From positions 1 through 64,000 of the forward strand of contig JAHHHL010000031.1 in NCBI GenBank assembly GCA_019359375.1: a DNA stretch of 64,000 bases, read 5' to 3'. Positions 1 through 64,000 of this stretch are shown here, in pieces. The position numbers and the translations under genes are program-made. The DNA is from Lyngbya sp. HA4199-MV5 (GTDB lineage Bacteria; Cyanobacteriota; Cyanobacteriia; Leptolyngbyales; Leptolyngbyaceae). How positions within the stretch are numbered: the first letter of the stretch is position 1; every line of letters starts with the position of its first letter. Under the pieces are notes generated by a model. The model ran no database searches. It saw nothing but the letters and a program-made list of their open reading frames with translations, and was not told the DNA's origin.

Positions 1-227
1 CCGAAAGGCTCGAAGCTTGTCAAAATTACTCATAGTCAAGTGATTTGAAACGTCCTTGACTATTAAGCAGTCAGATCGTTCGGTCTGGCTGCCTTTCCTC
101 GCTCTTTAGTCTAAACTCCAGTAAGAAATTTAATACACGAAATATATCTACTCAGAGTTCTGATCGCCTAATTGCTAGAGCAGTCACTTAGACAGCTTGT
201 TTCTACATGTAGTGCGGGCAGCTTGCC

Positions 228-250
228 TGTGCAAGCGTCTCGCTTGCACA
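228..250. repeat. Perfect 10-bp hairpin upstream of darT
   Basis: TGTGCAAGCG (228-237) and CGCTTGCACA (241-250) are exact reverse complements around a 3-nt TCT loop. The following bases are T-rich (ATTTGTTTTT), so it could be a rho-independent terminator of a gene left of the window. No gene is seen in 1-462; apart from this hairpin, the one at 266-302 and a short ctacatgtag palindrome near 204, I see nothing there. Confidence 0.6.
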
Positions 251-265
251 ATTTGTTTTTACAAG

Positions 266-302
266 ACTCCTCAGATTTTGACGGCAGCAAAATCTGAGGA
301 GT
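266..302. repeat. Perfect 15-bp inverted repeat upstream of darT
   Basis: ACTCCTCAGATTTTG (266-280) pairs perfectly with CAAAATCTGAGGAGT (288-302) around a 7-nt loop. It lies about 160 bp before the toxin gene at 463. It may be a second terminator stem or an operator; it is not followed by a T-run on the + strand. Confidence 0.6.
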
Positions 303-462
303 ACTCAAATTGCTCCTGATAGCTGGTCAGTACTACCGATTTCCCTGCCAATTGAGATAGACCCAATATTTGGTAGAGTTAAATGCCTTGCCTTCTAATT
401 AGAGCGATTCTTGTATCGAAACGCTGAGCGATCGCAGCGTTGACAATCCATCTGTTTTTCCA

Positions 463-1089
463 ATGCCTACTCCTATCTACCACATCACTCACTTGGGTAA
501 TCTGGCTTCGATTTTAGCAATTGATGGATTGTGCGCTTATAGTGTGATGCAGCAGCAGGGCATTCACTATACTGACCTTGCGAACCAAAACATTCAAACC
601 CGTCGAACTAAGACGATCGTGTCGTGTGGAGCTGGTGGTAAATTAACAGACTACGTTCCCTTTTATTTTGCTCCCCGCTCTCCGATGCTTTATGCCATTC
701 ATCAAGGCAATGTCCCAACTTATACGGAGGGGCAAGAAGCAGTAATTTATCTGGTCTCTACGGTCGAGGCAGTGCAGCAAGCCAGCCTCTCGTTCGTCTT
801 TACCGACGGGCATGGTATCATGACACTTACCGAATTCTTTGATGACCTTGCTCAATTGGATCAGGTGGATTGGCAGGTCATGAGCCTAAAATATTGGTTC
901 GATACGCCGGAGGATAATGACCGAAAGCGACGGCGGCAGGCAGAGTTTCTGGTGTATCAGTTTTTTGGGTGGCAACTCGTCACCGAGGTTGGAGTGATCC
1001 ATCCCTCGGTTAAAGGGGAAGTTGAGCAGTGCTTACGGACAGCAACTCATCAACCAGCGGTCATTGTGCGACGGAATTGGTACTATTAA
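463..1089 (+). CDS. darT: DarT-type DNA ADP-ribosyltransferase toxin
   Basis: 208 aa, the usual length of DarT (DUF4433 family), which ADP-ribosylates thymidine in single-stranded DNA using NAD+. The N-terminal YHITHLGNLASIL segment (residues 6-18), the VPFYFAPRSPMLY strand (65-77) and the RRRQAEFLV helix around E161 match the family's NAD-binding and catalytic regions; E161 sits where the catalytic Glu is expected. The antitoxin gene follows 22 bp later on the same strand, the standard toxin-first darTG order. The start ATG at 463 follows a long non-coding stretch. Known homologues act in toxin-antitoxin stabilisation and anti-phage defence; the role here is inferred from the family. Confidence 0.9.
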   Translation: MPTPIYHITHLGNLASILAIDGLCAYSVMQQQGIHYTDLANQNIQTRRTKTIVSCGAGGKLTDYVPFYFAPRSPMLYAIHQGNVPTYTEGQEAVIYLVSTVEAVQQASLSFVFTDGHGIMTLTEFFDDLAQLDQVDWQVMSLKYWFDTPEDNDRKRRRQAEFLVYQFFGWQLVTEVGVIHPSVKGEVEQCLRTATHQPAVIVRRNWYY

Positions 1090-1111
1090 GAGAATCTAGA
1101 GACGACTTGTT

Positions 1112-2152
1112 ATGCTTGAGTCCTGCTGGGGCAATCTTCTTGAGTCGGATGCAGAAGCCCTCGTCAACACTGTTAACTGTGTTGGTGTGATGGGGAAGGG
1201 GTTGGCATTGCAATTCAAGCAGGCGTTCCCAGAAAACTTTCGTGAGTATCGGCAAGCCTGTCAGTCTGGCGCGGTGCAGCCAGGGCAAATGTTGATTGTG
1301 CAAACAGGTCGGTTAGACGACCCACGCTACATCATCAACTTTCCCACGAAGCGTCACTGGAGGAATCCGTCTCAGATTAAAGATATTAAGACTGGGCTAC
1401 GGGCACTGATTGAAGTTGTGAAGCGGTTAGGCATTCGCTCGATCGCCATTCCGCCGTTAGGGTGCGGTAATGGTGGGCTGGAATGGTCACAAGTCGCACC
1501 TTTGATTGAGTCTGCTTTTGCAGAGGTGCCAGAGGTGAAAGTATGGGTCTTTGAACCTCCGCTAGTTTCTCGAAGTCATGCTTCATCAATTGCCCCTTTC
1601 CCTAAATTGACTCGCGCTCGTGCGCTGCTGATTGAGCTGATGAATCAGTATCAGTCGCTCGATAATCCGCTAACCGTGCTGGAAGTCCAAAAGCTTGCTT
1701 ATCTGCTTCAGTCAGCAGGGGAGCCGTTGCGTTTGCAATTTATGAAAGGGAAGTACGGTCCCTTTGCTGAGAATCTGCATCCGGTTCTGCGTCAATTGGA
1801 AGGTTATTACATCAAGGACTGCCATGCTGATGATAGGGCAGAAATTCAACTCCTGACTGGAGCAGTGGAAGCCGCTCAACCTCATCTCACTAACACTTCT
1901 GCTGTTGAGGTCTTGGAGCGAGTAGTTAGTTTGATAGAGGGTTTTGAGAGTCCCTATGGGTTAGAAGTGCTGACAGTCGCCCATTGGGTTACTCAAGAAG
2001 ACTTACAGGCGATAGAAGATGTGGAGTGGGCGATCGTGAAAATGCAGCAGTGGAGTCTTTACCAGCCAGAACGGTTAAAGCCACAGCATATTTGTAAAGC
2101 TTGGCAACGCCTCCATCAGCAGAACTGGATACGCGCTAAAGAATTAGCTTAA
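1112..2152 (+). CDS. darG: DarG-type macrodomain antitoxin (DNA ADP-ribose glycohydrolase)
   Basis: 346 aa. Residues 1-150 form a macrodomain: GNLLESDAEALVNTVN then GVMGKGLALQFK (about 25-36) and PPLGCGNGGLEW (about 114-125) are the ADP-ribose-binding loops of the DarG/ALC1-like class. This domain removes ADP-ribose from thymidine in DNA. Residues about 165-346 are the helical C-terminal domain found in DarG (LTVLEVQKLAYLLQ, GKYGPFAENLHPVL), which is thought to bind and neutralise DarT directly. It immediately follows darT, so the two are very likely cotranscribed. Full length, no visible damage. Confidence 0.92.
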   Translation: MLESCWGNLLESDAEALVNTVNCVGVMGKGLALQFKQAFPENFREYRQACQSGAVQPGQMLIVQTGRLDDPRYIINFPTKRHWRNPSQIKDIKTGLRALIEVVKRLGIRSIAIPPLGCGNGGLEWSQVAPLIESAFAEVPEVKVWVFEPPLVSRSHASSIAPFPKLTRARALLIELMNQYQSLDNPLTVLEVQKLAYLLQSAGEPLRLQFMKGKYGPFAENLHPVLRQLEGYYIKDCHADDRAEIQLLTGAVEAAQPHLTNTSAVEVLERVVSLIEGFESPYGLEVLTVAHWVTQEDLQAIEDVEWAIVKMQQWSLYQPERLKPQHICKAWQRLHQQNWIRAKELA

Positions 2153-2274
2153 AGGCTGAGCGATTTTCCGTGTTGGCGATTGCAGGGCTGGTCAGAATTC
2201 TGCTGCATCCGGCTTAATTTCTAGCGATCGCAGGCGTTCTGTAGAGAGATTAGTCTGTTTACTCTGCTTAAATA

Positions 2275-2526
2275 TCAAGCGTCCTCACCCCCTTTGAGGG
2301 TTTCTGACTCCTTTAGCTCTTGTTCTTTCTGCCGCATCCACGGCTCTAAAGCTTCCTCCATCGCTGCTCCATGATCAATTCCCAGTTGGGCACAAAGCCC
2401 CTTAAAGCGTCGAGCCATCTTTTTGGGAATGTGCCCGCGCACAGCCTCGTAATTAGTGTCATCCTTCTTGCTCACAGGCTCGCAATTATCATTCACTTCG
2501 GGTGTTTCGAGTTGATTTTCCCACAT
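2275..2526 (-). CDS. Small RHH-like DNA-binding protein
   Basis: 83 aa from the ATG at 2526 (a TTG at 2535 would add three residues). The middle part, GHIPKKMARRFKGLCAQLG followed by two further helices, has the strand-helix-helix look of plasmid ribbon-helix-helix proteins, and the C-terminus is acidic (KQEELKE-like). I do not recognise a named family. Two perfect 8-bp direct repeats lie just upstream (2553-2568), as expected for an autoregulated RHH gene. It is convergent with darG. Function is inferred only from shape and context. Confidence 0.55.
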   Translation of the reverse strand: MWENQLETPEVNDNCEPVSKKDDTNYEAVRGHIPKKMARRFKGLCAQLGIDHGAAMEEALEPWMRQKEQELKESETLKGGEDA

Positions 2527-2552
2527 TGCTCCCAATTCTTTAACGGTTGTGA

Positions 2553-2568
2553 CTTCGTAACTTCGTAA
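2553..2568. promoter_or_regulatory. Tandem 8-bp direct repeats between divergent genes
   Basis: CTTCGTAA occurs twice in a row (2553-2560, 2561-2568) between the leftward RHH-like gene and the rightward gene at 2652. A TATAAT at 2575-2580 could be a -10 for the rightward gene, and the same A/T stretch read on the other strand (TATTAT) could serve the leftward gene. Tandem short direct repeats are the usual RHH operator form; binding is inferred. Confidence 0.45.
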
Positions 2569-2651
2569 CTGTGCTATAATACTATTACTTTCGGCTTCGC
2601 GCAGGAGCTTGAGAAGTTGAGGAAGATGGCTTTTTGCAGTAGGTCGGCGTA

Positions 2652-2975
2652 TTGCAGTGGAAGATCACCGTGGTTGATAAAACATCTCGAGTTTTACATA
2701 CGTTAGTTTCAGACGAAACTTCTAGCCTTCTACCATTAGCCAAATTCCATCTAGGCGATCGCGTTTGCTGGTTCCGTGTTTCCACTCAAGACTTTGGCGT
2801 TGTCATAGACCGCTTTTATGGCACAGAAGGGAGTGTACAGGCACTCGGTTGGCACTACACCATCCAGCTCGATTCCAGCAGCCCCTCCTTTGCCCACTGC
2901 AAGATCGACTACGGCTTCGAGGAGGATCTAGCGTTAATGGATCGAGATCTGGGGGGTGCAGATGCAGTTGACTGA
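2652..2975 (+). CDS. Unknown small beta-rich protein, module copy 1
   Basis: 107 aa from a TTG start. I do not recognise the family. Residues about 30-97 (KFHLGDRVCW, FGVVIDRFYG, GWHYTIQLD, then FEEDLAL) align well with the protein at 3366-3710 (KFEIGQTVLW, FGTIIGLVYA, GYHYAIALD, FEDDLEL), so the two are paralogues. The alternating hydrophobic pattern with a G-x-x-V-x-W motif looks like a small SH3-like barrel; that is inference. Its end overlaps the start of the next gene, suggesting coupled translation. Confidence 0.65.
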   Translation: MQWKITVVDKTSRVLHTLVSDETSSLLPLAKFHLGDRVCWFRVSTQDFGVVIDRFYGTEGSVQALGWHYTIQLDSSSPSFAHCKIDYGFEEDLALMDRDLGGADAVD

Positions 2976-3231
2976 TACTCAAACTCAGCTCTTAGAGCAG
3001 CTTGTAGCACTGCCGTTGCTAATGCCGGATGACTTTGTTGCCCGTTGGACAATGAGCTATCGAGAGATCAGCCAGATTTGCTGCTGTTCCACCTCAACCG
3101 TCGAACACTGGTTTAGCACAGGAGCCGGACGGAGAGCACCCGCTCAGTGCTACCAAAAGCTGTTAGCGATCGCCGATTTTCTGCTGACCAATGTTGATGC
3201 CATTCACTACTGGCAGCAACTCTGGGAATAA
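2962..3231 (+). CDS. Small HTH protein, module copy 1
   Basis: 89 aa from the ATG at 2962, chosen because a G-run (GGGGGG) sits just upstream; a GTG at 2956 is in frame. YREISQICCCSTSTVEHWF reads as a helix-turn-helix, followed by the signature HWFSTGAGRR. The protein at 3725-4030 has the same layout (YPDIARLTGVTRDTVSHWF, STGRGSRE), so the two are clear paralogues. It overlaps the preceding gene by 14 bp. Probably a DNA-binding partner of the preceding small protein; no named family recognised. Confidence 0.65.
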   Translation: MQLTDTQTQLLEQLVALPLLMPDDFVARWTMSYREISQICCCSTSTVEHWFSTGAGRRAPAQCYQKLLAIADFLLTNVDAIHYWQQLWE

Positions 3232-3365
3232 GTGAAGGAATGTTGCGTTCGAGGTTGTCAATTTGACAGATGTCTTGTCGGCTCAACAGGGATTTAGGAA
3301 GCAATGATCATGAATGAGCAACCGCAGCTTTTAATGGCAAATAGGCTGATTTTTACTGCGCTTTT

Positions 3366-3710
3366 ATGAGCAACTCAAATCCACCACCTTCTCACCTTTC
3401 CGTTCCCGTTCGACCCGACCCCAACCTGATCATCACCCCGATTTGCTTGACTGCATCCTTACCAGAGCAGTTTGCCGCACCCAAGTTTGAGATCGGACAA
3501 ACCGTGCTGTGGGCGAGGGTGGCTACCCACGGCTTTGGCACCATCATTGGACTGGTCTATGCTCACAGCGTCAGTGTTGAGGCAGTTGGCTACCACTATG
3601 CGATCGCCCTGGATGACAATAGTCCTTCACGAGCAGATTGTGCAGCGGACTGGGCTTTTGAGGACGACCTGGAACTTGTTGCCACCCATGCCCATTTACT
3701 GCAAGCGTGA
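3366..3710 (+). CDS. Unknown small beta-rich protein, module copy 2
   Basis: 114 aa. Paralogue of the protein at 2652-2975: shared G-x-x-V-x-W, FG-x-I-I, G(W/Y)HY-x-I-x-LD, SPS and FE(E/D)DL motifs in the same order. It has an extra N-terminal stretch of about 38 residues rich in Pro and Ser. The stop overlaps the possible GTG start (3707) of the next gene. Function unknown. Confidence 0.65.
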   Translation: MSNSNPPPSHLSVPVRPDPNLIITPICLTASLPEQFAAPKFEIGQTVLWARVATHGFGTIIGLVYAHSVSVEAVGYHYAIALDDNSPSRADCAADWAFEDDLELVATHAHLLQA

Positions 3711-3724
3711 AGGAGCGATCGTCT

Positions 3725-4030
3725 ATGTATCCCACGCATCGCCAATGGACGCTATTTGAGCGCTACAAAAACTGCCCGCCGCCGATGTCACCTCGCACCT
3801 TTCTTCAGCAGTGGGCGCTAGATTATCCTGACATTGCTCGCTTGACCGGTGTAACTAGAGATACTGTGTCCCACTGGTTCAGCACTGGTCGAGGTAGCCG
3901 GGAAGTGCCAATTCACCATTGCCGGCGATTGGCAACCATTGACTTCTTTTGGCGCAACCCGGATCGCATTCCACAAGATTTACTGGATGAATGGTGTGGT
4001 TTATTAGAAGACTCAGAACCGCAATCTTAA
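3725..4030 (+). CDS. Small HTH protein, module copy 2
   Basis: 101 aa from the ATG at 3725, which has AAGGAG 9 bp upstream; an in-frame GTG at 3707 overlaps the previous gene. The predicted helix-turn-helix DIARLTGVTRDTVSHWF and the following STGRGSRE match the HTH protein at 2962-3231. The gene pair therefore repeats the pair at 2652-3231. Function unknown; DNA binding inferred from the HTH. Confidence 0.68.
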   Translation: MYPTHRQWTLFERYKNCPPPMSPRTFLQQWALDYPDIARLTGVTRDTVSHWFSTGRGSREVPIHHCRRLATIDFFWRNPDRIPQDLLDEWCGLLEDSEPQS

Positions 4031-4045
4031 TTGACTAATTGACTT

Positions 4046-4085
4046 ACTTCATAAACCTGTGTTGTCACGACAGAAATTGCTTGTC
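4046..4085. repeat. Dispersed imperfect palindromic repeat, copy A
   Basis: ACTTCATAAACCTG then TGTTGTCACGACAG then AAATTGCTTG. The core TGTCACGACA is an imperfect dyad. The same arrangement (CTTCA-x-AAA, Y-CTGTCG-n-CGACAG core, then a TTG-rich tail) occurs at 5081-5122 and 13393-13433, and the core plus tail again at 13639-13672. It lies between the stop at 4030 and the start at 4154. Confidence 0.5.
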
Positions 4086-4153
4086 CAAAACCTAATCCAT
4101 GAACAAAATCTGAAAAGCGATGATCCATTTATGGAAGCAGCTTAAAGAAACTC

Positions 4154-5071
4154 GTGGACGCTCAACTCCCACTCTCATTGAAGCAATTTATTCGCAGACA
4201 GCCCTACCTCTACCGGAAGCTCTGCTTCTGGGCAAGTCAGCGTAGCTTAGATGACCCGACAGCGCAGGTGAATCAGTACCTGACCCAACTCGTGCTAGAG
4301 ACCGATGCCCAAGGCGATCGCGCTGCCTTACTTCAACAGTGGTTAAAAGTGCTGACTCCTCAAGAACGGATCAGTTTGGCGCAACTGAGTCCAATTTCAA
4401 TTCGAGATTATCCAGGTGGGTCAGGCTGGTATGCCTTGCAGAAAGGCGAGTACAGTGTTATCGCTGAACCTGTGCTGCATGAAGTTTGCCACGCAGGACA
4501 GCAACAGGCAATCATTACCCGTAATCGCTACAACTGCCTGATACTGAACACAAAAAACTTATTGATAGTTGATGTAGACCTTGGCGATCCAAACTCGACT
4601 GATTATCCAGATTGTGCGGTGAGCTGCCAAATTGCAATTAGTCAACAACAAGCGATCGCGGCTTTGGAAGCGATCGTCCAGCAATTTCCCCAACTGAGCT
4701 TTCGCGTCTATCGAACTCGCAATGGGTTGCGTTATCTTTGTACAACCCGACCCTTTGACCCCTTAGATCACACCACCCATCGGTTGATGCAGAACCTTTA
4801 TGTTGATCCGCTTTACGCCCGCTTGTGCAAATTCCAGGCAACCTTTCGAGCACGCCTGACTCCCAAGCCGTGGCGAATTGAAACCGATGAACAGGAACGG
4901 TTTGTCTACGATCGCACCACAGGATTGGTATTGCCAGACTATCGCTCCTACGCCGTTTGCCATTTTGTCGAAATCGTTGGAGAGCCAACAATCCTCCCCG
5001 CATTTGAGTCAGCCATTCAAGTTCATGATTCCTTTTGCCGAGTCAATCAATTGGCGCTGGAGTTGGCATGA
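4154..5071 (+). CDS. Conserved unknown protein with DVD motif (possible primase-like fold)
   Basis: 305 aa from a GTG start. I recognise a widely spread but unnamed protein type with LLIVDVDLGD (D140, D142), FRVYRTRNGLRYLCTT (about 183-198) and a conserved FRARLTPKPWR (about 231-241). A hydrophobic strand ending in D-x-D followed by later beta strands recalls the catalytic core of archaeo-eukaryotic primase-like enzymes, where the two Asp bind metal. I cannot identify the expected His motif, so this is a weak inference. It is bracketed by two copies of the palindromic repeat (4046 and 5081). Confidence 0.6.
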   Translation: MDAQLPLSLKQFIRRQPYLYRKLCFWASQRSLDDPTAQVNQYLTQLVLETDAQGDRAALLQQWLKVLTPQERISLAQLSPISIRDYPGGSGWYALQKGEYSVIAEPVLHEVCHAGQQQAIITRNRYNCLILNTKNLLIVDVDLGDPNSTDYPDCAVSCQIAISQQQAIAALEAIVQQFPQLSFRVYRTRNGLRYLCTTRPFDPLDHTTHRLMQNLYVDPLYARLCKFQATFRARLTPKPWRIETDEQERFVYDRTTGLVLPDYRSYAVCHFVEIVGEPTILPAFESAIQVHDSFCRVNQLALELA

Positions 5072-5080
5072 GGCAAGCCC

Positions 5081-5122
5081 ACTTCACAAATCTCTGTCGC
5101 CGCGACAGGGATTGATTGCACC
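5081..5122. repeat. Dispersed palindromic repeat, copy B
   Basis: ACTTCACAAATCTCTGTCG then CCGCGACAGGGATTGATTG. The core CTGTCGCCGCGACAG is a perfect dyad (CTGTCG/CGACAG with a 3-nt centre). It matches copy C (13393-13433) over about 35 bp with few differences and copy A more loosely. It sits in the short gap between genes ending at 5071 and starting at 5179. Confidence 0.6.
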
Positions 5123-5178
5123 AAGCCACGGCATTCTCTTCAATAAGACGCAGCACGGTATGTAGGTGTACGCTCGAC

Positions 5179-6084
5179 ATGAATGCATTCCAGAAGCGCT
5201 CCCGCTCAAGTTCAAAACTAGCTGGCATCATTGATCGCCAAACAGATTTGGCAAACTGCCACTCCCAAGAAATCATGAAGGCTTTGATGCTACAACAGCC
5301 AGACCCAATCACGATGCAGCGAGTTTTGCACGACTTAGTCCGGCATCCCGAATACTGGGATGCATTTGTGACAGGACCTCGATTACCAGCAACAGAGCAG
5401 GTCGCAGATCCAGGAACTCTAATTTGTCTACGAGACCTATTTATTGGCTGGAACACCGACACCCTTTACGTGCTAGCACCCAACGCTCAACGGGCGCGAT
5501 CGCTCAAGACACTGGCGAAAGGATGGAACTGCACCGAGGTCATGCTTCACCCCCCTGAAACGGTTCAACGTTTGGTGGGTAAATATCTTATGAGCGGACA
5601 AAGCCTGGTTTCAGCATACTGGCAGCACCCTGCTCTCCTAGATGAGGAGTTTGATTTTGACACAATCTATGACCTGACCGAACCACTCCAATTCGATGAT
5701 CTGCCGGAGTTGGGAAAATGCCCACCTCAAGTACTAATGGCTGGCTTATTGCTGAAGCACGGCTCTGAGCGCTTTCATGCTCCCACCATTCTGAAGGACC
5801 TGCAATCCTGTCCTCAGTGGTGGTACAGCTTCGTTGCCGGACCTGCTTTACCCAACTCAACCACAGGAATTGCAAATCGCTTGAGTGGTCTGCGTGGCTT
5901 TCCCGACTACTGGTGGACGGATTGTCTATACCTCTGGTCACGCAGTCAAGCTGCTGCCATTCAACTCAAAGCACTGGGTCAAAGCTGGTCGTGTAAAACA
6001 GCCACGATTCTTGAGAGTTCGGAATCCGCTCGACTTCTGGCGCTGCCCAAAAGTTCGCCTGTCGTTGTTCTGTCTTGGCGGTAG
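5179..6084 (+). CDS. Unknown protein with two internal repeats
   Basis: 301 aa from the ATG at 5179; a TTG at 5116 would add 21 residues but runs into the palindromic repeat, so the ATG is preferred. The protein holds two diverged copies of one domain of about 95 residues: the first has LHDLVRHPEYWDAFVTGP, CLRDLFIGWNTDTLYV and LAKGWNCTEVML; the second has LKDLQSCPQWWYSFVAGP, GLRGFPDYWWTDCLYLW and LGQSWSCKTATIL. I recognise no family. The genes around it are also unknown and on the same strand, so it may belong to a 4154-8189 operon. Confidence 0.65.
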   Translation: MNAFQKRSRSSSKLAGIIDRQTDLANCHSQEIMKALMLQQPDPITMQRVLHDLVRHPEYWDAFVTGPRLPATEQVADPGTLICLRDLFIGWNTDTLYVLAPNAQRARSLKTLAKGWNCTEVMLHPPETVQRLVGKYLMSGQSLVSAYWQHPALLDEEFDFDTIYDLTEPLQFDDLPELGKCPPQVLMAGLLLKHGSERFHAPTILKDLQSCPQWWYSFVAGPALPNSTTGIANRLSGLRGFPDYWWTDCLYLWSRSQAAAIQLKALGQSWSCKTATILESSESARLLALPKSSPVVVLSWR

Positions 6085-6096
6085 TTAGGGGAGAAA

Positions 6097-7185
6097 TTGA
6101 CAGTGCCACTTTTTGCTATCCTGCACATCGATCTTCAGGGACTGCATCGCCACAGTTGCACGTTAGTTGAGGCTGCATCGCTCACCGAGGTTGCTCAACA
6201 CATGCTCACCAATCCAGACCGTTGGCAGGCAGCACTTGAATATAGTTACCCGAACGACGATGATTGCCGTAGTCTACGCATTCGAATTGGGGCAGATGAC
6301 CTGACACCACACGACCTTTTGACGCTCATTGGTCAAACAGAGCCGGATCAACATTTGGCTGAAATGCTGCGAATTTATCCAGTAGAGATTCAAATGCTTG
6401 ATCAAGTGCAAATAAAAACTCGCTTGCTGGATGAAAATGCGAGTCAAATCCATTCCAGTGGAACCCTTCCGGCAGAACCGACACCTACGACTACGACTGA
6501 GGCTTCTCCATCCCAGATCCTCTCTGCCTACACAGCCTTGCAGCACCAAAAAAGGAAAGAAATAACTACTCAACTCCAGCAGGTACACGATCGTTTTGCT
6601 CAGCAGCTACAGGCTGTGCAGCAGCAGGAACAGAAGTTTGTGAACACTCAAGCAGACTTGCTCAATCAACTTCGTCATCAACTGGCAATCGATGCGCGAT
6701 CGCTCCTGTTGACCCCCAATTTTCAAGACTATTTGCAGGTGTTGTTAGAGCAGGATATTTGGAGATACAGCCAGTTGCGCTTTCAACTCCCTACCTCAGA
6801 CCTTTCAAACTGGTTAATCCCCACCCTTGAGTTTCCAGTGCAGTTAGTCGTTCAGATGAATCAGCCCGACGAAGAGACCGTTGATGTTAATCATTGCATC
6901 GAGATGACGGTTGGAGTAGGACTTTGGCAGCAGAACTTAAGAATTCCTACAGTCACCATCAATGATGAAAATCTCAACTATCCGGGTGCTTATGATACGG
7001 AGCAGCAATGGTTGACTACAGGTCAACATTTGAAACAATCGATTGAATCTGAGCCATTTGGATTTGTCGTTTCACCAAACTTGTCATCTACTCAACACTC
7101 GCAACTGATCATGGAATTAACTTGCTTATTGGCTTATGTCACGCAGTTGTTTAATCTGAATCACACGTGTTTCACTCAGGATTGA
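6097..7185 (+). CDS. Unknown protein with central coiled coil
   Basis: 362 aa from TTG 6097 (a GTG lies at 6103). It starts 12 bp after the previous stop. The N-terminal 120 residues look globular, followed by a Pro/Thr-rich linker (PAEPTPTTTTEASP) and a Gln-rich coiled coil of about 60 residues (QQVHDRFAQQLQAVQQQEQ). The C-terminal 150 residues are again globular. No known domain recognised. Spacing of 6 bp to the next gene suggests an operon with it. Confidence 0.6.
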   Translation: MTVPLFAILHIDLQGLHRHSCTLVEAASLTEVAQHMLTNPDRWQAALEYSYPNDDDCRSLRIRIGADDLTPHDLLTLIGQTEPDQHLAEMLRIYPVEIQMLDQVQIKTRLLDENASQIHSSGTLPAEPTPTTTTEASPSQILSAYTALQHQKRKEITTQLQQVHDRFAQQLQAVQQQEQKFVNTQADLLNQLRHQLAIDARSLLLTPNFQDYLQVLLEQDIWRYSQLRFQLPTSDLSNWLIPTLEFPVQLVVQMNQPDEETVDVNHCIEMTVGVGLWQQNLRIPTVTINDENLNYPGAYDTEQQWLTTGQHLKQSIESEPFGFVVSPNLSSTQHSQLIMELTCLLAYVTQLFNLNHTCFTQD

Positions 7186-7191
7186 AACCGA

Positions 7192-8189
7192 ATGGCAAAG
7201 TCTCGCAAACTTGAAGACCTGATGGCGACGCTGAAGCAGACTCGCGACGATCCAACATCCCAATCAGGATTAGCTGTCTTGCACCAAGTTCTGAGCAGCA
7301 AATACTCGGTTGCGGTTGCTCAAGTGGCTGAGTTAGTGTCCCAATTTGAACTACACGCTTTCATTCCTGAACTGGTCTCTGCCTTCGATCGCTTCATGCT
7401 CAACGCGAAAGAAAACGATCCGGGGTGTCGAGCCAAGCAAGCCATTGCAGAGGCCCTTTACCGTCTCGACTACAGCGATGAAGTGCTGTTCCTCAAAGGC
7501 ATCCGGCACGTTCAAGAAGAACCGGTTTGGGGAGGGTGGATACTGCTCCAACCTTGCGTGGCACCTGTGCTTTAGGACTGGTGAGGATGAATTATCCGCT
7601 GGTGATGGTAGAACTAGCAGATTTGCTGGTAGACCCAGAACCCGAAGCTCGGATTGGAGCGGCACGAGCAATCGCCTACACCCAAAATGAACAGGGGGTG
7701 CCGCTGCTGCGGCTGCGGGTCAAGATTGGTGACACCTCACCGGTGCTGTCAGAATGTCTGATCGCGTTGCTCTAACTTGCGCCAGAGCAATCCCTGCCGC
7801 TGGTTAAGGATTTTCTGTATGCTCAAAAATCACCTGGATTAGAAGAGGATGTGGACAAAGCAGAAGCCGCTGCTTTAGCGCTGTCAGAATCTCGATTGCC
7901 AGAGGCGTTCTCAATCTTGAAACCCTGGTGGAAGAGGATTCGTGAACAAGAACTACGCAAGACGGGGTTACTGGCGATCGCTACTCTCCGCCAACCGGAT
8001 GCCCTGGAGTTCTTACTGGCTCTAATTGCAGATGGTAAGCCTCAAGCCGCGATCGGTGCCATCAAAGCGATAGGAGTGTATGTGCAGGATCAAGCGCTGT
8101 GGCAGCGAGTGTGTCGAACGTCCAAGGAACGGCAGGATGTGGACTTAAAGCCCTTCCTCGAAAAAGTATCAAAATCGATGCCAGTCTAA
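7192..8189 (+). pseudogene. Broken HEAT-repeat gene (frameshift plus nonsense)
   Basis: Three reading-frame pieces make one protein of about 330 aa. The first runs from ATG 7192 to about 7530; the reading then moves to another frame near the G-rich stretch at 7526-7538 and continues as TLRGTCALGLVRMNYP; an in-frame TAA at 7773-7775 interrupts it before APEQSLPLVKDFL, after which the same frame runs to 8189. The helix pairs (DLLVDPEPEARIGAARAIAY, EFLLALIADGKPQAAIGAIK) are HEAT/PBS-lyase-like repeats. Two independent lesions argue for a dead gene, though a sequencing error could explain the frameshift. Confidence 0.75.
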
Positions 8190-8223
8190 TCTCGACTAAA
8201 GTTGACAACAGATTTGCACTGCA

Positions 8224-8413
8224 ATGGAGTCAATCATGTACGATCCAAACAAATCACTCCAAACTGTGACTACTCGAGATTTGTGGACGGCGTTGCACGG
8301 ATAATGACTGTGTGCCTGCACTGCTGGATCTGGCAAAAGGCTGGCAAACCGATGACTGCGAGGTTTACGATCGCGATCGTCTGGCAAAGATTCTGGGATT
8401 GATACTCACTTGA
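8224..8413 (+). pseudogene. Small frameshifted gene remnant
   Basis: ATG 8224 opens MYDPNKSLQTVTTRDLWTALH, then hits a stop after one more residue. Shifting frame by one base near 8300 gives DNDCVPALLDLAKGWQ and DDCEVYDRDRLAKILGL, ending at TGA 8413. The two pieces read as one small protein of about 62 aa with a single-base indel. I do not know its family. Confidence 0.45.
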
Positions 8414-8717
8414 TTGTTGTCATTTCACGCAATGTGAATGCCATCGTTAGAGCGAAGGAAATTCACCCCGTAGTCCGATCGCGGAAGGACTCATATCAGG
8501 TGTTAGATCCATAGGTGCTAGACACCAGTGCCGTGCCATTTGCATCACACACTCCTCATCGGGAAACTGCAAGTCGATTCGCTCCCAGTAACCAGGCTGA
8601 TTCGCTTGGGGACTGGTTTGGTCAAAAAATGCCAATCCGAGTTCAGTTTCTGCTGTTACATATCCTTCATTCCAGAGAGTTTTGCCCCCCTCACCCAAGT
8701 AGGCATAGCCGCGCACC

Positions 8718-8723
8718 AGCGTT
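8718..8723. repeat. Target site duplication, left copy
   Basis: AGCGTT directly precedes the left end of the IS element and is repeated at 11395-11400 directly after its right end. Confidence 0.8.
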
Positions 8724-8867
8724 TATCAGATGACAATGAGCAAGTCGGGGGACGACAGTGAGAGCGGCGGTTAAAGTGCACCCGCTAATCGGCTCACTTT
8801 GAGCCTCTGGCGAACGAAGAAAAAGACACTCTGAGGTGGTTCCGCTCGCGAAAGGGAAACGCCAAGA

Positions 8868-10598
8868 GTGTCTGGAAAAATCAAACCATATCAAACCCGA
8901 GTGTATATGACTGCACGAGAGCAAGGCTTCACGCAAGTGGCAGCCGCAGCGTTGGCTGGGTTTTCAGAACGCAGCGGACAACGCCTTGAAGCGGGAGAGC
9001 ATCAACCCAATCGCGGTCGTGTACGGGATTGGCGCAGCAGTCCCGACCCGTTAGCCGTGGTGTGGGACACCGAGCTAGAACCGTTGCTGAGAGCAGCACC
9101 AAAATTACAACCGATGACCTTGTTCGAGCTGCTGCAAGAGCGCTATCCGGGTAAGTACCCGCAAGTGTTACGGACTTTGCAACGGCGAGTGCAAGCCTGG
9201 AAAGCGCTGCACGGCGATGCCAAAGAAGTCATGTTTGCGCTACGGCATGAACCGGGAATGATGGGCTTGTCTGACTTCACCGAACTCAAAGGGGTTGAGA
9301 TTACCATTGGGGGCAAGCCGTTTGAGCATTTGTTATACCACTATCGCCTGGCTTACAGCGGCTGGCAGTATGCCGAGGTCATCCAGGGTGGTGAAAGTTT
9401 CATTGCCTTAGCCGAAGGGTTGCAGAATGCGCTCTTTGCCTGTGGCGGCGTGCCAAAGCAGCATCGCACCGACAGCTTGAGTGCCGCCTACCGTAACATG
9501 GGGGGCGTGCGCAACAAGCCCTTGACCCGGTTATACGATGAATTGTGTGACCATTATCGGATGCAGCCAACGCGCAACAATACCGGGATTGCCCATGAGA
9601 ATGGCTCGATTGAATCGCCGCATGGTCATCTCAAAAACCGCGTTGAGCAAGCGTTATTGCTACGCGGCAGTTATGACTTTGCAAGTATTGCTCAGTACCA
9701 AGCCTTCATTGACAGTGCGATTGCCAAATTGAATGCACAGCACACAGTCAAGATTGAGGCAGAGCAACAGCAACTTAAACCGTTGCCGAAATACCGCGTC
9801 CCGGATTACGAAGTTTTGACCGCAAAAGTGAGTTGTCGTAGCACGATTGACGTGCGCTGTGTCTTGTATACAGTGCCTGCCCGACTCATTGGTCGCCAAC
9901 TTGAACTGCATTTGCACCACGACCGCATCTTAGGCTATTTGGGCAAGCAACAAGTGCTGCAACTCCCTCGGCTGCGAGTCACAGACAAGGAAAAACGACG
10001 GGCACGCTGCATCAACTATCGTCATGTCGCCGAAGGACTGCGCCGCAAGCCCAGAGCCTTTTTGTACTGTACCTGGCAGCAAGACTTATTGCCCAACGCC
10101 ACTTGGCGTGAAGTCTGGCAGCAGTTGCAGACGCGGTTTGACCTCGACAGTGCCGCCATCCTCATCGTCGAAGCGTTGTACATTGCGGCGACCCAAAACC
10201 AAGAAGTGGCGGTGGCAAACTACCTCCAAAACCAACTCAATGCCAGCACGTTGACGCTGGTGGGCTTACGCCAGCAGTTTCAATTACTGAGTGCGCTGGG
10301 TTTGCCTGACCTAAACATTACCCAACATGACCTCTCAAACTATGACCAACTCTTGCAACCTGCCCGCGCCGACCAGCCCCTATCAGAACCTCAGCCTCTA
10401 CCTCAAGCAACTGCACCTGTCACACATGCTGCATCACTGGGAGAGCGTCGAGCAGCAGGCAATGCAAGAGAGTTGGTCTTACGCTCAATTCTTGCTGGCT
10501 CTGTGCGAATTGGAAGCGCAACGCCGTTGGACGGTGCGGCTCCAACGCGCCCTCGTCGAAGCGCAACTGCCAAACGGAAAAACGGTTTCCAACTTTGA
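8868..10598 (+). CDS. istA: IS21-type transposase IstA
   Basis: 576 aa. An N-terminal HTH region (residues about 10-45, VAAAALAGFSERSGQRLE) is followed by an integrase-type DDE domain: D in LSDFTELKG, D in HRTDSLSAAY and E in HENGSIESPHGHLKNRVEQ. A beta-barrel-like domain follows (YTVPARLIGRQLELHLH). IstA proteins normally end near LNITQHDLSNYDQLL; here the frame continues for about 90 residues through istB in another frame, giving a 272-bp overlap. The tail is Ala/Pro/Arg-rich and does not look like a domain. Acts with IstB on the element's ends. Confidence 0.92.
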   Translation: MSGKIKPYQTRVYMTAREQGFTQVAAAALAGFSERSGQRLEAGEHQPNRGRVRDWRSSPDPLAVVWDTELEPLLRAAPKLQPMTLFELLQERYPGKYPQVLRTLQRRVQAWKALHGDAKEVMFALRHEPGMMGLSDFTELKGVEITIGGKPFEHLLYHYRLAYSGWQYAEVIQGGESFIALAEGLQNALFACGGVPKQHRTDSLSAAYRNMGGVRNKPLTRLYDELCDHYRMQPTRNNTGIAHENGSIESPHGHLKNRVEQALLLRGSYDFASIAQYQAFIDSAIAKLNAQHTVKIEAEQQQLKPLPKYRVPDYEVLTAKVSCRSTIDVRCVLYTVPARLIGRQLELHLHHDRILGYLGKQQVLQLPRLRVTDKEKRRARCINYRHVAEGLRRKPRAFLYCTWQQDLLPNATWREVWQQLQTRFDLDSAAILIVEALYIAATQNQEVAVANYLQNQLNASTLTLVGLRQQFQLLSALGLPDLNITQHDLSNYDQLLQPARADQPLSEPQPLPQATAPVTHAASLGERRAAGNARELVLRSILAGSVRIGSATPLDGAAPTRPRRSATAKRKNGFQL

Positions 10599-11166
10599 CT
10601 TTAGCCATTGTCCGTCCTTCAATCCGGCACCCTTGATGCAACTCACCGATGACCCTAGTTGGCTGGAACGTGCCGAAAATCTCTTGCTGTTTGGGGCTTC
10701 GGGAGTCGGCAAGTCGCATTTGGCGGCTGCCGTCTCACGGCGCATGCTTGAGTTTGGCAAACGGGTCAAATTCTTTTCCGCCCTGGCGCTGGTGCAGCAG
10801 TTGCAGCAAGCGAAACTACACCTTCAATTGCAACTGCTGCTCAAAAAGCTCGACCGCTTTGATTTGCTCGTGCTAGACGATTTGGGCTATGTCAAAAAGT
10901 CAGACGCCGAAACCTCTGTCCTGTTTGAGTTGATTGCGCATCGCTATGAGCGCCGTAGTCTACTGATTACGGCAAATCAACCGTTCAGCCAGTGGGACGT
11001 GATCTTTACCGATTCGATGATGACCGTGGCAGCGGTTGACCGACTGGTGCATCATGCCCTGATTGTTGAGATTCAAACCGAAAGTTATCGCAAACAGTCG
11101 GCAGTGGTGCGCGCTAGCACTCCCACTCCCACCACCAAGGCGGTCTCCTCAACGGCACGATCTTAG
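10327..11166 (+). CDS. istB: IS21-type helper ATPase IstB
   Basis: 279 aa, AAA+ ATPase of the IstB/DnaC class that controls target choice and stimulates IstA. Walker A LFGASGVGKSHLA and Walker B LLVLDDLGYV are present, followed by sensor-like TANQPFSQW. Two nearby ATGs (10327, 10342) are possible starts; homology to IstB begins around LYLKQLHLSHM. It overlaps istA by 272 bp in a different frame. Confidence 0.92.
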   Translation: MTSQTMTNSCNLPAPTSPYQNLSLYLKQLHLSHMLHHWESVEQQAMQESWSYAQFLLALCELEAQRRWTVRLQRALVEAQLPNGKTVSNFDFSHCPSFNPAPLMQLTDDPSWLERAENLLLFGASGVGKSHLAAAVSRRMLEFGKRVKFFSALALVQQLQQAKLHLQLQLLLKKLDRFDLLVLDDLGYVKKSDAETSVLFELIAHRYERRSLLITANQPFSQWDVIFTDSMMTVAAVDRLVHHALIVEIQTESYRKQSAVVRASTPTPTTKAVSSTARS

Positions 11167-11211
11167 TTGTCGTCGCGATCCTCATTGTCGTTTCGATCTG
11201 TACTGTCGCGT
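11158..11211. repeat. Three tandem 18-bp repeats in the right end of the IS
   Basis: CGATCTTAGTTGTCG, CGATCCTCATTGTCG and CGATCTGTACTGTCG start at 11158, 11176 and 11194, exactly 18 bp apart. The first overlaps the 3' end of istB. The left end holds related GACAATGAG and CGACAGTGAG elements at about 8733 and 8749. Such sub-terminal repeats are the usual IstA binding sites in IS21 elements. Confidence 0.7.
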
Positions 11212-11394
11212 TGCTGTGGGTTCTAGGCAGCGCGACACTCACCTGCTGCTTTTGACACTCTGACCGATCTACCGACTCGGTCATTTTGCCGCTCTGCCTT
11301 GTTCCTTTTCCGAAGCCCGCTTGGGTTGTTTTTTGCTGCTCACTCACCCGTCTGCGTCACTGACGCGACCTGAAGATGTGCTTGACATTTGATA

Positions 11395-11400
11395 AGCGTT
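11395..11400. repeat. Target site duplication, right copy
   Basis: AGCGTT, identical to 8718-8723, directly after the right terminal inverted repeat. Confidence 0.8.
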
Positions 11401-11768
11401 CCTCGTTCAGCCCGTGCCCAGACATGATACTCAACGACTCGATGGGTGTAAAAATAATGGGCGATGCCAAAGTCTCGGCTCAAGTGTTGAAGTACAGGTT
11501 TAATCCGCGATCCAAGAGATTGATGCTCATTCAGCGGCATCACATCTCCAATGACAAATATCCAACCACGAACTGGAGGGGAGACAAAGACTCTGGGGTC
11601 AGGACGAATGCCCTCCGTCCATCCGCAGGGTTGGAGATTTTGTAGATGCAGGGCGGGCTACCTCCTGTGGATTGGTAGCAGCGATGACCCACCAGGCTTG
11701 TTTATAGCCGAAGGGTTGAGGACGGTCGGGTTGCGGTGATTGAGGGTCAAAGAGGGTATTCCACACAT

Positions 11769-13253
11769 TCATTGCGAATTCAGCCAACGAAACTGTAACC
11801 GCTTCTGAGATCGAGGGTGTTTCTGTTCGTGCCATCGTCCAACTAACACCACCATCTGCTGACAAATCTCTTGCCACTGAGCAGGCGTTGCCCATTCAAC
11901 CTCTGTCATCTCAAGCGGCAATGCTGAGGGGTACTCCAAGGCTCCCCTGCTAAACCGCTCTGGAACATCCCATAGCACCAACTGAATTTCTGACCAAACA
12001 TGCAACGGTTTGGATTTGATTAAATCCCCAATCACACCCACCCCTCCAACTCCGTGTTCATTGTGAAGTTGCTGGGCGATCGCTTGAGCTTGAGACCACC
12101 ATACTTGGTGTTGCTGGGTATCCTGTCGCTGGTTCCGTTCAATTCGACGCAGAACGCGCACCCACTCATACCCCGGCATGAGCCGAACGGTTTCCACCGA
12201 GCCTACACTCATGAGCAGCATGGCGATCGCATTGCGTGTTCCGGTTTGACCGCCGATGAGTGGGAAAGGTCCCCCTTCCAGCTTGGTTTCAGGACACCAA
12301 GCGATGAACTGTTCAACGCTAATGTTAGAAGGAGTCAAATCAACCACTGGCTCAAACGGCACACTCCCCCAACTCACTTCTTCTCCCACTTCATACGCCA
12401 GTCGCCATCGACGCGGTTGAGCAATACTGGTAAAAGCAGGGAGTTTCTCATCGGTTGACCAAAGCAGTTGCGGGCTGAAGGTCAAGCCAGCTACACCTCG
12501 ATAGCACCCATCCGCATCAAGCGATCGTACCTGATACCCCTCTGTTGACCATTCCCAGAATTGGGTCTGTTGTGTGATTGGATTCACCACCCAGTAGTGC
12601 GGCACGGCTCCCTGTTCGTAGTACTGCCGCCGCACCCCTTCATCGATATCTGCTTTTTCCGGCAAAACGATTTCAATCACCAGATCTGCTACGTCTTCGA
12701 TGTAGCAATCATGCAGAATGTTTTCTGCCAGCCGCACGTCTCCCACCATCAGCACATCAGGGGTAAACATATGCTGTCCCACTTGCATCCCGTAGTTGGG
12801 ACCAAAGCAGGAGCCAAGCGCGGCTTGACTGACGGCAGCAGAGAGAGAATTGCGGAGTTGATTGCGAACCCAGTGATGTTCACCTAAATAGCGTGAACCG
12901 AGTGGTGGCCACCAATTCTCCCGATAGTTTGGATCAATCGGCAAATCCTCTGCCCAAGTTAACCACTCGTCAGGCGATCGGTGTGGGAGGTCATGAGCAA
13001 GTCGCAGCGCTTCCCACCATAGGTCAAGTGAGGCGAAGGCAATGGCACTTTCCAATCCCCAACCAATCAGTGCTTCTTTGAGCAACCAACGGCTCCCGTC
13101 CAACATGCCGCCCACCAAAAACTTGCCGTCCACCAGTTCCAAGCGAAACTCAGGATAGAGATAATCAGTCTGTTCAATTTGGCGGGAGGCGTAATGACAC
13201 TCCAGATCTTCCTGGGGTGTGCGTTGTCCTTGCGATTTGTTGTCACTTGCCAT
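11769..13253 (-). CDS. Large Uma2-family protein (PD-(D/E)xK nuclease fold)
   Basis: 494 aa, longer than the usual 180-300 aa. The Uma2/DUF820 core lies at about residues 100-260: LGSCFGPNYGMQVGQHMFTP, DVLMVGD, ADLVIEIVLPEKADIDEG (the D-x(n)-E-x-(V) catalytic strand) and YYEQGAVPHYWVVNP. The first 100 and last 230 residues are extra; the C-terminal part contains LIKSKPLHVWSEIQLVLWD. Uma2 proteins are abundant in cyanobacteria, but their biological role is unclear. The stop overlaps the start of the following (now broken) gene, which argues that the two were cotranscribed. Confidence 0.8.
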   Translation of the reverse strand: MASDNKSQGQRTPQEDLECHYASRQIEQTDYLYPEFRLELVDGKFLVGGMLDGSRWLLKEALIGWGLESAIAFASLDLWWEALRLAHDLPHRSPDEWLTWAEDLPIDPNYRENWWPPLGSRYLGEHHWVRNQLRNSLSAAVSQAALGSCFGPNYGMQVGQHMFTPDVLMVGDVRLAENILHDCYIEDVADLVIEIVLPEKADIDEGVRRQYYEQGAVPHYWVVNPITQQTQFWEWSTEGYQVRSLDADGCYRGVAGLTFSPQLLWSTDEKLPAFTSIAQPRRWRLAYEVGEEVSWGSVPFEPVVDLTPSNISVEQFIAWCPETKLEGGPFPLIGGQTGTRNAIAMLLMSVGSVETVRLMPGYEWVRVLRRIERNQRQDTQQHQVWWSQAQAIAQQLHNEHGVGGVGVIGDLIKSKPLHVWSEIQLVLWDVPERFSRGALEYPSALPLEMTEVEWATPAQWQEICQQMVVLVGRWHEQKHPRSQKRLQFRWLNSQ

Positions 13254-13392
13254 GAGTTAATCCTCAGCTAGATTCGGGAATGTCCTCTGCAAGACAGGTT
13301 CACCAAAAGTTGGGAAGAACCAAAAGCAGTTGTCGTTTGATAGAGAGCACAACATCTGGCAGTTAGAACGAAAGTTGGGATAAAACGAATCC

Positions 13393-13433
13393 GCTTCACA
13401 AAATCCCTGTCGACGCGACAGAGTTCGTTTGAC
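13393..13433. repeat. Dispersed palindromic repeat, copy C
   Basis: GCTTCACAAAATCCCTGTCG then ACGCGACAGAGTTCGTTTG. Core CTGTCGACGCGACAG is a perfect CTGTCG/CGACAG dyad with a 3-nt centre. Closely matches copy B at 5081-5122. It lies in the non-coding gap 13254-13516 upstream of the Uma2 gene, where I see nothing else. Confidence 0.6.
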
Positions 13434-13516
13434 CTTTATGAATGAAGCCGTTTCAATAGTTTAAAGAGTTGTTTAGCTGCTCTCACCCTTTGCAGAAACC
13501 AAATTACTCAGCTTGT

Positions 13517-13750
13517 TTAACACACGTCAGCGTAAATAGGAATCGGAATTCGATTTACTGATTGCAGGCGTTTCTCAAGTGCCTCAATTTGATTTTTGTG
13601 TTCTATCAATGATGAGCAGTACTTAGGGAGTTTAGTGATTAGGTTATGTGTTGTCGCAACATAAATTGTAATGGCGATTGAACGCGAATTTTGCTCTGTA
13701 CGAAACTCTAAAGCAAACTCAGATAGCGATCGCTTCAGAATAGTAGTCAC
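13517..13750 (-). CDS. Possible small unknown protein
   Basis: 77 aa from a GTG start, with no clear ribosome binding site. The second half (KYCSSLIEHKNQIEALEKRLQS) looks like a short amphipathic helix or coiled coil. It overlaps a copy of the dispersed palindromic repeat (13639-13672), so it may be a chance frame or a gene invaded by the repeat. No homology recognised; low confidence. Confidence 0.3.
   Translation of the reverse strand: MTTILKRSLSEFALEFRTEQNSRSIAITIYVATTHNLITKLPKYCSSLIEHKNQIEALEKRLQSVNRIPIPIYADVC
13639..13672. repeat. Dispersed palindromic repeat, copy D (partial)
   Basis: TTAGGTTATGTGTTGTCG then CAACATAAATTG. TGTGTTGTC-n-C-n-ACA-n-AAATTG matches copy A (TGTGTTGTCACGACAGAAATTG positions) at nearly all bases, with the flanking CTTCA part missing. 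Confidence 0.42.
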
Positions 13751-13864
13751 AGCAATCTAAATTACTATGAACTAGCCTCGACGTTACTGGAAGTCCAGTC
13801 ATGTGAACAAAAGAAACATGAGGGGCAATTAAGCGTTTCAACCAAGTTAAAAGTAGTATTGACA

Positions 13865-13879
13865 AACTTGAATCAAGTT
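13865..13879. promoter_or_regulatory. 15-bp dyad overlapping the translation start region
   Basis: AACTTGAATCAAGTT is a perfect dyad (7-bp arms, central A) ending directly before ATG 13880. A TTGACA at 13859-13864 lies just before it. A protein bound here would block both transcription and ribosome access; possible autorepression by the HTH-containing product is inference. Confidence 0.45.
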
Positions 13880-14407
13880 ATGGCATCGAGGTCGAACAAT
13901 TCTAAAGTGAAGGGTGTCTGGCTAGTTGCCATCCCGATCAATCAAGAATTCTCACAACCTCAATTTCATTTTGGAGAAAGAGTCAAATGGTGGGTAGAAA
14001 CCAAATCAACAAGAAATTGGTTGACAGGACGCATCAAGGGTATGTGGTTTACAGAGAAATATGAATGGGAGTACTGGGTTGAGGTTGATCCTAAAAGTGT
14101 AGATGGACTGGAGTTGGAAGATTCAACCACACTAAGAGAATCAGCTTTGAAGTTTGTAAAGGATGCCAACTCAACCCGTGAATTTCTGCAACCGATTAGC
14201 GAGTGGCAACCCACTCACCTGGCTGCTACATTCTTGGGGTTGTCTCCGGATCAATTACGGAACCTACGACTTAGGGGAGTCTTTGTCGAGGGGCAGCATT
14301 ATCGAGATACCAGTTTGCCTAACAGCGCACGACCATGTTGGCAGTGGCATGTGGAACGATGCAATCAACAGTTAGCGAAGAAGCGTAAAAGCGTCAAAGA
14401 TGGTTAA
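13880..14407 (+). CDS. Unknown protein, SH3-like N-terminus fused to a HTH-like C-terminus
   Basis: 175 aa from ATG 13880 (TTG 13859 also in frame). The N-terminal part (QFHFGERVKWW, then strands through EYWVEVD and a later LRESALKFV) resembles the small proteins at 2652 and 3366. The C-terminal part (HLAATFLGLSPDQLRNLRLRG, then GQHYRDTS and WQWHVERC) has the look of an excisionase/MerR-like winged helix. So the two functions that are separate genes at 2652-4030 may be joined here; that is inference. Its stop overlaps the convergent gene's stop by 4 bp. Confidence 0.6.
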   Translation: MASRSNNSKVKGVWLVAIPINQEFSQPQFHFGERVKWWVETKSTRNWLTGRIKGMWFTEKYEWEYWVEVDPKSVDGLELEDSTTLRESALKFVKDANSTREFLQPISEWQPTHLAATFLGLSPDQLRNLRLRGVFVEGQHYRDTSLPNSARPCWQWHVERCNQQLAKKRKSVKDG

Positions 14408-15426
14408 TTCCCGTCGCTGTCGGCGGTGCCCAATAAGTAAAACCAGGCAATTTGAACTCCGCGCGAACCACGCTTAGACGGGGCACACCCTAAACCATAT
14501 CGGGCATATTTCTCCTTGGCATTTTTATGCTCTGCAATCAAGCAAAAGGCAGTTTTGCTGAAAGGATAGCCGCATTGTTTAGCCATCTCATAAGCTTTAG
14601 CAGGAGTCAACCATTGCGTTGTCTCTGAAGTGGGTGCATCTGCTGTAACCTCACTGGTTACAGATGAATTGGATTGGGAGGTCACTGCAACTGAATTAGG
14701 GCGATCCTGATCGGGCAAATGACCATCCGATTCTGATGCTGAATTCGCTTTTGCTGCGGAACTATCGCTAGACGCTCCATTTAAACTTTCAACCGGAGTT
14801 GCAGGGTCAGTTGAACAGTCATTATGACCTGCTACACCATTATTCTTCGTTTCGCTAGGATGCTCCTCATCTTTATTCAAAGGATTATCTATTCCTGAAT
14901 TCTGTTCTAGGTTCAGAGTCTGGAGTAGCTTAAGAAGTTGTTGAATCTGACACTGGATCTCATCAGGAGCGATAGGAGGGTCAAGATCAGGATTGACTTC
15001 AGAGTTTTTAGGGTCTGAATCAGAGGAGGCATGAGCAGCAGGATTGGAATTATGTGCTTCGAGACTGGACAAGCGGCGCTCTAATGCTGATGTCGATGCT
15101 AAAATCTGATCTTTCAATATAAGGAACTGATGCTCCAGGAGCGATAGCCGACTGGAGAGGGACATTACCTCAAGACTGTTTGCCAATAATCGACTAAGTT
15201 GACTCAGCTCATTTTCTAGAGCAGGGGAAGTAGGGTGCTGATTCATGTTTAGGAGAGACCGAGTTGGTATTGGAGGTGTAGGGGGATTTGACAATGGTTG
15301 GACAATGTATTGCTGACAAATATGGTTAACTAGGTCTGTCAAGCTAACTCCTTCAGTTTGCGCTCTCTCTCGCAATGCGCTTTTAAGTTCTTCTGAGAAT
15401 TTAAGGTTTGTTTGTTTCTCTGACAT
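14404..15426 (-). CDS. RHH-type DNA-binding protein with coiled coil and C-terminal HTH-like domain
   Basis: 340 aa from ATG 15426, which has GGAGAAA 7 bp upstream; an upstream in-frame start at 15495 is less likely. The N-terminus LKFSEELKSALRERAQTEG followed by SLTDLVNHICQQY is a ribbon-helix-helix domain. A leucine-rich coiled coil follows (LSRLLANSLEVMSLSSRL and on), then a long Ser/Asn/Asp-rich linker, and a C-terminal WLTPAKAYEMAKQCGY domain with AFCLIAEHKN and YARYGLGC that looks DNA-binding. Plausibly a plasmid or recombinase regulator. Palindromes 90 and 165 bp upstream may be its operators. Confidence 0.6.
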   Translation of the reverse strand: MSEKQTNLKFSEELKSALRERAQTEGVSLTDLVNHICQQYIVQPLSNPPTPPIPTRSLLNMNQHPTSPALENELSQLSRLLANSLEVMSLSSRLSLLEHQFLILKDQILASTSALERRLSSLEAHNSNPAAHASSDSDPKNSEVNPDLDPPIAPDEIQCQIQQLLKLLQTLNLEQNSGIDNPLNKDEEHPSETKNNGVAGHNDCSTDPATPVESLNGASSDSSAAKANSASESDGHLPDQDRPNSVAVTSQSNSSVTSEVTADAPTSETTQWLTPAKAYEMAKQCGYPFSKTAFCLIAEHKNAKEKYARYGLGCAPSKRGSRGVQIAWFYLLGTADSDGN

Positions 15427-15515
15427 AGGATTTTCTCCAGGATGAGGTAGTTGAAGGTAGCTATGATCTCTATGTAGTTTGTTCATAAAGTTCATAAGAT
15501 ATAGATCTGTATTGT

Positions 15516-15527
15516 CTGTAGCTACAG
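15516..15527. promoter_or_regulatory. 12-bp perfect palindrome upstream of the RHH gene
   Basis: CTGTAGCTACAG, 90 bp before the start at 15426. It shares the GTAGCTAC/AGCTAC core with 15589-15604. Candidate operator for the adjacent RHH protein. Confidence 0.45.
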
Positions 15528-15588
15528 AAGTTATAGATTTTTCAAGTTTGCTTAAAGGTGTGAATGCTATGTTTAGTACGAAAATCTA

Positions 15589-15604
15589 GTAGCTGCATAG
15601 CTAC
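15589..15604. promoter_or_regulatory. Inverted repeat GTAGCT-n4-AGCTAC
   Basis: GTAGCTGCATAGCTAC: perfect 6-bp arms with the self-complementary centre GCAT, hence a 16-bp palindrome. Second candidate operator in the spacer between the RHH gene and the recombinase. Confidence 0.45.
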
Positions 15605-16325
15605 AAAGATAGTTCTAGTTTAAGTGTTTGAATGGCTTTAGTGGCCAATTCAGGATAAGGCAACGTGTTTGAGCAGTGAAAGTAATCCAAAGCGGTATGT
15701 AATGATGAAAATGAATCCCTGAGACTATTGAAGAACCTACATTTTGCTGCTTCTTGTGCAAGGATTAAGATACCTTGCACTAACCTATAGGGTGAAGATG
15801 GTCAATGTCTTTTGAAGGGCTGAAAATCAGACACCACTTGCAATTCATGCTCAATCATGTATGGATAATGTCTGAAACGCAAGTTGAAAACTACACTTAG
15901 GGTAATCTAATAATAAGATTGAGATTAAAATGATAATGGCTTACATGTCACTTTTTTCTAAAACAAGAGAAGCTGGCTTTAAAGTAGATATCTAGCTCTT
16001 ATTTTGCTACTCCAGGCATAGTTCAACTTGTTACGATAGAGAGGTAGCTGCTAAGTGCAAAGGCGGTAGCAGTGTGCTATATTGTCGCGTGATCTTTTAA
16101 GGCTACAAACCAAATGCTTTATCTGCTACAAGCGATGTGGCAAATTAGCTACTTCTGGATAAGGAGTGCGAAAGAGAATCAAAACGCCAAGAGAAGAATC
16201 ATTAGAAGCTTCTTGTAAAGGTGGGTAATGAATAGTGCATCAGAGAAACTTGCAGATTGCTTCTCTGATGCAAACTTGCATGGTGAGCAACTAATTAGAG
16301 TCGGTCAATCCATATTTCCTGCTGT
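15605..16325. other. AT-rich non-coding spacer with hairpins
   Basis: No convincing gene. It contains an 8-bp perfect hairpin GTGCAAGG (15756-15763) / CCTTGCAC (15773-15780), several GTAGC/GCTAC words (for example near 16043, 16066, 16146) and the inverted repeat at 16237-16271. Length and operator density suggest a regulatory or recombination region; no iteron array typical of a plasmid origin is visible. Confidence 0.5.
16237..16271. repeat. Perfect 11-bp inverted repeat beside the recombinase gene
   Basis: GCATCAGAGAA (16237-16247) and TTCTCTGATGC (16261-16271) are exact reverse complements with a 13-nt spacer. AAACTTGCA also repeats directly at 16246 and 16272. It lies 55 bp beyond the stop of the recombinase gene, so it could be its terminator stem or a recombination site; no T-run follows on the recombinase strand. 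Confidence 0.5.
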
Positions 16326-17501
16326 CTATGCAGCGTCGGAATCGGACTGTTCGGGAAACTCCGGTGGCTCGGGTCGATCAGGATTAGTGTATCCTGCCTC
16401 GAAGATCTGCTGAAAGAAACTGTCAGGAATCCAGTGTTCATAGGTTTCCTCATGAATTTTGGCTGAGTGTCCCATCATCTTGGCTGCAACATTCGTCGGG
16501 AGCCGAAACCCAATTACCCGCACCGCCCAAGCATGACGGAGGTTATAGGGTGGAAAACCAATGTTCGCTGCTCTAAAGATTGCTCCGACTTTTCCACCCA
16601 GTTTGGAATTAATCTTGGTCTTTTCCTTCATCCCGACCGCAGGAATCTTCACGTCACGCAAGTTAAAACGATCGATCCATTCCAAGTGATAGGGCCAAAC
16701 CCGGTAGGCTTTTTTGCTGCCGGTTTTACCACCAATTACACGAATTGTGATACCTCCATTTTCCAAGTCCGTAGTGTCAAGATGCCAGATTTCATGTGGA
16801 CGCAAACCATAGGTGGCTATCATTCCGTATGCCCACCGCCAATCTTTGCGAATCTTATAGAAGCCCTCCACAACTTGGGTGTCCGAGGGTAAGTTTCGGG
16901 GGGCTGCCTTGCGAGGAGAGTACTTCCCTTGCAATTTCTTGAAACTCACCTTCAACCCAGCCATATTCGCTAGAGCTTGAAGCGCCATGCAGGTTCTGAG
17001 GCGAGTTTTGGTGTCAGGTTTTGTTGCTTTGATGATGCTTTCGAGCAGCCCAACTGTTAGCCGCACCTTGTCTTCAAGCTTCTTGAACACTGGCTTGTAA
17101 TCGGAGTCCCAGGTTGTTTGAGATTCGGAGGTACGGGCACGTTCAGTAAAGTATTTCTCCTCGAAATCTGCGATCCACTGAGCAGGTTTTTTCTGGGTGA
17201 TCTGACCATTGCGTGAAGTCTGATACAAACTCCAATCAAACTGCCCTTTGTTCAATAGCCGCCGAACAACTCTCGCTTCGGCTTCCGCTTGCTTAAGTCC
17301 CTCTACGGTGTTTGGTAGCCCTAATGCAACCTTCTGTTGGTGTGGTTTTGCAGAAAGGTCGTATCGATCGGGTAACGTACCTTGAATGGCTAGTGTTTCA
17401 CCAGTGATCACTACAGAAAGCTTGACCTTACCGGTTTTGAGCCGTAAGTTTGTTGCTGCATGGGCTTCGAGAAAATTTGGCTCTCGTTGTCGTTTTGCCA
17501 T
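16326..17501 (-). CDS. Diverged tyrosine recombinase (integrase)
   Basis: 391 aa from ATG 17501, preceded by GGAGGG at 8 bp. The C-terminal half carries the tyrosine recombinase motifs: R234 in TYGLRPHEIWHLD, a Lys in GGKTGSKKAYRV, R322 in PPYNLRHAWAVR (the usual first His is Tyr here), H345 in KMMGHS and the nucleophile Y354 in EETYEHW. The N-terminal half has an arm-type basic region and a helical core-binding domain. Such integrases occur on cyanobacterial islands and plasmids. Partner attachment sites are not identified. Confidence 0.82.
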   Translation of the reverse strand: MAKRQREPNFLEAHAATNLRLKTGKVKLSVVITGETLAIQGTLPDRYDLSAKPHQQKVALGLPNTVEGLKQAEAEARVVRRLLNKGQFDWSLYQTSRNGQITQKKPAQWIADFEEKYFTERARTSESQTTWDSDYKPVFKKLEDKVRLTVGLLESIIKATKPDTKTRLRTCMALQALANMAGLKVSFKKLQGKYSPRKAAPRNLPSDTQVVEGFYKIRKDWRWAYGMIATYGLRPHEIWHLDTTDLENGGITIRVIGGKTGSKKAYRVWPYHLEWIDRFNLRDVKIPAVGMKEKTKINSKLGGKVGAIFRAANIGFPPYNLRHAWAVRVIGFRLPTNVAAKMMGHSAKIHEETYEHWIPDSFFQQIFEAGYTNPDRPEPPEFPEQSDSDAA

Positions 17502-18023
17502 ACTATCTACCCTCCTTTGCAATCTGTAATTGAACCGAATAGCTCAGCGTGAACAGGTGGGGGACGCTTTTGCTAAGGACTGATTCTAGGTACTTGACCT
17601 GAGTTTGTCTTCTACTGCCTTGACAGATTGGATGAACAGCAGCTTTAAACTGCTCTAAGAAATAAATTGTTTGCATCAGACTCTCTCACTTTGGGGGATG
17701 GAGATTGACAATCTCTGACAGCTTCTACCTTCAGCAAGCTTTGTTTGCACGAGTAACTCGGCTCGTACAACTGACCGTCGCCCATGTTAATCCAAAGCGA
17801 AGGGTGAACCCTTTGCTCAACTAGAGTTGGGCGATCAATTAAAGCTTGCTAATGGGACTACTAGAGGGTGTAGCTTGTCAGCAAACTCTTCTAAAATTGC
17901 TGCAAGGATTGGCACTCCGTGTATTCAGTACTGTAGCGAAAAAGCTCAGTTGGGCAAAGTTCAGTTCGGGTCCTCTTAAGGATTTTGCAGAAATATGCTC
18001 TCTTAAAAAGGTAACTAACAGGT
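17502..18023. other. Non-coding spacer between divergent recombinase and NACHT genes
   Basis: No convincing gene. Short dyad CAACTAGAGTTG near 17818. It should contain both divergent promoters, but no strong -35/-10 pair stands out. Confidence 0.4.
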
Positions 18024-20699
18024 ATGGCGAAGGAAGTCTCTCGAAATCGCGACAGCATTGTCTTATCTGAAGCGGGTCGAAAACGCCTCAAGCGATTGAT
18101 GGATCGGCATGCCTACTCGATCGCGGCTTTGGCACATGAAGCTGAGACCGGGGAGAACCAGGTTAAGAAGGCGTTGGATGGTAGAGCGATCGATCGAAAA
18201 ACCGTTTGGAAACTAGCAAAGGTATTCCACGCTGAGGCGGTTGATCTGATCGATGCAAGAGATTGGCAAGTATACTGCACTCAGCGGGCAAGAGCGTACC
18301 TGCAACTAACCACCTCACCCATTCTTTCTAGGGAAGGTGCTGCCCCTAACTGGCAAGAGTACCAGATTGATGTTGAGCTAGAGTTGCGACAACAGCAATT
18401 ACCTCTGAAGCGAACTAGCTATTCCCTGCAGGAAGGGAGTGACTTATTTACACTGTCCCCTGATGAAGTTATCCACACTGATTCAATCCCTGCTTTCCTA
18501 GAGCGCATCTTTAAAGCTGACAATTTACGTACTGCCCAACGCATTGCTGTGACAGGACCATTGGGTGCAGGAAAAACGAATTGCCTACAGCGGATGATTG
18601 CCTGGCTTTTATCTCATCCTCAGTACGGGATACCTATCTGGATTCCAGCAGCAGCATTGCAAGCTTCAACGACGGTAGAAGATTATTTACGAACCAACTG
18701 GTTAGCGGGAGAACGAGTATCTGGGCTTGACTGGGAGGAGTTTTTAATTGAATTAACGGAAGGACGCATCTGGCTTTTTCTGGATGCCGTAGACGAATGT
18801 GGGGGCAATGCGATGTCCAGCCTAGCAAGTCTGAAAGTTCAACTGACGAAGTGGTTAACCCATGCCCATCTTGTGATCTCGTGCCGCGGTACTGTTTGGG
18901 ATCTCGAATCTAATCCATTGCGACCTCAGTTTAACGTGTACTGCATCAAACCATTGCATTACGGTAATTCAGCGCAAACCGATCAAGTTCAAGAATTTAT
19001 CAACGTGCGATTTCGACACAATCCCAAGCAAGGAGTGCAGTTAAGACATCGCTTGGAACGCTCTGAGAATCGATCGCTTAAGAATTTAGTTCGCAATCCA
19101 TTTTGTCTGGAACTTCTATGCTATCTGTGGCAGATTTGGCAGCGAAGTCCGAACCGACTACGCTGGAATCGCTTACCGCAAACCCGCTTTGAGCTGTATG
19201 AGTGGTACGTCCATTACTTGGTTGATGTATGGCGCCCTCAATCTGGAAGCAGAGAACTACAATTCAGCCCAATCTTACTGGCGATTCAAGTGCTTGCCCT
19301 CCGTGCACTATTGGAGGAGCGATCGCCTTTTCGGATACGTCACGCCTTTATTTTGGAGGTATGGCAGTCTGAAGGATTTGATCCAGATTGGTTAGAACTT
19401 CTTAAGCAAAACGGTATCCTAAGTCTGATTGGACATGCTCAGGAAAATGCTGCAGAGGATGTTTACAGCTTCCTGCATCCGGTGTTCCAGAGCTATTTTG
19501 CTGCCAGAGCCGTTGAACGTCACCAAGTTCTGTTTGATCCCTGTGGTGAACCAGGAACTTATGTCGCACTAGAGTTGCACTTTTGGGAGGTGGTATTGCT
19601 CTACCTCGAACGCCCACTCTCAAGTTCAAGTATTCTAAGTTCAGATAAAGAAGCGCTGCTGCAAGCCTTGTCCGAATTTAACGATCAATTTAGTGGATTC
19701 TACACGTTTAGAGCACGGCTCCTTGCTGCCACTGGCATCAACTGCTATGAAAGATTCACTCAAAAAGAAAAGGTGGTTGATTCGATTGCGTGTTGGAGTT
19801 GTAGAATCCTTGACCCAAACCAAAGTGAGTTCTTAACTTTGTCACCTGGTTATATAGAAAAGTATGCAACTCAGGCGTTACTCGAAACAGATGCTGTTCA
19901 AGCTCTGGCTTCTCTCAAAAAATTATTGAAGAAGACACCTCAGCAGACGGTAGAAACTCACCTGAGAATTATTGATCGACTTCTACAAATTGAAGGAGGA
20001 AAACAGATTGCGTTTCGGGAAATCCGCTATTTATCACAGCAATCTCTGATGACTCAACTTCAATTACTACCAGTGCTGCACAAGTTTTTTCGCATCTATG
20101 AACCTGATGATACGGAGTCGATGAATCAGATTAAATCTGTGTTACTTTCGAATACGCAAGATGAATCCAATGTGGCAATCCTTCGCCTCCAAGCGACACT
20201 CTCGTTGAGAGAGATTGATTTCGAACACCCAGCAATCGCAGAAACTTTAGCGCAACTTAGATCAGCTTCTAATCAGGAGGTGGTTCAAGTTGCAAGGGTT
20301 CTCCATCAGTGGTTGGTAGATGGAAATCCAAGCGTACAGAATCTGCTGTATGGCGAAGACGGTTACTACCGTTATTACTCGTTAGAGGAAATTGATGTGT
20401 TACTTGCAGAAAGCAATCATCAACTACGTTCTCAGTCAATAATCGCTGCGGAAGTGCTGACCCAACTTGCAATGGCTATCAAGACGGACGGAAATTTTAG
20501 AGTTACGTTTCAAGGGGAACGCTTAATTCGACTTTTCAGTATCTTTAAACGGATTATCCGTAATTATAATGCGGCATCCGGGCAAGATGAAATCAGATTG
20601 ACTTCTTCGTTACTCACTTGCTTTGAGCTAATCAATATTTGCTCTGAACAGTTGCCGTACCCACAAGTGTTCTCTGCTTGGCTCACGGCTACCTCATAA
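18024..20699 (+). CDS. HTH-NACHT STAND NTPase with helical C-terminus
   Basis: 891 aa. Residues about 14-80 form a Cro/C1-like HTH (YSIAALAHEAETGENQVKKAL). The NACHT ATPase follows: Walker A VTGPLGAGKTNCL (about 175-187), Walker B IWLFLDAVDECGG (D254, D257, E258) and the sensor-like HLVISCRGT. Beyond about residue 480 are helical, HEAT-like repeats. This architecture is common in cyanobacteria. NACHT proteins in bacteria are STAND-type switches, several of them shown to be anti-phage; the N-terminal HTH rather than a toxic effector makes a regulator equally possible. Start supported by its own divergent position. Confidence 0.82.
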   Translation: MAKEVSRNRDSIVLSEAGRKRLKRLMDRHAYSIAALAHEAETGENQVKKALDGRAIDRKTVWKLAKVFHAEAVDLIDARDWQVYCTQRARAYLQLTTSPILSREGAAPNWQEYQIDVELELRQQQLPLKRTSYSLQEGSDLFTLSPDEVIHTDSIPAFLERIFKADNLRTAQRIAVTGPLGAGKTNCLQRMIAWLLSHPQYGIPIWIPAAALQASTTVEDYLRTNWLAGERVSGLDWEEFLIELTEGRIWLFLDAVDECGGNAMSSLASLKVQLTKWLTHAHLVISCRGTVWDLESNPLRPQFNVYCIKPLHYGNSAQTDQVQEFINVRFRHNPKQGVQLRHRLERSENRSLKNLVRNPFCLELLCYLWQIWQRSPNRLRWNRLPQTRFELYEWYVHYLVDVWRPQSGSRELQFSPILLAIQVLALRALLEERSPFRIRHAFILEVWQSEGFDPDWLELLKQNGILSLIGHAQENAAEDVYSFLHPVFQSYFAARAVERHQVLFDPCGEPGTYVALELHFWEVVLLYLERPLSSSSILSSDKEALLQALSEFNDQFSGFYTFRARLLAATGINCYERFTQKEKVVDSIACWSCRILDPNQSEFLTLSPGYIEKYATQALLETDAVQALASLKKLLKKTPQQTVETHLRIIDRLLQIEGGKQIAFREIRYLSQQSLMTQLQLLPVLHKFFRIYEPDDTESMNQIKSVLLSNTQDESNVAILRLQATLSLREIDFEHPAIAETLAQLRSASNQEVVQVARVLHQWLVDGNPSVQNLLYGEDGYYRYYSLEEIDVLLAESNHQLRSQSIIAAEVLTQLAMAIKTDGNFRVTFQGERLIRLFSIFKRIIRNYNAASGQDEIRLTSSLLTCFELINICSEQLPYPQVFSAWLTATS

Positions 20700-20853
20700 G
20701 CATGAGGAATGATACGCTGCGAAGTGTTTGCAAATTTGCTAGAAACTGAACGCACTGCGATCTGAATCACATCCAAGCAGTTAGGAGCACTGTCTCTTCT
20801 CTATGAACGCTTATTCGGATAGCCAGATCGCCCGTTGGCAAATTAGAAGAGAT

Positions 20854-21396
20854 TTACGTTGACTGGCTGCGAATCACCTCGATCGCCTTCTCCAACCAAT
20901 TCAAATAAGTTTGTTCTCGTTGCTTTGCTAAGTCCAATACCAGTCGATGTAGTTTTTGCTCACGCGATGCAGTCGGATTATTCAAAGATGAAACCTCGAT
21001 CGCATTGCACTGGGCTAACTTCTCCCCCCGTGCTGCAAGTTCCTGCTCCAGTAGAAGCACGATCGCCTCGTTCGATAGTTGAGCTGCGAAGTAGAGTTGC
21101 ACCAGCAAAGGTTCTTGCAACACAGGCAACGGTTGATGCGTCTGAAGCCAGCGAGTTAACTCTGCTTCACCTGCTTCGGTAATTCGGTAGACCTTGCGGT
21201 TGGGGCGATCGTGCTGAATCTCCACGGTACAGGTAATCCACCCCTGCGCCTCTAGTTTGTCTAACGTGCGATAAATCTGCGCCTGATCCGCCTGCCACAA
21301 ATGGGCAATGCAATCATCAAAGCACTCGGTTTTGAGATCGTAGCCTGTCCGCTCCTGTTGTTGAAGCAGACCGAGAATCACATGAGCAAGCGACAT
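20854..21396 (-). CDS. PadR-family transcriptional regulator
   Basis: 180 aa from ATG 21396, the usual start just before SLAHVILGLL; an upstream frame to 21414 exists. The winged helix is typical: GYDLKTECFDD, QIYRTLDKLEAQGWI and a wing RKVYRITEAGEAELTRWL. The C-terminal helices (about 100-180) match the PadR effector/dimer domain. PadR proteins repress nearby genes in response to small molecules. The IS-end palindrome lies 24 bp upstream, possibly having replaced its native promoter. Confidence 0.88.
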   Translation of the reverse strand: MSLAHVILGLLQQQERTGYDLKTECFDDCIAHLWQADQAQIYRTLDKLEAQGWITCTVEIQHDRPNRKVYRITEAGEAELTRWLQTHQPLPVLQEPLLVQLYFAAQLSNEAIVLLLEQELAARGEKLAQCNAIEVSSLNNPTASREQKLHRLVLDLAKQREQTYLNWLEKAIEVIRSQST

Positions 21397-21419
21397 AAGC
21401 GGTTTACCGAACAAGCAGG

Positions 21420-21483
21420 GGCATTGTCAACTTAACCGGGACTGTTCAGAATTCAGTACAGTCCCGGTTAAGTTGACAATGCC
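21420..21483. mobile_element. 64-bp palindrome made of two IS-type ends (MITE or remnant)
   Basis: GGCATTGTCAACTTAACCGG and six more bases (21420-21445) are perfectly repeated in inverse at 21458-21483, with a 12-nt spacer centred on GAATTC. The outer 17 bases closely match the ends of the IS6-type element at 40866-41697 (GGCATTATCAACTTAAC). No flanking duplication is visible. The right arm carries TTGACA reading rightward and contains the start of the next small gene. Confidence 0.75.
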
Positions 21484-21721
21484 ATTGTTTGATATCAAAG
21501 TTCAGCAGGAAACTCGTCAGGAGGCTGTCCGAATGGCGTATCAACAGCAGCAACGAATTAAGCAGGAGGCATCCCAAGCAAAAATGATTACCCGAATGCA
21601 GCAGTTTTTAGCTTCTGGTGATCCCATTCTGGTTGCTGAGGCGTTGGCATGGGCAAAAGTAAATCCTGGCATTTTGAAAGTCAACCAACTTTCTCTTCTG
21701 CCCAAGCTCCAGACGGATTGA
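21479..21721 (+). CDS. Small unknown protein
   Basis: 80 aa from ATG 21479 (TTG 21473 also possible). Its first codons lie inside the IS-end palindrome, so the original start may have been lost and the present one supplied by the insertion. The sequence is Gln/Lys-rich at the N-terminus (QQETRQEAVRMAYQQQQRI) and ends LAWAKVNPGILKVNQ. No family recognised. It precedes the pPIWI-RE operon by 160 bp. Confidence 0.5.
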   Translation: MPLFDIKVQQETRQEAVRMAYQQQQRIKQEASQAKMITRMQQFLASGDPILVAEALAWAKVNPGILKVNQLSLLPKLQTD

Positions 21722-21882
21722 GGCAATGGCTGAAGTAGTTGAAATCTCATCAACTGAGGAATGTGGTCAAAATTCTTTCAAACCTTAAGCGCTACCTGTA
21801 GCCAAGTCTGAACATTTAAACGCTAAATCTGACCGATCCTCTAAAACCTGAGTTACTATAGTCCAAAGTACAAACGTTCGCC

Positions 21883-23007
21883 ATGCCAACCTTTCCTCCT
21901 CACCCTACGCAAGTTGCGACTCGCTTGGCAGTCGGAGTCGTGGAGTTGCAGAAGCAAATTGTGGCGGGAACCTCCTTGCCTGTGACCAGTCCGCAATCTC
22001 AATTTCGGGCTGGATTGGAGCAACTGTCGGTCTTATGCCTTGCACACAGCGTTAGACCGCCTGCTCACCATCAAGAAGCTGTTCAATGGCTGCATACCCC
22101 GATGGAACAGTGGTTGGGATTAGAATCCACGATGGCAACAGCGGGATTGAGTGGGGCGCTGTTGTTTCATGGCGTCCCAACAGAATATGCTTACGATTTG
22201 GCATTTCGAGTCGAGGGTGACAGCAACCTTGAGATTGACGACCTTCTATTCAAGGATATTTTGGAGTACTGCCAGCAGAATCGTTTGGAAGGTCAATACA
22301 CAAATGCTCGTCAGTTTTTAGTTGAACACTCGTGTCTACAGCAGGGCACTCATCTCATCAACAGTAACCTGGATTGGGATAAGCCAATCGCTGAACTCCT
22401 CTGTGCAATTTATGAGCGCATTCCGCTGAAAGCCAGAGTGACTGGAAGCGAAACTGAGATGGTTGCCCTATGCCCTCGCTGCGGCTGGACATTAGAGTGG
22501 TACGGTGATTACGCCTCATGCTATAGCGATCTCTGCGGACGTTTAGTAGAACGAATCCATCATCCCGATCGCTGGATTCCCTATCATCCCGAAATGGTTC
22601 GAGTGAATCGCGGGGTTCAGCAATATGTCGTCGCCCCAGAGCGGATGCTCCTGGTGTTGAAGTCAGCATTAGAACAGATGGGCGCGACCTGTGAACTTTG
22701 GGTTGCCGTTGACAGTTATGACCTCTGGGTTCAATTCCCTTCTGGTGTGCGCTGGGCGATCGACTTGAAGGACTACTCTAGTCCGACTCGCTTGGCTTCA
22801 GCGTTCAAGCCGTTCAAACGTTATCCCGAATGGGATGAATGCTTTTACGTCATTCCTGATTACCGTAAAGTTGGCAACTACAACGAGCAGCTACAGGCAA
22901 CCTGGAAAGCCAGATGCCAACGGGAGCCAGAGCTTCAGGACATCAAAATCTGCTACGTCAAGCAGATGCTCAAAAAAGCTGAACGTGTTGCTGGAGGTCG
23001 GGTATGA
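21883..23007 (+). CDS. pPIWI-RE system REase-like protein (Y domain, Zn-ribbon, PD-(D/E)xK)
   Basis: 374 aa. The first 180 residues are helical and match what is called the pPIWI_RE_Y region. A Zn-ribbon follows: C197-P-R-C200 and, about 17 residues later, CYSDLCG. The C-terminal third is a REase-fold nuclease: YDLWVQFPSG, then WAIDLKDYSS, where D-L-K at about 293-295 is the D/E-x-K motif. It overlaps the helicase gene by 4 bp (ATGA), the first gene of a three-gene island. In the model for these systems the nuclease cuts invading DNA held in an R-loop or similar guide complex; that function is predicted, not shown. A possible -10 (TACTAT) lies at 21854. Confidence 0.82.
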   Translation: MPTFPPHPTQVATRLAVGVVELQKQIVAGTSLPVTSPQSQFRAGLEQLSVLCLAHSVRPPAHHQEAVQWLHTPMEQWLGLESTMATAGLSGALLFHGVPTEYAYDLAFRVEGDSNLEIDDLLFKDILEYCQQNRLEGQYTNARQFLVEHSCLQQGTHLINSNLDWDKPIAELLCAIYERIPLKARVTGSETEMVALCPRCGWTLEWYGDYASCYSDLCGRLVERIHHPDRWIPYHPEMVRVNRGVQQYVVAPERMLLVLKSALEQMGATCELWVAVDSYDLWVQFPSGVRWAIDLKDYSSPTRLASAFKPFKRYPEWDECFYVIPDYRKVGNYNEQLQATWKARCQREPELQDIKICYVKQMLKKAERVAGGRV

Positions 23008-26000
23008 GGAATTGGCAGGATTGGCATAAACCCCTTGTCGAAGCACTCTATTCCCTGCTGGAAGATGGTTCCCTTGTCCGACTAGAGAAACGGGATTGTG
23101 CGCGTCTATTTGAAATTGAGATGCTGATTATGCTGCATGAGCGCATCAACAGCCCTCTCAGCCTCAAGGACACTTGGGCACTCACTACGGGTTACGTCAC
23201 ACCAGAAGTCGCAGAAAATGACCAGTTAAGGCAGCAAGTGGCGATCGCCCGCAATCGAGTTCGCTATCTCCGAACTAAAACCACATTCAACCGCCATTTA
23301 AATTGGTATGCTGAACTTCCTGCCACTATTCGCCTCTACGACGTTTCCCTGGAGTCCAGTACCTACTCTCGCCGCGCTATTCTGCATCATGTTCCTCAGC
23401 GCATTCAAGCGATCGAAGCGGCTCTTTCTACCTCAGCAGAACATACCCCCATCAAAGAGCAGGTTGCCAAAGCCGACACAGAATATGCGTTTTCAACCGA
23501 CACTGGGTATGAAACCATTCGGATTCCCGCAGAATTGATCAACGCCGCCAATACTCTGGCTTCTAAAACAACCCTTCAGCAAATTCCTAAACGGAATCAA
23601 CCCCGTCCCTCTATTATCATTCAGCGGTCAGAACTGCACCAAGCTGCGATCGAACTGAACGTGAAACTGCCAAAACGCGATTGGTTGCGATGGGTTGAGA
23701 ACTTCGAGTTAAGGCTGGTTGCGACCGAGCTTGTTCCTGCTGACTCATTTACGATTGATGGGCTATTTCATTTGCTGGGTCCGACCGGAGCCGGAAAAAG
23801 TACACTCATCTACCTGATTCTTTACCTACTCTGTCAGAAAAACTCCGACTTTCGAGTCACAGTGATTGCCAACACCGTAACCGATGCTTTGAATCTGGCA
23901 TCTGAATTAGAGCAAGCTGGAATTAAGGCGGCTCCAATCTTGGGGCGCGATCGCCAGTCGCACCGTTACCAATACGGCATGGCGCATCGAGACGAACTTG
24001 ATCCGGGGGTGTTGTTTAATCCGCAAGCACCGGAATTAGCCAATCCTGCTCTTCATTGGCTAACCGGAACCTGCATTCTTTCTGGCTTGGTTGAAGAGGG
24101 CATCACACCCGGTCAAGAACCTTGTCACAACCTCGTCTCGATCAAAACGGCGCGCAATCAGCGAAAACCCAGCAGTACCTATACCTGCCCGTTGATGCCC
24201 ATTTGCCCAGTGCATCAGGCAAATCGTGATTTGCTTCAGGCGCAAGTTTGGATTGCCACACCTGCTGCATTCCTCTTCACCGCCATGCCTTTGTCACTCT
24301 CAGGAACTCGCATACGAGCACTAGAAGCGACCTACTATTTCAGCGATCTCTTAATCATTGACGAGGTCGATCGCGTTCAGGTTTCGATCGAAGAACGGTT
24401 TGCACAAGCGACTGATCTAACTGGCAGCCAAAAATCTACGCTCGATACCCTTGAGATGGTTCTGACTGAACAGGAGTATCGAACCGGTAAAACTCGACTT
24501 AACGACAAGCGGCATCGAGAACTGAAAGTAACCGTTCGAGAAGCCAGCCGTCTGGCTGATTGGCTTCTCGGACTTTTATTTGACTACACCCACCTGCGAA
24601 GCTGGGCAGAAGCGCCACTCTACAACACACTGGTTTACGACAATTTAGTCGAAACAGTGAGGTCTCTTACGCCTGCGGAGGTTGACCCAACCCAGCTAGA
24701 GACCGCCCTAACTCAACTGAGGCAAAGCTTTGAGTCTTACTGTCGGCATTCCACTGGCGAACTGGATGCGATCGTTAGCAACGTCAAAAACACGGGAGAA
24801 CTCTTTTTCCATCAGCTTAGAGCCTGGCTCAACTCAGAACTTCCTTTTCCACTTGCTCACACTCCTGCTGCCCAAACGTTTCTAGAACGACTGGGGTTTG
24901 CAGTTGTGTTGAGTGCCCTGGAATATCAGGTGAATAACCTGCTGAAGCAGTGGTCAGGATCTGCACCAGAACTGCAAGAGGGAGTTAACTTCAGCATTCA
25001 CCCACCTGAGGAGTACGTTGACCTGGGAATTGAAACCCCGTTAGGCAATATTCTCGGCTATCAATTTGTGGATCAGACCGGCGAAGGAAGCCCCCGAGGA
25101 ATTCTACGCTACCTCAACTGTCATGGGTTAGGGCGCTATTTACTGCTGCGCTTCCCTTACCTTTATCTCAGCTTATGTGGCGATTACGGACCTCATATCC
25201 TGCTAACCAGTGCCACTTCCTGGTCTCCCGGTTCACCTCAGTTTCACGTTGCCGTACCACCTCATGCGGTCTTAATCCCTCCTTCCAACATAGAAGCGAT
25301 CGCCCATAGCCACTTCGAGTTTTTGCGAGTTCCTGGTCTGAGTGGGGATGGAATCACCGTTAGCGGAAACTTTGGACAATACCGTTATGACAATTTGATC
25401 AAACTGGTTCGCTACCTATCCAGCAGTACGGGGAGTAGTCGTTCCAGGCTGGAGCAAGAGCTTGACTACTGGCAAGCACAGGGTAATCGTCGCGGGATTC
25501 TCTTATTAACGGGAAGCTACTCAGAAGCTCGTTATGTTGCTGATTACCTCCAGTTCTCACATAAATGGAAAGACTTGGTTGATTGCATTGTCAGCGATCG
25601 CGAAACCGAAGAGGATGACTGGCTCTTACGGCGTAGCCTGGCTGAGGAATTTCCTGAACGTAACAAACCAATTCTAGTCACTCCACTGGGCAGCATCCAG
25701 CGAGGGTACAACATTTTAGATCCGCAAACTCAGACTGCGTTTCTAGGCACCGTCTTCTTTCTGGTTCGGCCTTATCCTCAACCCACTGACTTTGGCAGAC
25801 ATATTCGCGGCATCCACAAGTGGGTGACTGAAAACTTACTGCTGGATGCAAATGTCCTATCTACTCAATTAGGGAATAATGCCATTGATGCAATCACACA
25901 GCTTCGCAGTGAGAGCCATCGTCAATGGCGAAGACGACTACGTTCTTCAGCGCTAGGCTCTGCGGCAATGGAAACTGAGTTCTGGCATGAGTTGTGTTGG

Positions 26001-26252
26001 GATCAAATTGTGGTGATCGTCCAGGTACTCGGACGTTTAACGCGCGGTAATGTCCCTATTCGTGCATTTTTCTGTGACAGTGCTTTCCATCCTAAAGATG
26101 CCCGTCGCAGCCTGATTCAAGGGTGGACTGATATATTGGCAGACTACCTTGCTCCTGGCAGCACCAAACCTTTGGTCGAACAGCAGCTCGCACAGTTACT
26201 TTATTGGGCAGTCTACGATCGCCTGTTGGATCTTCAAAAACGGCTTACATAA
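23004..26252 (+). CDS. pPIWI-RE system DinG/XPD-like superfamily 2 helicase
   Basis: 1082 aa. An N-terminal region of about 240 residues corresponds to the Z domain of pPIWI-RE helicases. Walker A LLGPTGAGKSTL lies at about 255-266. Four cysteines, C357, C374, C395 and C401, sit between motif I and motif II as in the Fe-S cluster domain of XPD/DinG. Motif II is DEVD (about 452-455), motif III-like LLTSATSWSPG is near 735, and motif VI is QVLGRLTRGN (about 1006-1015). So it should be a 5'-3' DNA helicase. Translationally coupled to the nuclease gene upstream; the pPIWI-RE gene follows 68 bp later. Confidence 0.85.
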   Translation: MRNWQDWHKPLVEALYSLLEDGSLVRLEKRDCARLFEIEMLIMLHERINSPLSLKDTWALTTGYVTPEVAENDQLRQQVAIARNRVRYLRTKTTFNRHLNWYAELPATIRLYDVSLESSTYSRRAILHHVPQRIQAIEAALSTSAEHTPIKEQVAKADTEYAFSTDTGYETIRIPAELINAANTLASKTTLQQIPKRNQPRPSIIIQRSELHQAAIELNVKLPKRDWLRWVENFELRLVATELVPADSFTIDGLFHLLGPTGAGKSTLIYLILYLLCQKNSDFRVTVIANTVTDALNLASELEQAGIKAAPILGRDRQSHRYQYGMAHRDELDPGVLFNPQAPELANPALHWLTGTCILSGLVEEGITPGQEPCHNLVSIKTARNQRKPSSTYTCPLMPICPVHQANRDLLQAQVWIATPAAFLFTAMPLSLSGTRIRALEATYYFSDLLIIDEVDRVQVSIEERFAQATDLTGSQKSTLDTLEMVLTEQEYRTGKTRLNDKRHRELKVTVREASRLADWLLGLLFDYTHLRSWAEAPLYNTLVYDNLVETVRSLTPAEVDPTQLETALTQLRQSFESYCRHSTGELDAIVSNVKNTGELFFHQLRAWLNSELPFPLAHTPAAQTFLERLGFAVVLSALEYQVNNLLKQWSGSAPELQEGVNFSIHPPEEYVDLGIETPLGNILGYQFVDQTGEGSPRGILRYLNCHGLGRYLLLRFPYLYLSLCGDYGPHILLTSATSWSPGSPQFHVAVPPHAVLIPPSNIEAIAHSHFEFLRVPGLSGDGITVSGNFGQYRYDNLIKLVRYLSSSTGSSRSRLEQELDYWQAQGNRRGILLLTGSYSEARYVADYLQFSHKWKDLVDCIVSDRETEEDDWLLRRSLAEEFPERNKPILVTPLGSIQRGYNILDPQTQTAFLGTVFFLVRPYPQPTDFGRHIRGIHKWVTENLLLDANVLSTQLGNNAIDAITQLRSESHRQWRRRLRSSALGSAAMETEFWHELCWDQIVVIVQVLGRLTRGNVPIRAFFCDSAFHPKDARRSLIQGWTDILADYLAPGSTKPLVEQQLAQLLYWAVYDRLLDLQKRLT

Positions 26253-26320
26253 TTCCTTATCAGTAAAACGGAAAAATCGGCAACCACAATCAACCCCAGA
26301 GAAACAACTCAGGTGACATT

Positions 26321-29074
26321 ATGAACGCAGCCTCACCCACTGAAGAAATCCCATTACCCTTCGTAGATCGTCTCCAACCGCTGGGTTGGACGATCAACAA
26401 ATCGTTTGACTATAGTCAGTTGGGGAAGCTCTACACGCTCCAATTACCATCCGTATGGGTTGATCAACTGCGATCGCTCTCCGAGGTTGATCACACTCCT
26501 GCCGTTGTCAGTCTTTACTGCGCTCTTGGGGTTTGTGCCCCCAGTGTTGTTCACATCTTTCGTGGTTCCTTCTCCCCTAACCCAGCCAGGCGACCACCCT
26601 ACTGGCTGGTGGCACTAGATGATGTGGTTCCCGTACCTGAACTCTGGCGCATCATTCAGGTGTGGCTGCGACAAAATTACGGTGATCAGATTGCTCGCAC
26701 AGTCGCTACTCAAATGCAACCTGCTGTAGAGCAACTGGAATGGCGTGAGATTCGCTTGCAGGAAGAACCTGTTGAAATCCTCTCCGCTATTCTGCCTCAC
26801 TTGATTGCTCGTTGGCTTGTTCGTAATGGGTTTCAGCTAGGGCTGACCGACAAATTAGGACATTCAGAATATTGGAACCTGGTTGTCGCCTCTTCCCCGA
26901 TGGAAACAGAGGCAACGTTGGTTACCTGGCATCCAAATGACTTCAGCCATTCTGAATCCAGTCAACGCGCCAAGTACTCCTACTATTTACGATTCACCTT
27001 CGCTCCTGCAAACGGTAAAACGCCCACACTACTGTTATTCAAGGCAGGTAGACGACGCTATATGACGCGATCGCTGATTGACTCTGCTTCAGGTCCTTCG
27101 GCGACTCCTCGTGTTCTCCTTCCCAAAGGTCAAGATAGTAGTGTATTTTTGGCGGTTCGAGAACTCGAATGGCTTAGTTCGCCCACAGACCGAGAACGGG
27201 AAACTACCCTCGTGCGACTATCGCTTGCCCACCACGAGTCGTTGCTATGGAAAGGGCGAGTTAATCAGATTCTCACTGCTTTGTCGTCACAGGTGCAAAT
27301 TCCTGACCCTTGCGATTTCCTAAATTCTCCGATTGCTCATGCTCCCCGTTTATTGATGCTGCATAGCTCTCGCTTCGGTTCCTACCTGGTGAAAACAGGC
27401 ATTGAGGCAGCCGATCGGTATGAACTCTTTGAACGCCTTTCTGTCGCGATGCCATCCGGTATGGTGCCTGCTCCCTCGATTGATAAAGTCAATACTCAAT
27501 CAAAGAACAAAAAGCGGCTAAGGGGTGCTGATCAAATTCCAGGAGATCGAGGCATCTACAGGATTCAGCTTGCCTCATCCACAAATTCAGAGCTAGTTAC
27601 AGCGCTCCAGGAAATTTTAACTGCCTCCAAAGTGAAGGGGCACCTCAGCTTGCTTAGTGATCACGAGTGGGAGTTTATAAATCGTCTGGGTGAGCGAGTA
27701 TCAATTCAAATTGATAAACAGCCACTTCCCCGCGAACACATTGCAGCCCTTGATCTACAAGGAACCTACTCCAAGGCAAATATTGCTGCTGCAACTCAAA
27801 GTCGTGCCACCCGTATTGAAGCTGATTTACGTCGTGCTGACATGGGAAGCATAACGTGCCAGGGTGCGATCGTCGAATTGTTAGACTATCGCAAATTAGC
27901 ACGACGAATTCGTAGTACTGATCCCAAACCTAGTATTCGTTGGGGCTATGCCTACAACGGGCAGGTGCTTCAGTTCATCACGCCTACTGAACCCTTGATT
28001 GATGTTGAAGCATTTCGACCAACCGACCCAAATAACGAAAAGCAAAATAAGACTTACAGGCGCAAACAAAAACAATTAGAGAGTCAGCAGAAAAAAGAAC
28101 AAGGAAAATGCGTCAACAGTATTCTTGATTTGCTGCGACAGCTTAGCTTTCCGCTAGGTATTCCTTTCTACAACGGCTTCCATCACACCTTACTACCCAA
28201 TCAACTCGACATCTTTGGAATATACGTTATTCGCGTGAATGCTCGTAACCACGCTGAGTCAAAAGTTGTTATTCCCGTCATTGCCCACGTCCCAGCAGCA
28301 ACGTTTTGTAGTGAGGTCCGCGTCTTTCTACCTAGTGACAGCGGACCGCAGGAGATGAGCTACTACGACAGCATGAGTGCGATCGCGAGGCTAGAACGCC
28401 AACACTCGTTAGATTGGAATGATGATCAGATTCGCAATTTTGTAGACTGCGTGTTCCGAGATCTTGAGCTACAGCATCCGGCTCTAGTGTTATTCAACAA
28501 TCAGAACATTCAGAAAGATTTGCCGCATCTTGTTGAAATGCCGGATGACCCCACAAATAATTCTTGGCATCAGGGGCTACGTTTACCTGTCCAAAATCCA
28601 CAGTTGTTGAGGGTCGCACGACTGCGCTATTCGACCGATGGGTTGGTAGGGGATGTTTGTCCCACAGCCGGATTCAATCGTTTTTCGGGGCTGTATCACA
28701 ATTCTCAGTTCAGCGATGCCTATTTTTCGATTGGGCGATCGCCTCGATCTGCAATGCGTCCGGCAGGTGCTAGAGTGCGCGATCGCATTACAAAACCAGG
28801 ATGGAATCAATCGGCTTTAGAAATCAGCTGGTTGTGCTTGCAACCGGAGGATAAGCCAGAAGATTGGTCATTGGCAGTCCACCGCCTTCGAGAGTCCTCG
28901 CCATTCTTGAATTCTGAGATAGTCACCTCTCTACCTCAACCCCTGCATCCCCTTGAAAAGCTCAAAGACTACGTATCTCGCCTTGATTTTGAACGGTTGG
29001 AGGATGATGGCGAAATGTTACTGGAGGTGGAAGAGGACGATCATCAGGAAGGTGTCCAGTTGAATTTGTTTTAG
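26321..29074 (+). CDS. pPIWI-RE family Argonaute-like protein
   Basis: 917 aa. An N-terminal X-type domain and a central MID-like region are followed by a basic insert (about 570-590, TYRRKQKQLESQQKK) and a C-terminal RNase H/PIWI-type domain: ALVLFNNQNIQKDLP, the conserved Arg in LRVARLRYST (about 763) and the conserved Glu in SALEISWLCL (E833). These R and E residues give the family its name. The domain order and the two upstream partners define a pPIWI-RE three-gene locus. These proteins are predicted to bind nucleic-acid guides and target plasmids or phage; guide type and catalytic activity are not established. The C-terminus is strongly acidic. Confidence 0.82.
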   Translation: MNAASPTEEIPLPFVDRLQPLGWTINKSFDYSQLGKLYTLQLPSVWVDQLRSLSEVDHTPAVVSLYCALGVCAPSVVHIFRGSFSPNPARRPPYWLVALDDVVPVPELWRIIQVWLRQNYGDQIARTVATQMQPAVEQLEWREIRLQEEPVEILSAILPHLIARWLVRNGFQLGLTDKLGHSEYWNLVVASSPMETEATLVTWHPNDFSHSESSQRAKYSYYLRFTFAPANGKTPTLLLFKAGRRRYMTRSLIDSASGPSATPRVLLPKGQDSSVFLAVRELEWLSSPTDRERETTLVRLSLAHHESLLWKGRVNQILTALSSQVQIPDPCDFLNSPIAHAPRLLMLHSSRFGSYLVKTGIEAADRYELFERLSVAMPSGMVPAPSIDKVNTQSKNKKRLRGADQIPGDRGIYRIQLASSTNSELVTALQEILTASKVKGHLSLLSDHEWEFINRLGERVSIQIDKQPLPREHIAALDLQGTYSKANIAAATQSRATRIEADLRRADMGSITCQGAIVELLDYRKLARRIRSTDPKPSIRWGYAYNGQVLQFITPTEPLIDVEAFRPTDPNNEKQNKTYRRKQKQLESQQKKEQGKCVNSILDLLRQLSFPLGIPFYNGFHHTLLPNQLDIFGIYVIRVNARNHAESKVVIPVIAHVPAATFCSEVRVFLPSDSGPQEMSYYDSMSAIARLERQHSLDWNDDQIRNFVDCVFRDLELQHPALVLFNNQNIQKDLPHLVEMPDDPTNNSWHQGLRLPVQNPQLLRVARLRYSTDGLVGDVCPTAGFNRFSGLYHNSQFSDAYFSIGRSPRSAMRPAGARVRDRITKPGWNQSALEISWLCLQPEDKPEDWSLAVHRLRESSPFLNSEIVTSLPQPLHPLEKLKDYVSRLDFERLEDDGEMLLEVEEDDHQEGVQLNLF

Positions 29075-29175
29075 ATAGCATCGCTGTTTAAGCTAATTAC
29101 TCACCCTCTCCAAAAGATTGTATTAACGGATTGCCTCAACCAATAGGAACGGCCTTCATCCATGAACACAATACT

Positions 29176-31266
29176 ATGACACAAAGTAATACCGCACCGG
29201 GTTGTTGGCAATCTATCAAAACAAATTATCCAGAGGTTCATGCGGTCCTGCAACAAGTTGCCGAAGCTATCTACACACAAATAGAAGATGCTGTTCCTGC
29301 GGGTCAGGATCTTACAGTTCAAGTTGAGCAGGCAATTACTCTGGGGTTTTTAGAGAAACAAGTAGACAAGATTGCTTTTGTCGAGCCAGCTCTTCGAGCA
29401 GACTATTTAGTCCAATATGCCGTTAAGTTGTTGTTTTCGGCTTGGGATGACGTGAGCATTTTTTTAGATACTGTTGATCATCTTTACCGCTGTAGCGTTT
29501 TACTTAACTACGATCGCGCTCTTGGTGTTCGATCACTATGCACCTTGGCTCATGAGCATGGCAGAGATTTAGTCAGTCGTATTACTGAAGTCGCGACGCT
29601 GAGAAGTAATGAAGGTATCACCCACGAGCAATTCTGGCATCTATATGAGTTATTCTGCGCTGCACTGCCTAATCTTCAACCTGAACCGAGACATTTAGCC
29701 GATGCTCTAGAAGTAATCGCGAACGTCAATCCTGGTGCAGGAATGATTCAATATGAAATGCAAGGTCTATTGAAACAATCGCAAGCAACAGTTGAGGCTT
29801 TCTACCAAGAGTTTACAAGTCGCTCGAATCCGCTCTTTGTTGAATTTGTATTTACCACATTGCTGATTCTGAGTCAGTTTGATCTACAGACTGCTCATCA
29901 ACGAGCATCATTGCTAACTGATTCTGATGATTTCATAGAAGTTAAATTGGGAATCGCCGTATTAGGACGGCTTAACTATGGTGGTGTCAAACAATCAGAA
30001 TTATTGGTTGTAACACTGAGTTGTTTCAACACATTCCTGATGCAGCCGAATGTCGAAGTAGATTCTCTATTAACCAGAGCCTACGGCGATTTGTTAGATC
30101 AATCTGATGAAGCGATCGCTAAATTCGTTGAACTGTCATCTCGCTCAGATTTGGCCATTCGTCAGGAAGCAGCTCAAGTTCTTTGCTGTCGAGCAGAACA
30201 ATTTCATCAACAGAACTGGTATAAAGAAGCCTTACTTTCCCTTTTGCAAAAGCCACTTCCACATCCAGAACTGCTGAAGCAGATAGATTTTGCAGTCCGT
30301 CGATACGTTAGTACTGAACCTAATTTTGCAATCCAAGTAATTGAAGCCCTAGCACTAAATTGGGACTACGGCAATAGTGTCGATAATACATTGCCTGATG
30401 TGACTCAATACACACTCGCAGAATTATTCAACCATCGTTGTGATAATTTAGCTGCCGCACTAACTCAATGGTTTGCCTCAAAGATTCCCAGGTTACATCG
30501 TGCTGCATACGAAATTGAGCATTCTTTTACCTCACCTCCGTCCGCTAACCCTAATGAAAGTGGTGAAAGCAATCTGGAGCCACCGATTCTACTTAATAAA
30601 GCTGTTTTGGATTCTCTTGATGAACTTACTTTTCACCAAATGCTGTGCCACATTGCAGGATATGTTACAGGTGGAGTCTCTCTCACAGCTTTAATTCTGT
30701 CAGCCGTTCAGCGAGAGCCTCTTTCTCAAGCCATCGCCAATCAAATCGTAATGCTTCTCAGCGATTATGTCCTTTATGATTACCCCAGCAAAGCCAGAGC
30801 CTATTTAAACCAGCGTCTCACAGCAGATAATCTTCTGGAAGTTGAAAGTCAAATTATTCAAACTGCATTAAACCGATTTGATCGCTATCTTCAGGCTCGT
30901 CAATCGTTGCCTCCTTTGAAAGAACTACAAGCACCTCCCAATAGAATTTATGCCTACTACCAAGCGCAATGGAAACAGAACGCAGACATTGTAGAACAAG
31001 CGAAAGAGCGTTCAATCTTTCGGTCTATCTTTGGTGGACGGGAAATCCCAATCAAATATGGCAAAGCATCTGCTCACTTTGAAGATGCGACGCAAAGGAT
31101 TTCTGAACCTATGCGGTTTGCGCCCATGTCCTACGAATACGATGTTCCTCAAAGCGATGTGATTGATCCTGTTGGTCGTGCCTATCAACGTTGGCGGTGG
31201 AGGCTAGCAGGGTTTGAGCAAGGTACAAATAGTTCAGAGATAAATTCCGCAGAGCCAGAAGTATGA
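29176..31266 (+). CDS. Unknown helical-repeat protein downstream of pPIWI-RE
   Basis: 696 aa from ATG 29176; a TTG at 29131 would add 15 residues. Almost entirely alpha-helical, with HEAT/ARM-like repeats across residues 30-470 (for example LSSRSDLAIRQEAAQVLCCRA and HQRASLLTDSDDF). The last 100 residues (RSIFRSIFGGREIPIKYGKAS and MRFAPMSYEYDVPQSD) look like a distinct tail. I know no family. It starts about 100 bp after the pPIWI-RE gene on the same strand and overlaps the next gene by 4 bp (ATGA), so it forms a coupled pair with it and could belong to the same operon. Confidence 0.7.
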   Translation: MTQSNTAPGCWQSIKTNYPEVHAVLQQVAEAIYTQIEDAVPAGQDLTVQVEQAITLGFLEKQVDKIAFVEPALRADYLVQYAVKLLFSAWDDVSIFLDTVDHLYRCSVLLNYDRALGVRSLCTLAHEHGRDLVSRITEVATLRSNEGITHEQFWHLYELFCAALPNLQPEPRHLADALEVIANVNPGAGMIQYEMQGLLKQSQATVEAFYQEFTSRSNPLFVEFVFTTLLILSQFDLQTAHQRASLLTDSDDFIEVKLGIAVLGRLNYGGVKQSELLVVTLSCFNTFLMQPNVEVDSLLTRAYGDLLDQSDEAIAKFVELSSRSDLAIRQEAAQVLCCRAEQFHQQNWYKEALLSLLQKPLPHPELLKQIDFAVRRYVSTEPNFAIQVIEALALNWDYGNSVDNTLPDVTQYTLAELFNHRCDNLAAALTQWFASKIPRLHRAAYEIEHSFTSPPSANPNESGESNLEPPILLNKAVLDSLDELTFHQMLCHIAGYVTGGVSLTALILSAVQREPLSQAIANQIVMLLSDYVLYDYPSKARAYLNQRLTADNLLEVESQIIQTALNRFDRYLQARQSLPPLKELQAPPNRIYAYYQAQWKQNADIVEQAKERSIFRSIFGGREIPIKYGKASAHFEDATQRISEPMRFAPMSYEYDVPQSDVIDPVGRAYQRWRWRLAGFEQGTNSSEINSAEPEV

Positions 31267-32972
31267 AATTAGTCATTCGTGAGTATCTGAGCATGTTGAA
31301 GGAAGCGGGCGAACTCGATTCGCTACTCTTTGATCTACTCATGAATATGAAAATCATTCCCCTAAATCGTGCCGAAAGCGGAGGAAGGCAAGATGGTGTG
31401 GACATCCCTGCTATTGGAAACGACCCAGAGGATGGAAGGCGGAAGCTCTTTCTATTTACAGCAAAGTGTGGAGATATCACACGGCAGGAATGGGATGCGG
31501 CTCCAAATGGAATCAGAGCATCTTTAAATGAAATTTTAGAAGGCTACTTGCGGACTCGCGTTCGACCGGGACATGCAAAACTACCGAAGAAAATTGTTCT
31601 GGTGACAGGTGGAGCTTTGAAGCAAAATGTTGCTCAGAACTGGACTAACTACGTTCATGAACACACACAGATTCATTCTAAATATGGGGAAATTGAGTTT
31701 GAATTTTGGGGTGGAGAAGAGCTTGCACCTAAAATTGAAGACTATTTGCTCGATGAATACCTGTTCCCCGAATCTTCCCGCAAGAATTTGCGAAAGACGA
31801 TCGCTTTAGTTGACCAAAATGAAGATCAGCCGAAGTATTTTTATCAGCTAATTGACGAAACTCTACTTAGTGGTAATTTGCCAACTGATAAGAAGCCAGG
31901 TTCAGTGCAAAAGCGTCGGAAAGCTCTACGCCTTCTGCATCTCAGTTTGAGCATAATATTTCACTGGGGCGAGGAAGCCAATAACCTACGTCCTGCCTTT
32001 TTGAGTGCTGAATACATGGTGCTTCGTGCTTGGGATTGGCTACGGCGTAATAATTTGTTTGAGTGTAAGAAAACGATGGCAGGGTTTATCCAGCTATTCT
32101 TTACATATCTCACAGTTGGAGATCATTACGCTGGTAAACTCCAACCCTATTGCTACGTTCAGGATGGGTTGTTTGGTTACAACATGGCAGATGAGGTGGA
32201 ATATCCACTACGAACTTTCGAGACCATTGGGACTTTAGCAAGTATTGGGTTATCTTACTGGTACATCGCTCAAATCTTGGAAGGTGAAACACAGCAACGC
32301 TATTTTGACCAAGCTTCTGCGATCGCTCGAATGCTAGAGAATTTAATCAAAAGCAATCCATCTGCATGGACACCACTTTACGATAGCCACGCAATTGATA
32401 TTGCACTTGGCTTGCTTGCTTTAACCGCAGCAAACGACCAGGAGACAGCAATAGAGTGGGTTCACGGAATCTCAAGCCGGATCTTCTATGCTTACGATAG
32501 TTTAGGCAGGCATTTCCCAATTGCTTCAGACAGCCATGAAGAATTAATTGCACTGGAATTCGGAAAAGCCCCTCCCAAAGAGGCATTGACCAAACTTTCA
32601 ACACTTTTGCCCCTACTAGCGGATTGGTTTGCCATTTTGAAGCTTGATGAACAGTACCCGGATTTTTACGAATCTGTCGTTCATATCTTTTCTCATACCA
32701 ATCTTCAAATCTGGTTCCCAGACAATGAAACTGAAAATTATCTTTATTGCCAAAATGCTGGTTACGTGAGTGGGCTAACAGTTGACTCTATTCAGCTACC
32801 ACCAACTCTCGATGAACTTAAAACATTCATCATCAATCTACGTGAGCAAAAACAAGAATTTAGAAGCTTCAGTTGTTTTTCTAAGGGGTATCCTGCATTA
32901 GGGCTAGTTGCAAGTCGCCATTTTCGTACCCCTGTTATTCCTGCTTACTGGCAATACGATGTTAAGGAATAG
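31263..32972 (+). CDS. Mrr-like PD-(D/E)xK domain protein of unknown system
   Basis: 569 aa. The first 160 residues resemble Mrr-type restriction endonuclease domains: GGRQDGVDIPA (D44, D47), then LFLFTAKCGDI with K68, where Thr takes the usual Glu/Gln place; KKIVLVTGGALKQNVAQNW and FEFWGGEELAPKI follow as later strands. The remaining 400 residues are helical, with TPR/HEAT-like character. I know of no named family with this layout. Translationally coupled to the helical-repeat gene upstream and 50 bp from the convergent DUF1016 gene. Nuclease activity is inference from fold and motif. Confidence 0.68.
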   Translation: MKLVIREYLSMLKEAGELDSLLFDLLMNMKIIPLNRAESGGRQDGVDIPAIGNDPEDGRRKLFLFTAKCGDITRQEWDAAPNGIRASLNEILEGYLRTRVRPGHAKLPKKIVLVTGGALKQNVAQNWTNYVHEHTQIHSKYGEIEFEFWGGEELAPKIEDYLLDEYLFPESSRKNLRKTIALVDQNEDQPKYFYQLIDETLLSGNLPTDKKPGSVQKRRKALRLLHLSLSIIFHWGEEANNLRPAFLSAEYMVLRAWDWLRRNNLFECKKTMAGFIQLFFTYLTVGDHYAGKLQPYCYVQDGLFGYNMADEVEYPLRTFETIGTLASIGLSYWYIAQILEGETQQRYFDQASAIARMLENLIKSNPSAWTPLYDSHAIDIALGLLALTAANDQETAIEWVHGISSRIFYAYDSLGRHFPIASDSHEELIALEFGKAPPKEALTKLSTLLPLLADWFAILKLDEQYPDFYESVVHIFSHTNLQIWFPDNETENYLYCQNAGYVSGLTVDSIQLPPTLDELKTFIINLREQKQEFRSFSCFSKGYPALGLVASRHFRTPVIPAYWQYDVKE

Positions 32973-33021
32973 ATTTGTGCTGCGACCCTACTCCAGTCGC
33001 CTTAAACTTTTTGCTTCCTGG

Positions 33022-34089
33022 TTAGTCTGAGAAGGTGTCTTGATCCAACTCCTCAACTACAGCCGCCGCTGCCTCGATCTCATGCTGTAAGTCTTCAATG
33101 GAGGGAAGTTTCTCCTTAAATTCATTAGGTAGTGCAGCGGTGGTGCGGTAGGTAGAGACGCTGATCGGCTGACTCATGCCACGGAGGGCATACTCTACAA
33201 CGGATTTCTTCTTAGAACGACAAAGAATGATCCCGATCGTCGGGTTATCGTGCTGACGGCGCAGTTTCTCATCAATCACATTGACGTAGAAATTGATTTG
33301 CCCTGAATACTCAGGCTTAAAGTCTGTCGTCTTCAACTCGATCACGACGAAGCAACTGAGTCCAAGGTGGTAAAAGAGAAGATCAACGAAAAACTCATCC
33401 CCTTCGACCTCCAATCGGTATTGACTGCCTACAAAAGCAAACCCAACTCCCAGTTCAAGCAAAAATTTCTGCATTCGCCCAACCAGGGCACGCTCTAAGT
33501 CACGTTCCAAGGCCTTCTCGTGTAGCCCTAGAAATTCAAGGTTATACTCCGATTTCAGAAGGCTTTGAGCAAGATCAGATTGAGGTGCTGGGAGTACTTC
33601 TTGAAAATTAGTTAATGCACCACCTTGGCGATCGTACAGAGCCGTGTCAATCTGATGAATTAAAACATTACGACTCCAGCTATTCTCAATTGTCTTCTGC
33701 ATATACCAGAGGCGTTGCTCCGGGTCTTTCACCTTATCCAGGATTACGCAGTTATGCTTCCAGGGAATTTTTGCACCAAGTTGGTGCAAAATTACTTCGT
33801 CAGGATAAGCCTCCGCAAACGATCGCATATAGTTGAGATTTCGAGGAGAGAAGCCGGTCATTTCAGGAAACTCTATTTTGAGGTCACGGGCTAACCGATC
33901 AATTACCTTTGCTCCCCAGCCTTCCTCCTTCTGGCGTTGGAGAATTTCCCGCCCAATTTGCCAGTAGAGTAGCACTAACTCCTGATTGACTGCTAGCGCT
34001 GCTTTAATTTGGCTGGAGCGGATCCTCTCCTTTAAATGGCGAAAGAAATCATCGTAATTATCAGGAAACAGGGAAGATTGCTTGGGCAT
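33022..34089 (-). CDS. YhcG/DUF1016-family PDDEXK nuclease
   Basis: 355 aa from ATG 34089 (MPKQSSLF); an extended start at 34122 is unlikely. The N-terminal DUF1016 helical domain (YWQIGREILQRQKEEGWGAKVID, FSPRNLNYMRSF) is followed by the nuclease domain: GEDFFVDLLFYH-like EFFVDLLFYHLGL and FVVIELKTTDFKPEYSGQ, with D and E-x-K as catalytic residues. These proteins are common in defence islands, often beside type I restriction genes; none is present here. Transcribed away from parA, sharing a short divergent promoter region. Full length. Confidence 0.9.
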   Translation of the reverse strand: MPKQSSLFPDNYDDFFRHLKERIRSSQIKAALAVNQELVLLYWQIGREILQRQKEEGWGAKVIDRLARDLKIEFPEMTGFSPRNLNYMRSFAEAYPDEVILHQLGAKIPWKHNCVILDKVKDPEQRLWYMQKTIENSWSRNVLIHQIDTALYDRQGGALTNFQEVLPAPQSDLAQSLLKSEYNLEFLGLHEKALERDLERALVGRMQKFLLELGVGFAFVGSQYRLEVEGDEFFVDLLFYHLGLSCFVVIELKTTDFKPEYSGQINFYVNVIDEKLRRQHDNPTIGIILCRSKKKSVVEYALRGMSQPISVSTYRTTAALPNEFKEKLPSIEDLQHEIEAAAAVVEELDQDTFSD

Positions 34090-34124
34090 GACGGGAATAG
34101 AGATCCAGATTTTGCAAATCATCT

Positions 34125-34185
34125 GTCGTATTTTGAAATACCACAGTACAATTAGGCAAGTTAAACGTCGTAGATGAAATACGAC
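34125..34185. promoter_or_regulatory. GTCGTA inverted repeats in front of parA
   Basis: GTCGTA (34167-34172) and TACGAC (34180-34185) form a dyad with a 7-nt centre, 16 bp before the parA start. A second GTCGTATTTTGAAATAC lies at 34125-34141, near the DUF1016 start. Likely operator or centromere sites for the Par proteins; assignment is inferred from position. Confidence 0.55.
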
Positions 34186-34201
34186 ATAAAAGTATCGACA
34201 T

Positions 34202-35023
34202 ATGTCAAAACAACAACCACATCAAATTGTTGTAGGAATTCTTGCCAATGCAGGTGGAGTTGGAAAAACAACGCTAGCAGTCCATCTAGCCTACGACCTT
34301 TTTAAGCGAGGTTGCTCTGTAGCACTTATTGACCTTGATCCCCAGCGTGCTTTGGATGTGTTCTGTGGACTACCATCGGTAGAAGCTGAAAACAGTGTCG
34401 TCCGAATACTGTCAAAGGACTTTGATGGCAAGTGGCCGCTTGCTTCTGCTTGGGACACTACAAAGATTGAAGTTTGTCAGGGGCATCCAACTCTATCGCA
34501 GATTTCTGATGACTTAGTCATCCGTAGAAGGGGGGAATACACTTTGGTAGATCGGTTACATAATCACCCCCTTCCCCATGATGTTGTGATTTTAGATTGT
34601 CCTGCCACACTGGGGATGATCTGCGAAAACGCGATCGCAGCCAGCACAGGGCTACTCGTTCCGATTCAGCTTGAGATGAAGTCTGTATCGGGAGTCGCTG
34701 ATTTAGTACAATGGGCGATCGCCATCTCCGATGATCTCCAGCTTGATCCTCGTCCACCGATTCTTGGACTAGTTCCCAGCTTGTACGACAGCAATCGTGC
34801 CATTCATCGGCAATATCTACAGCAATTACCAGAAGTCGCTGAACAGTTAGGGATTAAGCTCTACCCTCACATTCGAGATTCGTCCGAGTTTAAGAATGCG
34901 AGTGCCAATGGATTGCCATTGCAAAAATATCGTTCGGCACATCCTGCAAATAAGGATTTTGAAGCACTCGCAAAAGATCTCTCCGCACTCGTTCGCAAAG
35001 GGCTTGTTCGTAAAGGAAAGTAA
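34202..35023 (+). CDS. parA: ParA-type partition ATPase
   Basis: 273 aa. Deviant Walker A ILANAGGVGKTTLAV (G18-T23), Walker A' region LIDLDPQRALDVF and Walker B VVILDCPATLG. Small size without an N-terminal HTH is the chromosome/type Ib-like form. It drives segregation of replicons with ParB and a parS site. ParB starts 2 bp after its stop. Its presence supports a plasmid or plasmid-derived region. Confidence 0.9.
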   Translation: MSKQQPHQIVVGILANAGGVGKTTLAVHLAYDLFKRGCSVALIDLDPQRALDVFCGLPSVEAENSVVRILSKDFDGKWPLASAWDTTKIEVCQGHPTLSQISDDLVIRRRGEYTLVDRLHNHPLPHDVVILDCPATLGMICENAIAASTGLLVPIQLEMKSVSGVADLVQWAIAISDDLQLDPRPPILGLVPSLYDSNRAIHRQYLQQLPEVAEQLGIKLYPHIRDSSEFKNASANGLPLQKYRSAHPANKDFEALAKDLSALVRKGLVRKGK

Positions 35024-35025
35024 TA

Positions 35026-36138
35026 ATGTCGCGAATTCCTGCTATCAATCAACGCTTTACAGGAGCCTATCAAGCAACCGAACAGGCTCAGCGAATTGCA
35101 GAACTCCAAGCTGAGGTAGAACAACTTCGAGCCGCTCAGTCTCCCGATTTAGAAGCGCAGTTAGAAGTTCTGCGCGAGCAACTGAAGGCTCAATCTGGGG
35201 AGCTTGCAGTAGAACTAGAGCTAATTTACCCAAACCCACATCAGCCCCGACAAACCATTACATCTGAAAGTATTCAGACGATCGCTCGAAGTCTAGAAAA
35301 GGACGGACAAATCACACCATTGATTGTGATTCCACAGGGCGAGCAATATCTGCTTTGGGACGGACAACGTCGTTGGGAAGCTGCCAAATCGCTGGGCTGG
35401 AAAACTCTGCAAGCGGTAACCGCCCCAATGCCTAAGGATTTGCATCGGAAGGCACTGCTAACGTTTATTCATCACGAGGATCTCAATCCACTGGATAAGG
35501 CAGAAGCGATCGTCAAGGAGGTTGCAGATTCAACTGGCGTTACAGCCGAGGAAATTTCAACGGTACTGTCTACTGTGCTTCGCCGTTTAGAGCGTGGACA
35601 ACAGATCAACCAACTCACTTCCTTGATAGCTGTTACTCCCGAAGAGCAACAAAAGGGACTACAACAGTTGGACATCAGTGAAACTGAGACAGCACTTCTA
35701 CTCTCTTTGCTTGATTTAGGTCTGAATCCAGCCTCGGTGAAGGCAAATCTACTTTCAATGCTGGCATTACCCCCTGACCTGAAGCAAGCCATTCAAGAGC
35801 AGGGGCTGAAAGGTGCTCATGCTTTGGCGTTAGCTAGCCTATCAGATAAAACTTTGAAGATTGCAGAACGTCAGGCGACCAAAGAGCGTCTTGCTGCGAC
35901 TCAAGAGGTGATTGAGCAGGATTTGACCGTTGCGAAAACTCGTGAGCTAGTTGCTCAAGTTAAAGCAAAGTATTTAAATCACAAACCCGTTGAATCAAAA
36001 GAAGTTACGGTCGCTGCAAAGGGACTTGAAAAACTATCACCTGGCATTATGAAAACTACAAACCAGGAACAACTTGTAGAACTGCGACATATCCTTCAGC
36101 AAAAACTTGCTGAAATTGAGGCAATCCTAGCAGAGTAG
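35026..36138 (+). CDS. parB: ParB-type partition protein
   Basis: 370 aa. A coiled N-terminus (about 20-60) is followed by the ParB/Srx domain: NPHQPR (70-75), IARSLEKDGQITPLIV and the box II GQRRWEAA (113-120), then HEDLNPLDKAEAI and a HTH-like region (about 160-200). The C-terminus (QLVELRHILQQKLAEIEAI) is a likely dimerisation helix. The usual GERR Glu is Gln here. Immediately follows parA. A parS site was not identified with certainty. Confidence 0.88.
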   Translation: MSRIPAINQRFTGAYQATEQAQRIAELQAEVEQLRAAQSPDLEAQLEVLREQLKAQSGELAVELELIYPNPHQPRQTITSESIQTIARSLEKDGQITPLIVIPQGEQYLLWDGQRRWEAAKSLGWKTLQAVTAPMPKDLHRKALLTFIHHEDLNPLDKAEAIVKEVADSTGVTAEEISTVLSTVLRRLERGQQINQLTSLIAVTPEEQQKGLQQLDISETETALLLSLLDLGLNPASVKANLLSMLALPPDLKQAIQEQGLKGAHALALASLSDKTLKIAERQATKERLAATQEVIEQDLTVAKTRELVAQVKAKYLNHKPVESKEVTVAAKGLEKLSPGIMKTTNQEQLVELRHILQQKLAEIEAILAE

Positions 36139-36459
36139 TTCCCAGTTCAATCCTGCCGAACTCAACTGAGTAGAAACAGCGTGGATTACTGCTATATCTC
36201 TAATTTGCCTCTCTTTCAGAAAAGTGAGTACTGAAACCCACATTCCGCACTTCCAACTGGCACATTGAGGATTAACGACGAAGTAATCAAGGTTACAGCG
36301 ATCGTACCCTGCTCAATTCGCAACTATGCCAGCTTACTGAGAGAAAGCGCCGAGTAGTTCATCTAAACTAAATATTTTGAAACGTTTGCTGTGAATGGGT
36401 TTGAAGCTTAATAGTTTGGTGTGACACTTAAAGGGCGGAAAGTGGGCTGAAACAACTCC
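36139..36459. other. Non-coding gap between convergent parB and recombinase genes
   Basis: No gene and no strong terminator hairpin seen. Might hold a parS or origin, but no repeated motif stands out. Confidence 0.4.
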
Positions 36460-38112
36460 TCACTTAGAATTTCTCAACTGCTCATTCACTGCTTTTAGGT
36501 CAAACGCTTCAGGATCAAACTCTCGACCCACCCACTCCTTGCGCTCTTGATAGTCCGGATGACGCGGATTCTGCAAAACTTTCAGCAATGCGGTATAGCC
36601 CCAACTGCTGCCACAATCCTCTTGTGGACAAGCCCGGTTTCCTGCCAAGCAAATGGGATAGGGCTGTTCAGCCTGCATAGGTAAAATCTTTTCTACCGTA
36701 ATTTCATGCAGCCACTCATCGCCAAAATCATAAGTGTAGGAAAACGTGAGCGATGCATGAGAGACGACCTGATCCAACCGCAGACTTTCATCTTCACTCA
36801 AAGAAAACCGGTGTAAATGATAATCCTCCCAGCCCATCACCCGCTGCAAAATCTGATGGAGTTGAGCCAAGCTTGTACGGCTCCCAACTTGAACTCTGCG
36901 CCAAATTTGCGGACGAATGCCTGCCAAAACCACCTTCAACTGGTAAACCCTTTCCGGCTTTGCAGATCCTTTCGATGAAGTCGTGAGAGTGGAGGATAGA
37001 TCGGCTGGACTCTCCCCAAGTGCTTCACAATTCACAGCTTCATCTGATCGTTCTATGACAACAGGTTCGGGCTGCGAACTGTGAGCAGATGGTTCTCCAG
37101 GGTTGTGTTTGGAGTCAATCGCCCCTGACTTTTCCGTAATCTGGTCAAATGCCGCTTCTGCCGCTGCCTGGTCTGCTGCCCTGGTATAGCGCCGAAAGCT
37201 CTGCACCGACCGATGCCGAGTTAGAGTCATCACATGATACGGATTCATCCCCTTCAACACCAAGTTAGTCGCAAACGTGTGGCGGAACTGATGCGCGTGG
37301 AAGTCAATTCCGGTCTGCTCGGCAACCCAATCCATTAACTTGCGAATCCCGTCATAGCCTAGTCTTTTGCCGCCATTCCGTCGAGAATAAGAAACAAACA
37401 ACGGAGATTGGGGCGGTAGCACCTCTCCATTCGTCTGTCGCCACCCTAAATACTGGTCTAAATCTGCCAGTCCCTGCTGGGTCAACGGCACCCAACCCTT
37501 ACTATCTGCCTTTGCCTCTCGGATTCGCAGTCGTCGCCCGTCATAATCCTCCACGTACAGTGACGACACTTCCTCTGCCCGCAACCCGTGTAGCAGCACC
37601 GAAACTAACGCCACGTTTCGTTCTGGCAATGAACTAAGGGCAACTGCCCCGTAAATCTGTTCAACTTCTGTATCCTTCAGATTCTGTGCTTCCGGTTCTT
37701 TTAACTTAGGCAAATCCACTTCGGTCGTTGGGGCAAACGAGACATAGCGAGATCGCACCATCCAGCTGTAAAAATTCCTCAGTGTTCCCAGAATCCGTCG
37801 CACTGTTGCATCTGACAACACCCGTTGCCCTGACTCAATATCTTTCCGCAGTAGATGCGCTTTGAACTGGGCAATCTGACGCGGTGTCACCTCTGCCCAT
37901 GCCTTATCGGTCCAATCTAGAAATGCCTGCAAGTCCTGTCGGTAGGCTTTCTGACTTTTGGGAGCGAGCGATCGCGCTTGCAAAAACTCGTCTACCCGCA
38001 GACTCCGTAGTTCAACAGGATGATTAGACCCAACAGCACGGACACCCTCAGTTGGTTGAGCTATGCTCTGAAGTGGAAGGATGACAGGCTCAGGAATGGA
38101 TTTACGGCTCAT
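36460..38112 (-). CDS. Xer-type tyrosine recombinase fused to pRiA4b ORF3-like domain
   Basis: 550 aa. Residues 38-130 are the SAM-like core-binding domain (FLQARSLAPKSQKAYRQ), and 140-315 the catalytic domain with R178 (LLHGLRAEEV), K205, H274-x-x-R277 (HAHQFRHTF), H300 and Y309 (SFRRYTR). After a Ser-rich linker (about 330-388), residues 389-550 match the plasmid pRiA4b ORF-3-like domain: VYQLKVVLAGIRPQIWRRVQV, TLAQLHQILQ-like and YDFGDEWLHEI. This domain also occurs as an IS-associated passenger. The fusion is unusual; both parts look intact. May resolve plasmid dimers or mobilise a unit. Confidence 0.88.
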   Translation of the reverse strand: MSRKSIPEPVILPLQSIAQPTEGVRAVGSNHPVELRSLRVDEFLQARSLAPKSQKAYRQDLQAFLDWTDKAWAEVTPRQIAQFKAHLLRKDIESGQRVLSDATVRRILGTLRNFYSWMVRSRYVSFAPTTEVDLPKLKEPEAQNLKDTEVEQIYGAVALSSLPERNVALVSVLLHGLRAEEVSSLYVEDYDGRRLRIREAKADSKGWVPLTQQGLADLDQYLGWRQTNGEVLPPQSPLFVSYSRRNGGKRLGYDGIRKLMDWVAEQTGIDFHAHQFRHTFATNLVLKGMNPYHVMTLTRHRSVQSFRRYTRAADQAAAEAAFDQITEKSGAIDSKHNPGEPSAHSSQPEPVVIERSDEAVNCEALGESPADLSSTLTTSSKGSAKPERVYQLKVVLAGIRPQIWRRVQVGSRTSLAQLHQILQRVMGWEDYHLHRFSLSEDESLRLDQVVSHASLTFSYTYDFGDEWLHEITVEKILPMQAEQPYPICLAGNRACPQEDCGSSWGYTALLKVLQNPRHPDYQERKEWVGREFDPEAFDLKAVNEQLRNSK

Positions 38113-38316
38113 CTGCTACATTAAGATCGTTAGTACTAAGATAAAGCATCCCGTGCTGTTGAGCGATCGCAATTTCAAAGCATACTCAGAGTCGTAATCT
38201 CAAAATTCTCTTCAATCATATTCCGGATAATCATCATTATCTGGAATATGCAAATGTAAGACGAAATCAGGGTTGGGGATGAACACCAAATCTGAAAGGG
38301 CAGTAGAATTGAGGCT

Positions 38317-39246
38317 GTGAACTCGTTGAGTCAAATGGCGATGGTTTCAGTTCCACCCAAACTAACGGTGATTGACGGCATCATTCATATCGAGCAGGAC
38401 GACCCACCGCGATCGCCTAAGGATGTGTTGCCCACCATGTACGATTTGCCCAGTGAAGACCCGGAGGAGCCTGGTTTGCCGGATGAATTTCATGACCTCC
38501 AACCTCAACTCCTAAGTCGCACACTGAGCTTAACGGGCTACAGACGGGAGAATTGCTTCACTGCATCTGACCTTAATCTCTACTACAATGTGCGGCATCC
38601 GTTGTGGCACAAGCGCCCAGATTGGTTTCTGGTGGTCGATGTGCCGCGCTTGTACGAGCAGCGAGATTTACGCCGCAGCTATGTGCTGTGGCAGGAGGGC
38701 AATCCGCCCACTGTGGTCGTCGAGTTTTTGTCACCGGGAACGGAAGCCGAAGATTTGGGGCGCTTCTATGAAGGAACGGTTGAAGGCGTAGAGAGTGGAC
38801 CAACGAATTCTGTGGTTAGTGCTTTAGAGGCAGATCTCGATGAGACGCAGGCAAAACCACCTCCAAAATTCGAGGTGTATGAAACGCGGCTACGAGTGCC
38901 GCATTACTTTGTCTACAGTCGCTTCACCGGGCGCTTACGCTACTTTAAGTTAGAGGGTGGGCAATATCAGGAACAACCGCTTAATCCAGAATTGCCGCTA
39001 GTGTGGCTGACGGATTTGGAAATTGGCTTGGGCATCTGGCAAGGGGAGTTTGAGGGAGTGACCGCTGCCTGGTTGCGCTGGTGCGATCGAGACGGCAACT
39101 GGCTGCTCACTGATACGGAGCAAGCCCAAGCCCAACTGCTACAAGCGGCTCGCAATCTGTTGGCAACGGGGATGGAGCTAGAGCAAATGTCTCAGCTATT
39201 GAATCTATCAGAGGCACAAGCTCAATCGCTCCGTTCATTCGATTAA
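38317..39246 (+). CDS. Uma2-family endonuclease-fold protein
   Basis: 309 aa from GTG 38317 (ATG 38335 also possible). Uma2/DUF820 core: LNLYYNVRHPLWHKRPDWFLVVDVPR, then PPTVVVEFLSPGTEAEDLGR with the catalytic-type Glu, and YETRLRVPHYFVYSRFTGRL. The C-terminal 60 residues (LLQAARNLLATGMELEQMSQLL) form the helical tail seen in many cyanobacterial members. Fold known; biological role unclear. Confidence 0.88.
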   Translation: MNSLSQMAMVSVPPKLTVIDGIIHIEQDDPPRSPKDVLPTMYDLPSEDPEEPGLPDEFHDLQPQLLSRTLSLTGYRRENCFTASDLNLYYNVRHPLWHKRPDWFLVVDVPRLYEQRDLRRSYVLWQEGNPPTVVVEFLSPGTEAEDLGRFYEGTVEGVESGPTNSVVSALEADLDETQAKPPPKFEVYETRLRVPHYFVYSRFTGRLRYFKLEGGQYQEQPLNPELPLVWLTDLEIGLGIWQGEFEGVTAAWLRWCDRDGNWLLTDTEQAQAQLLQAARNLLATGMELEQMSQLLNLSEAQAQSLRSFD

Positions 39247-39264
39247 ACCTCTGCCACTGAAGCG

Positions 39265-40788
39265 ATGCGTTCACGAAGTGCCTCTAACCGAGAATCGTCC
39301 AAGCAAATTCCAGCCAAGTGCGATCGCTGTGCTCTGCTCTCGATGGCGGAGGTACGATCGCTTCATGGAGCAGCAGGCGATGGGTGCTATGTCACTAAGG
39401 TGTGCCGCAGTCGCCGATCCTATGCGCGGCATCGTAACCTGCGCAATCAAACTCGCAGACAAAGATGGCATGAGACCTCATCGGGAACTAACGGTGCCAA
39501 AGCTGAAACTCAACCGACTGCTCAGTTAATTGTCTATCGGGCGACTCGCTACAACGCTCCAATTGATGGCATTGCGGCTGAGGTGCGGCAGGGGAAAACT
39601 AAACTGGCAACCGTGCAGCCAGTCTACTGTTTGGGATTATTACCGAAACAAATCGAGGCTTACATTGAGGCTATGTGGTTGGTGCTACAGCAGGACTATG
39701 GCATTGATAAGTTTGCAGGTGTCGTGCAGCAGTTGCCGCGATCGTGGCAGGAATTAAAGACTGCAAAGCAACGATCGCCCCGTCATCGCGAGATTAAGAT
39801 TGACTTACCTGGGGTGACTGATAGTTACTCAGCCGTGCTGGAGATTTGTCGTCAACCAGAGACTGCTGCTGTCATTGCGCTCAAGACAGCAGTGTGGAGA
39901 GGGGCAACGCCAGAGAGCGGTACACCATTTCTCGACTGTCGCGGGCTGCTGCCGTCTCAGATTCATGCCTACCTGGGTCAAGTGCTCGCGTTGCTTCAAT
40001 CGCGCTACAGTATTCGCTGGTTTGCTCGGCAAGTGCAACAGCCCCTCGAATCGTGCTTACCCTGGTTGGGACAGACAGAACAGACGAGCGAGGGGGAATC
40101 AGAACCTGAAGTCACGTTAGACCTTGACCCGCTGTGGCGGGAGTTGGAAACCAGTTTACAACAGCGTGACCTTCCTCCTGTACAAGCATTAGAGGTGGCG
40201 GCTGAGGGCATCTCTCAGATTGTGTTGCAGTTTGCTCAGTTTGCAGAGCTGGCATTTGAGGAGTTGGAAGCCGTCGCGGAGCGTGGCGTGATACTAGCAG
40301 AGGATGTATTTGATCAGTATGTCCGTCAAACGATGGAGGTGGATTTCGAGCAGTTTATTGAACCTCTGGCAACGCTACCCAGAAAGCACTCGGAGCGACA
40401 AGAGATTAGGGAAGGAAATTCCGTTGTCGGGGAGTTAAATCAAGCGGCTGTGCTACAAGTGTTAGATGAGCAGATGAGCCAAGAACCAGAGTTAACAGAA
40501 TCAGAAATCTTCAACGGAGCTTTGGCGTTGGCACACGAAGAAGATGCCTCAGCCTGGGGAGGGATGATCGCTCAGTGGATGCAGGAACACCAATCGTCAT
40601 TACCTCTCATGGAACTGGTGCAGGCAATGCAAATGCCGTTACTCAATACTTGGTTAGGAGTGCTGTTGAGCGACGAGTTTGTAGTGGAGCAGCGTGGACA
40701 GTTTTATGACTTAACGAGCGTGTGGATAACTGTGATTACCCACTCCGATCAATTTACTGAATCAAAATCCATGCCAACTAGACCATAA
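39265..40788 (+). CDS. Cyanobacterial zinc-finger protein of unknown function
   Basis: 507 aa. The N-terminus KCDRCALLSMAEVRSLHG, with GDGCYVTKVCRSRRSYARHR after it, is a conserved Cys-x2-Cys...Cys...Cys cluster seen in many cyanobacterial proteins; presumably a small zinc-binding domain. The rest has two similar segments (IYCLGLLPKQIEAYIEAMWLV-like near 120 and CRGLLPSQIHAYLGQVLALL near 225), suggesting internal duplication, and a helical acidic C-terminal half. Function unknown. The last 15 residues run over the LuxR remnant on the other strand and may be foreign to the original protein. Confidence 0.7.
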   Translation: MRSRSASNRESSKQIPAKCDRCALLSMAEVRSLHGAAGDGCYVTKVCRSRRSYARHRNLRNQTRRQRWHETSSGTNGAKAETQPTAQLIVYRATRYNAPIDGIAAEVRQGKTKLATVQPVYCLGLLPKQIEAYIEAMWLVLQQDYGIDKFAGVVQQLPRSWQELKTAKQRSPRHREIKIDLPGVTDSYSAVLEICRQPETAAVIALKTAVWRGATPESGTPFLDCRGLLPSQIHAYLGQVLALLQSRYSIRWFARQVQQPLESCLPWLGQTEQTSEGESEPEVTLDLDPLWRELETSLQQRDLPPVQALEVAAEGISQIVLQFAQFAELAFEELEAVAERGVILAEDVFDQYVRQTMEVDFEQFIEPLATLPRKHSERQEIREGNSVVGELNQAAVLQVLDEQMSQEPELTESEIFNGALALAHEEDASAWGGMIAQWMQEHQSSLPLMELVQAMQMPLLNTWLGVLLSDEFVVEQRGQFYDLTSVWITVITHSDQFTESKSMPTRP

Positions 40789-40866
40789 CGCCACGCGATC
40801 GCCGTAGCTTTTGCCCGATCCGATACCTCCAGTTTTGCCAGAATGCTGGTGACATGATTGCGAATG
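40749..40866 (-). pseudogene. C-terminal remnant of a LuxR/NarL-type response regulator
   Basis: Read leftward from the IS end, this encodes NHVTSILAKLEVSDRAKA then TAIAWRYGLV and a stop at 40749. That is the recognition helix and last helix of a LuxR-type HTH (R-N-H-x-x-x-I-x-x-K-L). Everything upstream is gone, cut exactly at the IS6-type element. Confidence 0.75.
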
Positions 40867-41697
40867 GCATTATCAACTTAACGGAGCAGATTCAAAATTA
40901 GGCACGATAATTCCTGAGCAGTCTTGATCTCTCGGATGACGCAGCAGAATTTAGCCCAGCAACTTCTCGCCAATCTTCAAATCGTTGGCGTAGCTGTTCT
41001 CGATATCGTTTTGCACTCAGTTCATGTTGTTTTGGGTGAAAGTGGTCTCGGATCGGGTCAAATGTCGAGAGAAATCGTTGCGCTTGTCCTGGAGATTTGA
41101 ATCGCCTCATTCGTCGTTCTCGTACCCGGGTCGGTTGATGCGAATTCTCCGCTCGATTATTTAATCCCTTGTGCTGTCGATGTTCTACGCTTGGCATCAC
41201 CTGTTTCTTTGCGGCTTCGTAACTCTTCAGTTTGTCCGTCACCATCACCCGTGGCACAAACCCTTGTTTCTTCAACAGCTTACGGAAAAATCGCTTCACT
41301 GCTTCGGTGTCTCGATGGTGTTGCAGCAAGACATCCAGCACGTTTCCTTCACTGTCCAACGCCCGCCACAGGTAGTATTGCTGCTTTTTGATTGTGACGA
41401 CCATTTCATCGAGATGCCATTTGTCGGTCATATAAGGGCGCTTGTGCCGCAGCTGATTCGCGTATTGCTGCCCGAATTTCTGGCACCATTCTCGGATTGA
41501 TTCGTAAGTGACCTCGATCCCTCGGTATAACATCAGCTTCTCGATATCTCGGTAGCTCAAAGGGAAGGTGTAATAGAGCCAAACGCAGTAGCTGATAATT
41601 TCGCCGGGGAAGCGATGACGGGAGTACATGGGCAAGCGGATGTGATCAACGTTGAACCAGTACGATTATTCTACATTCCTGTTAAGCTGACAATGCC
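40866..41697 (-). mobile_element. IS6-family insertion sequence
   Basis: 832 bp. Ends GGCATTATCAACTTAACGGA (left) and, in inverse, GGCATTGTCAGCTTAACAGG (right) match at 17 of 20 positions. It holds one intact transposase gene. The 8 bases on each side (TTGCGAAT, GGGATGGA) do not match, so it has no target duplication; it may have arrived by cointegrate or deletion. It truncates a LuxR-type gene on one side and another transposase gene on the other. Confidence 0.85.
40898..41635 (-). CDS. IS6-family transposase
   Basis: 245 aa, normal length. N-terminal HTH (YRDIEKLMLYRGIEVTYESI) and a DDE domain with D in DKWHLDEMVV, D in MVTDKLKSY and E in NNRAENSHQPTRVRER. Fills the element between its inverted repeats. 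Its end sequences resemble the palindrome at 21420-21483, so it could act on that element in trans. Confidence 0.93.
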   Translation of the reverse strand: MPMYSRHRFPGEIISYCVWLYYTFPLSYRDIEKLMLYRGIEVTYESIREWCQKFGQQYANQLRHKRPYMTDKWHLDEMVVTIKKQQYYLWRALDSEGNVLDVLLQHHRDTEAVKRFFRKLLKKQGFVPRVMVTDKLKSYEAAKKQVMPSVEHRQHKGLNNRAENSHQPTRVRERRMRRFKSPGQAQRFLSTFDPIRDHFHPKQHELSAKRYREQLRQRFEDWREVAGLNSAASSERSRLLRNYRA

Positions 41698-42187
41698 GGG
41701 ATGGACTGGCATATTCCTTGCCGTGCCAAACCCGAAAACTCCAGGGCATCCGCCACTGTCCAATCTCTAGATATAAAATGACCAGATGCAACCCGCGTTT
41801 GCCATTGAGCAGTCGCACCCAAGGGTCAGGACGCTCTGGGTTTTGACTCAGTGTACTCAACTGTAAGAACTTGCCGCACTTTTCTAAACTGGTCAGGTCA
41901 ATCAACACTCGCAAGGGCAGGTCTTGACGCAGACGATGCCCGACTACTTGCTGCACTATCGTTTGGCGAGTCATGCGAATCACAGCACGAGTTGACCACA
42001 AGTAGTGATTGAGAAATCGACTTAACGAACTGGCTGACTTGATTTGGGTTTGTTGGGGTGAGGGATGCCCTTGAGCCTCTAAAAACAGCCCCATCATTGC
42101 TCTGAGGCTAGCTTTTTGATACTCACTAGGCATCAGGCAAAGCAGACTATACACTAGCCCTTGGGCGTGTTGAACAATGGTTTCCAT
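41698..42187 (-). pseudogene. Truncated DDE transposase (IS4-like)
   Basis: Only the first about 163 residues remain before the IS6 end at 41697; the frame then runs on into IS sequence. LRVLIDLTSLEKCGKFLQL has the first catalytic Asp, and LLNGKRGLHLVILYLE the following strands. The later D and E motifs are missing. The family looks IS4-like, but I cannot assign the subgroup. ATG at 42187. Confidence 0.7.
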
Positions 42188-42331
42188 AACCGTTCAATTG
42201 AATTTTGATTACGCCCTTTCTTTCAGATTTTTTTCCCTTTGGCAACCCCTTACTGACACTGGTGCAAGATCTCAGTTAATCCTCTAACACTTGACTTGCT
42301 ACATCGCACCGCTTCAATTACCCCATAAAGG

Positions 42332-42964
42332 TTAGTATGGAGTACCAGTCCCTTCGATGAACTCTGGAGGCAATACATCACTAAACAGTAATTGCTGTAG
42401 CTCAACACCTTCGGGACGGCTCCAATCCTTTACCAACTCAGCAATCAGAGTAATCGTAGCAGTTAGCACAACTCCAGCATCACGCATCCGCTGCCGTGCT
42501 AATTCTTCTGAGAGGTAGAAGGGTGAACCAGAAGCATCCATAACTGCTTGAACACCGTAGCCTTCTTGCACAGCGCTGATAGTTGGATAAACTAGGCAAA
42601 CGTCTGTAGTGATACCAGCCATAATTAAATTGGGGCGGTTGGTGTCTTTGACTGCTTTGACAAAGTTCTCATCATCCCAAGCATTAACGATGCCTGCACG
42701 TTTGACTCTTGACTCGTAGGCTTCAGGTAAGCTTTCTGCTAAAGCAGTCATCAGCAGACCTTGAAACCGCTCTTCTTGGCTACTCGTTAAGACTACAGGC
42801 ATTTTAAGTGCCTTTGCTACTTTCGCAAGTGCTAGCGTGTTTTTCTCTACCTCAGTTAGCGGTAAATTCTTGATGAGCTTCATGGTGCCAACTTGATGGT
42901 CAATTAAAAGCAATACTGAGTTTTCTTGAGTGAAGTTAGGATGAGTATCGATTGGAATTGTCAT
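42332..42964 (-). CDS. Isochorismatase-family hydrolase (YcaC-like)
   Basis: 210 aa. Cysteine hydrolase with the Asp-Lys-Cys triad: D in VLLLIDHQVGTM (about 22), K in SRVKRAGIVNA (about 108) and C in GITTDVCLVYP (about 143), next to a cis-peptide-type T-T. Closest in pattern to YcaC-type hydrolases of uncertain substrate. First gene of the metabolic half of the window; separate from the porin gene upstream by 84 bp. A truncated relative lies at 47816-47962. Confidence 0.88.
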   Translation of the reverse strand: MTIPIDTHPNFTQENSVLLLIDHQVGTMKLIKNLPLTEVEKNTLALAKVAKALKMPVVLTSSQEERFQGLLMTALAESLPEAYESRVKRAGIVNAWDDENFVKAVKDTNRPNLIMAGITTDVCLVYPTISAVQEGYGVQAVMDASGSPFYLSEELARQRMRDAGVVLTATITLIAELVKDWSRPEGVELQQLLFSDVLPPEFIEGTGTPY

Positions 42965-43048
42965 GGTGTGTGTCGGTTACAACGTCGATTCAGTCAAATC
43001 ACAATGAGAAGTATGTTACGCATCTGAATTACACAAACACTTTGTTTA

Positions 43049-44650
43049 CTAAAAAGAGAAAACAGTTCGGAGTGTACCTGTGACGATCGTGCCATTACTG
43101 CTTTGATTACCCGCTTCTGTAATCACCTGGATCAGGGGTGTAACTTGAATGTTGTTACTAATAGGAAAGTTATAGAATGCTTCAAGATTTGCTTGTGTTG
43201 CATTGCCAACATTGCTCTCAATCAGAGGTTGCCCGATCGCAATTCCTGCTAAAGCACCTCGTTTGAACAGATCCCTGAAGGCAATGCCTGCCATCCAGTA
43301 GCTCGGATTCAAATCGCCAGCGGTGCTATTTAAATAGGTGCCGTGACCGTAACGACCAAAGATGCCGATTTGTGGTGATAGCGCCAGCTCAAAATTGGCA
43401 CCAAACACATCGAAAGGAGTATTGAGAAATACACCACCAGAGTACTGGAGTCGTAAGGCAAAAGTTTTAGAAGGTGAGTATTCTATTTCAACGGTACCCT
43501 GGTAAGGATCGCCGAACAAACCACCACTGCCCCCTCGATTTGGAAACAAGATGGCAGGAGCTTGTGGACCTTCCACATATCGCTGATCGTTGTCATTAAA
43601 ACTGGCAGCATTTCCGGCAACATACACTGCTCGAAGTTTGAACGGACTTTGTTCTGGCTGCCACTGAACAACAGCACCCGCTCCCACTGAACGAGGAAAT
43701 AGAGGAAAGTTATTAATTAACGCTTGAGTTGAAAAGTCAAGGAAGCTAACGTTGGCATAACTATTTTTATCAACGTAATCTGTAGCAACAATTTGAGGAC
43801 CGATCGTGACGCTGACATCTTTAATCGGAATAAACGTGTAGAACAAGCGCCCCAAACTAAACTGAGGTCTACCAGGAACCGCAAAATCTAACACACTGCC
43901 AAAGTTTGGTTCTAAAAAACCAGCCGCGTTATCATTAGAACCTTCGCTTCCAGCGGTTAGTCGGACTTGTAGTTGATCAGTGCCTGTAAAGCTGGTGTTG
44001 AAGAACAAGGAAACGCGGTAGAGAGAAGTGGGATTTGGGTCTTCCTCAGCAACGACTGCCCCTGTAGGGGAGAGAATACGCGCTGCTCCGCAGGTACCGC
44101 AAGGGTCGCCTTCAAAGCCACCTGCATTCACGGCAACGATTACTTGTCCGGTAAGCTTTGTTGTTGTCGAAAACTGATTTGCTTCTAGAGTGGTTGTCCG
44201 AATTTCTAACGTATCAACCCGTCCCCGTGTCGTTGCTAATTCGGTGGCAAACTCTTCTTGCAATCGTTGTAGGGTCAGCAAATCTTCTTTTGGCACTGAG
44301 TTGGTTACACTAGAGGTAACTAGCTCAGTCACTCTATTCAAGCAAGCATTCAGTCCTGCCGCAAACTCATGGCGAGATAGCGCTCGATCGCCTTGAAATT
44401 GTTGATTGGAGTACCCTGCAACACAACCATACCGCTCCACTAGCGATCGCAACGCCTGAAATGCCCAGTCGCTCGGTTGCGCATCGGTAAGCTGGGAGAC
44501 CGATGTGACTTGATCCTGATCCTGATCCATTACAGACGTTCCGTCTGCTTCGCTCACGAGAACAGTCTGAGAGATCGCTGACTTTGTCAGTGAAATTACA
44601 TCTGTGCTGAAGTAGGTGAGTGCACCCAGCAGAATCCAGAGTTTTACCAT
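43049..44650 (-). CDS. SLH-domain outer-membrane porin (iron-uptake porin type)
   Basis: 533 aa. An N-terminal signal-like segment is followed by an S-layer homology domain (about 55-110: DWAFQALRSLVERYGCVAGY, LSRHEFAAGLNACL), a coiled coil (about 118-160) and a C-terminal OprB-like beta barrel ending in LRTVFSF with terminal Phe, the outer-membrane insertion signal. Cyanobacterial porins of this type are implicated in inorganic ion, especially iron, and small solute uptake. The upstream region has two LysR-type boxes matching those of the large catabolic operon, so expression may follow the same inducer. Confidence 0.9.
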   Translation of the reverse strand: MVKLWILLGALTYFSTDVISLTKSAISQTVLVSEADGTSVMDQDQDQVTSVSQLTDAQPSDWAFQALRSLVERYGCVAGYSNQQFQGDRALSRHEFAAGLNACLNRVTELVTSSVTNSVPKEDLLTLQRLQEEFATELATTRGRVDTLEIRTTTLEANQFSTTTKLTGQVIVAVNAGGFEGDPCGTCGAARILSPTGAVVAEEDPNPTSLYRVSLFFNTSFTGTDQLQVRLTAGSEGSNDNAAGFLEPNFGSVLDFAVPGRPQFSLGRLFYTFIPIKDVSVTIGPQIVATDYVDKNSYANVSFLDFSTQALINNFPLFPRSVGAGAVVQWQPEQSPFKLRAVYVAGNAASFNDNDQRYVEGPQAPAILFPNRGGSGGLFGDPYQGTVEIEYSPSKTFALRLQYSGGVFLNTPFDVFGANFELALSPQIGIFGRYGHGTYLNSTAGDLNPSYWMAGIAFRDLFKRGALAGIAIGQPLIESNVGNATQANLEAFYNFPISNNIQVTPLIQVITEAGNQSSNGTIVTGTLRTVFSF

Positions 44651-44726
44651 CTTTTACTAATGCCTTTTGCTAAAAGCATTTTTGACGTTACTTCAAAACA
44701 TTCTTAGTGATTTACTCTATAGGGTA

Positions 44727-44803
44727 ATACCTTAAAAGTATAGATAGCCCATCATGCGTATACCAATATTGAATCTGAGTGATACCTTAAAGGTATTGAT
44801 AAT
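44727..44803 (-). promoter_or_regulatory. Paired LysR-type T-N11-A boxes upstream of the porin gene
   Basis: Proximal box ATACCTTAAAAGTAT (44727-44741) followed by AGATAG; distal box ATACCTTAAAGGTAT (44782-44796, perfect 7-bp arms) followed by TGATAAT. Both have T-N11-A geometry, and their centres are 55 bp apart. The same pair in the same order lies at 54346-54421 with centres 54 bp apart. Seen from the leftward porin gene, the proximal box is 77 bp before the start codon. Confidence 0.65.
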
Positions 44804-44936
44804 TCAGGAATCAACTGATGCGTTAAAGAATGCACGTTTAACCAAAGTGAGGAAGCTATACTGCTACACCACCTGCAAAACAAACTTACCGTGTCACCGG
44901 CGGTAGATTACATTGGGTTTCCTTCGTCAACCCAAC

Positions 44937-45899
44937 CTATGGGCGAGCGATCGCACTAAAGAAATCAGCAATCTTTTCGGCAATATATACAGGACGATCC
45001 TCTGACACCCAATGACTACACTTATTGACGACTTCGTAACTGGCATCAATAGCATACCGTTCAAGCGTTTTGAAGGCTCGTTTGGCATCACCACCTAGAT
45101 ACCCGCCAAAGCCCAGCTCTGCGCCAATATATTTGAGCGGCATCGTGAGAGACTTTTCTGGCAAAACGTTGCCATCAGGTGTGTAAGCCGGAGGCCTATT
45201 GTAATAGGATGCTCCACACTCAATCACTCCTGGTATCTTGGCAGTGCGGACGTACTCAGCAATATCTTCAGGCTGTATCGCACCAACGTTATAGACCCAC
45301 TGTGTAAAGAATTGAGGAATGAACTGCTCCTCACGTCCCGACGCGAACGAAGGAGATAACCGTGCAGCATTCATCGGGAAGTGCCAGATCTCGTTGATAT
45401 GCTGCAAAAGAATCTCACCCATTTCTGGCCCATCGATTGAAGTTTCCGTAAAGAACAGTTTTTCAACCAACTCAGGGTTGTAGGCTGCCATGTGAGCCAG
45501 TGGCGGGCCGCTGACATCGTGTCCCACAACAAGGACTTGATCTTGTTCTAAATGCTCAGTAATGAATGTTTTGATGATGGTCGAAATCGTTCCAGTGTCA
45601 AACGCAGAGGGTGGTGAGCTATCTCCAAGTCCTGGCATGTCGAAGGCAACGCAGGTAAAGCGATCAGCAAGCTGCGGCATCACTTTTCGCCATTCATACC
45701 ATGAAGCGGGCCAACCATGACCGAAAACAATCACTGGTCCTTGCCCCCCAATCACATAGTGTAAGTTGACTCCTTGAACATGTACACGTCGGTGTTCAAA
45801 AGTTTTAGCGAATTCAACTCGATCAAAGGGAGCTATTGCGAGAATGCGATCGCGATAATAAAGATCGGTCGGGTCGGTCGTGGGTTGTTCCAGGGGCAT
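44937..45899 (-). CDS. Alpha/beta hydrolase, epoxide hydrolase/dehalogenase-like
   Basis: 320 aa. VIVFGHGWPASWYEW carries the HG-x-P oxyanion motif, and VLVVGHDVSGPPLAHMAA the nucleophile elbow with Asp instead of Ser, as in epoxide hydrolases and haloalkane dehalogenases. A C-terminal His (KCSHWVSEDRP) completes the triad. Substrate unknown. Leftward like its neighbours; 116 bp from the SDR gene upstream. Confidence 0.88.
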   Translation of the reverse strand: MPLEQPTTDPTDLYYRDRILAIAPFDRVEFAKTFEHRRVHVQGVNLHYVIGGQGPVIVFGHGWPASWYEWRKVMPQLADRFTCVAFDMPGLGDSSPPSAFDTGTISTIIKTFITEHLEQDQVLVVGHDVSGPPLAHMAAYNPELVEKLFFTETSIDGPEMGEILLQHINEIWHFPMNAARLSPSFASGREEQFIPQFFTQWVYNVGAIQPEDIAEYVRTAKIPGVIECGASYYNRPPAYTPDGNVLPEKSLTMPLKYIGAELGFGGYLGGDAKRAFKTLERYAIDASYEVVNKCSHWVSEDRPVYIAEKIADFFSAIARP

Positions 45900-46015
45900 T
45901 ACAGATTCCTTATCTACTTCAAACTTGAGTGAGTTTGCAAAACTGCGTCAATTTCTAATGATCTTTGTAGGCATACGCACGTTCAATTCTACAAAGTGAA
46001 TGTATTGGGATCGCT

Positions 46016-46741
46016 TCAACTCATTCCACCATTGACACCAATGATTTGACCTGTAATCCAACGTGCTTCTTCGCTAACCACAAAGGCAACAACATCTGCA
46101 ATGTCTGTCGGCTGTCCCAACCGTCCGAGCGGGGTTATTTGGGGTGCCATCTCTCTTGCCATGTCTGGAACCATATCGGTTTCTGTTGCACCTGGAGCAA
46201 CCGCATTAACAGTGATTTGTCTCGCTCCTAGCTCTTTTGCCAACACCCGTGTCAACTGCTCTACTGCGGCTTTACTGGCGGCATAGATAGATGTGTTTGG
46301 ATCACTTCGTATCGTGGCATTACTAGATAGATTGACGATACGTCCGCCATCTCCAATTCGCCGTGCTGCCTCTTGTAATGCTAAAAAGATACCCCGCACA
46401 TTGAGTGTTATTACTTTATCGAGTTCCTCTAAAGTGGTATCGATCACAGGTTTCATCAAGAACGTACCAGCATTGTTAATTAGAATATGCAAGTTGCCAA
46501 AGTGAGCTTCAGCCGCATCAAACAGTTGTCGCACTTGACCAAGATCGCTGATATCAGCCTGTACCGCGATCGCCTTGCCACCGCTGGACTCAATTGCTTG
46601 CACTACTTCTTGTGCTTTATCGGCATTACCTGCATAGTTGACGACAACAGAGGCTCCATCACGTCCTAAGCGTTCGGCGATCGCTCGCCCAATCCCACGC
46701 GATGAACCTGTGACAATCGCCACTTTGTTAACTAAAGTCAT
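46016..46741 (-). CDS. SDR-family oxidoreductase (FabG-like)
   Basis: 241 aa, classical short-chain dehydrogenase. TGSSRGIGRAIAERL binds NAD(P); NNAG at about 90; catalytic S in NLSSNATI and Y-A-A-S-K; C-terminal VNGGMS. Probably reduces a carbonyl of a small substrate; the true substrate cannot be told. Upstream gene is an NTF2-like protein. Confidence 0.9.
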   Translation of the reverse strand: MTLVNKVAIVTGSSRGIGRAIAERLGRDGASVVVNYAGNADKAQEVVQAIESSGGKAIAVQADISDLGQVRQLFDAAEAHFGNLHILINNAGTFLMKPVIDTTLEELDKVITLNVRGIFLALQEAARRIGDGGRIVNLSSNATIRSDPNTSIYAASKAAVEQLTRVLAKELGARQITVNAVAPGATETDMVPDMAREMAPQITPLGRLGQPTDIADVVAFVVSEEARWITGQIIGVNGGMS

Positions 46742-46788
46742 TGGCTTGCCTCCATTGTGTGATTTAACTTACGAGCATTACCTGAACG

Positions 46789-47265
46789 TCAAATCCGATA
46801 GCCAAACGCATTTCTTGCAGTATCTCTTTTCGTCCAACCTCTGCCTTCTGGACTCATGTAAGCCGCATATTCTCGGAAGTGAGCGATTTTTTCGTCTTCG
46901 ATCACAAACACCATGACAACCTGATTAGAGTATTCGTAATCTGCAATCTCACCTTCAATTCGCGCTTCAAAACAAATTTCATTCCCGTTCGCGTACACTT
47001 GTTGAATAAACCAGTCGGTTCGAGTTACTTCTGTATGATGGGCGAATAGTTTTACTGCTTCATCTTTACCCTGAAGTAACCCTCGTTCAGCAAATCCAGG
47101 AACAGGAGCATAGAATGTCAGATCGTCTTTCAGTAAATCAAGAAATGGTTGCCAATCTCCTGTATGGGCACCCTGCTGAATGAGCTTAATGCCTTTGATT
47201 GCGGTTTGCATTGCCATCTCTGAGACTGGCTCAATATTGGTTGAAATTGTTTGTTGCGTATTCAT
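46789..47265 (-). CDS. NTF2-like (SnoaL-type) protein
   Basis: 158 aa from ATG 47265. Small cone-shaped NTF2 fold: AIKGIKLIQQGAHTGDWQPFLDLL-type first helix, then DLTFYAPVPGFAERGLLQGKDE and strands ending MVFVIEDEKIAHFREY. Family members are enzymes or ligand binders of varied kind. A weak T-N11-A-like sequence (TTTACCTTGAAATAT, 47331-47345) lies upstream. Confidence 0.8.
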   Translation of the reverse strand: MNTQQTISTNIEPVSEMAMQTAIKGIKLIQQGAHTGDWQPFLDLLKDDLTFYAPVPGFAERGLLQGKDEAVKLFAHHTEVTRTDWFIQQVYANGNEICFEARIEGEIADYEYSNQVVMVFVIEDEKIAHFREYAAYMSPEGRGWTKRDTARNAFGYRI

Positions 47266-47373
47266 GTTTTTCAACTCACTACGTCTGTTAGGATGTATCC
47301 CACGAAACATTCAATCACTTCTAGTATGGCTTTACCTTGAAATATGAATTGCAGAAGTAATGTTTTAATGCTG

Positions 47374-47838
47374 TTAAAGCTGTTTGCTACCTGATTCTGT
47401 TTGAATCGTAAACCAATAACCCGCTGACGCGATCGCAATCGTAATCAAACCTGAAATCACATTTGGATAAAGCGGAATGCCGCCAAACTGAGATGGAGAA
47501 ACATTGCCGAGAACAGGATCATTGAGAAAGCCATAGGAGGTTCCGGGCAGCAGTCCAGAGGCGATCAAACCAATCCAGAATGCGGAGCCGAGAAAGGCAG
47601 CAAGCCCCATCGAGAAGCGATCGCTCGTGGGACGAACTTTCAAAATGGCTAAGGCAGCAAGCCCCAGAGAAGCCGCCGCAAAGAATGACATCGCACAATG
47701 CAGTTTGGCGTGAGGCAACCATGCAGGATTGTTCATATGGGCATTTGCTAGAAAAACGGCATCCGTGACGATCGGAATAATTAGGGTTGAAAGAGCCGCT
47801 ACAACCAGCAACCCTTTAGCAAGTTGTTTTCTGGGCAT
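47374..47838 (-). CDS. Four-helix membrane protein of unknown function
   Basis: 154 aa from ATG 47838. Four hydrophobic segments: LLVVAALSTLIIPIV, FFAAASLGLAALAIL, LAAFLGSAFWIGLIA and a last one near NVISGLITIAIASAGYWF. The motif NAHMNNPAWLPHAKLH between TM1 and TM2 is typical of a small DUF family (DUF6640-like; name from memory). The start lies inside a remnant of an isochorismatase gene, so the two were joined by a deletion or rearrangement. Confidence 0.72.
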   Translation of the reverse strand: MPRKQLAKGLLVVAALSTLIIPIVTDAVFLANAHMNNPAWLPHAKLHCAMSFFAAASLGLAALAILKVRPTSDRFSMGLAAFLGSAFWIGLIASGLLPGTSYGFLNDPVLGNVSPSQFGGIPLYPNVISGLITIAIASAGYWFTIQTESGSKQL

Positions 47839-47962
47839 GATGGGCTTCCTCACTGCAATGGATTTCTGACAATTCAATATTACCCGTAAACAACATCAAA
47901 CCTGCTTGATGATCAACCAGTAAGGCGCAGGCATTACTACCATCTAACATTTCGTGAGTCAT
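47816..47962 (-). pseudogene. N-terminal remnant of an isochorismatase-family gene
   Basis: From ATG 47962 the frame gives NACALLVDHQAGLMLFTGNIE, the first strand and catalytic Asp region of YcaC-like hydrolases (compare VLLLIDHQVGTM at 42332-42964). It then runs into unrelated codons and stops at 47816, overlapping the membrane-protein gene in another frame. Lys and Cys of the triad are absent. Confidence 0.65.
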
Positions 47963-48177
47963 ACCAATTCTCCTGAGTGTTGTTACTCTAGTGAGTGAAT
48001 GCGGATAGATAGCATAAAGGAAACCACACATACGGAAACTAACAGACGTTACCAATGTACTGCTTATCAAAAATTGCTGAAAATTTTACTAATCTTGCTA
48101 GTTTTAGAATAAGAAGGAAAAAACTACCTAAAGACAGAGGTGTTGAGGTTTGGAGATTATCTATCCACTCGCCAAGT

Positions 48178-49074
48178 TCAAAGCAATTTTTGGTAATCTC
48201 TAGGCGTTATCCCTGTGCATTTACGAAAAAATTTGGTTAATTGTTGCTGATTGGCAAAACCGAGGCGATCGCTAATCTCCCCAATTGATAGTTTTCGCTC
48301 TGTCAGCAATTGTTTTGCCAGCTTGAGGCGGCATTGAGCCACAAACTGCCAGGGTGTCAATCCAGTTGATTGCTTAAACTGCCGCAAAAAGTGATACTGG
48401 CTCATGCCAATCGCCTGCGCCATCTCTGGCAGCGACAAACTTTCTGTTAAATGCGTATTGATGTACTCAACTACTTGCTGCAATTTTGTGTTGGCAAGTC
48501 CTTCCTGCTTCTTCTGAATGGTTGGTTTTCGAGTTGAATACCGTTGCAGTAGGTGCATGGTTAGTAAGTTAATTGCTGCCTCAACATAGAGGCGATCGCA
48601 CACCTGATCTGACGTAAGCTCCGATAGCAGCGCCAACCCAATCCCGTGAATTAAGGGATCATGAATTTGATGTTGCGGGACAAGTTCAACCCGATCGACC
48701 TCCATCGCGTCAGCGGTACGGTTGATCAGTTCCGGTTCCACAGCCAGAAACGCATAGTCAGCCTCTCCATGTATCCAAACCTGATGGTGAGCTTGCGCCG
48801 GAAGCAGAAATGCCTCACCGCTCGTCATCAAAGAGCTATGAAAGTTGCCGTTCAGCCTGCGCTCTACTTTCAGGGGATCACACCGAGTCAAAACAACGAG
48901 AACATGCTGTTCATGGGTGTGCTCTGGAGTTTCATGAGCAGGCTGATAGTGATGTTCAACTTTGACACCCTGCCATCCTTGCTGATGGCTAGAGTAGAGT
49001 GGTTGATGGGGCAGAATCTGCAAAAGCGCATTTTCAGCCGTCGAATCGATGGATAAACGATGTTGTGCCATCAT
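48178..49074 (-). CDS. AraC-family transcriptional regulator
   Basis: 298 aa from ATG 49074, which has CAGGAG at 7 bp. An N-terminal cupin-like sensor (ETPEHTHEQHVLVVL, FLLPAQAHHQVWIHGEA) precedes two C-terminal HTH motifs (LSLPEMAQAIGMSQYHFLRQF and LSIGEISDRLGFANQQQLTKF, with the R-x-C-x-G-I-T-P-x-x-Y end). Its effector is unknown. It lies between the membrane-protein gene and the end of the large leftward operon. Confidence 0.92.
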   Translation of the reverse strand: MMAQHRLSIDSTAENALLQILPHQPLYSSHQQGWQGVKVEHHYQPAHETPEHTHEQHVLVVLTRCDPLKVERRLNGNFHSSLMTSGEAFLLPAQAHHQVWIHGEADYAFLAVEPELINRTADAMEVDRVELVPQHQIHDPLIHGIGLALLSELTSDQVCDRLYVEAAINLLTMHLLQRYSTRKPTIQKKQEGLANTKLQQVVEYINTHLTESLSLPEMAQAIGMSQYHFLRQFKQSTGLTPWQFVAQCRLKLAKQLLTERKLSIGEISDRLGFANQQQLTKFFRKCTGITPRDYQKLL

Positions 49075-49140
49075 CTTTTGCTCCTGAATCAAAAGACGTT
49101 AATAATGAAATTTCAATTTAGTGTTATGTACCATTCAAAC

Positions 49141-49509
49141 TCATTTGTTCTCATAGACAGGTGAGATGTCCATGTTCATGCGGAAGTCATAGATTTGATT
49201 GTTGGATGAACGCAGAATGCTAGCGCAGGGTAGTGTCACTTGCGTCCCGTTCTGGCGCGTGTAGGTGACATCTGCCTCCCATACGGCTGAATTACCATTA
49301 TCACCGAGCCATATCCCGGTATTTTCGTGGTGCATTGCCTGAATCGTGGCAAAAAACTGAGCCAGGGCATCTCGAATCGCTTGCTTACCTTCTGCCGGAG
49401 GTTGATTGCTAAACTGGAACTTACCATCGTCGGTAAAGTAAGCGGCGATCGCATCCGCATCCAGCGTATCTACTGTTTTGAAATAGTTGCAAACCCATTC
49501 AGCATCCAT
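49141..49509 (-). CDS. NTF2-like protein
   Basis: 122 aa. Short SnoaL-like fold: YFKTVDTLDADAIAAYFTDDG, FQFSNQPPAEGKQAIRDAL, then WEADVTYTRQNGTQVTLP. May be an isomerase-like enzyme or binding protein. Starts 15 bp after the SDR gene upstream, so probably the last gene of the leftward operon. Confidence 0.82.
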   Translation of the reverse strand: MDAEWVCNYFKTVDTLDADAIAAYFTDDGKFQFSNQPPAEGKQAIRDALAQFFATIQAMHHENTGIWLGDNGNSAVWEADVTYTRQNGTQVTLPCASILRSSNNQIYDFRMNMDISPVYENK

Positions 49510-49524
49510 TGGTTTGTCTCCTAA

Positions 49525-50373
49525 TCATCCAGCGGGACTGGAATACACTTCGCCACCATCTACCAAAATCTCTGCACCCGTGACAAAAGCGGCTAAATCA
49601 CTTGCCAAGACCAGAACCATGCGAGCAATGTCATCCGGTTCACCCATTCGCCCTGCGGGATAAAATTTTGCCGTCGCGTTGCGAGCATCTCCACCTTGCA
49701 TCCGGTTAAGATCAGTCATGTTCGCCTCAACTCCAGGCGTATCCGTCAAACCAGGACCGACTGCCACAACGCGAATGCCATACTTGCCCCACTCACTGGC
49801 AAGCGCGGCTGTTAATCCTCGCACACCCCATTTAGAGGCGACGTAGTGCGGTTGTTCCGACACACCGTGGAACGCTAGACTGGAAGCGATGTTGATAATG
49901 ACTCCACCACCCTGGTCTTTCATCAATCGTCCGGCAGCCCGACAGCCGTAGAACGTTCCAGTCAAATTGGTGTCAATAATCCGCTGCCACTCTTCGTCAG
50001 TCACCTCAAACGCTGCTCTTATGGGTAACAATCCAGCGTCGTTGACCCAAACATCGAGTTTGCCAAACTCACGCATTGCCCGTTCAGCCACCATTTCTGC
50101 TTGGGTAGACTGGCTCACATCTGCTGTCACTGCAACAATTCGCGCTTTGCTCTCTGGTAGTTCGGCAACCGTTGCTTCGAGTTGCTCGGTTTTGCGATCA
50201 ACTGCCACGATCGCGGCTCCCGCTTCATGCAACCGTCTGACAATGGCTTGACCAATACCGCGTGCTGCACCTGTCACGACAATGACGCGGTTCTCTAGCG
50301 AAATGAGTTCAGAAATCGTTTTGTTCGCAACGCTGGGAAACGCCACTTTTTCATTCGTTACCTGAGTCATCAA
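49525..50373 (-). CDS. SDR-family oxidoreductase
   Basis: 282 aa. TGAARGIGQAIVRRL nucleotide-binding loop, DAGLLP in place of NNAG, catalytic S in IASSLAFHG and Y-V-A-S-K. C-terminal EILVDGGEVYSS. Overlaps the VOC gene by 4 bp (ATGA). Part of the leftward catabolic operon. Confidence 0.9.
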   Translation of the reverse strand: MMTQVTNEKVAFPSVANKTISELISLENRVIVVTGAARGIGQAIVRRLHEAGAAIVAVDRKTEQLEATVAELPESKARIVAVTADVSQSTQAEMVAERAMREFGKLDVWVNDAGLLPIRAAFEVTDEEWQRIIDTNLTGTFYGCRAAGRLMKDQGGGVIINIASSLAFHGVSEQPHYVASKWGVRGLTAALASEWGKYGIRVVAVGPGLTDTPGVEANMTDLNRMQGGDARNATAKFYPAGRMGEPDDIARMVLVLASDLAAFVTGAEILVDGGEVYSSPAG

Positions 50374-50819
50374 TTTGCTCCTTGTTGGTCGTTTTGAGGA
50401 TTGGGTTGAAATAATTCAATCAGAACACCGTTGTTGTCTTTGAAAAAGGTATACCGCTCACCGTGTGAGTTCGGTATCTCTGTGATTTCGGCAACAAATT
50501 CAATGCCTCGATCCTTGAGCGTGTGGTATGCCGCTTCAATGTCGGGTATACCTAAAGCCACATGATTCAGTCCCCGGACTCCAATGTTTGCTGCTACGTT
50601 GTTCCGGTACGTTGGCATAGGGTCAGAGTTTTGCACTTCAAAAATCTCCAAACGAAAGTCGCCTAAACTCATAAAGGCAGCTTTCATCTTCAAGGCGGCA
50701 ATCTCATAGGTGTAGTCATAGGTGAAGCCGAGTTTTTCACTGTACCAGTCAATGGTTTCCTCCAAATTAGTAACTGTGATACCAAAGTGATGTAGTCGTA
50801 AACTAATATTTTGATTCAT
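50370..50819 (-). CDS. VOC-family (glyoxalase/dioxygenase-like) protein
   Basis: 149 aa from ATG 50819. Two beta-alpha-beta-beta-beta units: RLHHFGITVTNLEETIDWY with an initial metal-ligand His, and LNHVALGIPDIEAAYHTL, with a late Glu in GVLIELFQ. Fits a metal-dependent lyase, isomerase or ring-cleavage-type enzyme. Coupled to the SDR gene downstream. Confidence 0.88.
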   Translation of the reverse strand: MNQNISLRLHHFGITVTNLEETIDWYSEKLGFTYDYTYEIAALKMKAAFMSLGDFRLEIFEVQNSDPMPTYRNNVAANIGVRGLNHVALGIPDIEAAYHTLKDRGIEFVAEITEIPNSHGERYTFFKDNNGVLIELFQPNPQNDQQGAN

Positions 50820-50861
50820 TGACGTTGCCTCAACCAAATCATAGATCTCTGAATGCAAACC

Positions 50862-51479
50862 TTAATGAATACCCTGCTGTTCCATTGCCCGCTGTACCCC
50901 TTCGTCTTCGCGTAACTGTTGGTAGAAGCGATACAGCTTGGGATAATCGGACAGCGGTTTCGGCAGGTTGTTACCCCAGCGCGTCATGGCGAATGCATAG
51001 GGGTCAGCGATCGTGCGGCGATCGCCTACTAGATAATCTTTGCCTTCCAGGTGTTTGTCTAAATGCTGATACACGCGATCGATTAGCCGATAAGATGCTT
51101 CCTTCACAGATTGACGATTGGTTTCGCTGTCGTCAGTTGTGTAACGCTGCGGCATAAAGAATGGAAAAAAAGCGGGATGTACATCGCCCGTGAGAAAAGC
51201 TAACCAGCGATCGAGTTCGTAAGCATCCTGTAACGTCCCATCATCGCCGAGGTTAGCGTCTGGATATTTGTGAGCCAGGTATTTCAGCAGCGCATCTGCC
51301 TGATTCATCACACCGCTATCACCATCGATCATGGCAGGAACCTGCCCCAACGGATTCATTTGGAGATACTCTGGGTCGCTTGGCTTCACCTTCTGCAACT
51401 CATAGGGTTCACCAATCCACTCCAAAACAATGTGAGGCGCGATCGCGCAAGTGCCGGGAGCATAAAACAGTTTGATCAT
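50862..51479 (-). CDS. Glutathione S-transferase
   Basis: 205 aa. Thioredoxin-like N-domain LFYAPGTCAIAPHIVLEW (beta-class-like, with Cys), NPLGQVPAMIDGDSG cis-Pro loop and a helical C-domain (DYLVGDRRTIADPYAFAM). Conjugates glutathione to electrophiles. 10 bp from the SDR gene upstream; within the catabolic operon, consistent with detoxification. Confidence 0.9.
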   Translation of the reverse strand: MIKLFYAPGTCAIAPHIVLEWIGEPYELQKVKPSDPEYLQMNPLGQVPAMIDGDSGVMNQADALLKYLAHKYPDANLGDDGTLQDAYELDRWLAFLTGDVHPAFFPFFMPQRYTTDDSETNRQSVKEASYRLIDRVYQHLDKHLEGKDYLVGDRRTIADPYAFAMTRWGNNLPKPLSDYPKLYRFYQQLREDEGVQRAMEQQGIH

Positions 51480-51489
51480 GATGGTCTCC

Positions 51490-52233
51490 TTACGACTTCG
51501 GTAACTGCTGAGCCATCTGCTTTTCCAAGGCTTTGCGATCGCTAGTCAGTTGCGCGATCGCCCACTGAGCTTCATCACCCGGATACACATCTTCAACGCC
51601 ATTGATTACCGCTTGCAGAGCCGCTTTTGCCACCGCGTCGGGAGCCGTTTTCGGATTGTCAGAATTCTTGCTGAAGTCGGTATCGACGGTTCCGGGCAGC
51701 ACGGCAACCACCAATGTTCCCTGATCTGCCAGCTCAGCTCGAATGCCTTGAGTCATCGATAAAGCTGCGGCTTTTGATGCACTGTAGCTACCTCGAAAGG
51801 GAAGATTGCTCAATGCTAAGGAAGATAATGTATTAACAATTGCGCCACCCCCGTTCTGCTTCAACACAGGCGCAAACGCACGGCACATCATCAAAGTGCC
51901 AAAGTAGTTCGTCTCCATTTCTTTACGAGCATGGGAAAGATCGGGAGCCGCAATCAGTCCAGCATCATAGCCAACTCCGGCATTGTTAATCAGCAACGTC
52001 ACATCTTGACATCGCTCTACCGCCGCTTGAATCGATGGTTCAGAGGTGATATCTAACGCAAGTGGAATGATTCGCTGGGGATCGAGGGCAACCACCTCAG
52101 ACAGTTTACTTTCGTCACGCGCACAGGCATAGATGCGATCGGCTTCCATGTCATGCAATGCTTTGACATACTCTTTGCCAATGCCCTTGTTAGCACCGGA
52201 TACTAATGCAACAGCCCCTTTAAGATTCATCAT
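51490..52233 (-). CDS. SDR-family oxidoreductase
   Basis: 247 aa. SGANKGIGKEYVKAL, NNAGVGYDAG, catalytic S in LSSLALSN and Y-S-A-S-K. Closest in look to short atypical-length SDRs annotated as simple dehydrogenases. 32 bp after the CMD gene in the leftward operon. Confidence 0.9.
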   Translation of the reverse strand: MMNLKGAVALVSGANKGIGKEYVKALHDMEADRIYACARDESKLSEVVALDPQRIIPLALDITSEPSIQAAVERCQDVTLLINNAGVGYDAGLIAAPDLSHARKEMETNYFGTLMMCRAFAPVLKQNGGGAIVNTLSSLALSNLPFRGSYSASKAAALSMTQGIRAELADQGTLVVAVLPGTVDTDFSKNSDNPKTAPDAVAKAALQAVINGVEDVYPGDEAQWAIAQLTSDRKALEKQMAQQLPKS

Positions 52234-52265
52234 TCATCTCCTTTTATGGTTGTTACTTAAACTGA

Positions 52266-52664
52266 TCAACTGCTAAGTTTCTCCTCACTGTTTCGGAGTT
52301 CATTGAGCAAAGCACTGCCATTGTTAAATGGGCCTAACGTTGCAACTGCTGCTGCCAATTCCATCACCTTGTGTAACTCTTCCCAAGTTGCACCCGATCG
52401 CCGTGCTGCGATCGCATGAAACTTAGCTGCCCCTGCACCTTGAGCCAGCAGCATTCCGAATAAAATGAGCTGTGTTGCTTTGGTATCAAACACATCAGAG
52501 TCAAACGCATGGGCACGAAGTTGTTCTGCCAATCTAAGAGCTTGTGGATCAATATCGGCACTAAATTCAAACTTGGCAGCAGGCAGCGGCGGCATAGAGC
52601 CAAACAAATCAGCGTAACTATCTCTAAACGCAGTCAAGTCAGCAGGTAGGGAGGTAGCCATCAT
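52266..52664 (-). CDS. Carboxymuconolactone decarboxylase-family protein
   Basis: 132 aa. All-helical CMD fold: KATQLILFGMLLAQGAGAAKFHAIAARRSGATWEELHKVMELAAAV. The redox C-x-x-C of AhpD-type proteins is missing, so it is closer to decarboxylase-type members or to a non-redox version. Operon partner of the flavodoxin and SDR genes. Confidence 0.85.
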   Translation of the reverse strand: MMATSLPADLTAFRDSYADLFGSMPPLPAAKFEFSADIDPQALRLAEQLRAHAFDSDVFDTKATQLILFGMLLAQGAGAAKFHAIAARRSGATWEELHKVMELAAAVATLGPFNNGSALLNELRNSEEKLSS

Positions 52665-52694
52665 TCGTTTCCTCTCGTTTGTAGAGTTAGTTGA

Positions 52695-53312
52695 TTAGCC
52701 AGTAGGCTGGGTAAATTGCTGTAGGAGTGTTTCAGAAGGCGCAACGTTACCGCGAGCCAGTAAATCTTTACCCCGCAATTCTGCCGTCACCCTGGCAATG
52801 TTTGCGCCGTGATGGTATCCAGCTAACTTCATCTCGTCGGTGATGCCGATTGGCTCCATTGCCGCCCCACCTGATCGCCCATGTACGCCCCAATGCATTC
52901 CTGCCACCTGAAACCCTGGCGTTGTTTTGGGCAGCGTTACTAAAATCATGCCGCCTGCTGCCATTGCTCCCAGTAGCCCAAGCTGAGCCAGTTCACAGCC
53001 CGCTCCACAGTCGCCATAGCCACCACCAACGGTAAATACTCCTCCAACTTTGCCGACCATTTCATCAGTTAGCCAAAGCTGCTCACAAACATCTTCAATA
53101 AATTTCTTGATGCGAGAGTCTGCCGTTCGGTGACGCATCGGTGAACCGATGATTAACCCGTCACACGATCGCACATCATCTTTTGTGGCATCCTGCGCCT
53201 CTTTAAGCTGAACATGAGATTCCTCAACGGATTGAGCGCCACTGGCGATCGCTTCAGCCATTTGCTGAGTATTTCCCATTAAGGTGGTGTAAACGATTAA
53301 TATCTGGGTCAT
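52695..53312 (-). CDS. Flavodoxin-like NAD(P)H:quinone oxidoreductase (WrbA-like)
   Basis: 205 aa. FMN-binding loop VYTTLMGNTQQMAEAI, GLIIGSPMRHRTADSRIKKF and GGVFTVGGGYGDCGAGCE, with the WrbA-type late loop around GMHWGVHGRSGGAAMEPIG. Two-electron quinone reduction likely. 10 bp from the alpha/beta hydrolase gene, second gene of the operon. Confidence 0.88.
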   Translation of the reverse strand: MTQILIVYTTLMGNTQQMAEAIASGAQSVEESHVQLKEAQDATKDDVRSCDGLIIGSPMRHRTADSRIKKFIEDVCEQLWLTDEMVGKVGGVFTVGGGYGDCGAGCELAQLGLLGAMAAGGMILVTLPKTTPGFQVAGMHWGVHGRSGGAAMEPIGITDEMKLAGYHHGANIARVTAELRGKDLLARGNVAPSETLLQQFTQPTG

Positions 53313-53322
53313 CTTGCCACTG

Positions 53323-54192
53323 CTACTCCTCAGTTAAGAAGTTGAGCAAAGCAGTTGCAAAGGCAGCAGGTTGTTCCTCCGTTAGCCAGTGACCCGCCTT
53401 CTCAATCACCTGTCCACGCACATTGCTGGCAAGCTGCTGTACCGACGGCAATCCGAAGGCTCCAACTGCCTTCTCACCGCCAATCTGCAAAACTGGCAGG
53501 GACAATTTTCCCTTTGATGCCAGTTCTCGATTGTGTTCTGAATCATCCCACACGGCAGCAAAATAGTTGAATCCAGCCCGTAGTACACCGGGACGCTGCA
53601 ATGCCCGCACGTAGATCTCAAAATCATCAATGCTAACTGCATCGGGCTTATCGCAGTGAATCTGAAAATACCACGACAGCAAATCTCGCTCTCGCCCGGC
53701 AATGAATCGTTCGCACAGGTCGGGAACGGTGAATGCAACGAGTTGCCAGCCGTTGTCCCAACCGCGTTTGGGGGCAATATATTCCTCATAGCCAAAACCC
53801 GGAAAGACAAACTCAGCTAGCACTAGACGGCGCACCGCTTCAGGGTAAGTTGCCGCATAAGCGTAGGCAGTTCCTGCACCCTGGTCATAACCGACTAAGT
53901 GAATGCGATCGTAGCCCAGCACCTCGTGCACCAATTGATACATATCATTCGCCATTGTGCGCTTGTCGTAGCCACCCGCAGGAATAGAGGAACCGCCCAT
54001 GCCGCGCTGATCTGGAGCAATGATGGTGAAGTGTTCAGCCAGGGCTGGCATAATGCTGCGCCACATGTGCGAATGCTGGGGAAAGCCATGCAGTAAAACT
54101 AAAGGGTCGCCTGTTCCTGCTTGTAAATAGGCAAATGTTAACTCTCCAACTTTTGCGGTGTGTTGTTCAATCAGGGCATTGACAGAAATCAT
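53323..54192 (-). CDS. Alpha/beta hydrolase (Asp nucleophile), first gene of the LysR operon
   Basis: 289 aa. LVLLHGFPQHSHMWR oxyanion motif, APDQRGMGGSS, nucleophile elbow HLVGYDQGAGTAYAYA with Asp, and a C-terminal His in EKAGHWLTEEQP. Resembles epoxide hydrolases and fluoroacetate/haloalkane dehalogenases. Head of a tightly packed leftward cluster (54192 to about 49141) and divergent from the LysR gene at 54434, whose boxes lie between. Confidence 0.9.
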   Translation of the reverse strand: MISVNALIEQHTAKVGELTFAYLQAGTGDPLVLLHGFPQHSHMWRSIMPALAEHFTIIAPDQRGMGGSSIPAGGYDKRTMANDMYQLVHEVLGYDRIHLVGYDQGAGTAYAYAATYPEAVRRLVLAEFVFPGFGYEEYIAPKRGWDNGWQLVAFTVPDLCERFIAGRERDLLSWYFQIHCDKPDAVSIDDFEIYVRALQRPGVLRAGFNYFAAVWDDSEHNRELASKGKLSLPVLQIGGEKAVGAFGLPSVQQLASNVRGQVIEKAGHWLTEEQPAAFATALLNFLTEE

Positions 54193-54345
54193 TATGTGAT
54201 CTCCAGAATCTCAGTTTTTGCATCGATAGCAATACAGTTGTTTGGGATTTCCAGGGGTGTAAGTTGAGGAATAATGTACCTTTAGCCAGAAGCGATCGTG
54301 CAGTCGTTTTGTCACCATTTTTAGTGATCCAATTCGGCAGCAACA

Positions 54346-54421
54346 CTACCCCAAAGGTATAGATATATCAGTGTTCTATATCAATTTTGAAATCAAGCAA
54401 TACCTTTAGGGTATTGATAAT
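54346..54421. promoter_or_regulatory. Paired LysR-type T-N11-A boxes between operon and lysR gene
   Basis: CTACCCCAAAGGTAT (54346-54360) followed by AGATATATC, and ATACCTTTAGGGTAT (54400-54414) followed by TGATAAT. Both have T-N11-A geometry and near-dyad arms; centres 54 bp apart. This is the classic recognition plus activation site layout in a LysR gene/target intergenic region. The pair recurs upstream of the porin gene at 44727-44803. Confidence 0.7.
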
Positions 54422-54433
54422 CTCATCTTAATC

Positions 54434-55321
54434 ATGGAATTGCGCCAACTACACTATTTTCTTGCCGTTGCGGAGGAGTTGAGCTTTAGTCGAGCAGCGC
54501 GACAACTCAACATGGCGCAACCGCCTTTGACTCGCCAGATCCGCCAGCTTGAGCAAGAATTAGATGTTCAACTATTTGAGCGCAATAGCCGTCGGGTTGA
54601 ACTGACCGAAGTGGGCACTGTGTTTGTTGAGGAAGCCCGTCGCATTCTAGAGCAAGTGGAGCAAAGCGTTGGTATTACTCAACGTGCCAGTCGCGGCGAA
54701 GTGGGTCGGCTTGTGGTCGCTTTTGAAGGGTCTTCTGCCTACGACGTGATTCCTCTGTCACTAAAAGCTTATCGAGAACGCTTTCCTGACGTAGAGGTGG
54801 TTGTGCTGGGGATGACTACAAATCAGCAAATTGAAGCACTGCATAACAGTCAAATTCAACTTGGATTTGTGGTGCCACCGCTGCAAGGACAGGTCGAAGA
54901 TTTGGAAGTAGAAGCAGTCATCCAGGCATCTCTGATTGTCGCACTGCCAGAATCACACAAGTTAACAGCAAAATCGACCATCAAGGTACGATCGCTGGCT
55001 AAAGAAGCGTTGATTTTGGGACAGCGTCACAGCGGTTGTGGATTTTATGACCAGGTGATTGCGGTCTGTCGTCGCGCAGGTTTCAGTCCGCTCATCAGAC
55101 AGGAGGTCAATGAAATGCAAGTGTTGCTGGGATTAGTAGCCGCAGGCTTTGGCATTGCCATTTTGCCAGAGTCGGCAAGGCAGTTTCAGCGATCGGGGGT
55201 GGTGTATCGCGAGTTGCAGCCTGCTTCATCCGAAGTGGCATTGGCGATCATGTGGCAAAGGAATAACCAATCGTCGGTATTGCAAGCTTTCCTAAACGTA
55301 GTTAGAGAAATTGCTGCATAG
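54434..55321 (+). CDS. LysR-type transcriptional regulator
   Basis: 295 aa. N-terminal winged HTH (LRQLHYFLAVAEELSFSRAARQL, PPLTRQIRQLEQELDVQLF) and a C-terminal periplasmic-binding-like effector domain starting near GEVGRLVVAFEG. CatR/BenM-like subgroup by look. Starts 13 bp after the distal T-N11-A box, so it should repress itself and activate the divergent operon when inducer binds. Confidence 0.93.
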   Translation: MELRQLHYFLAVAEELSFSRAARQLNMAQPPLTRQIRQLEQELDVQLFERNSRRVELTEVGTVFVEEARRILEQVEQSVGITQRASRGEVGRLVVAFEGSSAYDVIPLSLKAYRERFPDVEVVVLGMTTNQQIEALHNSQIQLGFVVPPLQGQVEDLEVEAVIQASLIVALPESHKLTAKSTIKVRSLAKEALILGQRHSGCGFYDQVIAVCRRAGFSPLIRQEVNEMQVLLGLVAAGFGIAILPESARQFQRSGVVYRELQPASSEVALAIMWQRNNQSSVLQAFLNVVREIAA

Positions 55322-55362
55322 CCAGAACCGTGAAGAATCCATGAATTCCATACTCTGTCAAT

Positions 55363-56289
55363 TCACGCTAAGTAGTTATTTAGTGATTCAAGAGACTCAC
55401 AAATTTCGATCAGTCGCTGCCTCAACCATTGTTGCCCAACCTCCAGATGATTCCGTTCGTGCCACATCATTTGTAGAGTTGTCGGCGCAAGTTCGATTGG
55501 TAACGCCGTCAGATGCAGGTGGTCTACCACTCCACTTAATTGCACAATCCGCAGCGGCAGTACAGCAATCAGATCAGACTGGGCAACGATCCGAGGAGCA
55601 ACAGCAAACTGATTCACCGTAAGGGCAATCCGTCGCTTGAGTCCCCGCTCCTGCAAAAGTGGATCAATCAAACCAGTAGACTCACCCGTCAGTGTCACTA
55701 GCAGATGCTTTGCCTGCATATACCGCTCTAGAGTCAGGGTTCCGACGGTCAGCGGATGCCCTTGCCGCATGACGCAAACAAAGGGCGAAGTCAGGAGCGA
55801 GTACGATCGCAGCCGCGCTCCTGGATTGGGAAACACCCCGATCGCCAGATCAATCTCTGCGTGCTCTAACAACATCGGAGCATTGATGTAGGTCGTCGGC
55901 ACTGTTCGGATATCAATTTCTGGCGCGCTTACGTCCATCACCCGCACCAGTTCTGGCAGAACCAGGTTCGCCGTGAAATCGTTCATCGCAATTCTAAAAC
56001 TTGTGATTGCAGTCGCAGGGTCAAATTGGGAGGGTTCCAGCGTTTGTCGAATTTGAACCAGGGCATCTCGCAAGGGTTGCCACACCTGCATTGCTTTGGG
56101 AGTTGCCCGAACGCCGGTCGGCACTTTGATGAATAGTTCGTCGTTGAGCAAATGGCGCAACCGTTTGAGGGCATTGCTGACAGCCGGTTGAGTCATGTGT
56201 AAGCGCTCAGCAGCACGGGTGACGTTGAGTTCGGTCATCACGGCATCAAACACGCGCAGTAGGTTGAGGTCGATTTGCTCGTAATTCAT
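55363..56289 (-). CDS. LysR-type transcriptional regulator (NodD/NahR-like)
   Basis: 308 aa. DLNLLRVFDAVMTELNVTRAA, then LHMTQPAVSNALKRLRHLL, and FIKVPTGVRATPKAMQVW mark the NodD/NahR/LeuO subgroup. Effector domain follows. Divergent from the SDR gene at 56379 with an 89-bp gap, its likely target. No clear T-N11-A box recognised there. Confidence 0.92.
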   Translation of the reverse strand: MNYEQIDLNLLRVFDAVMTELNVTRAAERLHMTQPAVSNALKRLRHLLNDELFIKVPTGVRATPKAMQVWQPLRDALVQIRQTLEPSQFDPATAITSFRIAMNDFTANLVLPELVRVMDVSAPEIDIRTVPTTYINAPMLLEHAEIDLAIGVFPNPGARLRSYSLLTSPFVCVMRQGHPLTVGTLTLERYMQAKHLLVTLTGESTGLIDPLLQERGLKRRIALTVNQFAVAPRIVAQSDLIAVLPLRIVQLSGVVDHLHLTALPIELAPTTLQMMWHERNHLEVGQQWLRQRLIEICESLESLNNYLA

Positions 56290-56378
56290 CTAAGTGATAA
56301 CCATCATGTTAATCATCAATTGGACAATATGATACGCCACTTTTATCCTCAAGATGTAGGCAAAAGTAGGAGTCCACC

Positions 56379-57089
56379 ATGCAACTCAAAAACCGAACTG
56401 TAGTGATTATTGGCGGCAGCTCTGGCATTGGCTTTGCCACCGCAGAGCTAGCTCAGGCAGAGGGGGCAACTGTTGTCATTACAGGACGCGATCCGGACAA
56501 GCTCGATCGTGCTGCCCAGCAACTCGGTGCTGTTAGAACGGCGATCGTAGACATCACAAACGAAACGGACGTACAGCAATTAATGCTGCAACTTGATCAC
56601 ATCGACCATCTCATTGTGCTAGGCGCAAGTTTGGCATCGGGCAAGGTGGTTGACACACCGTTGCAGGAGTTAACCCGACCCATCCATGAGCGCATTTTGG
56701 GAGCCGTTTATGCCGTTCGTCATGCGGCTCCCAGGATGTCTGATGGATCAATTACGCTCACGTCTGGTTTGTTCTCAACTCGTCCCATCCCAGGCATGAC
56801 AATGGCTGCGACTGCGGTGGGTGGTATCGAAGCGATGAGTCGGGCTTTAGCACTGGAGCTTGCACCAATTCGGGTGAATGCGATCGCCCCTGGCTACATC
56901 GACACACCTTTGCTGCAAGCCGCGTTTACAGATCAGTACGAAAGCGTCGTCAAAGCTCAAGCCGCAACGCTGCCCGTTAAGTGCATTGGCACGGCACAAG
57001 AGGCTGCCCGCGCCATTTTATTTCTGATGACAACTCGCTTCATAACCGGAGAAGTGCTGCATCTGGATGGCGGCGGTCGCTACGTGTGA
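56379..57089 (+). CDS. SDR-family oxidoreductase
   Basis: 236 aa. IIGGSSGIGFATAELA, a cofactor-binding ITGRDPDKLDR and C-terminal EVLHLDGGGRYV. The catalytic Tyr position is unusual: where Y-x-x-x-K is expected the sequence is MTMAATAVGGIEAMSRAL, without Tyr or Lys, and the preceding Ser is in LTSGLFS. So it is a divergent SDR with altered or lost classical catalysis. Probable target of the divergent LysR gene. Confidence 0.85.
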   Translation: MQLKNRTVVIIGGSSGIGFATAELAQAEGATVVITGRDPDKLDRAAQQLGAVRTAIVDITNETDVQQLMLQLDHIDHLIVLGASLASGKVVDTPLQELTRPIHERILGAVYAVRHAAPRMSDGSITLTSGLFSTRPIPGMTMAATAVGGIEAMSRALALELAPIRVNAIAPGYIDTPLLQAAFTDQYESVVKAQAATLPVKCIGTAQEAARAILFLMTTRFITGEVLHLDGGGRYV

Positions 57090-57130
57090 GGGACAGGAAT
57101 TCATTTCACCATTAACTAGGAGACTTCACA

Positions 57131-57415
57131 ATGAAATTCATGCTTGGTATTGGCGTTGCATTACAACTTACAGCCATCGGGATGCCTGCTATCAGTGCAG
57201 AAACTCAATCATCTGCGCCACAACCCACACAACCCATCAATAAGGAGCAACCCACTAATAAGGAGCCACGCTCTGCGACGGTTCCTGAGCGATCGCAGGA
57301 TACATCAGACCATTGGGAACTCACACAACCCGACGACAAAACTCAACTCTCAGAGCGAGACCGTTTGATTCTCGAACGCTATTTGATCAGGATTATTCCG
57401 AGAACTAGCGACTAA
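57131..57415 (+). CDS. Small secreted protein of unknown function
   Basis: 94 aa. Hydrophobic N-terminal signal (MKFMLGIGVALQLTAIG) with an AETQ-type cleavage region, then a Pro/Gln/Lys-rich low-complexity stretch (QPINKEQPTNKEPRS) and an acidic tail. AGGAG lies 8 bp before the ATG. Followed by a strong hairpin at 57437-57472. Confidence 0.65.
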   Translation: MKFMLGIGVALQLTAIGMPAISAETQSSAPQPTQPINKEQPTNKEPRSATVPERSQDTSDHWELTQPDDKTQLSERDRLILERYLIRIIPRTSD

Positions 57416-57436
57416 TTCACTTGATCAACGAGTGCA

Positions 57437-57472
57437 GAGCGATCGCACACTCTTGAGGATGTGCGATCGCTC
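57437..57472. terminator. Perfect 13-bp hairpin after the secreted-protein gene
   Basis: GAGCGATCGCACA (57437-57449) pairs perfectly with TGTGCGATCGCTC (57460-57472) around a 10-nt loop; both arms contain HIP1 (GCGATCGC)-like sequence. No T-run follows, so it is a hairpin terminator or mRNA-protecting structure rather than a textbook terminator. Confidence 0.6.
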
Positions 57473-57512
57473 CCCCGATCGGATGATTTCTCACCATTCG
57501 ATTCAACAGAGC

Positions 57513-57543
57513 TTGACTTAGAGTGCGCTCTAAGTTTTAAGGT
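57513..57543 (+). promoter_or_regulatory. MerR-type promoter and operator
   Basis: ACTTAGAGTGCGCTCTAAGT (57516-57535) is a 20-bp dyad starting inside a -35-like TTGACT (57513-57518). A loose -10 (TAAGGT, 57538-57543) lies 19 bp further. A dyad between over-spaced -35 and -10 elements is the hallmark of MerR-controlled promoters. The merR-type gene starts at 57570, so the site probably controls it and the operon behind it. Confidence 0.7.
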
Positions 57544-57569
57544 GGAACCATGCTTCTGAGGTGAGTGCC

Positions 57570-58091
57570 ATGCAAACTCTGACCATTCAACAGGTTGCCC
57601 AACAAACCGGACTGAGCGTCCACACCCTGCGGTATTACGAACGGAACGGACTGCTCGAACCCGTCGATCGCGCTAGCAGTGGGCATCGGCGCTATTCTAC
57701 AGAAGATATTGCCCGAATTGAGTTTCTGACTCGTTTGCGGGCAACGGGAATGCCGATTCGGCAAATGCAGGAGTTTGCTCGACTGTTTCGGGAGCAACCA
57801 GATGCCATTGGCGATCGCCGCAAGCTGCTGGAGGCTCACGAACAACAGGTACAGGCATACATTCAGGGGCTTCAGCGCAACCTGGAAGTAATTCAGTGGA
57901 AGATTGGCTACTACAAAGGTTTGGAGGTTCGCCAGCAAGCCGATCCAGACTACTCCTATTCTCAGACGCATGAACGTCAAGAATGTCTAGCAGCGGGACG
58001 AGCGTTCATGCTAGAACGCACCTTGCAGCAGGGAGATGCGGAGGCAAAGGGGACATCTCAAGCGGATGAGATCGTTCCAGCCTCACGCTAA
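57570..58091 (+). CDS. MerR-family transcriptional regulator
   Basis: 173 aa from ATG 57570 with GAGG upstream; GTG 57561 is also in frame. N-terminal winged HTH: QQVAQQTGLSVHTLRYYERNGLLEPV and RRYSTEDIARIEFLTRLRATGMPI. A coiled-coil dimer helix follows (LEAHEQQVQAYIQGLQRNLEVIQWKIGYY). No metal-binding Cys set is evident, so it is likely an organic-ligand or redox-independent type. Probably controls the SDR/ABM/AKR genes downstream. Confidence 0.92.
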   Translation: MQTLTIQQVAQQTGLSVHTLRYYERNGLLEPVDRASSGHRRYSTEDIARIEFLTRLRATGMPIRQMQEFARLFREQPDAIGDRRKLLEAHEQQVQAYIQGLQRNLEVIQWKIGYYKGLEVRQQADPDYSYSQTHERQECLAAGRAFMLERTLQQGDAEAKGTSQADEIVPASR

Positions 58092-58192
58092 GACAAGTTT
58101 AATCCCATTCAGTGTCGTCTGTTGAGTGTGTCCACAAACAACACTGCTCACTGCTTTGCGCTGCAACTAAACCCATCAATGGAGAATCCATC

Positions 58193-58996
58193 ATGAATAT
58201 GCAAACCAAAGTCGCTCTGGTTACGGGTGGCAGTTCAGGCATGGGGCGATCGACCGCACTTCTATTTGCCAAACAGGGCGCAAAAGTTGTCGTCGCGGCT
58301 CGTCGAGCAGCCGAAGGACAAGCGGTCGTTGACCAAATTCGACAGTTCGGCGGAGAAGCGAGTTTTGTCAAAACCGATGTCACCCAACCCGCAGAGATTG
58401 AGGCACTGATTCAAAAAACCGTTTCATTGTACGGACAGTTGGATTATGCCTTCAACAATGCCGGAACTGAAGGCACGTTTGCTCCGATGCCGCAACTCAC
58501 AGAAGCGGATTGGGATCACACGATCAATACGAACTTGAAAGCCGTTTGGCTGTGCCTCAAATACGAGATAGAGCAGATGATGCGTCAGGGTGCGGGCGGA
58601 GCGAACGACTCTCGTCGCACTTACGCTATCGTCAACACCTCTTCCTGGTTGGCAAAAGGGGGAATGCTCGGCTCTACCATTTACTCTGCCAGCAAAGGTG
58701 GCTTGGATGGGATGGTGAGAGCAGCGGCTCTGGAATGTGCTCAACAGGGCATTCGCGTTAACAATGTGAATCCTGGCATCATTGACACGGAAATGTTCCG
58801 TCGCTTTGGCAATCCCGATGATGCCAACGATGTCGTGACTAAAACGTTTACCCAGCACATTCCCATGCGGCGTTTAGGTGAATCAGACGAAGTGGCAGAA
58901 GCGATCGTCTGGCTCTGTTCGGACGCTGCCAGCTATATCACTGGACAAACGATCGCCATTGATGGTGGCTTTGCCATCCCCGGTTTCCGCTACTAA
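58193..58996 (+). CDS. SDR-family oxidoreductase
   Basis: 267 aa from ATG 58193 with TGGAGA upstream; longer in-frame starts exist but lack a site. TGGSSGMGRSTALLF, NNAGTEGT, catalytic S in VNTSSWLAKG and Y-S-A-S-K; C-terminal IAIDGGFAIPG. Second gene of the presumed MerR operon. Confidence 0.9.
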   Translation: MNMQTKVALVTGGSSGMGRSTALLFAKQGAKVVVAARRAAEGQAVVDQIRQFGGEASFVKTDVTQPAEIEALIQKTVSLYGQLDYAFNNAGTEGTFAPMPQLTEADWDHTINTNLKAVWLCLKYEIEQMMRQGAGGANDSRRTYAIVNTSSWLAKGGMLGSTIYSASKGGLDGMVRAAALECAQQGIRVNNVNPGIIDTEMFRRFGNPDDANDVVTKTFTQHIPMRRLGESDEVAEAIVWLCSDAASYITGQTIAIDGGFAIPGFRY

Positions 58997-59020
58997 TCGA
59001 ATTATTGCAGGAGGTGGACG

Positions 59021-59326
59021 ATGACAGTTTCTCACTTAACGATCGTTGCTCACATCAAAGCGAAACCTGGTATGGAAACACGAATGCAGCAGGATTTATT
59101 AAGTTTGCTGACTCCGACTCGTGCCGAATCGGGTTGCATCACTTTTGACTTACTGAAGGACATCAATGATCCAACGAGTTTTGTGCTGTACGAAAATTGG
59201 AAAGACCAGGCAGCACTGGATGACCATTTTCAACAGCCTTACGTGAAACGAGTTTTGCAAGCTTATGAAGAGACATTAGCAGAACCAATCGAGGTTTTAT
59301 CTTTGAGAAAAATTGAACATTCATGA
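59021..59326 (+). CDS. Antibiotic biosynthesis monooxygenase-type protein (ABM domain)
   Basis: 101 aa, one ferredoxin-like ABM domain: LTIVAHIKAKPGMETRMQQ, then PTRAESGCITFDLLKDIND, FVLYENWKDQAALDDHFQQP. Members are YgiN-like quinol monooxygenases or ligand binders. AGGAGGTGG just upstream is a strong ribosome binding site. 24 bp after the SDR gene. Confidence 0.88.
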   Translation: MTVSHLTIVAHIKAKPGMETRMQQDLLSLLTPTRAESGCITFDLLKDINDPTSFVLYENWKDQAALDDHFQQPYVKRVLQAYEETLAEPIEVLSLRKIEHS

Positions 59327-59353
59327 TCGCGATCGCAAACTGGAGATTAATCA

Positions 59354-60415
59354 ATGCAATACAAACTGTTGGGCAACACTGGATTGAGAGTCTCTGAACT
59401 GTGTCTCGGAGCAATGACCTTTGGCGAAGATTGGGAATGGGGTGCGAATCGAGAAACGAGTCAAGCCATGTTTGATGCCTTTGCCGAGGCGGGTGGGAAT
59501 TTCATCGATACTGCCAATGTTTACACGAACGGTACGAGTGAGAAGATGTTAGGTGAATTTGTGGGTGCAGAACGAGACCGTTTTGTCATCGCCACGAAAT
59601 ACACTGTGATGATGAATCCGAATGATCCAAACTCCAGCGGCAACCAGCGCAAGAATCTGATGCGATCGCTGGAAGCCAGCCTGAAGCGACTGAACACGGA
59701 CTACATCGATCTCTACTGGGTACACATGTGGGATACGGTCACACCTGTTGAGGAAATGATGCGGGCACTCGATGATGTAGTGAGATCGGGCAAAGTCATG
59801 TATATCGGCATTTCCGATGCGCCTGCCTGGATTGTCAGCCGTGCCCAAACGATCGCTGAACTGAAAAATATGACCCCGTTTGCGGCAATTCAGCTTGAAT
59901 ACAATCTGGTGGAGCGCACCGTAGAGCGAGATTTGCTGCCGATGGCGGAAGACTTGAATTTGAGCATTCTGGATTGGTCGCCGCTCGGTGGAGGGGTGCT
60001 GACCGGAAAATACTTGAATCATGATTCTGACCAGGATCGGCTCAACAAAGCCGAGTATTTTCAGCATTACAAGGTCGATCGTGCAATGCAGATTGCTCAA
60101 GCCGTTGTTGACGTTGCCAACGAAATTGGCTGTAGCGCGGCGCAGGTTGCCCTCGCCTGGATTCGCCAGCAGTCACCTCGCCACATTCCGATTATTGGAG
60201 CTAGAAATCTCAATCACCTCAAAGACAATCTTGGCTGCTTGAATGTCACATTGAACAGTGATCAATTAACTCGCCTGAGCATTGCTAGCGAAATTGATCC
60301 GGGTTTTGCCTTAAAGTTTCTGCGTCGATTACAAAACTTGTTTTTAGGTGCAGCAACAGAAACATTGGATTTAAGTCTAAATCCGGTTTCACGATTAGTG
60401 CTCGATCGCAAGTAA
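59354..60415 (+). CDS. Aldo/keto reductase
   Basis: 353 aa TIM barrel. GNFIDTANVYTNGTSEKMLGE carries the catalytic Asp and Tyr; FVIATKYT the Lys; IDLYWVHMWD the His. C-terminal IPIIGARNLNHLKDNLG binds NADPH. YajO/Tas-like family, wide carbonyl substrate range. Close to the genes on both sides, same operon. Confidence 0.92.
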   Translation: MQYKLLGNTGLRVSELCLGAMTFGEDWEWGANRETSQAMFDAFAEAGGNFIDTANVYTNGTSEKMLGEFVGAERDRFVIATKYTVMMNPNDPNSSGNQRKNLMRSLEASLKRLNTDYIDLYWVHMWDTVTPVEEMMRALDDVVRSGKVMYIGISDAPAWIVSRAQTIAELKNMTPFAAIQLEYNLVERTVERDLLPMAEDLNLSILDWSPLGGGVLTGKYLNHDSDQDRLNKAEYFQHYKVDRAMQIAQAVVDVANEIGCSAAQVALAWIRQQSPRHIPIIGARNLNHLKDNLGCLNVTLNSDQLTRLSIASEIDPGFALKFLRRLQNLFLGAATETLDLSLNPVSRLVLDRK

Positions 60416-60429
60416 CAATCAGCCATTCA

Positions 60430-61452
60430 ATGAGATTTGCGATGATTAAAACCCGAAATCTAGTAACAATCCTGGCAGGACTCCTCACCCTAACATTAGT
60501 CTTAACCCAGCCTGGCACTCAGGCTCAACAGTCAGTGATACGGTCGTCCTCCATCCAGCATTCCCCGATTCAACTGCCTGTGGGATTTCAGTATCCCAAC
60601 GGCATTACTCATAGCAGCAATGGCACGTTGTACGTTGGCTCAGTCACCAGTGGACAAATTCTGCGAATCACTCCAGACGGCAAAACAGAAACCTTTTTTC
60701 CTGGAACAGAGGAGATTTTTGCAGCAACCAGCTTGCGACTGGATGAACAACGCGGCATTCTTTGGGGAGCCTCACCTGATTTTCTCGGCGTTCGTGGTAC
60801 GGATGGTCAAATCACTCGTCGTCCCCACCGGATTTTTGCCATTGACACCCGCACCGCCAAAGTTTTACAAGTTATTCCCATGCCGAATGGTGGATTTAGC
60901 AATGATATGGCAGTGGATGAGAGTGGAGGCATTTATGTCACGGATAGTTCGCGTCCGCGCATTCATTACCTTGCTCCCAAAACTACGCAACTCCGAGTTT
61001 GGGCAGAAGATGAACAGTTTCGCTCTCGCCAGATTGGTTTAGGCGGCATTGCTCGTGCTGCCAATGGCGTTTTGATTGTGGGCATGTTCTCGGATGGCAA
61101 GCTGCTGAAGGTGACTCCACAGGCGGAGGGAAAACCAAAAGTGGAGGCAATTCCGTTACCGCGATCGCTAGAAAACCCTGATGGCATGCAATTTGCTCCT
61201 GACGGTTCCCTGCTAATCACCGAAGGCTCCGTCTCCAGTGGTAATGGTCGCCTGCTGCGGATCAGAAATATTTTGGACACCAGAACACCGAGAGAAATTG
61301 AAACTTTGGCGAGCGGTCTAGAATCACCTGTCAATTTGACGATCGCGGGTCAAACCGTCTGGATCACCGAATCCCGCATTCGCCACCGTTTGCTGCCTGG
61401 GAAAGAAGCTGCCATTCCCGATGCGTTTTTCGTGCGTCCGTTTACGCCGTAG
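60430..61452 (+). CDS. Secreted SMP-30/NHL-type beta-propeller protein
   Basis: 340 aa (ATG 60442 is a second possible start). A signal peptide (LVTILAGLLTLTLVLTQPGTQAQ region) precedes a propeller: YPNGITHSSNGTLYVGS, GGFSNDMAVDESGGIYVTDS, GGIARAANGVLIVGM, NPDGMQFAPDGSLLITEG. These resemble SMP-30/gluconolactonase-like lactonases. Exported, so acts in the periplasm. Last gene of the rightward MerR cluster. Confidence 0.85.
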   Translation: MRFAMIKTRNLVTILAGLLTLTLVLTQPGTQAQQSVIRSSSIQHSPIQLPVGFQYPNGITHSSNGTLYVGSVTSGQILRITPDGKTETFFPGTEEIFAATSLRLDEQRGILWGASPDFLGVRGTDGQITRRPHRIFAIDTRTAKVLQVIPMPNGGFSNDMAVDESGGIYVTDSSRPRIHYLAPKTTQLRVWAEDEQFRSRQIGLGGIARAANGVLIVGMFSDGKLLKVTPQAEGKPKVEAIPLPRSLENPDGMQFAPDGSLLITEGSVSSGNGRLLRIRNILDTRTPREIETLASGLESPVNLTIAGQTVWITESRIRHRLLPGKEAAIPDAFFVRPFTP

Positions 61453-61589
61453 ACGGGAGGTGTAACCAGCAAGGTTACCTAAGGTAACACAATCCCTTTT
61501 GTCCTCTATTCTGAATGCCGCAGAGAAAGAGTTACTCGGTAGTCTGTAGTTGACGCAAGCTGACACCTCTGGAGATGATTTGCTTGTGC

Positions 61590-62729
61590 TTAAGCTCTGT
61601 ATATATGAAGCGATCGAAAACTCTTACAAATCAGAGGACTCATCAATTTCATGACTGTGTTTCGCAATGCAACAGCAACCGGATTCGTCAACTCGCCCAT
61701 CCTGGCAGAGCGCAACGACTGCTCGACGATCTCTTTTGTCCGGGGAAATCGCAATGATTCGTACTGCTGAAATGCGGTAACCGGATCTGAGTGTGTTTGC
61801 AAACACTGAGTTATAACCCAAGCGTCTTCTAATGCTGTACAGGCTCCCTGTCCCATTGTGGGTAGCATGGGATGGGCAGCATCTCCCAACAGGGTCACAT
61901 TCTGCTGGCTCCAGGGCTGTGTAGGTAGGCGATCGTAGAGATCGGTGGTCAAAATGTCGGCTTCATCGGTTGCGGCAATTAATTCAGGAATCGAGGGAAC
62001 CCAATCTTGAAACATCTGCTCAAGCTCTCGCCTGCGTCCAATCGCAGTATCGGGCTGTGATTCGGGTGCGATCGCCGCCGCATACCAATACATTCGCTCC
62101 TTGCCCAACCTCATAAAACCAAATCCTTTCCCAGGTCCTAAAAACTCCTGGATGTAGCCGGGACGGTGGCCTTTAGGAACATAATTTGTCAGTCCTCGCC
62201 ATGTTTTGAAGTGGCGATAGGTTGGCGGACGATCGTCCAACAGAACTGCTCGCACGCGCGATCGCAATCCATCTGCCCCAATTAACGCATCGCCTTCAAC
62301 CGTTAGACCTGAAGCAAAATGGGCACGAACCTGACCACCCTCCTGCTCGAATCGCTCAAACGTCTGCCCCAACATGAACATTTCGTTGGGCACGTTTCGC
62401 CACAGTAGCTGGTGTAACTCCGCTCGATGGATGCCAATCACAGGTAGCTCAAAGCCATCTAGCGGAATGTTGACCAATTCTCGACCATATTGTGAATTGA
62501 ATTGGTAGTTGGTGGTGGGATAGCCAACCTGCATCGCATCCTCCAGCAACCCCAACCGTTGTAAAATGTGCGTCGCGTTTGCCCATAGCGCAATCCCTGC
62601 TCCGACCTCTCGTAAGGCGTTCGATCGCTCATACACAACGGGTTCAAATCCAGCTTGATGCAATGCCAGTGCTGCGGCAGCACCGCCAATTCCGCCACCC
62701 ACAACGATGATTCTCTTTGCTTTTCCCAT
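61590..62729 (-). CDS. FAD-dependent aromatic monooxygenase (salicylate hydroxylase-like)
   Basis: 379 aa. FAD site IIVVGGGIGGAAAALALHQAG, the LIGADGLRSRVRAVL (DG) motif and VTLLGDAAHPMLPTMGQGACTALEDA (GD) motif of the PHBH class A family. It uses NAD(P)H and O2 to hydroxylate aromatics. Start ATG 62729; divergent from the TetR gene, with three operator-like sites between them. Confidence 0.9.
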   Translation of the reverse strand: MGKAKRIIVVGGGIGGAAAALALHQAGFEPVVYERSNALREVGAGIALWANATHILQRLGLLEDAMQVGYPTTNYQFNSQYGRELVNIPLDGFELPVIGIHRAELHQLLWRNVPNEMFMLGQTFERFEQEGGQVRAHFASGLTVEGDALIGADGLRSRVRAVLLDDRPPTYRHFKTWRGLTNYVPKGHRPGYIQEFLGPGKGFGFMRLGKERMYWYAAAIAPESQPDTAIGRRRELEQMFQDWVPSIPELIAATDEADILTTDLYDRLPTQPWSQQNVTLLGDAAHPMLPTMGQGACTALEDAWVITQCLQTHSDPVTAFQQYESLRFPRTKEIVEQSLRSARMGELTNPVAVALRNTVMKLMSPLICKSFRSLHIYRA

Positions 62730-62755
62730 AACTCACCAGAGTTTGAGTCGTTTAG

Positions 62756-62893
62756 CCGACAGACTTGTCAGTTGGTACATCTATCAAACAAGTTTTTAAC
62801 ACAATTGTCAACTGACTGTTCAGTCGGTAAATCTGTAATAGTGGAGTTAATCGTTGGAACTGAACAGGCTATACTGACTGACAGGTCAATCGG
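62756..62893. promoter_or_regulatory. Three TetR-type operator-like dyads
   Basis: Site 1 CCGACAGACTTGTCAGTTGG (62756-62775), site 2 ACTGACTGTTCAGTCGG (62811-62827, containing the perfect dyad GACTGTTCAGTC) and site 3 ACTGACTGACAGGTCAATCGG minus its last base (62873-62892). All share ACTGAC/GTCAG and CGG words. They lie between the divergent monooxygenase and TetR genes. Confidence 0.6.
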
Positions 62894-62904
62894 TTGGAGA
62901 TTTT

Positions 62905-63552
62905 GTGGCTCGTCAAGCAAACGCTGAAAAATCATCGAAGGGAAAGTCGGTGCGAGATGCGGAAGCAACTCAAGCCATTATTCTGGCAGCCGCAGCAGAG
63001 GAGTTTGCTCAACACGGGCTAACAGCGGCTCGAACTGAGGCGATCGCAGCGAAAACGGGTGTAGCCAAGTCGATGATTTATTACTACTTCAAAGACAAAG
63101 AAGGCTTGTATCAAGCGGTGCTGGAGCGATCGCACGCTGATCTATTGCAGTCCGTTCAACAATTAGGCTTGGAGCATCTACCTCCTGAAGCAGCTTTAGA
63201 GCAGTTTCTCACAGCATTGCTCAACTGTGTGTCGCGTAATCCAAAGTTGCCGATGATCATGTTTCATGAAGCAATCCAGAATCGGGGCAAGCGCTACAAA
63301 CGGAGTAGTTCCCTCAGCATTGACACAATGCTGATCAATATTTTAGAACGAGGGACTGCGTCAGGGGCATTTCGCCCACTTGATCCGTTTCAATCTGCCA
63401 TTAACATTATGGGAACGTGCTTGTTCTACTTCATTGGATCTGGCAATATTCAACAGCATCCTCAAGGGAAACGACTGATGAGTAAAGCAATGTTAGAACA
63501 GCACACGCAAGAGGCGATCGCGCTGATTTTGGCAGGGGTACGACGCTGTTAA
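62905..63552 (+). CDS. TetR/AcrR-family transcriptional regulator
   Basis: 215 aa from GTG 62905, 12 bp after the last operator-like site. HTH: ILAAAAEEFAQHGLTAARTEAIA, then KTGVAKSMIYYYFKDKEGLY. C-terminal ligand domain (about 80-215), AcrR/UidR-like. Probably represses the divergent FAD-monooxygenase and itself. Confidence 0.93.
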   Translation: MARQANAEKSSKGKSVRDAEATQAIILAAAAEEFAQHGLTAARTEAIAAKTGVAKSMIYYYFKDKEGLYQAVLERSHADLLQSVQQLGLEHLPPEAALEQFLTALLNCVSRNPKLPMIMFHEAIQNRGKRYKRSSSLSIDTMLINILERGTASGAFRPLDPFQSAINIMGTCLFYFIGSGNIQQHPQGKRLMSKAMLEQHTQEAIALILAGVRRC

Positions 63553-63563
63553 AAGTAGTGAGA

Positions 63564-64000
63564 TTAAATGCTGGAAGTTCGGATGTGCGCGATCGCCACC
63601 AGCAGCGCATCGAGCATGACTTCATAGCTGGCATCAGCAGAGCGATCAAGCGTCATCAACTCTGACTGCTCTCGCATAATAAAACCATAAGTCGCAGCAT
63701 TCACCATGCGCATCACATCGATCAATGCCTCATCACTTAACTCATACAGTTGCAGAAATTTCTGAAATAGGTGAAGTGAGTCTTGAATCATTTCAGCTTC
63801 TTCTGGATCAGTCGGTCGCATCTGGTAATGCATCATAACGCTGTATTGGGCGGGATGCGATCGGGCAAAATTGCGAGTGGCACGAGCACTAACACGGAAC
63901 AATTCTTGCGGGTCAGTGATGCCTTCGGTCTGCTGCTGACAATCTGCCAAATAAGTTCGCCAAATCGCTAAAGCTACCGCTCGTCGCAGTCCGGCGTTTC
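63564..64000 (-). CDS. TetR-family regulator, C-terminal part (runs off the window)
   Basis: The frame is open to the window edge, so only the C-terminal about 145 residues are seen. LRRAVALAIWRTYLADCQQQ and LFRVSARATRNFARSHPAQYSVMM match the TetR C-terminal (WHG-type) ligand domain; the HTH must lie beyond 64000. Convergent with the TetR gene at 62905, with an 11-bp gap. Confidence 0.78.
   Translation of the reverse strand, partial: NAGLRRAVALAIWRTYLADCQQQTEGITDPQELFRVSARATRNFARSHPAQYSVMMHYQMRPTDPEEAEMIQDSLHLFQKFLQLYELSDEALIDVMRMVNAATYGFIMREQSELMTLDRSADASYEVMLDALLVAIAHIRTSSI

Follow-up and report, generated by a model that had tools for sequence, protein, structure and literature searches.

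Two small genes of no named family stand twice in a row, in the same order, near the start of a cyanobacterial contig, and the locus raises the questions of how the doubled pair arose and what it does. The window analysed consists of the first 64,000 bases of a contig of 80,132 bases, from a genome of 6.9 Mb in 95 contigs, and its close relatives were cyanobacterial. A preliminary description had read the two pairs, here named A1-B1 and A2-B2, as a tandem duplication of a module that could be toxin-antitoxin-like or a regulatory pair with no name.

Genomic features of the two gene pairs

The four genes lay on the same strand, as shown in Table 1. BLASTP aligned A1 with A2 at 48% identity over 66 amino acids (E 4e-22), and B1 with B2 at 35% identity over 82 amino acids (E 7e-15). 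The Smith-Waterman score was 170 for A1/A2 against a shuffled maximum of 45, and 114 for B1/B2 against a shuffled maximum of 52; neither was reached in 1000 shuffles, which ruled out chance resemblance. The two-gene module seen twice in the same order was thereby upheld. Start codons were uncertain, with relatives pointing to ATG 2962 for B1 and ATG 3725 for B2, the latter 14 bp past the A2 stop, so the coupling described for pair 2 stands as close spacing and not as a sure overlap. Between A2 and its nearest relative (L004) dN was 0.132 and dS 1.013, while for B2 the values were 0.048 and 1.218; the method was usable only for pair 2 against L004, dS being saturated or not computable elsewhere. 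Judged by these rates, pair 2 is under purifying selection. No Rfam match was found in the window.

Table 1. Features of the A-B locus and of the remote A-like protein in the window
Feature	Positions	Strand	Remarks
A1, small beta-rich protein, lineage 1	2652..2975	+	107 aa, start uncertain; BLASTP to A2, profile, tree
B1, XRE-like HTH protein, lineage 1	2956..3231	+	91 aa, likely start ATG 2962; BLASTP to B2, profile, tree
Candidate operator TTGTCAATTTGACAG, before A2-B2, between B1 and A2	3255..3269		9/10 consensus letters
Second, degenerate copy TTGTCGGCTCAACAG, 20 bp further on	3275..3289		8/10 consensus letters; matches of this quality expected about 36 times in 64 kb
A2, small beta-rich protein, lineage 2	3366..3710	+	114 aa; BLASTP, profile search, tree, dN/dS to L004
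B2, XRE-like HTH protein, lineage 2	3707..4030	+	107 aa, likely start ATG 3725; BLASTP, profile, tree, all-helical model
Remote A-like N-terminus with unassigned C-terminus, membership doubtful	13859..14407	+	Profile and shuffle scores

Other features were recorded around the pairs. Just upstream of A1-B1, positions 463-2152 encode a DarTG-like toxin-antitoxin pair, made up of DarT (PF14487, 2e-64) with a macro-domain protein, and by eye a macro-domain relative likewise lay upstream of the pairs in L005. The pairs are followed by three genes with no clear Pfam family (4154-7185); look-alikes of these followed A1-B1 in L005, and one of the first gene followed A2-B2 in L004 (both by eye). Farther along are a NACHT-type protein (18024-20699), a pPIWI_RE three-gene defence island (21883-29074) and a single frame in which a tyrosine integrase is fused to a PRiA4_ORF3 domain (36460-38112).

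Phylogenetic analysis of the pairs

Trees of 26 pairs, constructed without L005_5290, L005_5478, L103, L108 and L019, placed the two pairs of the window in separate clades. Pair 1 clustered with L005_9135 and L006_3970, and pair 2 with L004, L005_5869 and L006_5959. The constraint of both groups to a single clade was weakly rejected (p-AU 0.046 for A and 0.024 for B). The separate clades speak, at this weak level of support, against a recent local duplication, and the tandem duplication of the preliminary description was not supported. Pairs 1 and 2 are probably members of two old lineages that co-occur. Both lineages were found together in three places, namely the window, a Stenomitos MAG (L005) and plasmid 3 of Leptolyngbya NIES-3755 (L006), and Phormidium tenue (L004) retained pair 2 with a B1-like remnant. 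Another A-B-A-B run was present in L177. The A and B trees of the 26 pairs mirrored each other (r 0.81, 0 of 2000 permutations, with shared host history not removed by permuting), as would be expected of a co-inherited unit. A phage origin was rejected, with 0 matches in 50,697 phage records and none among viral contigs in a search sensitive to close relatives only.

Protein families and predicted fold

Neither A nor B of the window matched a Pfam, PHROG or NCBIfam family above cut-off, and A matched no toxin family; B showed weak helix-turn-helix (HTH) hits only. The model of B2 was all-helical (pLDDT 66.9) and resembled the repressors Aca10, Aca1 and HigA2 at Z 6.0-6.5 (6.0 for HigA2), the highest Z being 6.7 on a scale where values below 8 can mean a common arrangement only. 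Foldseek returned 0 matches at E 0.001 or better for this model. Low-scoring FTO matches for B in the solved-structure search looked spurious and were dismissed. B is read, with moderate structural support, as an XRE-like HTH protein. The model of A (pLDDT 39.5) was too poor for fold search and was discarded, and A had no sequence match in the PDB.

A distant protein (Table 1, last row) had been described as apparently an A-type N-terminus joined to an HTH-like part. Its N-terminus matched A marginally (15.2 bits), and its scores against A1 and A2 were reached by 1 and 3 of 1000 shuffles, respectively. The HTH part did not hold, since the scores against B1 and B2 were reached by 814 and 517 of 1000 shuffles and no HTH family in Pfam matched the protein. 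Any kinship with A would be remote.

Distribution of A, B and C

The B profile matched 31 of 386 cyanobacterial genomes (E 1e-4) and the A profile 13 of them, and among 144 relatives of the host 28 were matched by the A profile. The weaker hits of the B profile may come from HTH proteins of another kind, and the B loci from the 386-genome search (L069-L107) are the stronger matches only. The fresh loci referred to below were picked from the A matches among the 144 host relatives. Near-duplicates (L018, L020, L078, L081 and also L085) were removed before counts; L020/L084 and L018/L081 were loci reached twice, and L179, which is the L005 region, was left out of the fresh-locus operator counts and kept among the 47 A frames.

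B stood beside A or inside its frame in 14 of 15 A matches of the 386-genome sample, and the single A match without B was a fragment of 66 amino acids (L108). In another 40 loci a same-strand B was close to 44 of the 47 A frames; the remaining three were two frames in L178, a locus cut off by the end of its contig, and a single frame in L216. The single A-B fusion, a frame of 341 amino acids, was found in L069. B was widespread without A. By the refutation criterion of the preliminary description, homologues occurring singly, the outcome was divided: A was almost never alone and B often was.

A third small family, C, was present in 20 of 39 B loci and was not found at the window pairs. Its members have no Pfam family, carry the pattern HPWCIIR...VARFRRR.DA... 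and in many loci directly follow B (for example L078 10312-10524); in L008, L009 and L012 a longer N-terminal part was joined to C in a fusion or stood in its place. The module is an unnamed (A)-B-(C) family, in which A and C are not always present, and B is cyanobacterial within the searched data, weak hits apart. The orphan protein A represents a small new family whose partner is already at hand.

B relatives at cas12k in type V-K CRISPR-transposons

Cas12k was identified by NF038191, and the 50 loci obtained comprised 48 distinct ones (L151 and L152 repeat L136 and L138), including some fragments. The gene divergent from cas12k, with representatives checked by Pfam, was MerR-like in 22 loci, of the ribbon-helix-helix type in 10, an XRE gene in 2 from a single genome and B in 5, and was not found in 9. 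The later loci L201 and L209 also had B divergent from cas12k, and the A-B pair itself occupied this place in L206. In a rapidly built Cas12k tree with 45 rows, some of them fragments or on long branches, the B-type rows lay to one side of a branch (support 93) and called for one change. The contig of the window had no Cas12k match, and the window pairs are not in the cas12k position. In two further loci (L074 and L075) A-B-C stood near genes read as tnsB, tnsC and tniQ; with NCBIfam, one gene of L074 gave general transposase matches below cut-off and another gave none.

According to the available part of a survey of type V-K systems (PMC9938897), CvkR is a MerR-type repressor of the type V-K CAST that acts at cas12k, and a regulator was present in 86 of 118 systems (CvkR in 53, Arc_1 in 22, Arc_2 in 11). 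B at cas12k is absent from that part of the survey, and a literature search found no B-like regulator type; within the literature covered, a B-type cas12k regulator appears to be new. Such proteins may have been overlooked because no domain model matches them: B of L131 had no Pfam family at E 0.1, and the CvkR-like protein of L115 matched MerR_1 at 3e-14.

Individual cas12k loci showed further features. The XRE (HTH_3) gene divergent from cas12k in L126 and L139 (genome G167) is a regulator type besides MerR, ribbon-helix-helix and B. A MerR protein divergent from cas12k in L154 (624-1517) has an HSDR_N-like C-terminal part, and four CvkR fusions like it are reported in the available part of the survey (PMC9938897). 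In L103, from the host's own genome, a Cas4-like protein (8720-9376; TIGR00372, 1.7e-8, below cut-off) lies beside Cas12k and B, and a B copy adjoining A (15061-15416) is broken across two frames and is therefore probably a pseudogene.

B relatives in CRISPR adaptation operons

With cas genes in unannotated loci assigned via BLAST to annotated loci, cas2 lay within 2 kb on the strand of B in 15 of 39 B loci of the 386-genome sample; in the plasmid set, where L084 repeats L020, cas2 was within 2 kb in 6 of 18 loci. The usual order began with RT-cas1 and/or cas1, followed by cas2; next came, in many loci, a small gene and, in some, A, with B behind these and C often last. A B subfamily held an accessory position in RT-Cas1/type III-B loci, and the window pairs did not.

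The small gene between cas2 and B (L022 5372-5632 and 12 relatives) was seen in CRISPR loci only, and its 13 members share an invariant YRSLRTHRY block. Two of the 13 had a weak ParE_toxin match (E 0.011, below cut-off), and DUF6694 and PAS_3 were the only families that matched more members. No solved-structure relatives were found for the small gene or for a neighbour of 305 amino acids.

Candidate operator palindrome

The cas12k/B intervals shared a 15-bp palindrome, judged by eye to be exact or nearly so in all five, which was located in the divergent intergenic region beside the start of B. Across all loci, the perfect form TTGTC-N5-GACAA occurred 9 times in the 80,357 bases that lie no more than 350 bp from A/B frames, and once in the other 964,423 bases. 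The H class comprised B proteins with HW in the recognition helix, which is the HWFSTG-x-G-R motif of the preliminary description. With near-duplicates removed this class had 7 sites near and 0 far (p 4e-8), and 3 near with 0 far when the discovery loci were left out (p 8e-4), in Fisher tests that take positions as independent. None of 19 half-site permutations gave more than 1 site near. The strict form was absent from 10 fresh H-class loci; the relaxed form TGTCA-N3-TGACA, loosened after looking, gave 6 near and 0 far in 39 fresh loci (p 1.3e-4), and both fresh B/cas12k junctions (L201, L209) held a site with 9 of 10 letters.

For the G/R class, the motif AGGTCA-N3-TGACCT, picked by enumeration, gave 5 near and 0 far and was dropped as an operator after it was not reproduced in 15 fresh loci. 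Its core GTCA-N3-TGAC had 8 near, three of them from one genus, and 5 far (p 6e-7), and 0 near in the 15 fresh G/R loci.

The core of the window site, TGTCANNNTGACA (3256-3268), occurred once in the 64-kb window against 0.15 expected, and the site was kept in L004 and L006 and had one change in L005. The position and much of the sequence of the second copy were kept in all three. Pair 1 had no site of its own in front. In the same genome, the cas12k/B junction on contig C89 holds TTGTCACTGCGACAA, which has a common consensus with the window site. A promoter search at 2500-4250 found none that stood out (1 found, 1.6 expected). The palindromes were rejected as terminators, with no T-tract in 19 flanks and no terminator-like site at 2500-4250, and a wide regulon was rejected because the host genome contained 5 perfect sites and a reversed control gave 6.

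Proposed function and alternative explanations

Given the observed homology, co-inheritance, gene positions and clustering of sites, it is considered reasonably probable that B is a local operator-binding repressor with A as its small partner, and that the window holds two members of old lineages of this regulator module. As to binding, B would attach as a dimer to the 15-bp palindrome beside its own gene (TTGTC-N5-GACAA for the HW class). It would target and repress its own gene as well as the gene or operon next to it, in the manner of CvkR at cas12k. A, co-produced with B, would most likely tune B, be it in dimerisation, in affinity for DNA or in the response to a signal. Within the window the predicted site of action of B1, B2 or both is 3255-3289, ahead of A2-B2. 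The earlier suggestion of a regulatory pair with no name gained from the predicted HTH fold, the lack of a library family above cut-off, the palindromes clustered at the B gene and the relatives at the regulator position of V-K CASTs.

The main rival, to which we give a modest chance, is a type II toxin-antitoxin system in which A would be the toxin, and B an HTH antitoxin with a second role as repressor of the operon; for the CRISPR operons this reading casts the ParE-like small gene as toxin, with B as its antitoxin, in the HigBA gene order. The near-constant presence of B beside A fits this rival, but is also expected of any two-part complex, and the single A-B frame of L069 speaks against it. 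The likeness of the B model to HigA2 is set against the frequency of solitary B, which at cas12k has no known small toxin-like partner. The ParE similarity of the small gene also counts in its favour, yet it is below cut-off and is surpassed in members matched by DUF6694 and PAS_3, and A itself lacks a toxin family match. For A-B as such, with B widespread without A and no sign of A as a toxin, the toxin-antitoxin label is the less supported one.

A plasmid housekeeping pair for copy number, partition or transfer control, locally duplicated and with its CRISPR and CAST positions due to hitch-hiking, is unlikely. Plasmid relatives do lie near ParG/ParB (L009), CyRepA1 (L011) and MobB (L013), and the A-B-A-B run of L177 would agree with local duplication; the different clades of pairs 1 and 2 do not, and numerous members are located in CRISPR operons or next to cas12k, on large contigs of several megabases as well. 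Least likely of all, B (with A and C) would bind near CRISPR leaders or transposon ends and aid spacer acquisition or transposition, not transcription, as its place in the cas1-cas2 operon and a palindrome about 380-400 bp before the CRISPR array in L096-L098 might suggest, but B and its sites also occur with no CRISPR or transposase nearby (window, L004, L014) and the cas12k site adjoins the B start between divergent genes.

Returning to the local repressor, B relatives are at the control position of CRISPR immunity and of CRISPR-transposons, and by analogy the family probably acts as on/off switches for both. For V-K CRISPR-transposons, silencing inside the host is known to be exerted by the MerR repressor CvkR, whose place is taken by B-type proteins in one part of the Cas12k tree. 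The family is also found in spacer-acquisition operons and brings a predicted operator, so it is readily testable. Its interest lies in this tie to CRISPR-transposon control and spacer acquisition rather than in the doubled pair. There is a slim chance that the B proteins of the window act in trans on a CRISPR-transposon of the same cell. Given the consensus common to the window site and the C89 junction, an element with A-B pairs might in that case keep resident type V-K CASTs and CRISPR adaptation operons silent, or be adjusted by them. If so, mobile elements would police each other's RNA-guided machinery through a shared repressor code, A would be the switch and the doubled pairs would carry two repressor specificities.

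Comparison with known systems

Like A-B, the HigBA and ParDE type II systems have a pair of small genes in linkage, one of them for an HTH partner; A-B differs in lacking a recognised toxin and in that its HTH protein is often alone. The HTH core of the B model aligns with Aca1, Aca10, HigA2 and restriction controller (C) proteins at Z 4-6.5, but B has no sequence match to them, and has extra helices round the core, the partner A and the gene C. RtaC and RtbC, the Xre regulators of type I-F3 CASTs, would resemble B as co-opted HTH regulators of RNA-guided transposons, whereas they belong to another CAST type and other hosts; they are set apart on their description in the available part of PMC11406308. 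The closest parallel in position is with CvkR, Arc_1 and Arc_2, which like B are small DNA-binding proteins (predicted for B) encoded divergently from cas12k; in both cases a palindrome of 15 bp lies in the junction and the type follows the Cas12k tree. B is distinguished from them as neither MerR nor ribbon-helix-helix and by having no Pfam family, and its palindrome TTGTC-N5-GACAA differs from the CvkR motif AnnACATnATGTnnT given in the available part of PMC9938897.

Follow-up and report, generated by a model that had tools for sequence, protein, structure and literature searches.

A complete three-gene pPIWI-RE locus, encoding a restriction endonuclease-like protein (REase), a DinG-type helicase and a PIWI protein, is present in the genome of the cyanobacterium Lyngbya sp. 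HA4199-MV5, at positions 21883–29074 of the 64,000-nucleotide stretch of DNA analyzed here as a whole (below, the window). The three-gene family is already known; the locus is a further copy of it, and its novelty lies in the details. Its family membership, the Argonaute and REase folds of the predicted protein models, and the states of the conserved residues are established. The three proteins probably act as a guide-directed restriction machine for DNA, of the pPIWI-RE type, in which the PIWI protein does not cut, the helicase is of the DinG type and the REase cuts.

The three genes, and all features within them described below, lie on the plus strand. The first gene (21883–23007, 374 aa) encodes PprRE, comprising a Y domain, a zinc ribbon and an REase domain; the second (23004–26252, 1082 aa) encodes PprDinG, a Z domain followed by a DinG-type SF2 helicase; the third (26321–29074, 917 aa) encodes PprPIWI with X, MID, and RNase H-like domains. 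The stop codon of the first gene and the start codon of the second overlap in an ATGA at 23004–23007, whereas genes two and three are separated by a 68-nt spacer. All pPIWI_RE Pfam profiles were matched above their gathering scores, i.e., pPIWI_RE_REase (1.6e-25) and pPIWI_RE_Y (3.5e-12) by the first gene, pPIWI_RE_Z (2.1e-18) by the second, and pPIWI_RE_X (1.9e-38), MID_pPIWI_RE (2.6e-9), and RNaseH_pPIWI_RE (7.7e-30) by the third. PADLOC called the genes as PprRE (1.7e-24), PprDinG (1.7e-139), and PprPIWI (8.1e-64). E-values this small, in genes arranged as expected for the family, allow chance to be dismissed. A previous reading of this DNA by sequence alone (below, the sequence-only reading) had proposed a complete locus with exactly these three frames in one direction, the first two coupled by ATGA. 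This proposal is borne out by the profile matches, the gene order characteristic of the family, and the RNase H-like, Argonaute-type C-terminal fold predicted for 26321–29074.

For comparison, a profile built from proteobacterial DinG proteins was used to collect 54 loci from GTDB genomes, and further loci were added from cyanobacterial genomes and plasmids; stand-alone PIWI-RE genes lie outside the sampling of this DinG-seeded set. The order REase-DinG-PIWI on one strand was observed in all 51 GTDB loci that were not cut by a contig end, suggesting that the three genes work together. A search for stand-alone, active PIWI-RE genes in Gammaproteobacteria yielded none beyond the seed genome. Within the comparison set, the window locus forms a deep branch, its best DinG identity being about 30%.

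The PIWI protein consists of domain X (residues 34–401; 26420–27523), the MID domain (residues 487–608; 27779–28144), and the RNase H-like PIWI domain (residues 632–886; 28214–28978). Its predicted model (pLDDT 65.7, pTM 0.73) matches Kurthia Argonaute in Foldseek with an E-value of 8e-12, with Argonautes throughout the matches listed, while the best VIA match is the RNA-guided Argonaute of Marinitoga (Z 13.8, rmsd 5.4, 476 residues); all top PDB matches are Argonautes. In Argonautes, the first RNase H aspartate, on strand 1, sits in a G-x-D-V motif. According to the family alignment, both catalytic aspartates are absent from the window protein, their positions being occupied by Tyr635 and Asn726. 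In the alignment of 73 PIWI proteins from which the residue counts were derived, the first aspartate is missing from 71 and kept in two, while 65 of 72 have an acidic residue (Asp or Glu) at the second position, on strand 4. Because both aspartates are gone, the window PIWI is not expected to cut. The two proteins with Asp at the first position, from loci L026 and L029, have Glu at the second and are candidate cutting members of the family, judging from these residues. The family arginine (R767) is conserved in 70 of 72 PIWI proteins; at the position of the family glutamate (E834), 57 of 70 have Glu and nine have Asp. The sequence-only reading was right that both are present, its number for the glutamate, 833, being off by one. 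Residues K536, R540, Q551, and Lys/Arg596 (K596 in the window protein) of the MID domain are likewise conserved, and may contact the 5′-end of a guide.

In about 20 proteobacterial or planctomycete loci, the third gene encodes a giant pPIWI-RE protein of 3035–3364 aa (L063, L065–L067, L069, L071, L073–L078, L080, L082–L086, L089, and L092). Such a protein is also encoded on plasmid L038, from position 8835. Together, they form a single clade in the DinG tree. The giants start with a pPIWI-RE part of ∼910 aa, followed by a region of about 1,500 aa of unknown nature, an AAA/STAND-type ATPase domain near residues 2417–2590 (AAA_22, ATPase_2; Walker A GGRRLGK), and a C-terminal part. The portion of the 2013 description of the family that was available to us (Burroughs et al., 2013; PMC3702460) makes no mention of them.

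The helicase retains its motifs. Following domain Z (residues 29–183; 23088–23552), these are the Walker A motif (G259–K265; 23778–23801), found in 73/73 proteins, the DEVD motif II (24360–24371), whose D453 and E454 are conserved in 74/74, and motif VI, QxxGRxxR (Q1007, R1011, R1014; 26022–26045). The four Fe-S-type cysteines 357, 374, 395, and 401 (24072–24206), already pointed out in the sequence-only reading, proved invariant in the 73 relatives with residues at these positions.

The REase protein starts with domain Y (residues 12–152; 21916–22338), in which Y139 and R143 are conserved in 72 of 73 proteins. It is followed by a zinc ribbon (22471–22536) formed by C197 (73/73), C200 (68/73), C213 (read from the sequence), and C218 (70/73), and by the PD-(D/E)xK nuclease core (residues 258–372; 22654–22998), whose D277, D280, D294, and K296 are kept in all 73 REases. 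In the predicted model (pLDDT 85.6), the core has the alpha-beta-beta-beta-alpha-beta order of elements of PD-(D/E)xK nucleases. Foldseek produced no significant match for this model, the best being FokI with an E-value of 0.07. The VIA comparison returned Upx (8.7), Cdn1, Hjc-type resolvases, and DdmD with Z of 6 to 9, weak matches that can reflect a common arrangement.

Because the window PIWI lacks both aspartates, we infer that it recognizes the target and recruits the other proteins, while the REase cuts. The PIWI protein would hold a small guide strand in the MID pocket, paired with the invading nucleic acid, and would serve in recognition and recruitment. Target binding would then recruit the DinG-type helicase, which would open the DNA or travel along it, and the DNA would be cut by the PD-(D/E)xK REase. 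The guide type, the order of these steps, and the defense role are our inferences. The patchy spread of the locus, its location on plasmids or other mobile DNA, and the Olokun system next door fit a defense gene. Near the locus, we found no guide-producing gene, array, Rfam family, tRNA, or meaningful repeats, and the literature searched contained no report of a three-gene pPIWI-RE locus assayed for restriction of phages or plasmids. The sequence-only reading had considered the guide, target, and mechanism of the family largely unproven. This holds for defense, which is still a prediction; on the other hand, one family member, PsPIWI-RE from Pseudomonas stutzeri, was assayed in 2022 and is a nuclease that acts on DNA with RNA guides and on RNA with DNA guides (PMC10991935).

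The gene of PsPIWI-RE overlaps the upstream dinG and is also accompanied by a restriction enzyme gene (PMC10991935), and in this it resembles the window locus. Cutting by PsPIWI-RE requires D525 and D610, while the family arginine and glutamate are dispensable (PMC10991935). At the positions equivalent by the family alignment, Tyr and Asn are found in the window protein; since PsPIWI-RE cuts and the window PIWI is not expected to do so, the biochemistry of the former carries over only partly. Compared to the pPIWI-RE family as defined by PADLOC (PprRE/PprDinG/PprPIWI) and in the original description (PMC3702460), the window locus shares all domains, the gene order, the coupling, and the conserved Arg and Glu, but differs in lacking both RNase H aspartates, in the substitution of Leu for the REase helix Glu, and in its deep branching.

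The proposed scheme is akin to the anti-plasmid systems DdmDE and ApsAB, which likewise combine an Argonaute-like protein without its own cutting activity (a predicted property in the window), an SF2 helicase, and a PD-(D/E)xK nuclease. DdmDE uses DNA guides and has a fused helicase-nuclease (PMC12409362), and ApsA has a comparable series of motifs (PMC11096173). In both systems, the helicase and the nuclease form one polypeptide, whereas in the window they are separate chains encoded by two genes (23004–26252 and 21883–23007), and the window helicase, unlike DdmDE and ApsAB, has Fe-S-type cysteines. The REase model aligns with the C-terminus of DdmD with Z 7.3 and rmsd 5.3 over 185 residues, a score tied with other PD-(D/E)xK chains. 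The DdmD alignments cover model residues 120–374 with about 170–190 residues aligned, compared to about 100 for most other matches, and we treat this likeness as a lead. A sequence-profile comparison of the REase with the DdmD C-terminus gave no match; the best 60 PDB matches of the DinG profile were either helicase segments of reverse gyrase or other proteins with Walker motifs, with no DdmD; and a search for an ApsA homolog by its motif VI returned unrelated frames. A tentative suggestion, which we consider possible rather than probable, is that the three pPIWI-RE genes are related to DdmDE/ApsAB as a split-gene version with a separate DinG and a separate DdmD-like nuclease, directed mainly against plasmids, the PIWI protein of one lineage having been extended to ∼3,100 residues with a STAND-type ATPase.

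A considerably less likely explanation dispenses with a loaded guide: the PIWI protein would be a sensor recognizing RNA-DNA hybrids in transcribed or replicating invaders, upon which DinG and the REase would act. This is the published model, which describes pPIWI-RE as a predicted RNA-dependent, R-loop-directed restriction system (Burroughs, Iyer and Aravind, 2013; PMC3702460), and it agrees with the action of DinG-type helicases on R-loops and with the activity of PsPIWI-RE, which is limited to mixed RNA/DNA duplexes (PMC10991935). However, PsPIWI-RE takes added guides (PMC10991935), and the MID residues that are candidates for binding the guide 5′-end are conserved, both counting against this explanation.

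The state of the REase bears on another possibility, that the locus is losing its activity, with a dead PIWI and a nuclease impaired by the loss of a helix glutamate. At helix position 256, just before the nuclease core, Glu is found in 72 of 73 REases, and Leu256 of the window protein is the sole exception. If the VIA ranges are read without gaps, this position is opposite the catalytic Glu of Hjc-type resolvases, and Leu256 may possibly reduce or even abolish the nuclease activity. The statement of the sequence-only reading that all three proteins look intact applies to the reading frames; it does not apply to the PIWI aspartates and the helix Glu. On the other hand, the three long frames are uninterrupted, and E253 is located one helical turn from position 256. 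Moreover, deviations from conserved columns are about as frequent in the window proteins as in those of other deep lineages, e.g., L028, L029, and L035, so that decay is not the obvious reading, and we consider it improbable.

The distribution of the locus is patchy. In the same order, the REase is present in one of 42 genomes, that of Lyngbya sp. HA4199-MV5, and the PIWI RNase H domain was detected in 12 of 386 cyanobacterial genomes. Scanning genome contigs with the window PIWI as a single protein retrieved no relatives, the protein being too divergent, and tblastn of the same protein against plasmids and phages found nothing, whereas the DinG query produced matches on 23 plasmid records, of which many are cyanobacterial. 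The same genome contains a second, distant, complete pPIWI-RE locus (L003:6000–12941, contig G000:C53), whose proteins are 20–28% identical to those of the window locus. Its REase has the helix Glu, and its PIWI has the second RNase H Asp. It adjoins a ParA gene and another neighbor, apparently encoding a Tn3-family transposase. The DinG tree places this second locus not with the window locus but with a plasmid locus of Calothrix PCC 7716 (support 1.0), a strain that also has two pPIWI-RE loci, on two plasmids.

This distribution is hard to reconcile with a housekeeping role, be it in terminating replication or in separating chromosomes, in place of defense. Such a role would account for the increased ciprofloxacin sensitivity of P. 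stutzeri upon deletion of piwi-re, accompanied by a cell-division phenotype (PMC10991935), and the ciprofloxacin result also counts against the defense model. However, the absence from 41 other genomes of the order, the small number of positive cyanobacterial genomes, the occurrence on plasmids, and the two distant copies in one genome make it very unlikely.

Directly downstream of the PIWI gene, the Olokun proteins OloA and OloB are encoded at 29131–32972 on the plus strand (PADLOC, 9.6e-74 and 1.7e-160). A genus-mate has OloAB with 79% DNA identity over window positions 29168–32972, near a ParA gene and preceded by a different gene in place of pPIWI-RE. The product of this gene presumably is a GmrSD/DUF262 protein. 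Since the genus-mate has the same OloAB without pPIWI-RE, Olokun is a separate, independently moving cassette and was ruled out as a pPIWI-RE partner. A five-gene composite in which pPIWI-RE and OloA/OloB act jointly is scarcely credible despite the common strand, the distance of 56 nt, and the strong matches, as the match to the genus-mate ends at the cassette edge and the examined flanks of other pPIWI-RE loci contain no Olokun.

Farther downstream, a YhcG-type nuclease (33022–34122) is followed by ParA/ParB (34202–36138), and recombinases and transposases are found around. The surroundings of the locus, on an 80-kb contig, look like a defense cluster carried by DNA that is plasmid-like or mobile in some other way. 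A protein of 891 aa with an HTH and a NACHT/STAND NTPase domain, encoded at 18024–20699, 1.2 kb upstream of the locus, is possibly a further defense gene. A near-perfect palindrome of 80 bp (21412–21491; 40-nt arms, 88%) has a PadR-type regulator on one side and a small ORF on the other, and half-copies of about 41–48 nt occur in the genomes of some relatives. At the beginning of the window, a DarT-like ssDNA ADP-ribosyltransferase (463–1089; 1.9e-64) precedes a gene whose product resembles a macro-domain DarG antitoxin (1112–2152), the two likely forming a DarTG pair.

Among prokaryotic Argonautes, the pPIWI-RE family makes up one of the main branches, whose cellular role is largely a prediction. 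Two distant complete loci in one genome make a comparison possible within a single host. The residue analysis predicts that the cutting is done by the REase, not the PIWI protein, in nearly all three-gene loci sampled here. If the resemblance to DdmD is true, pPIWI-RE could be added to the systems that share an already understood mechanism.
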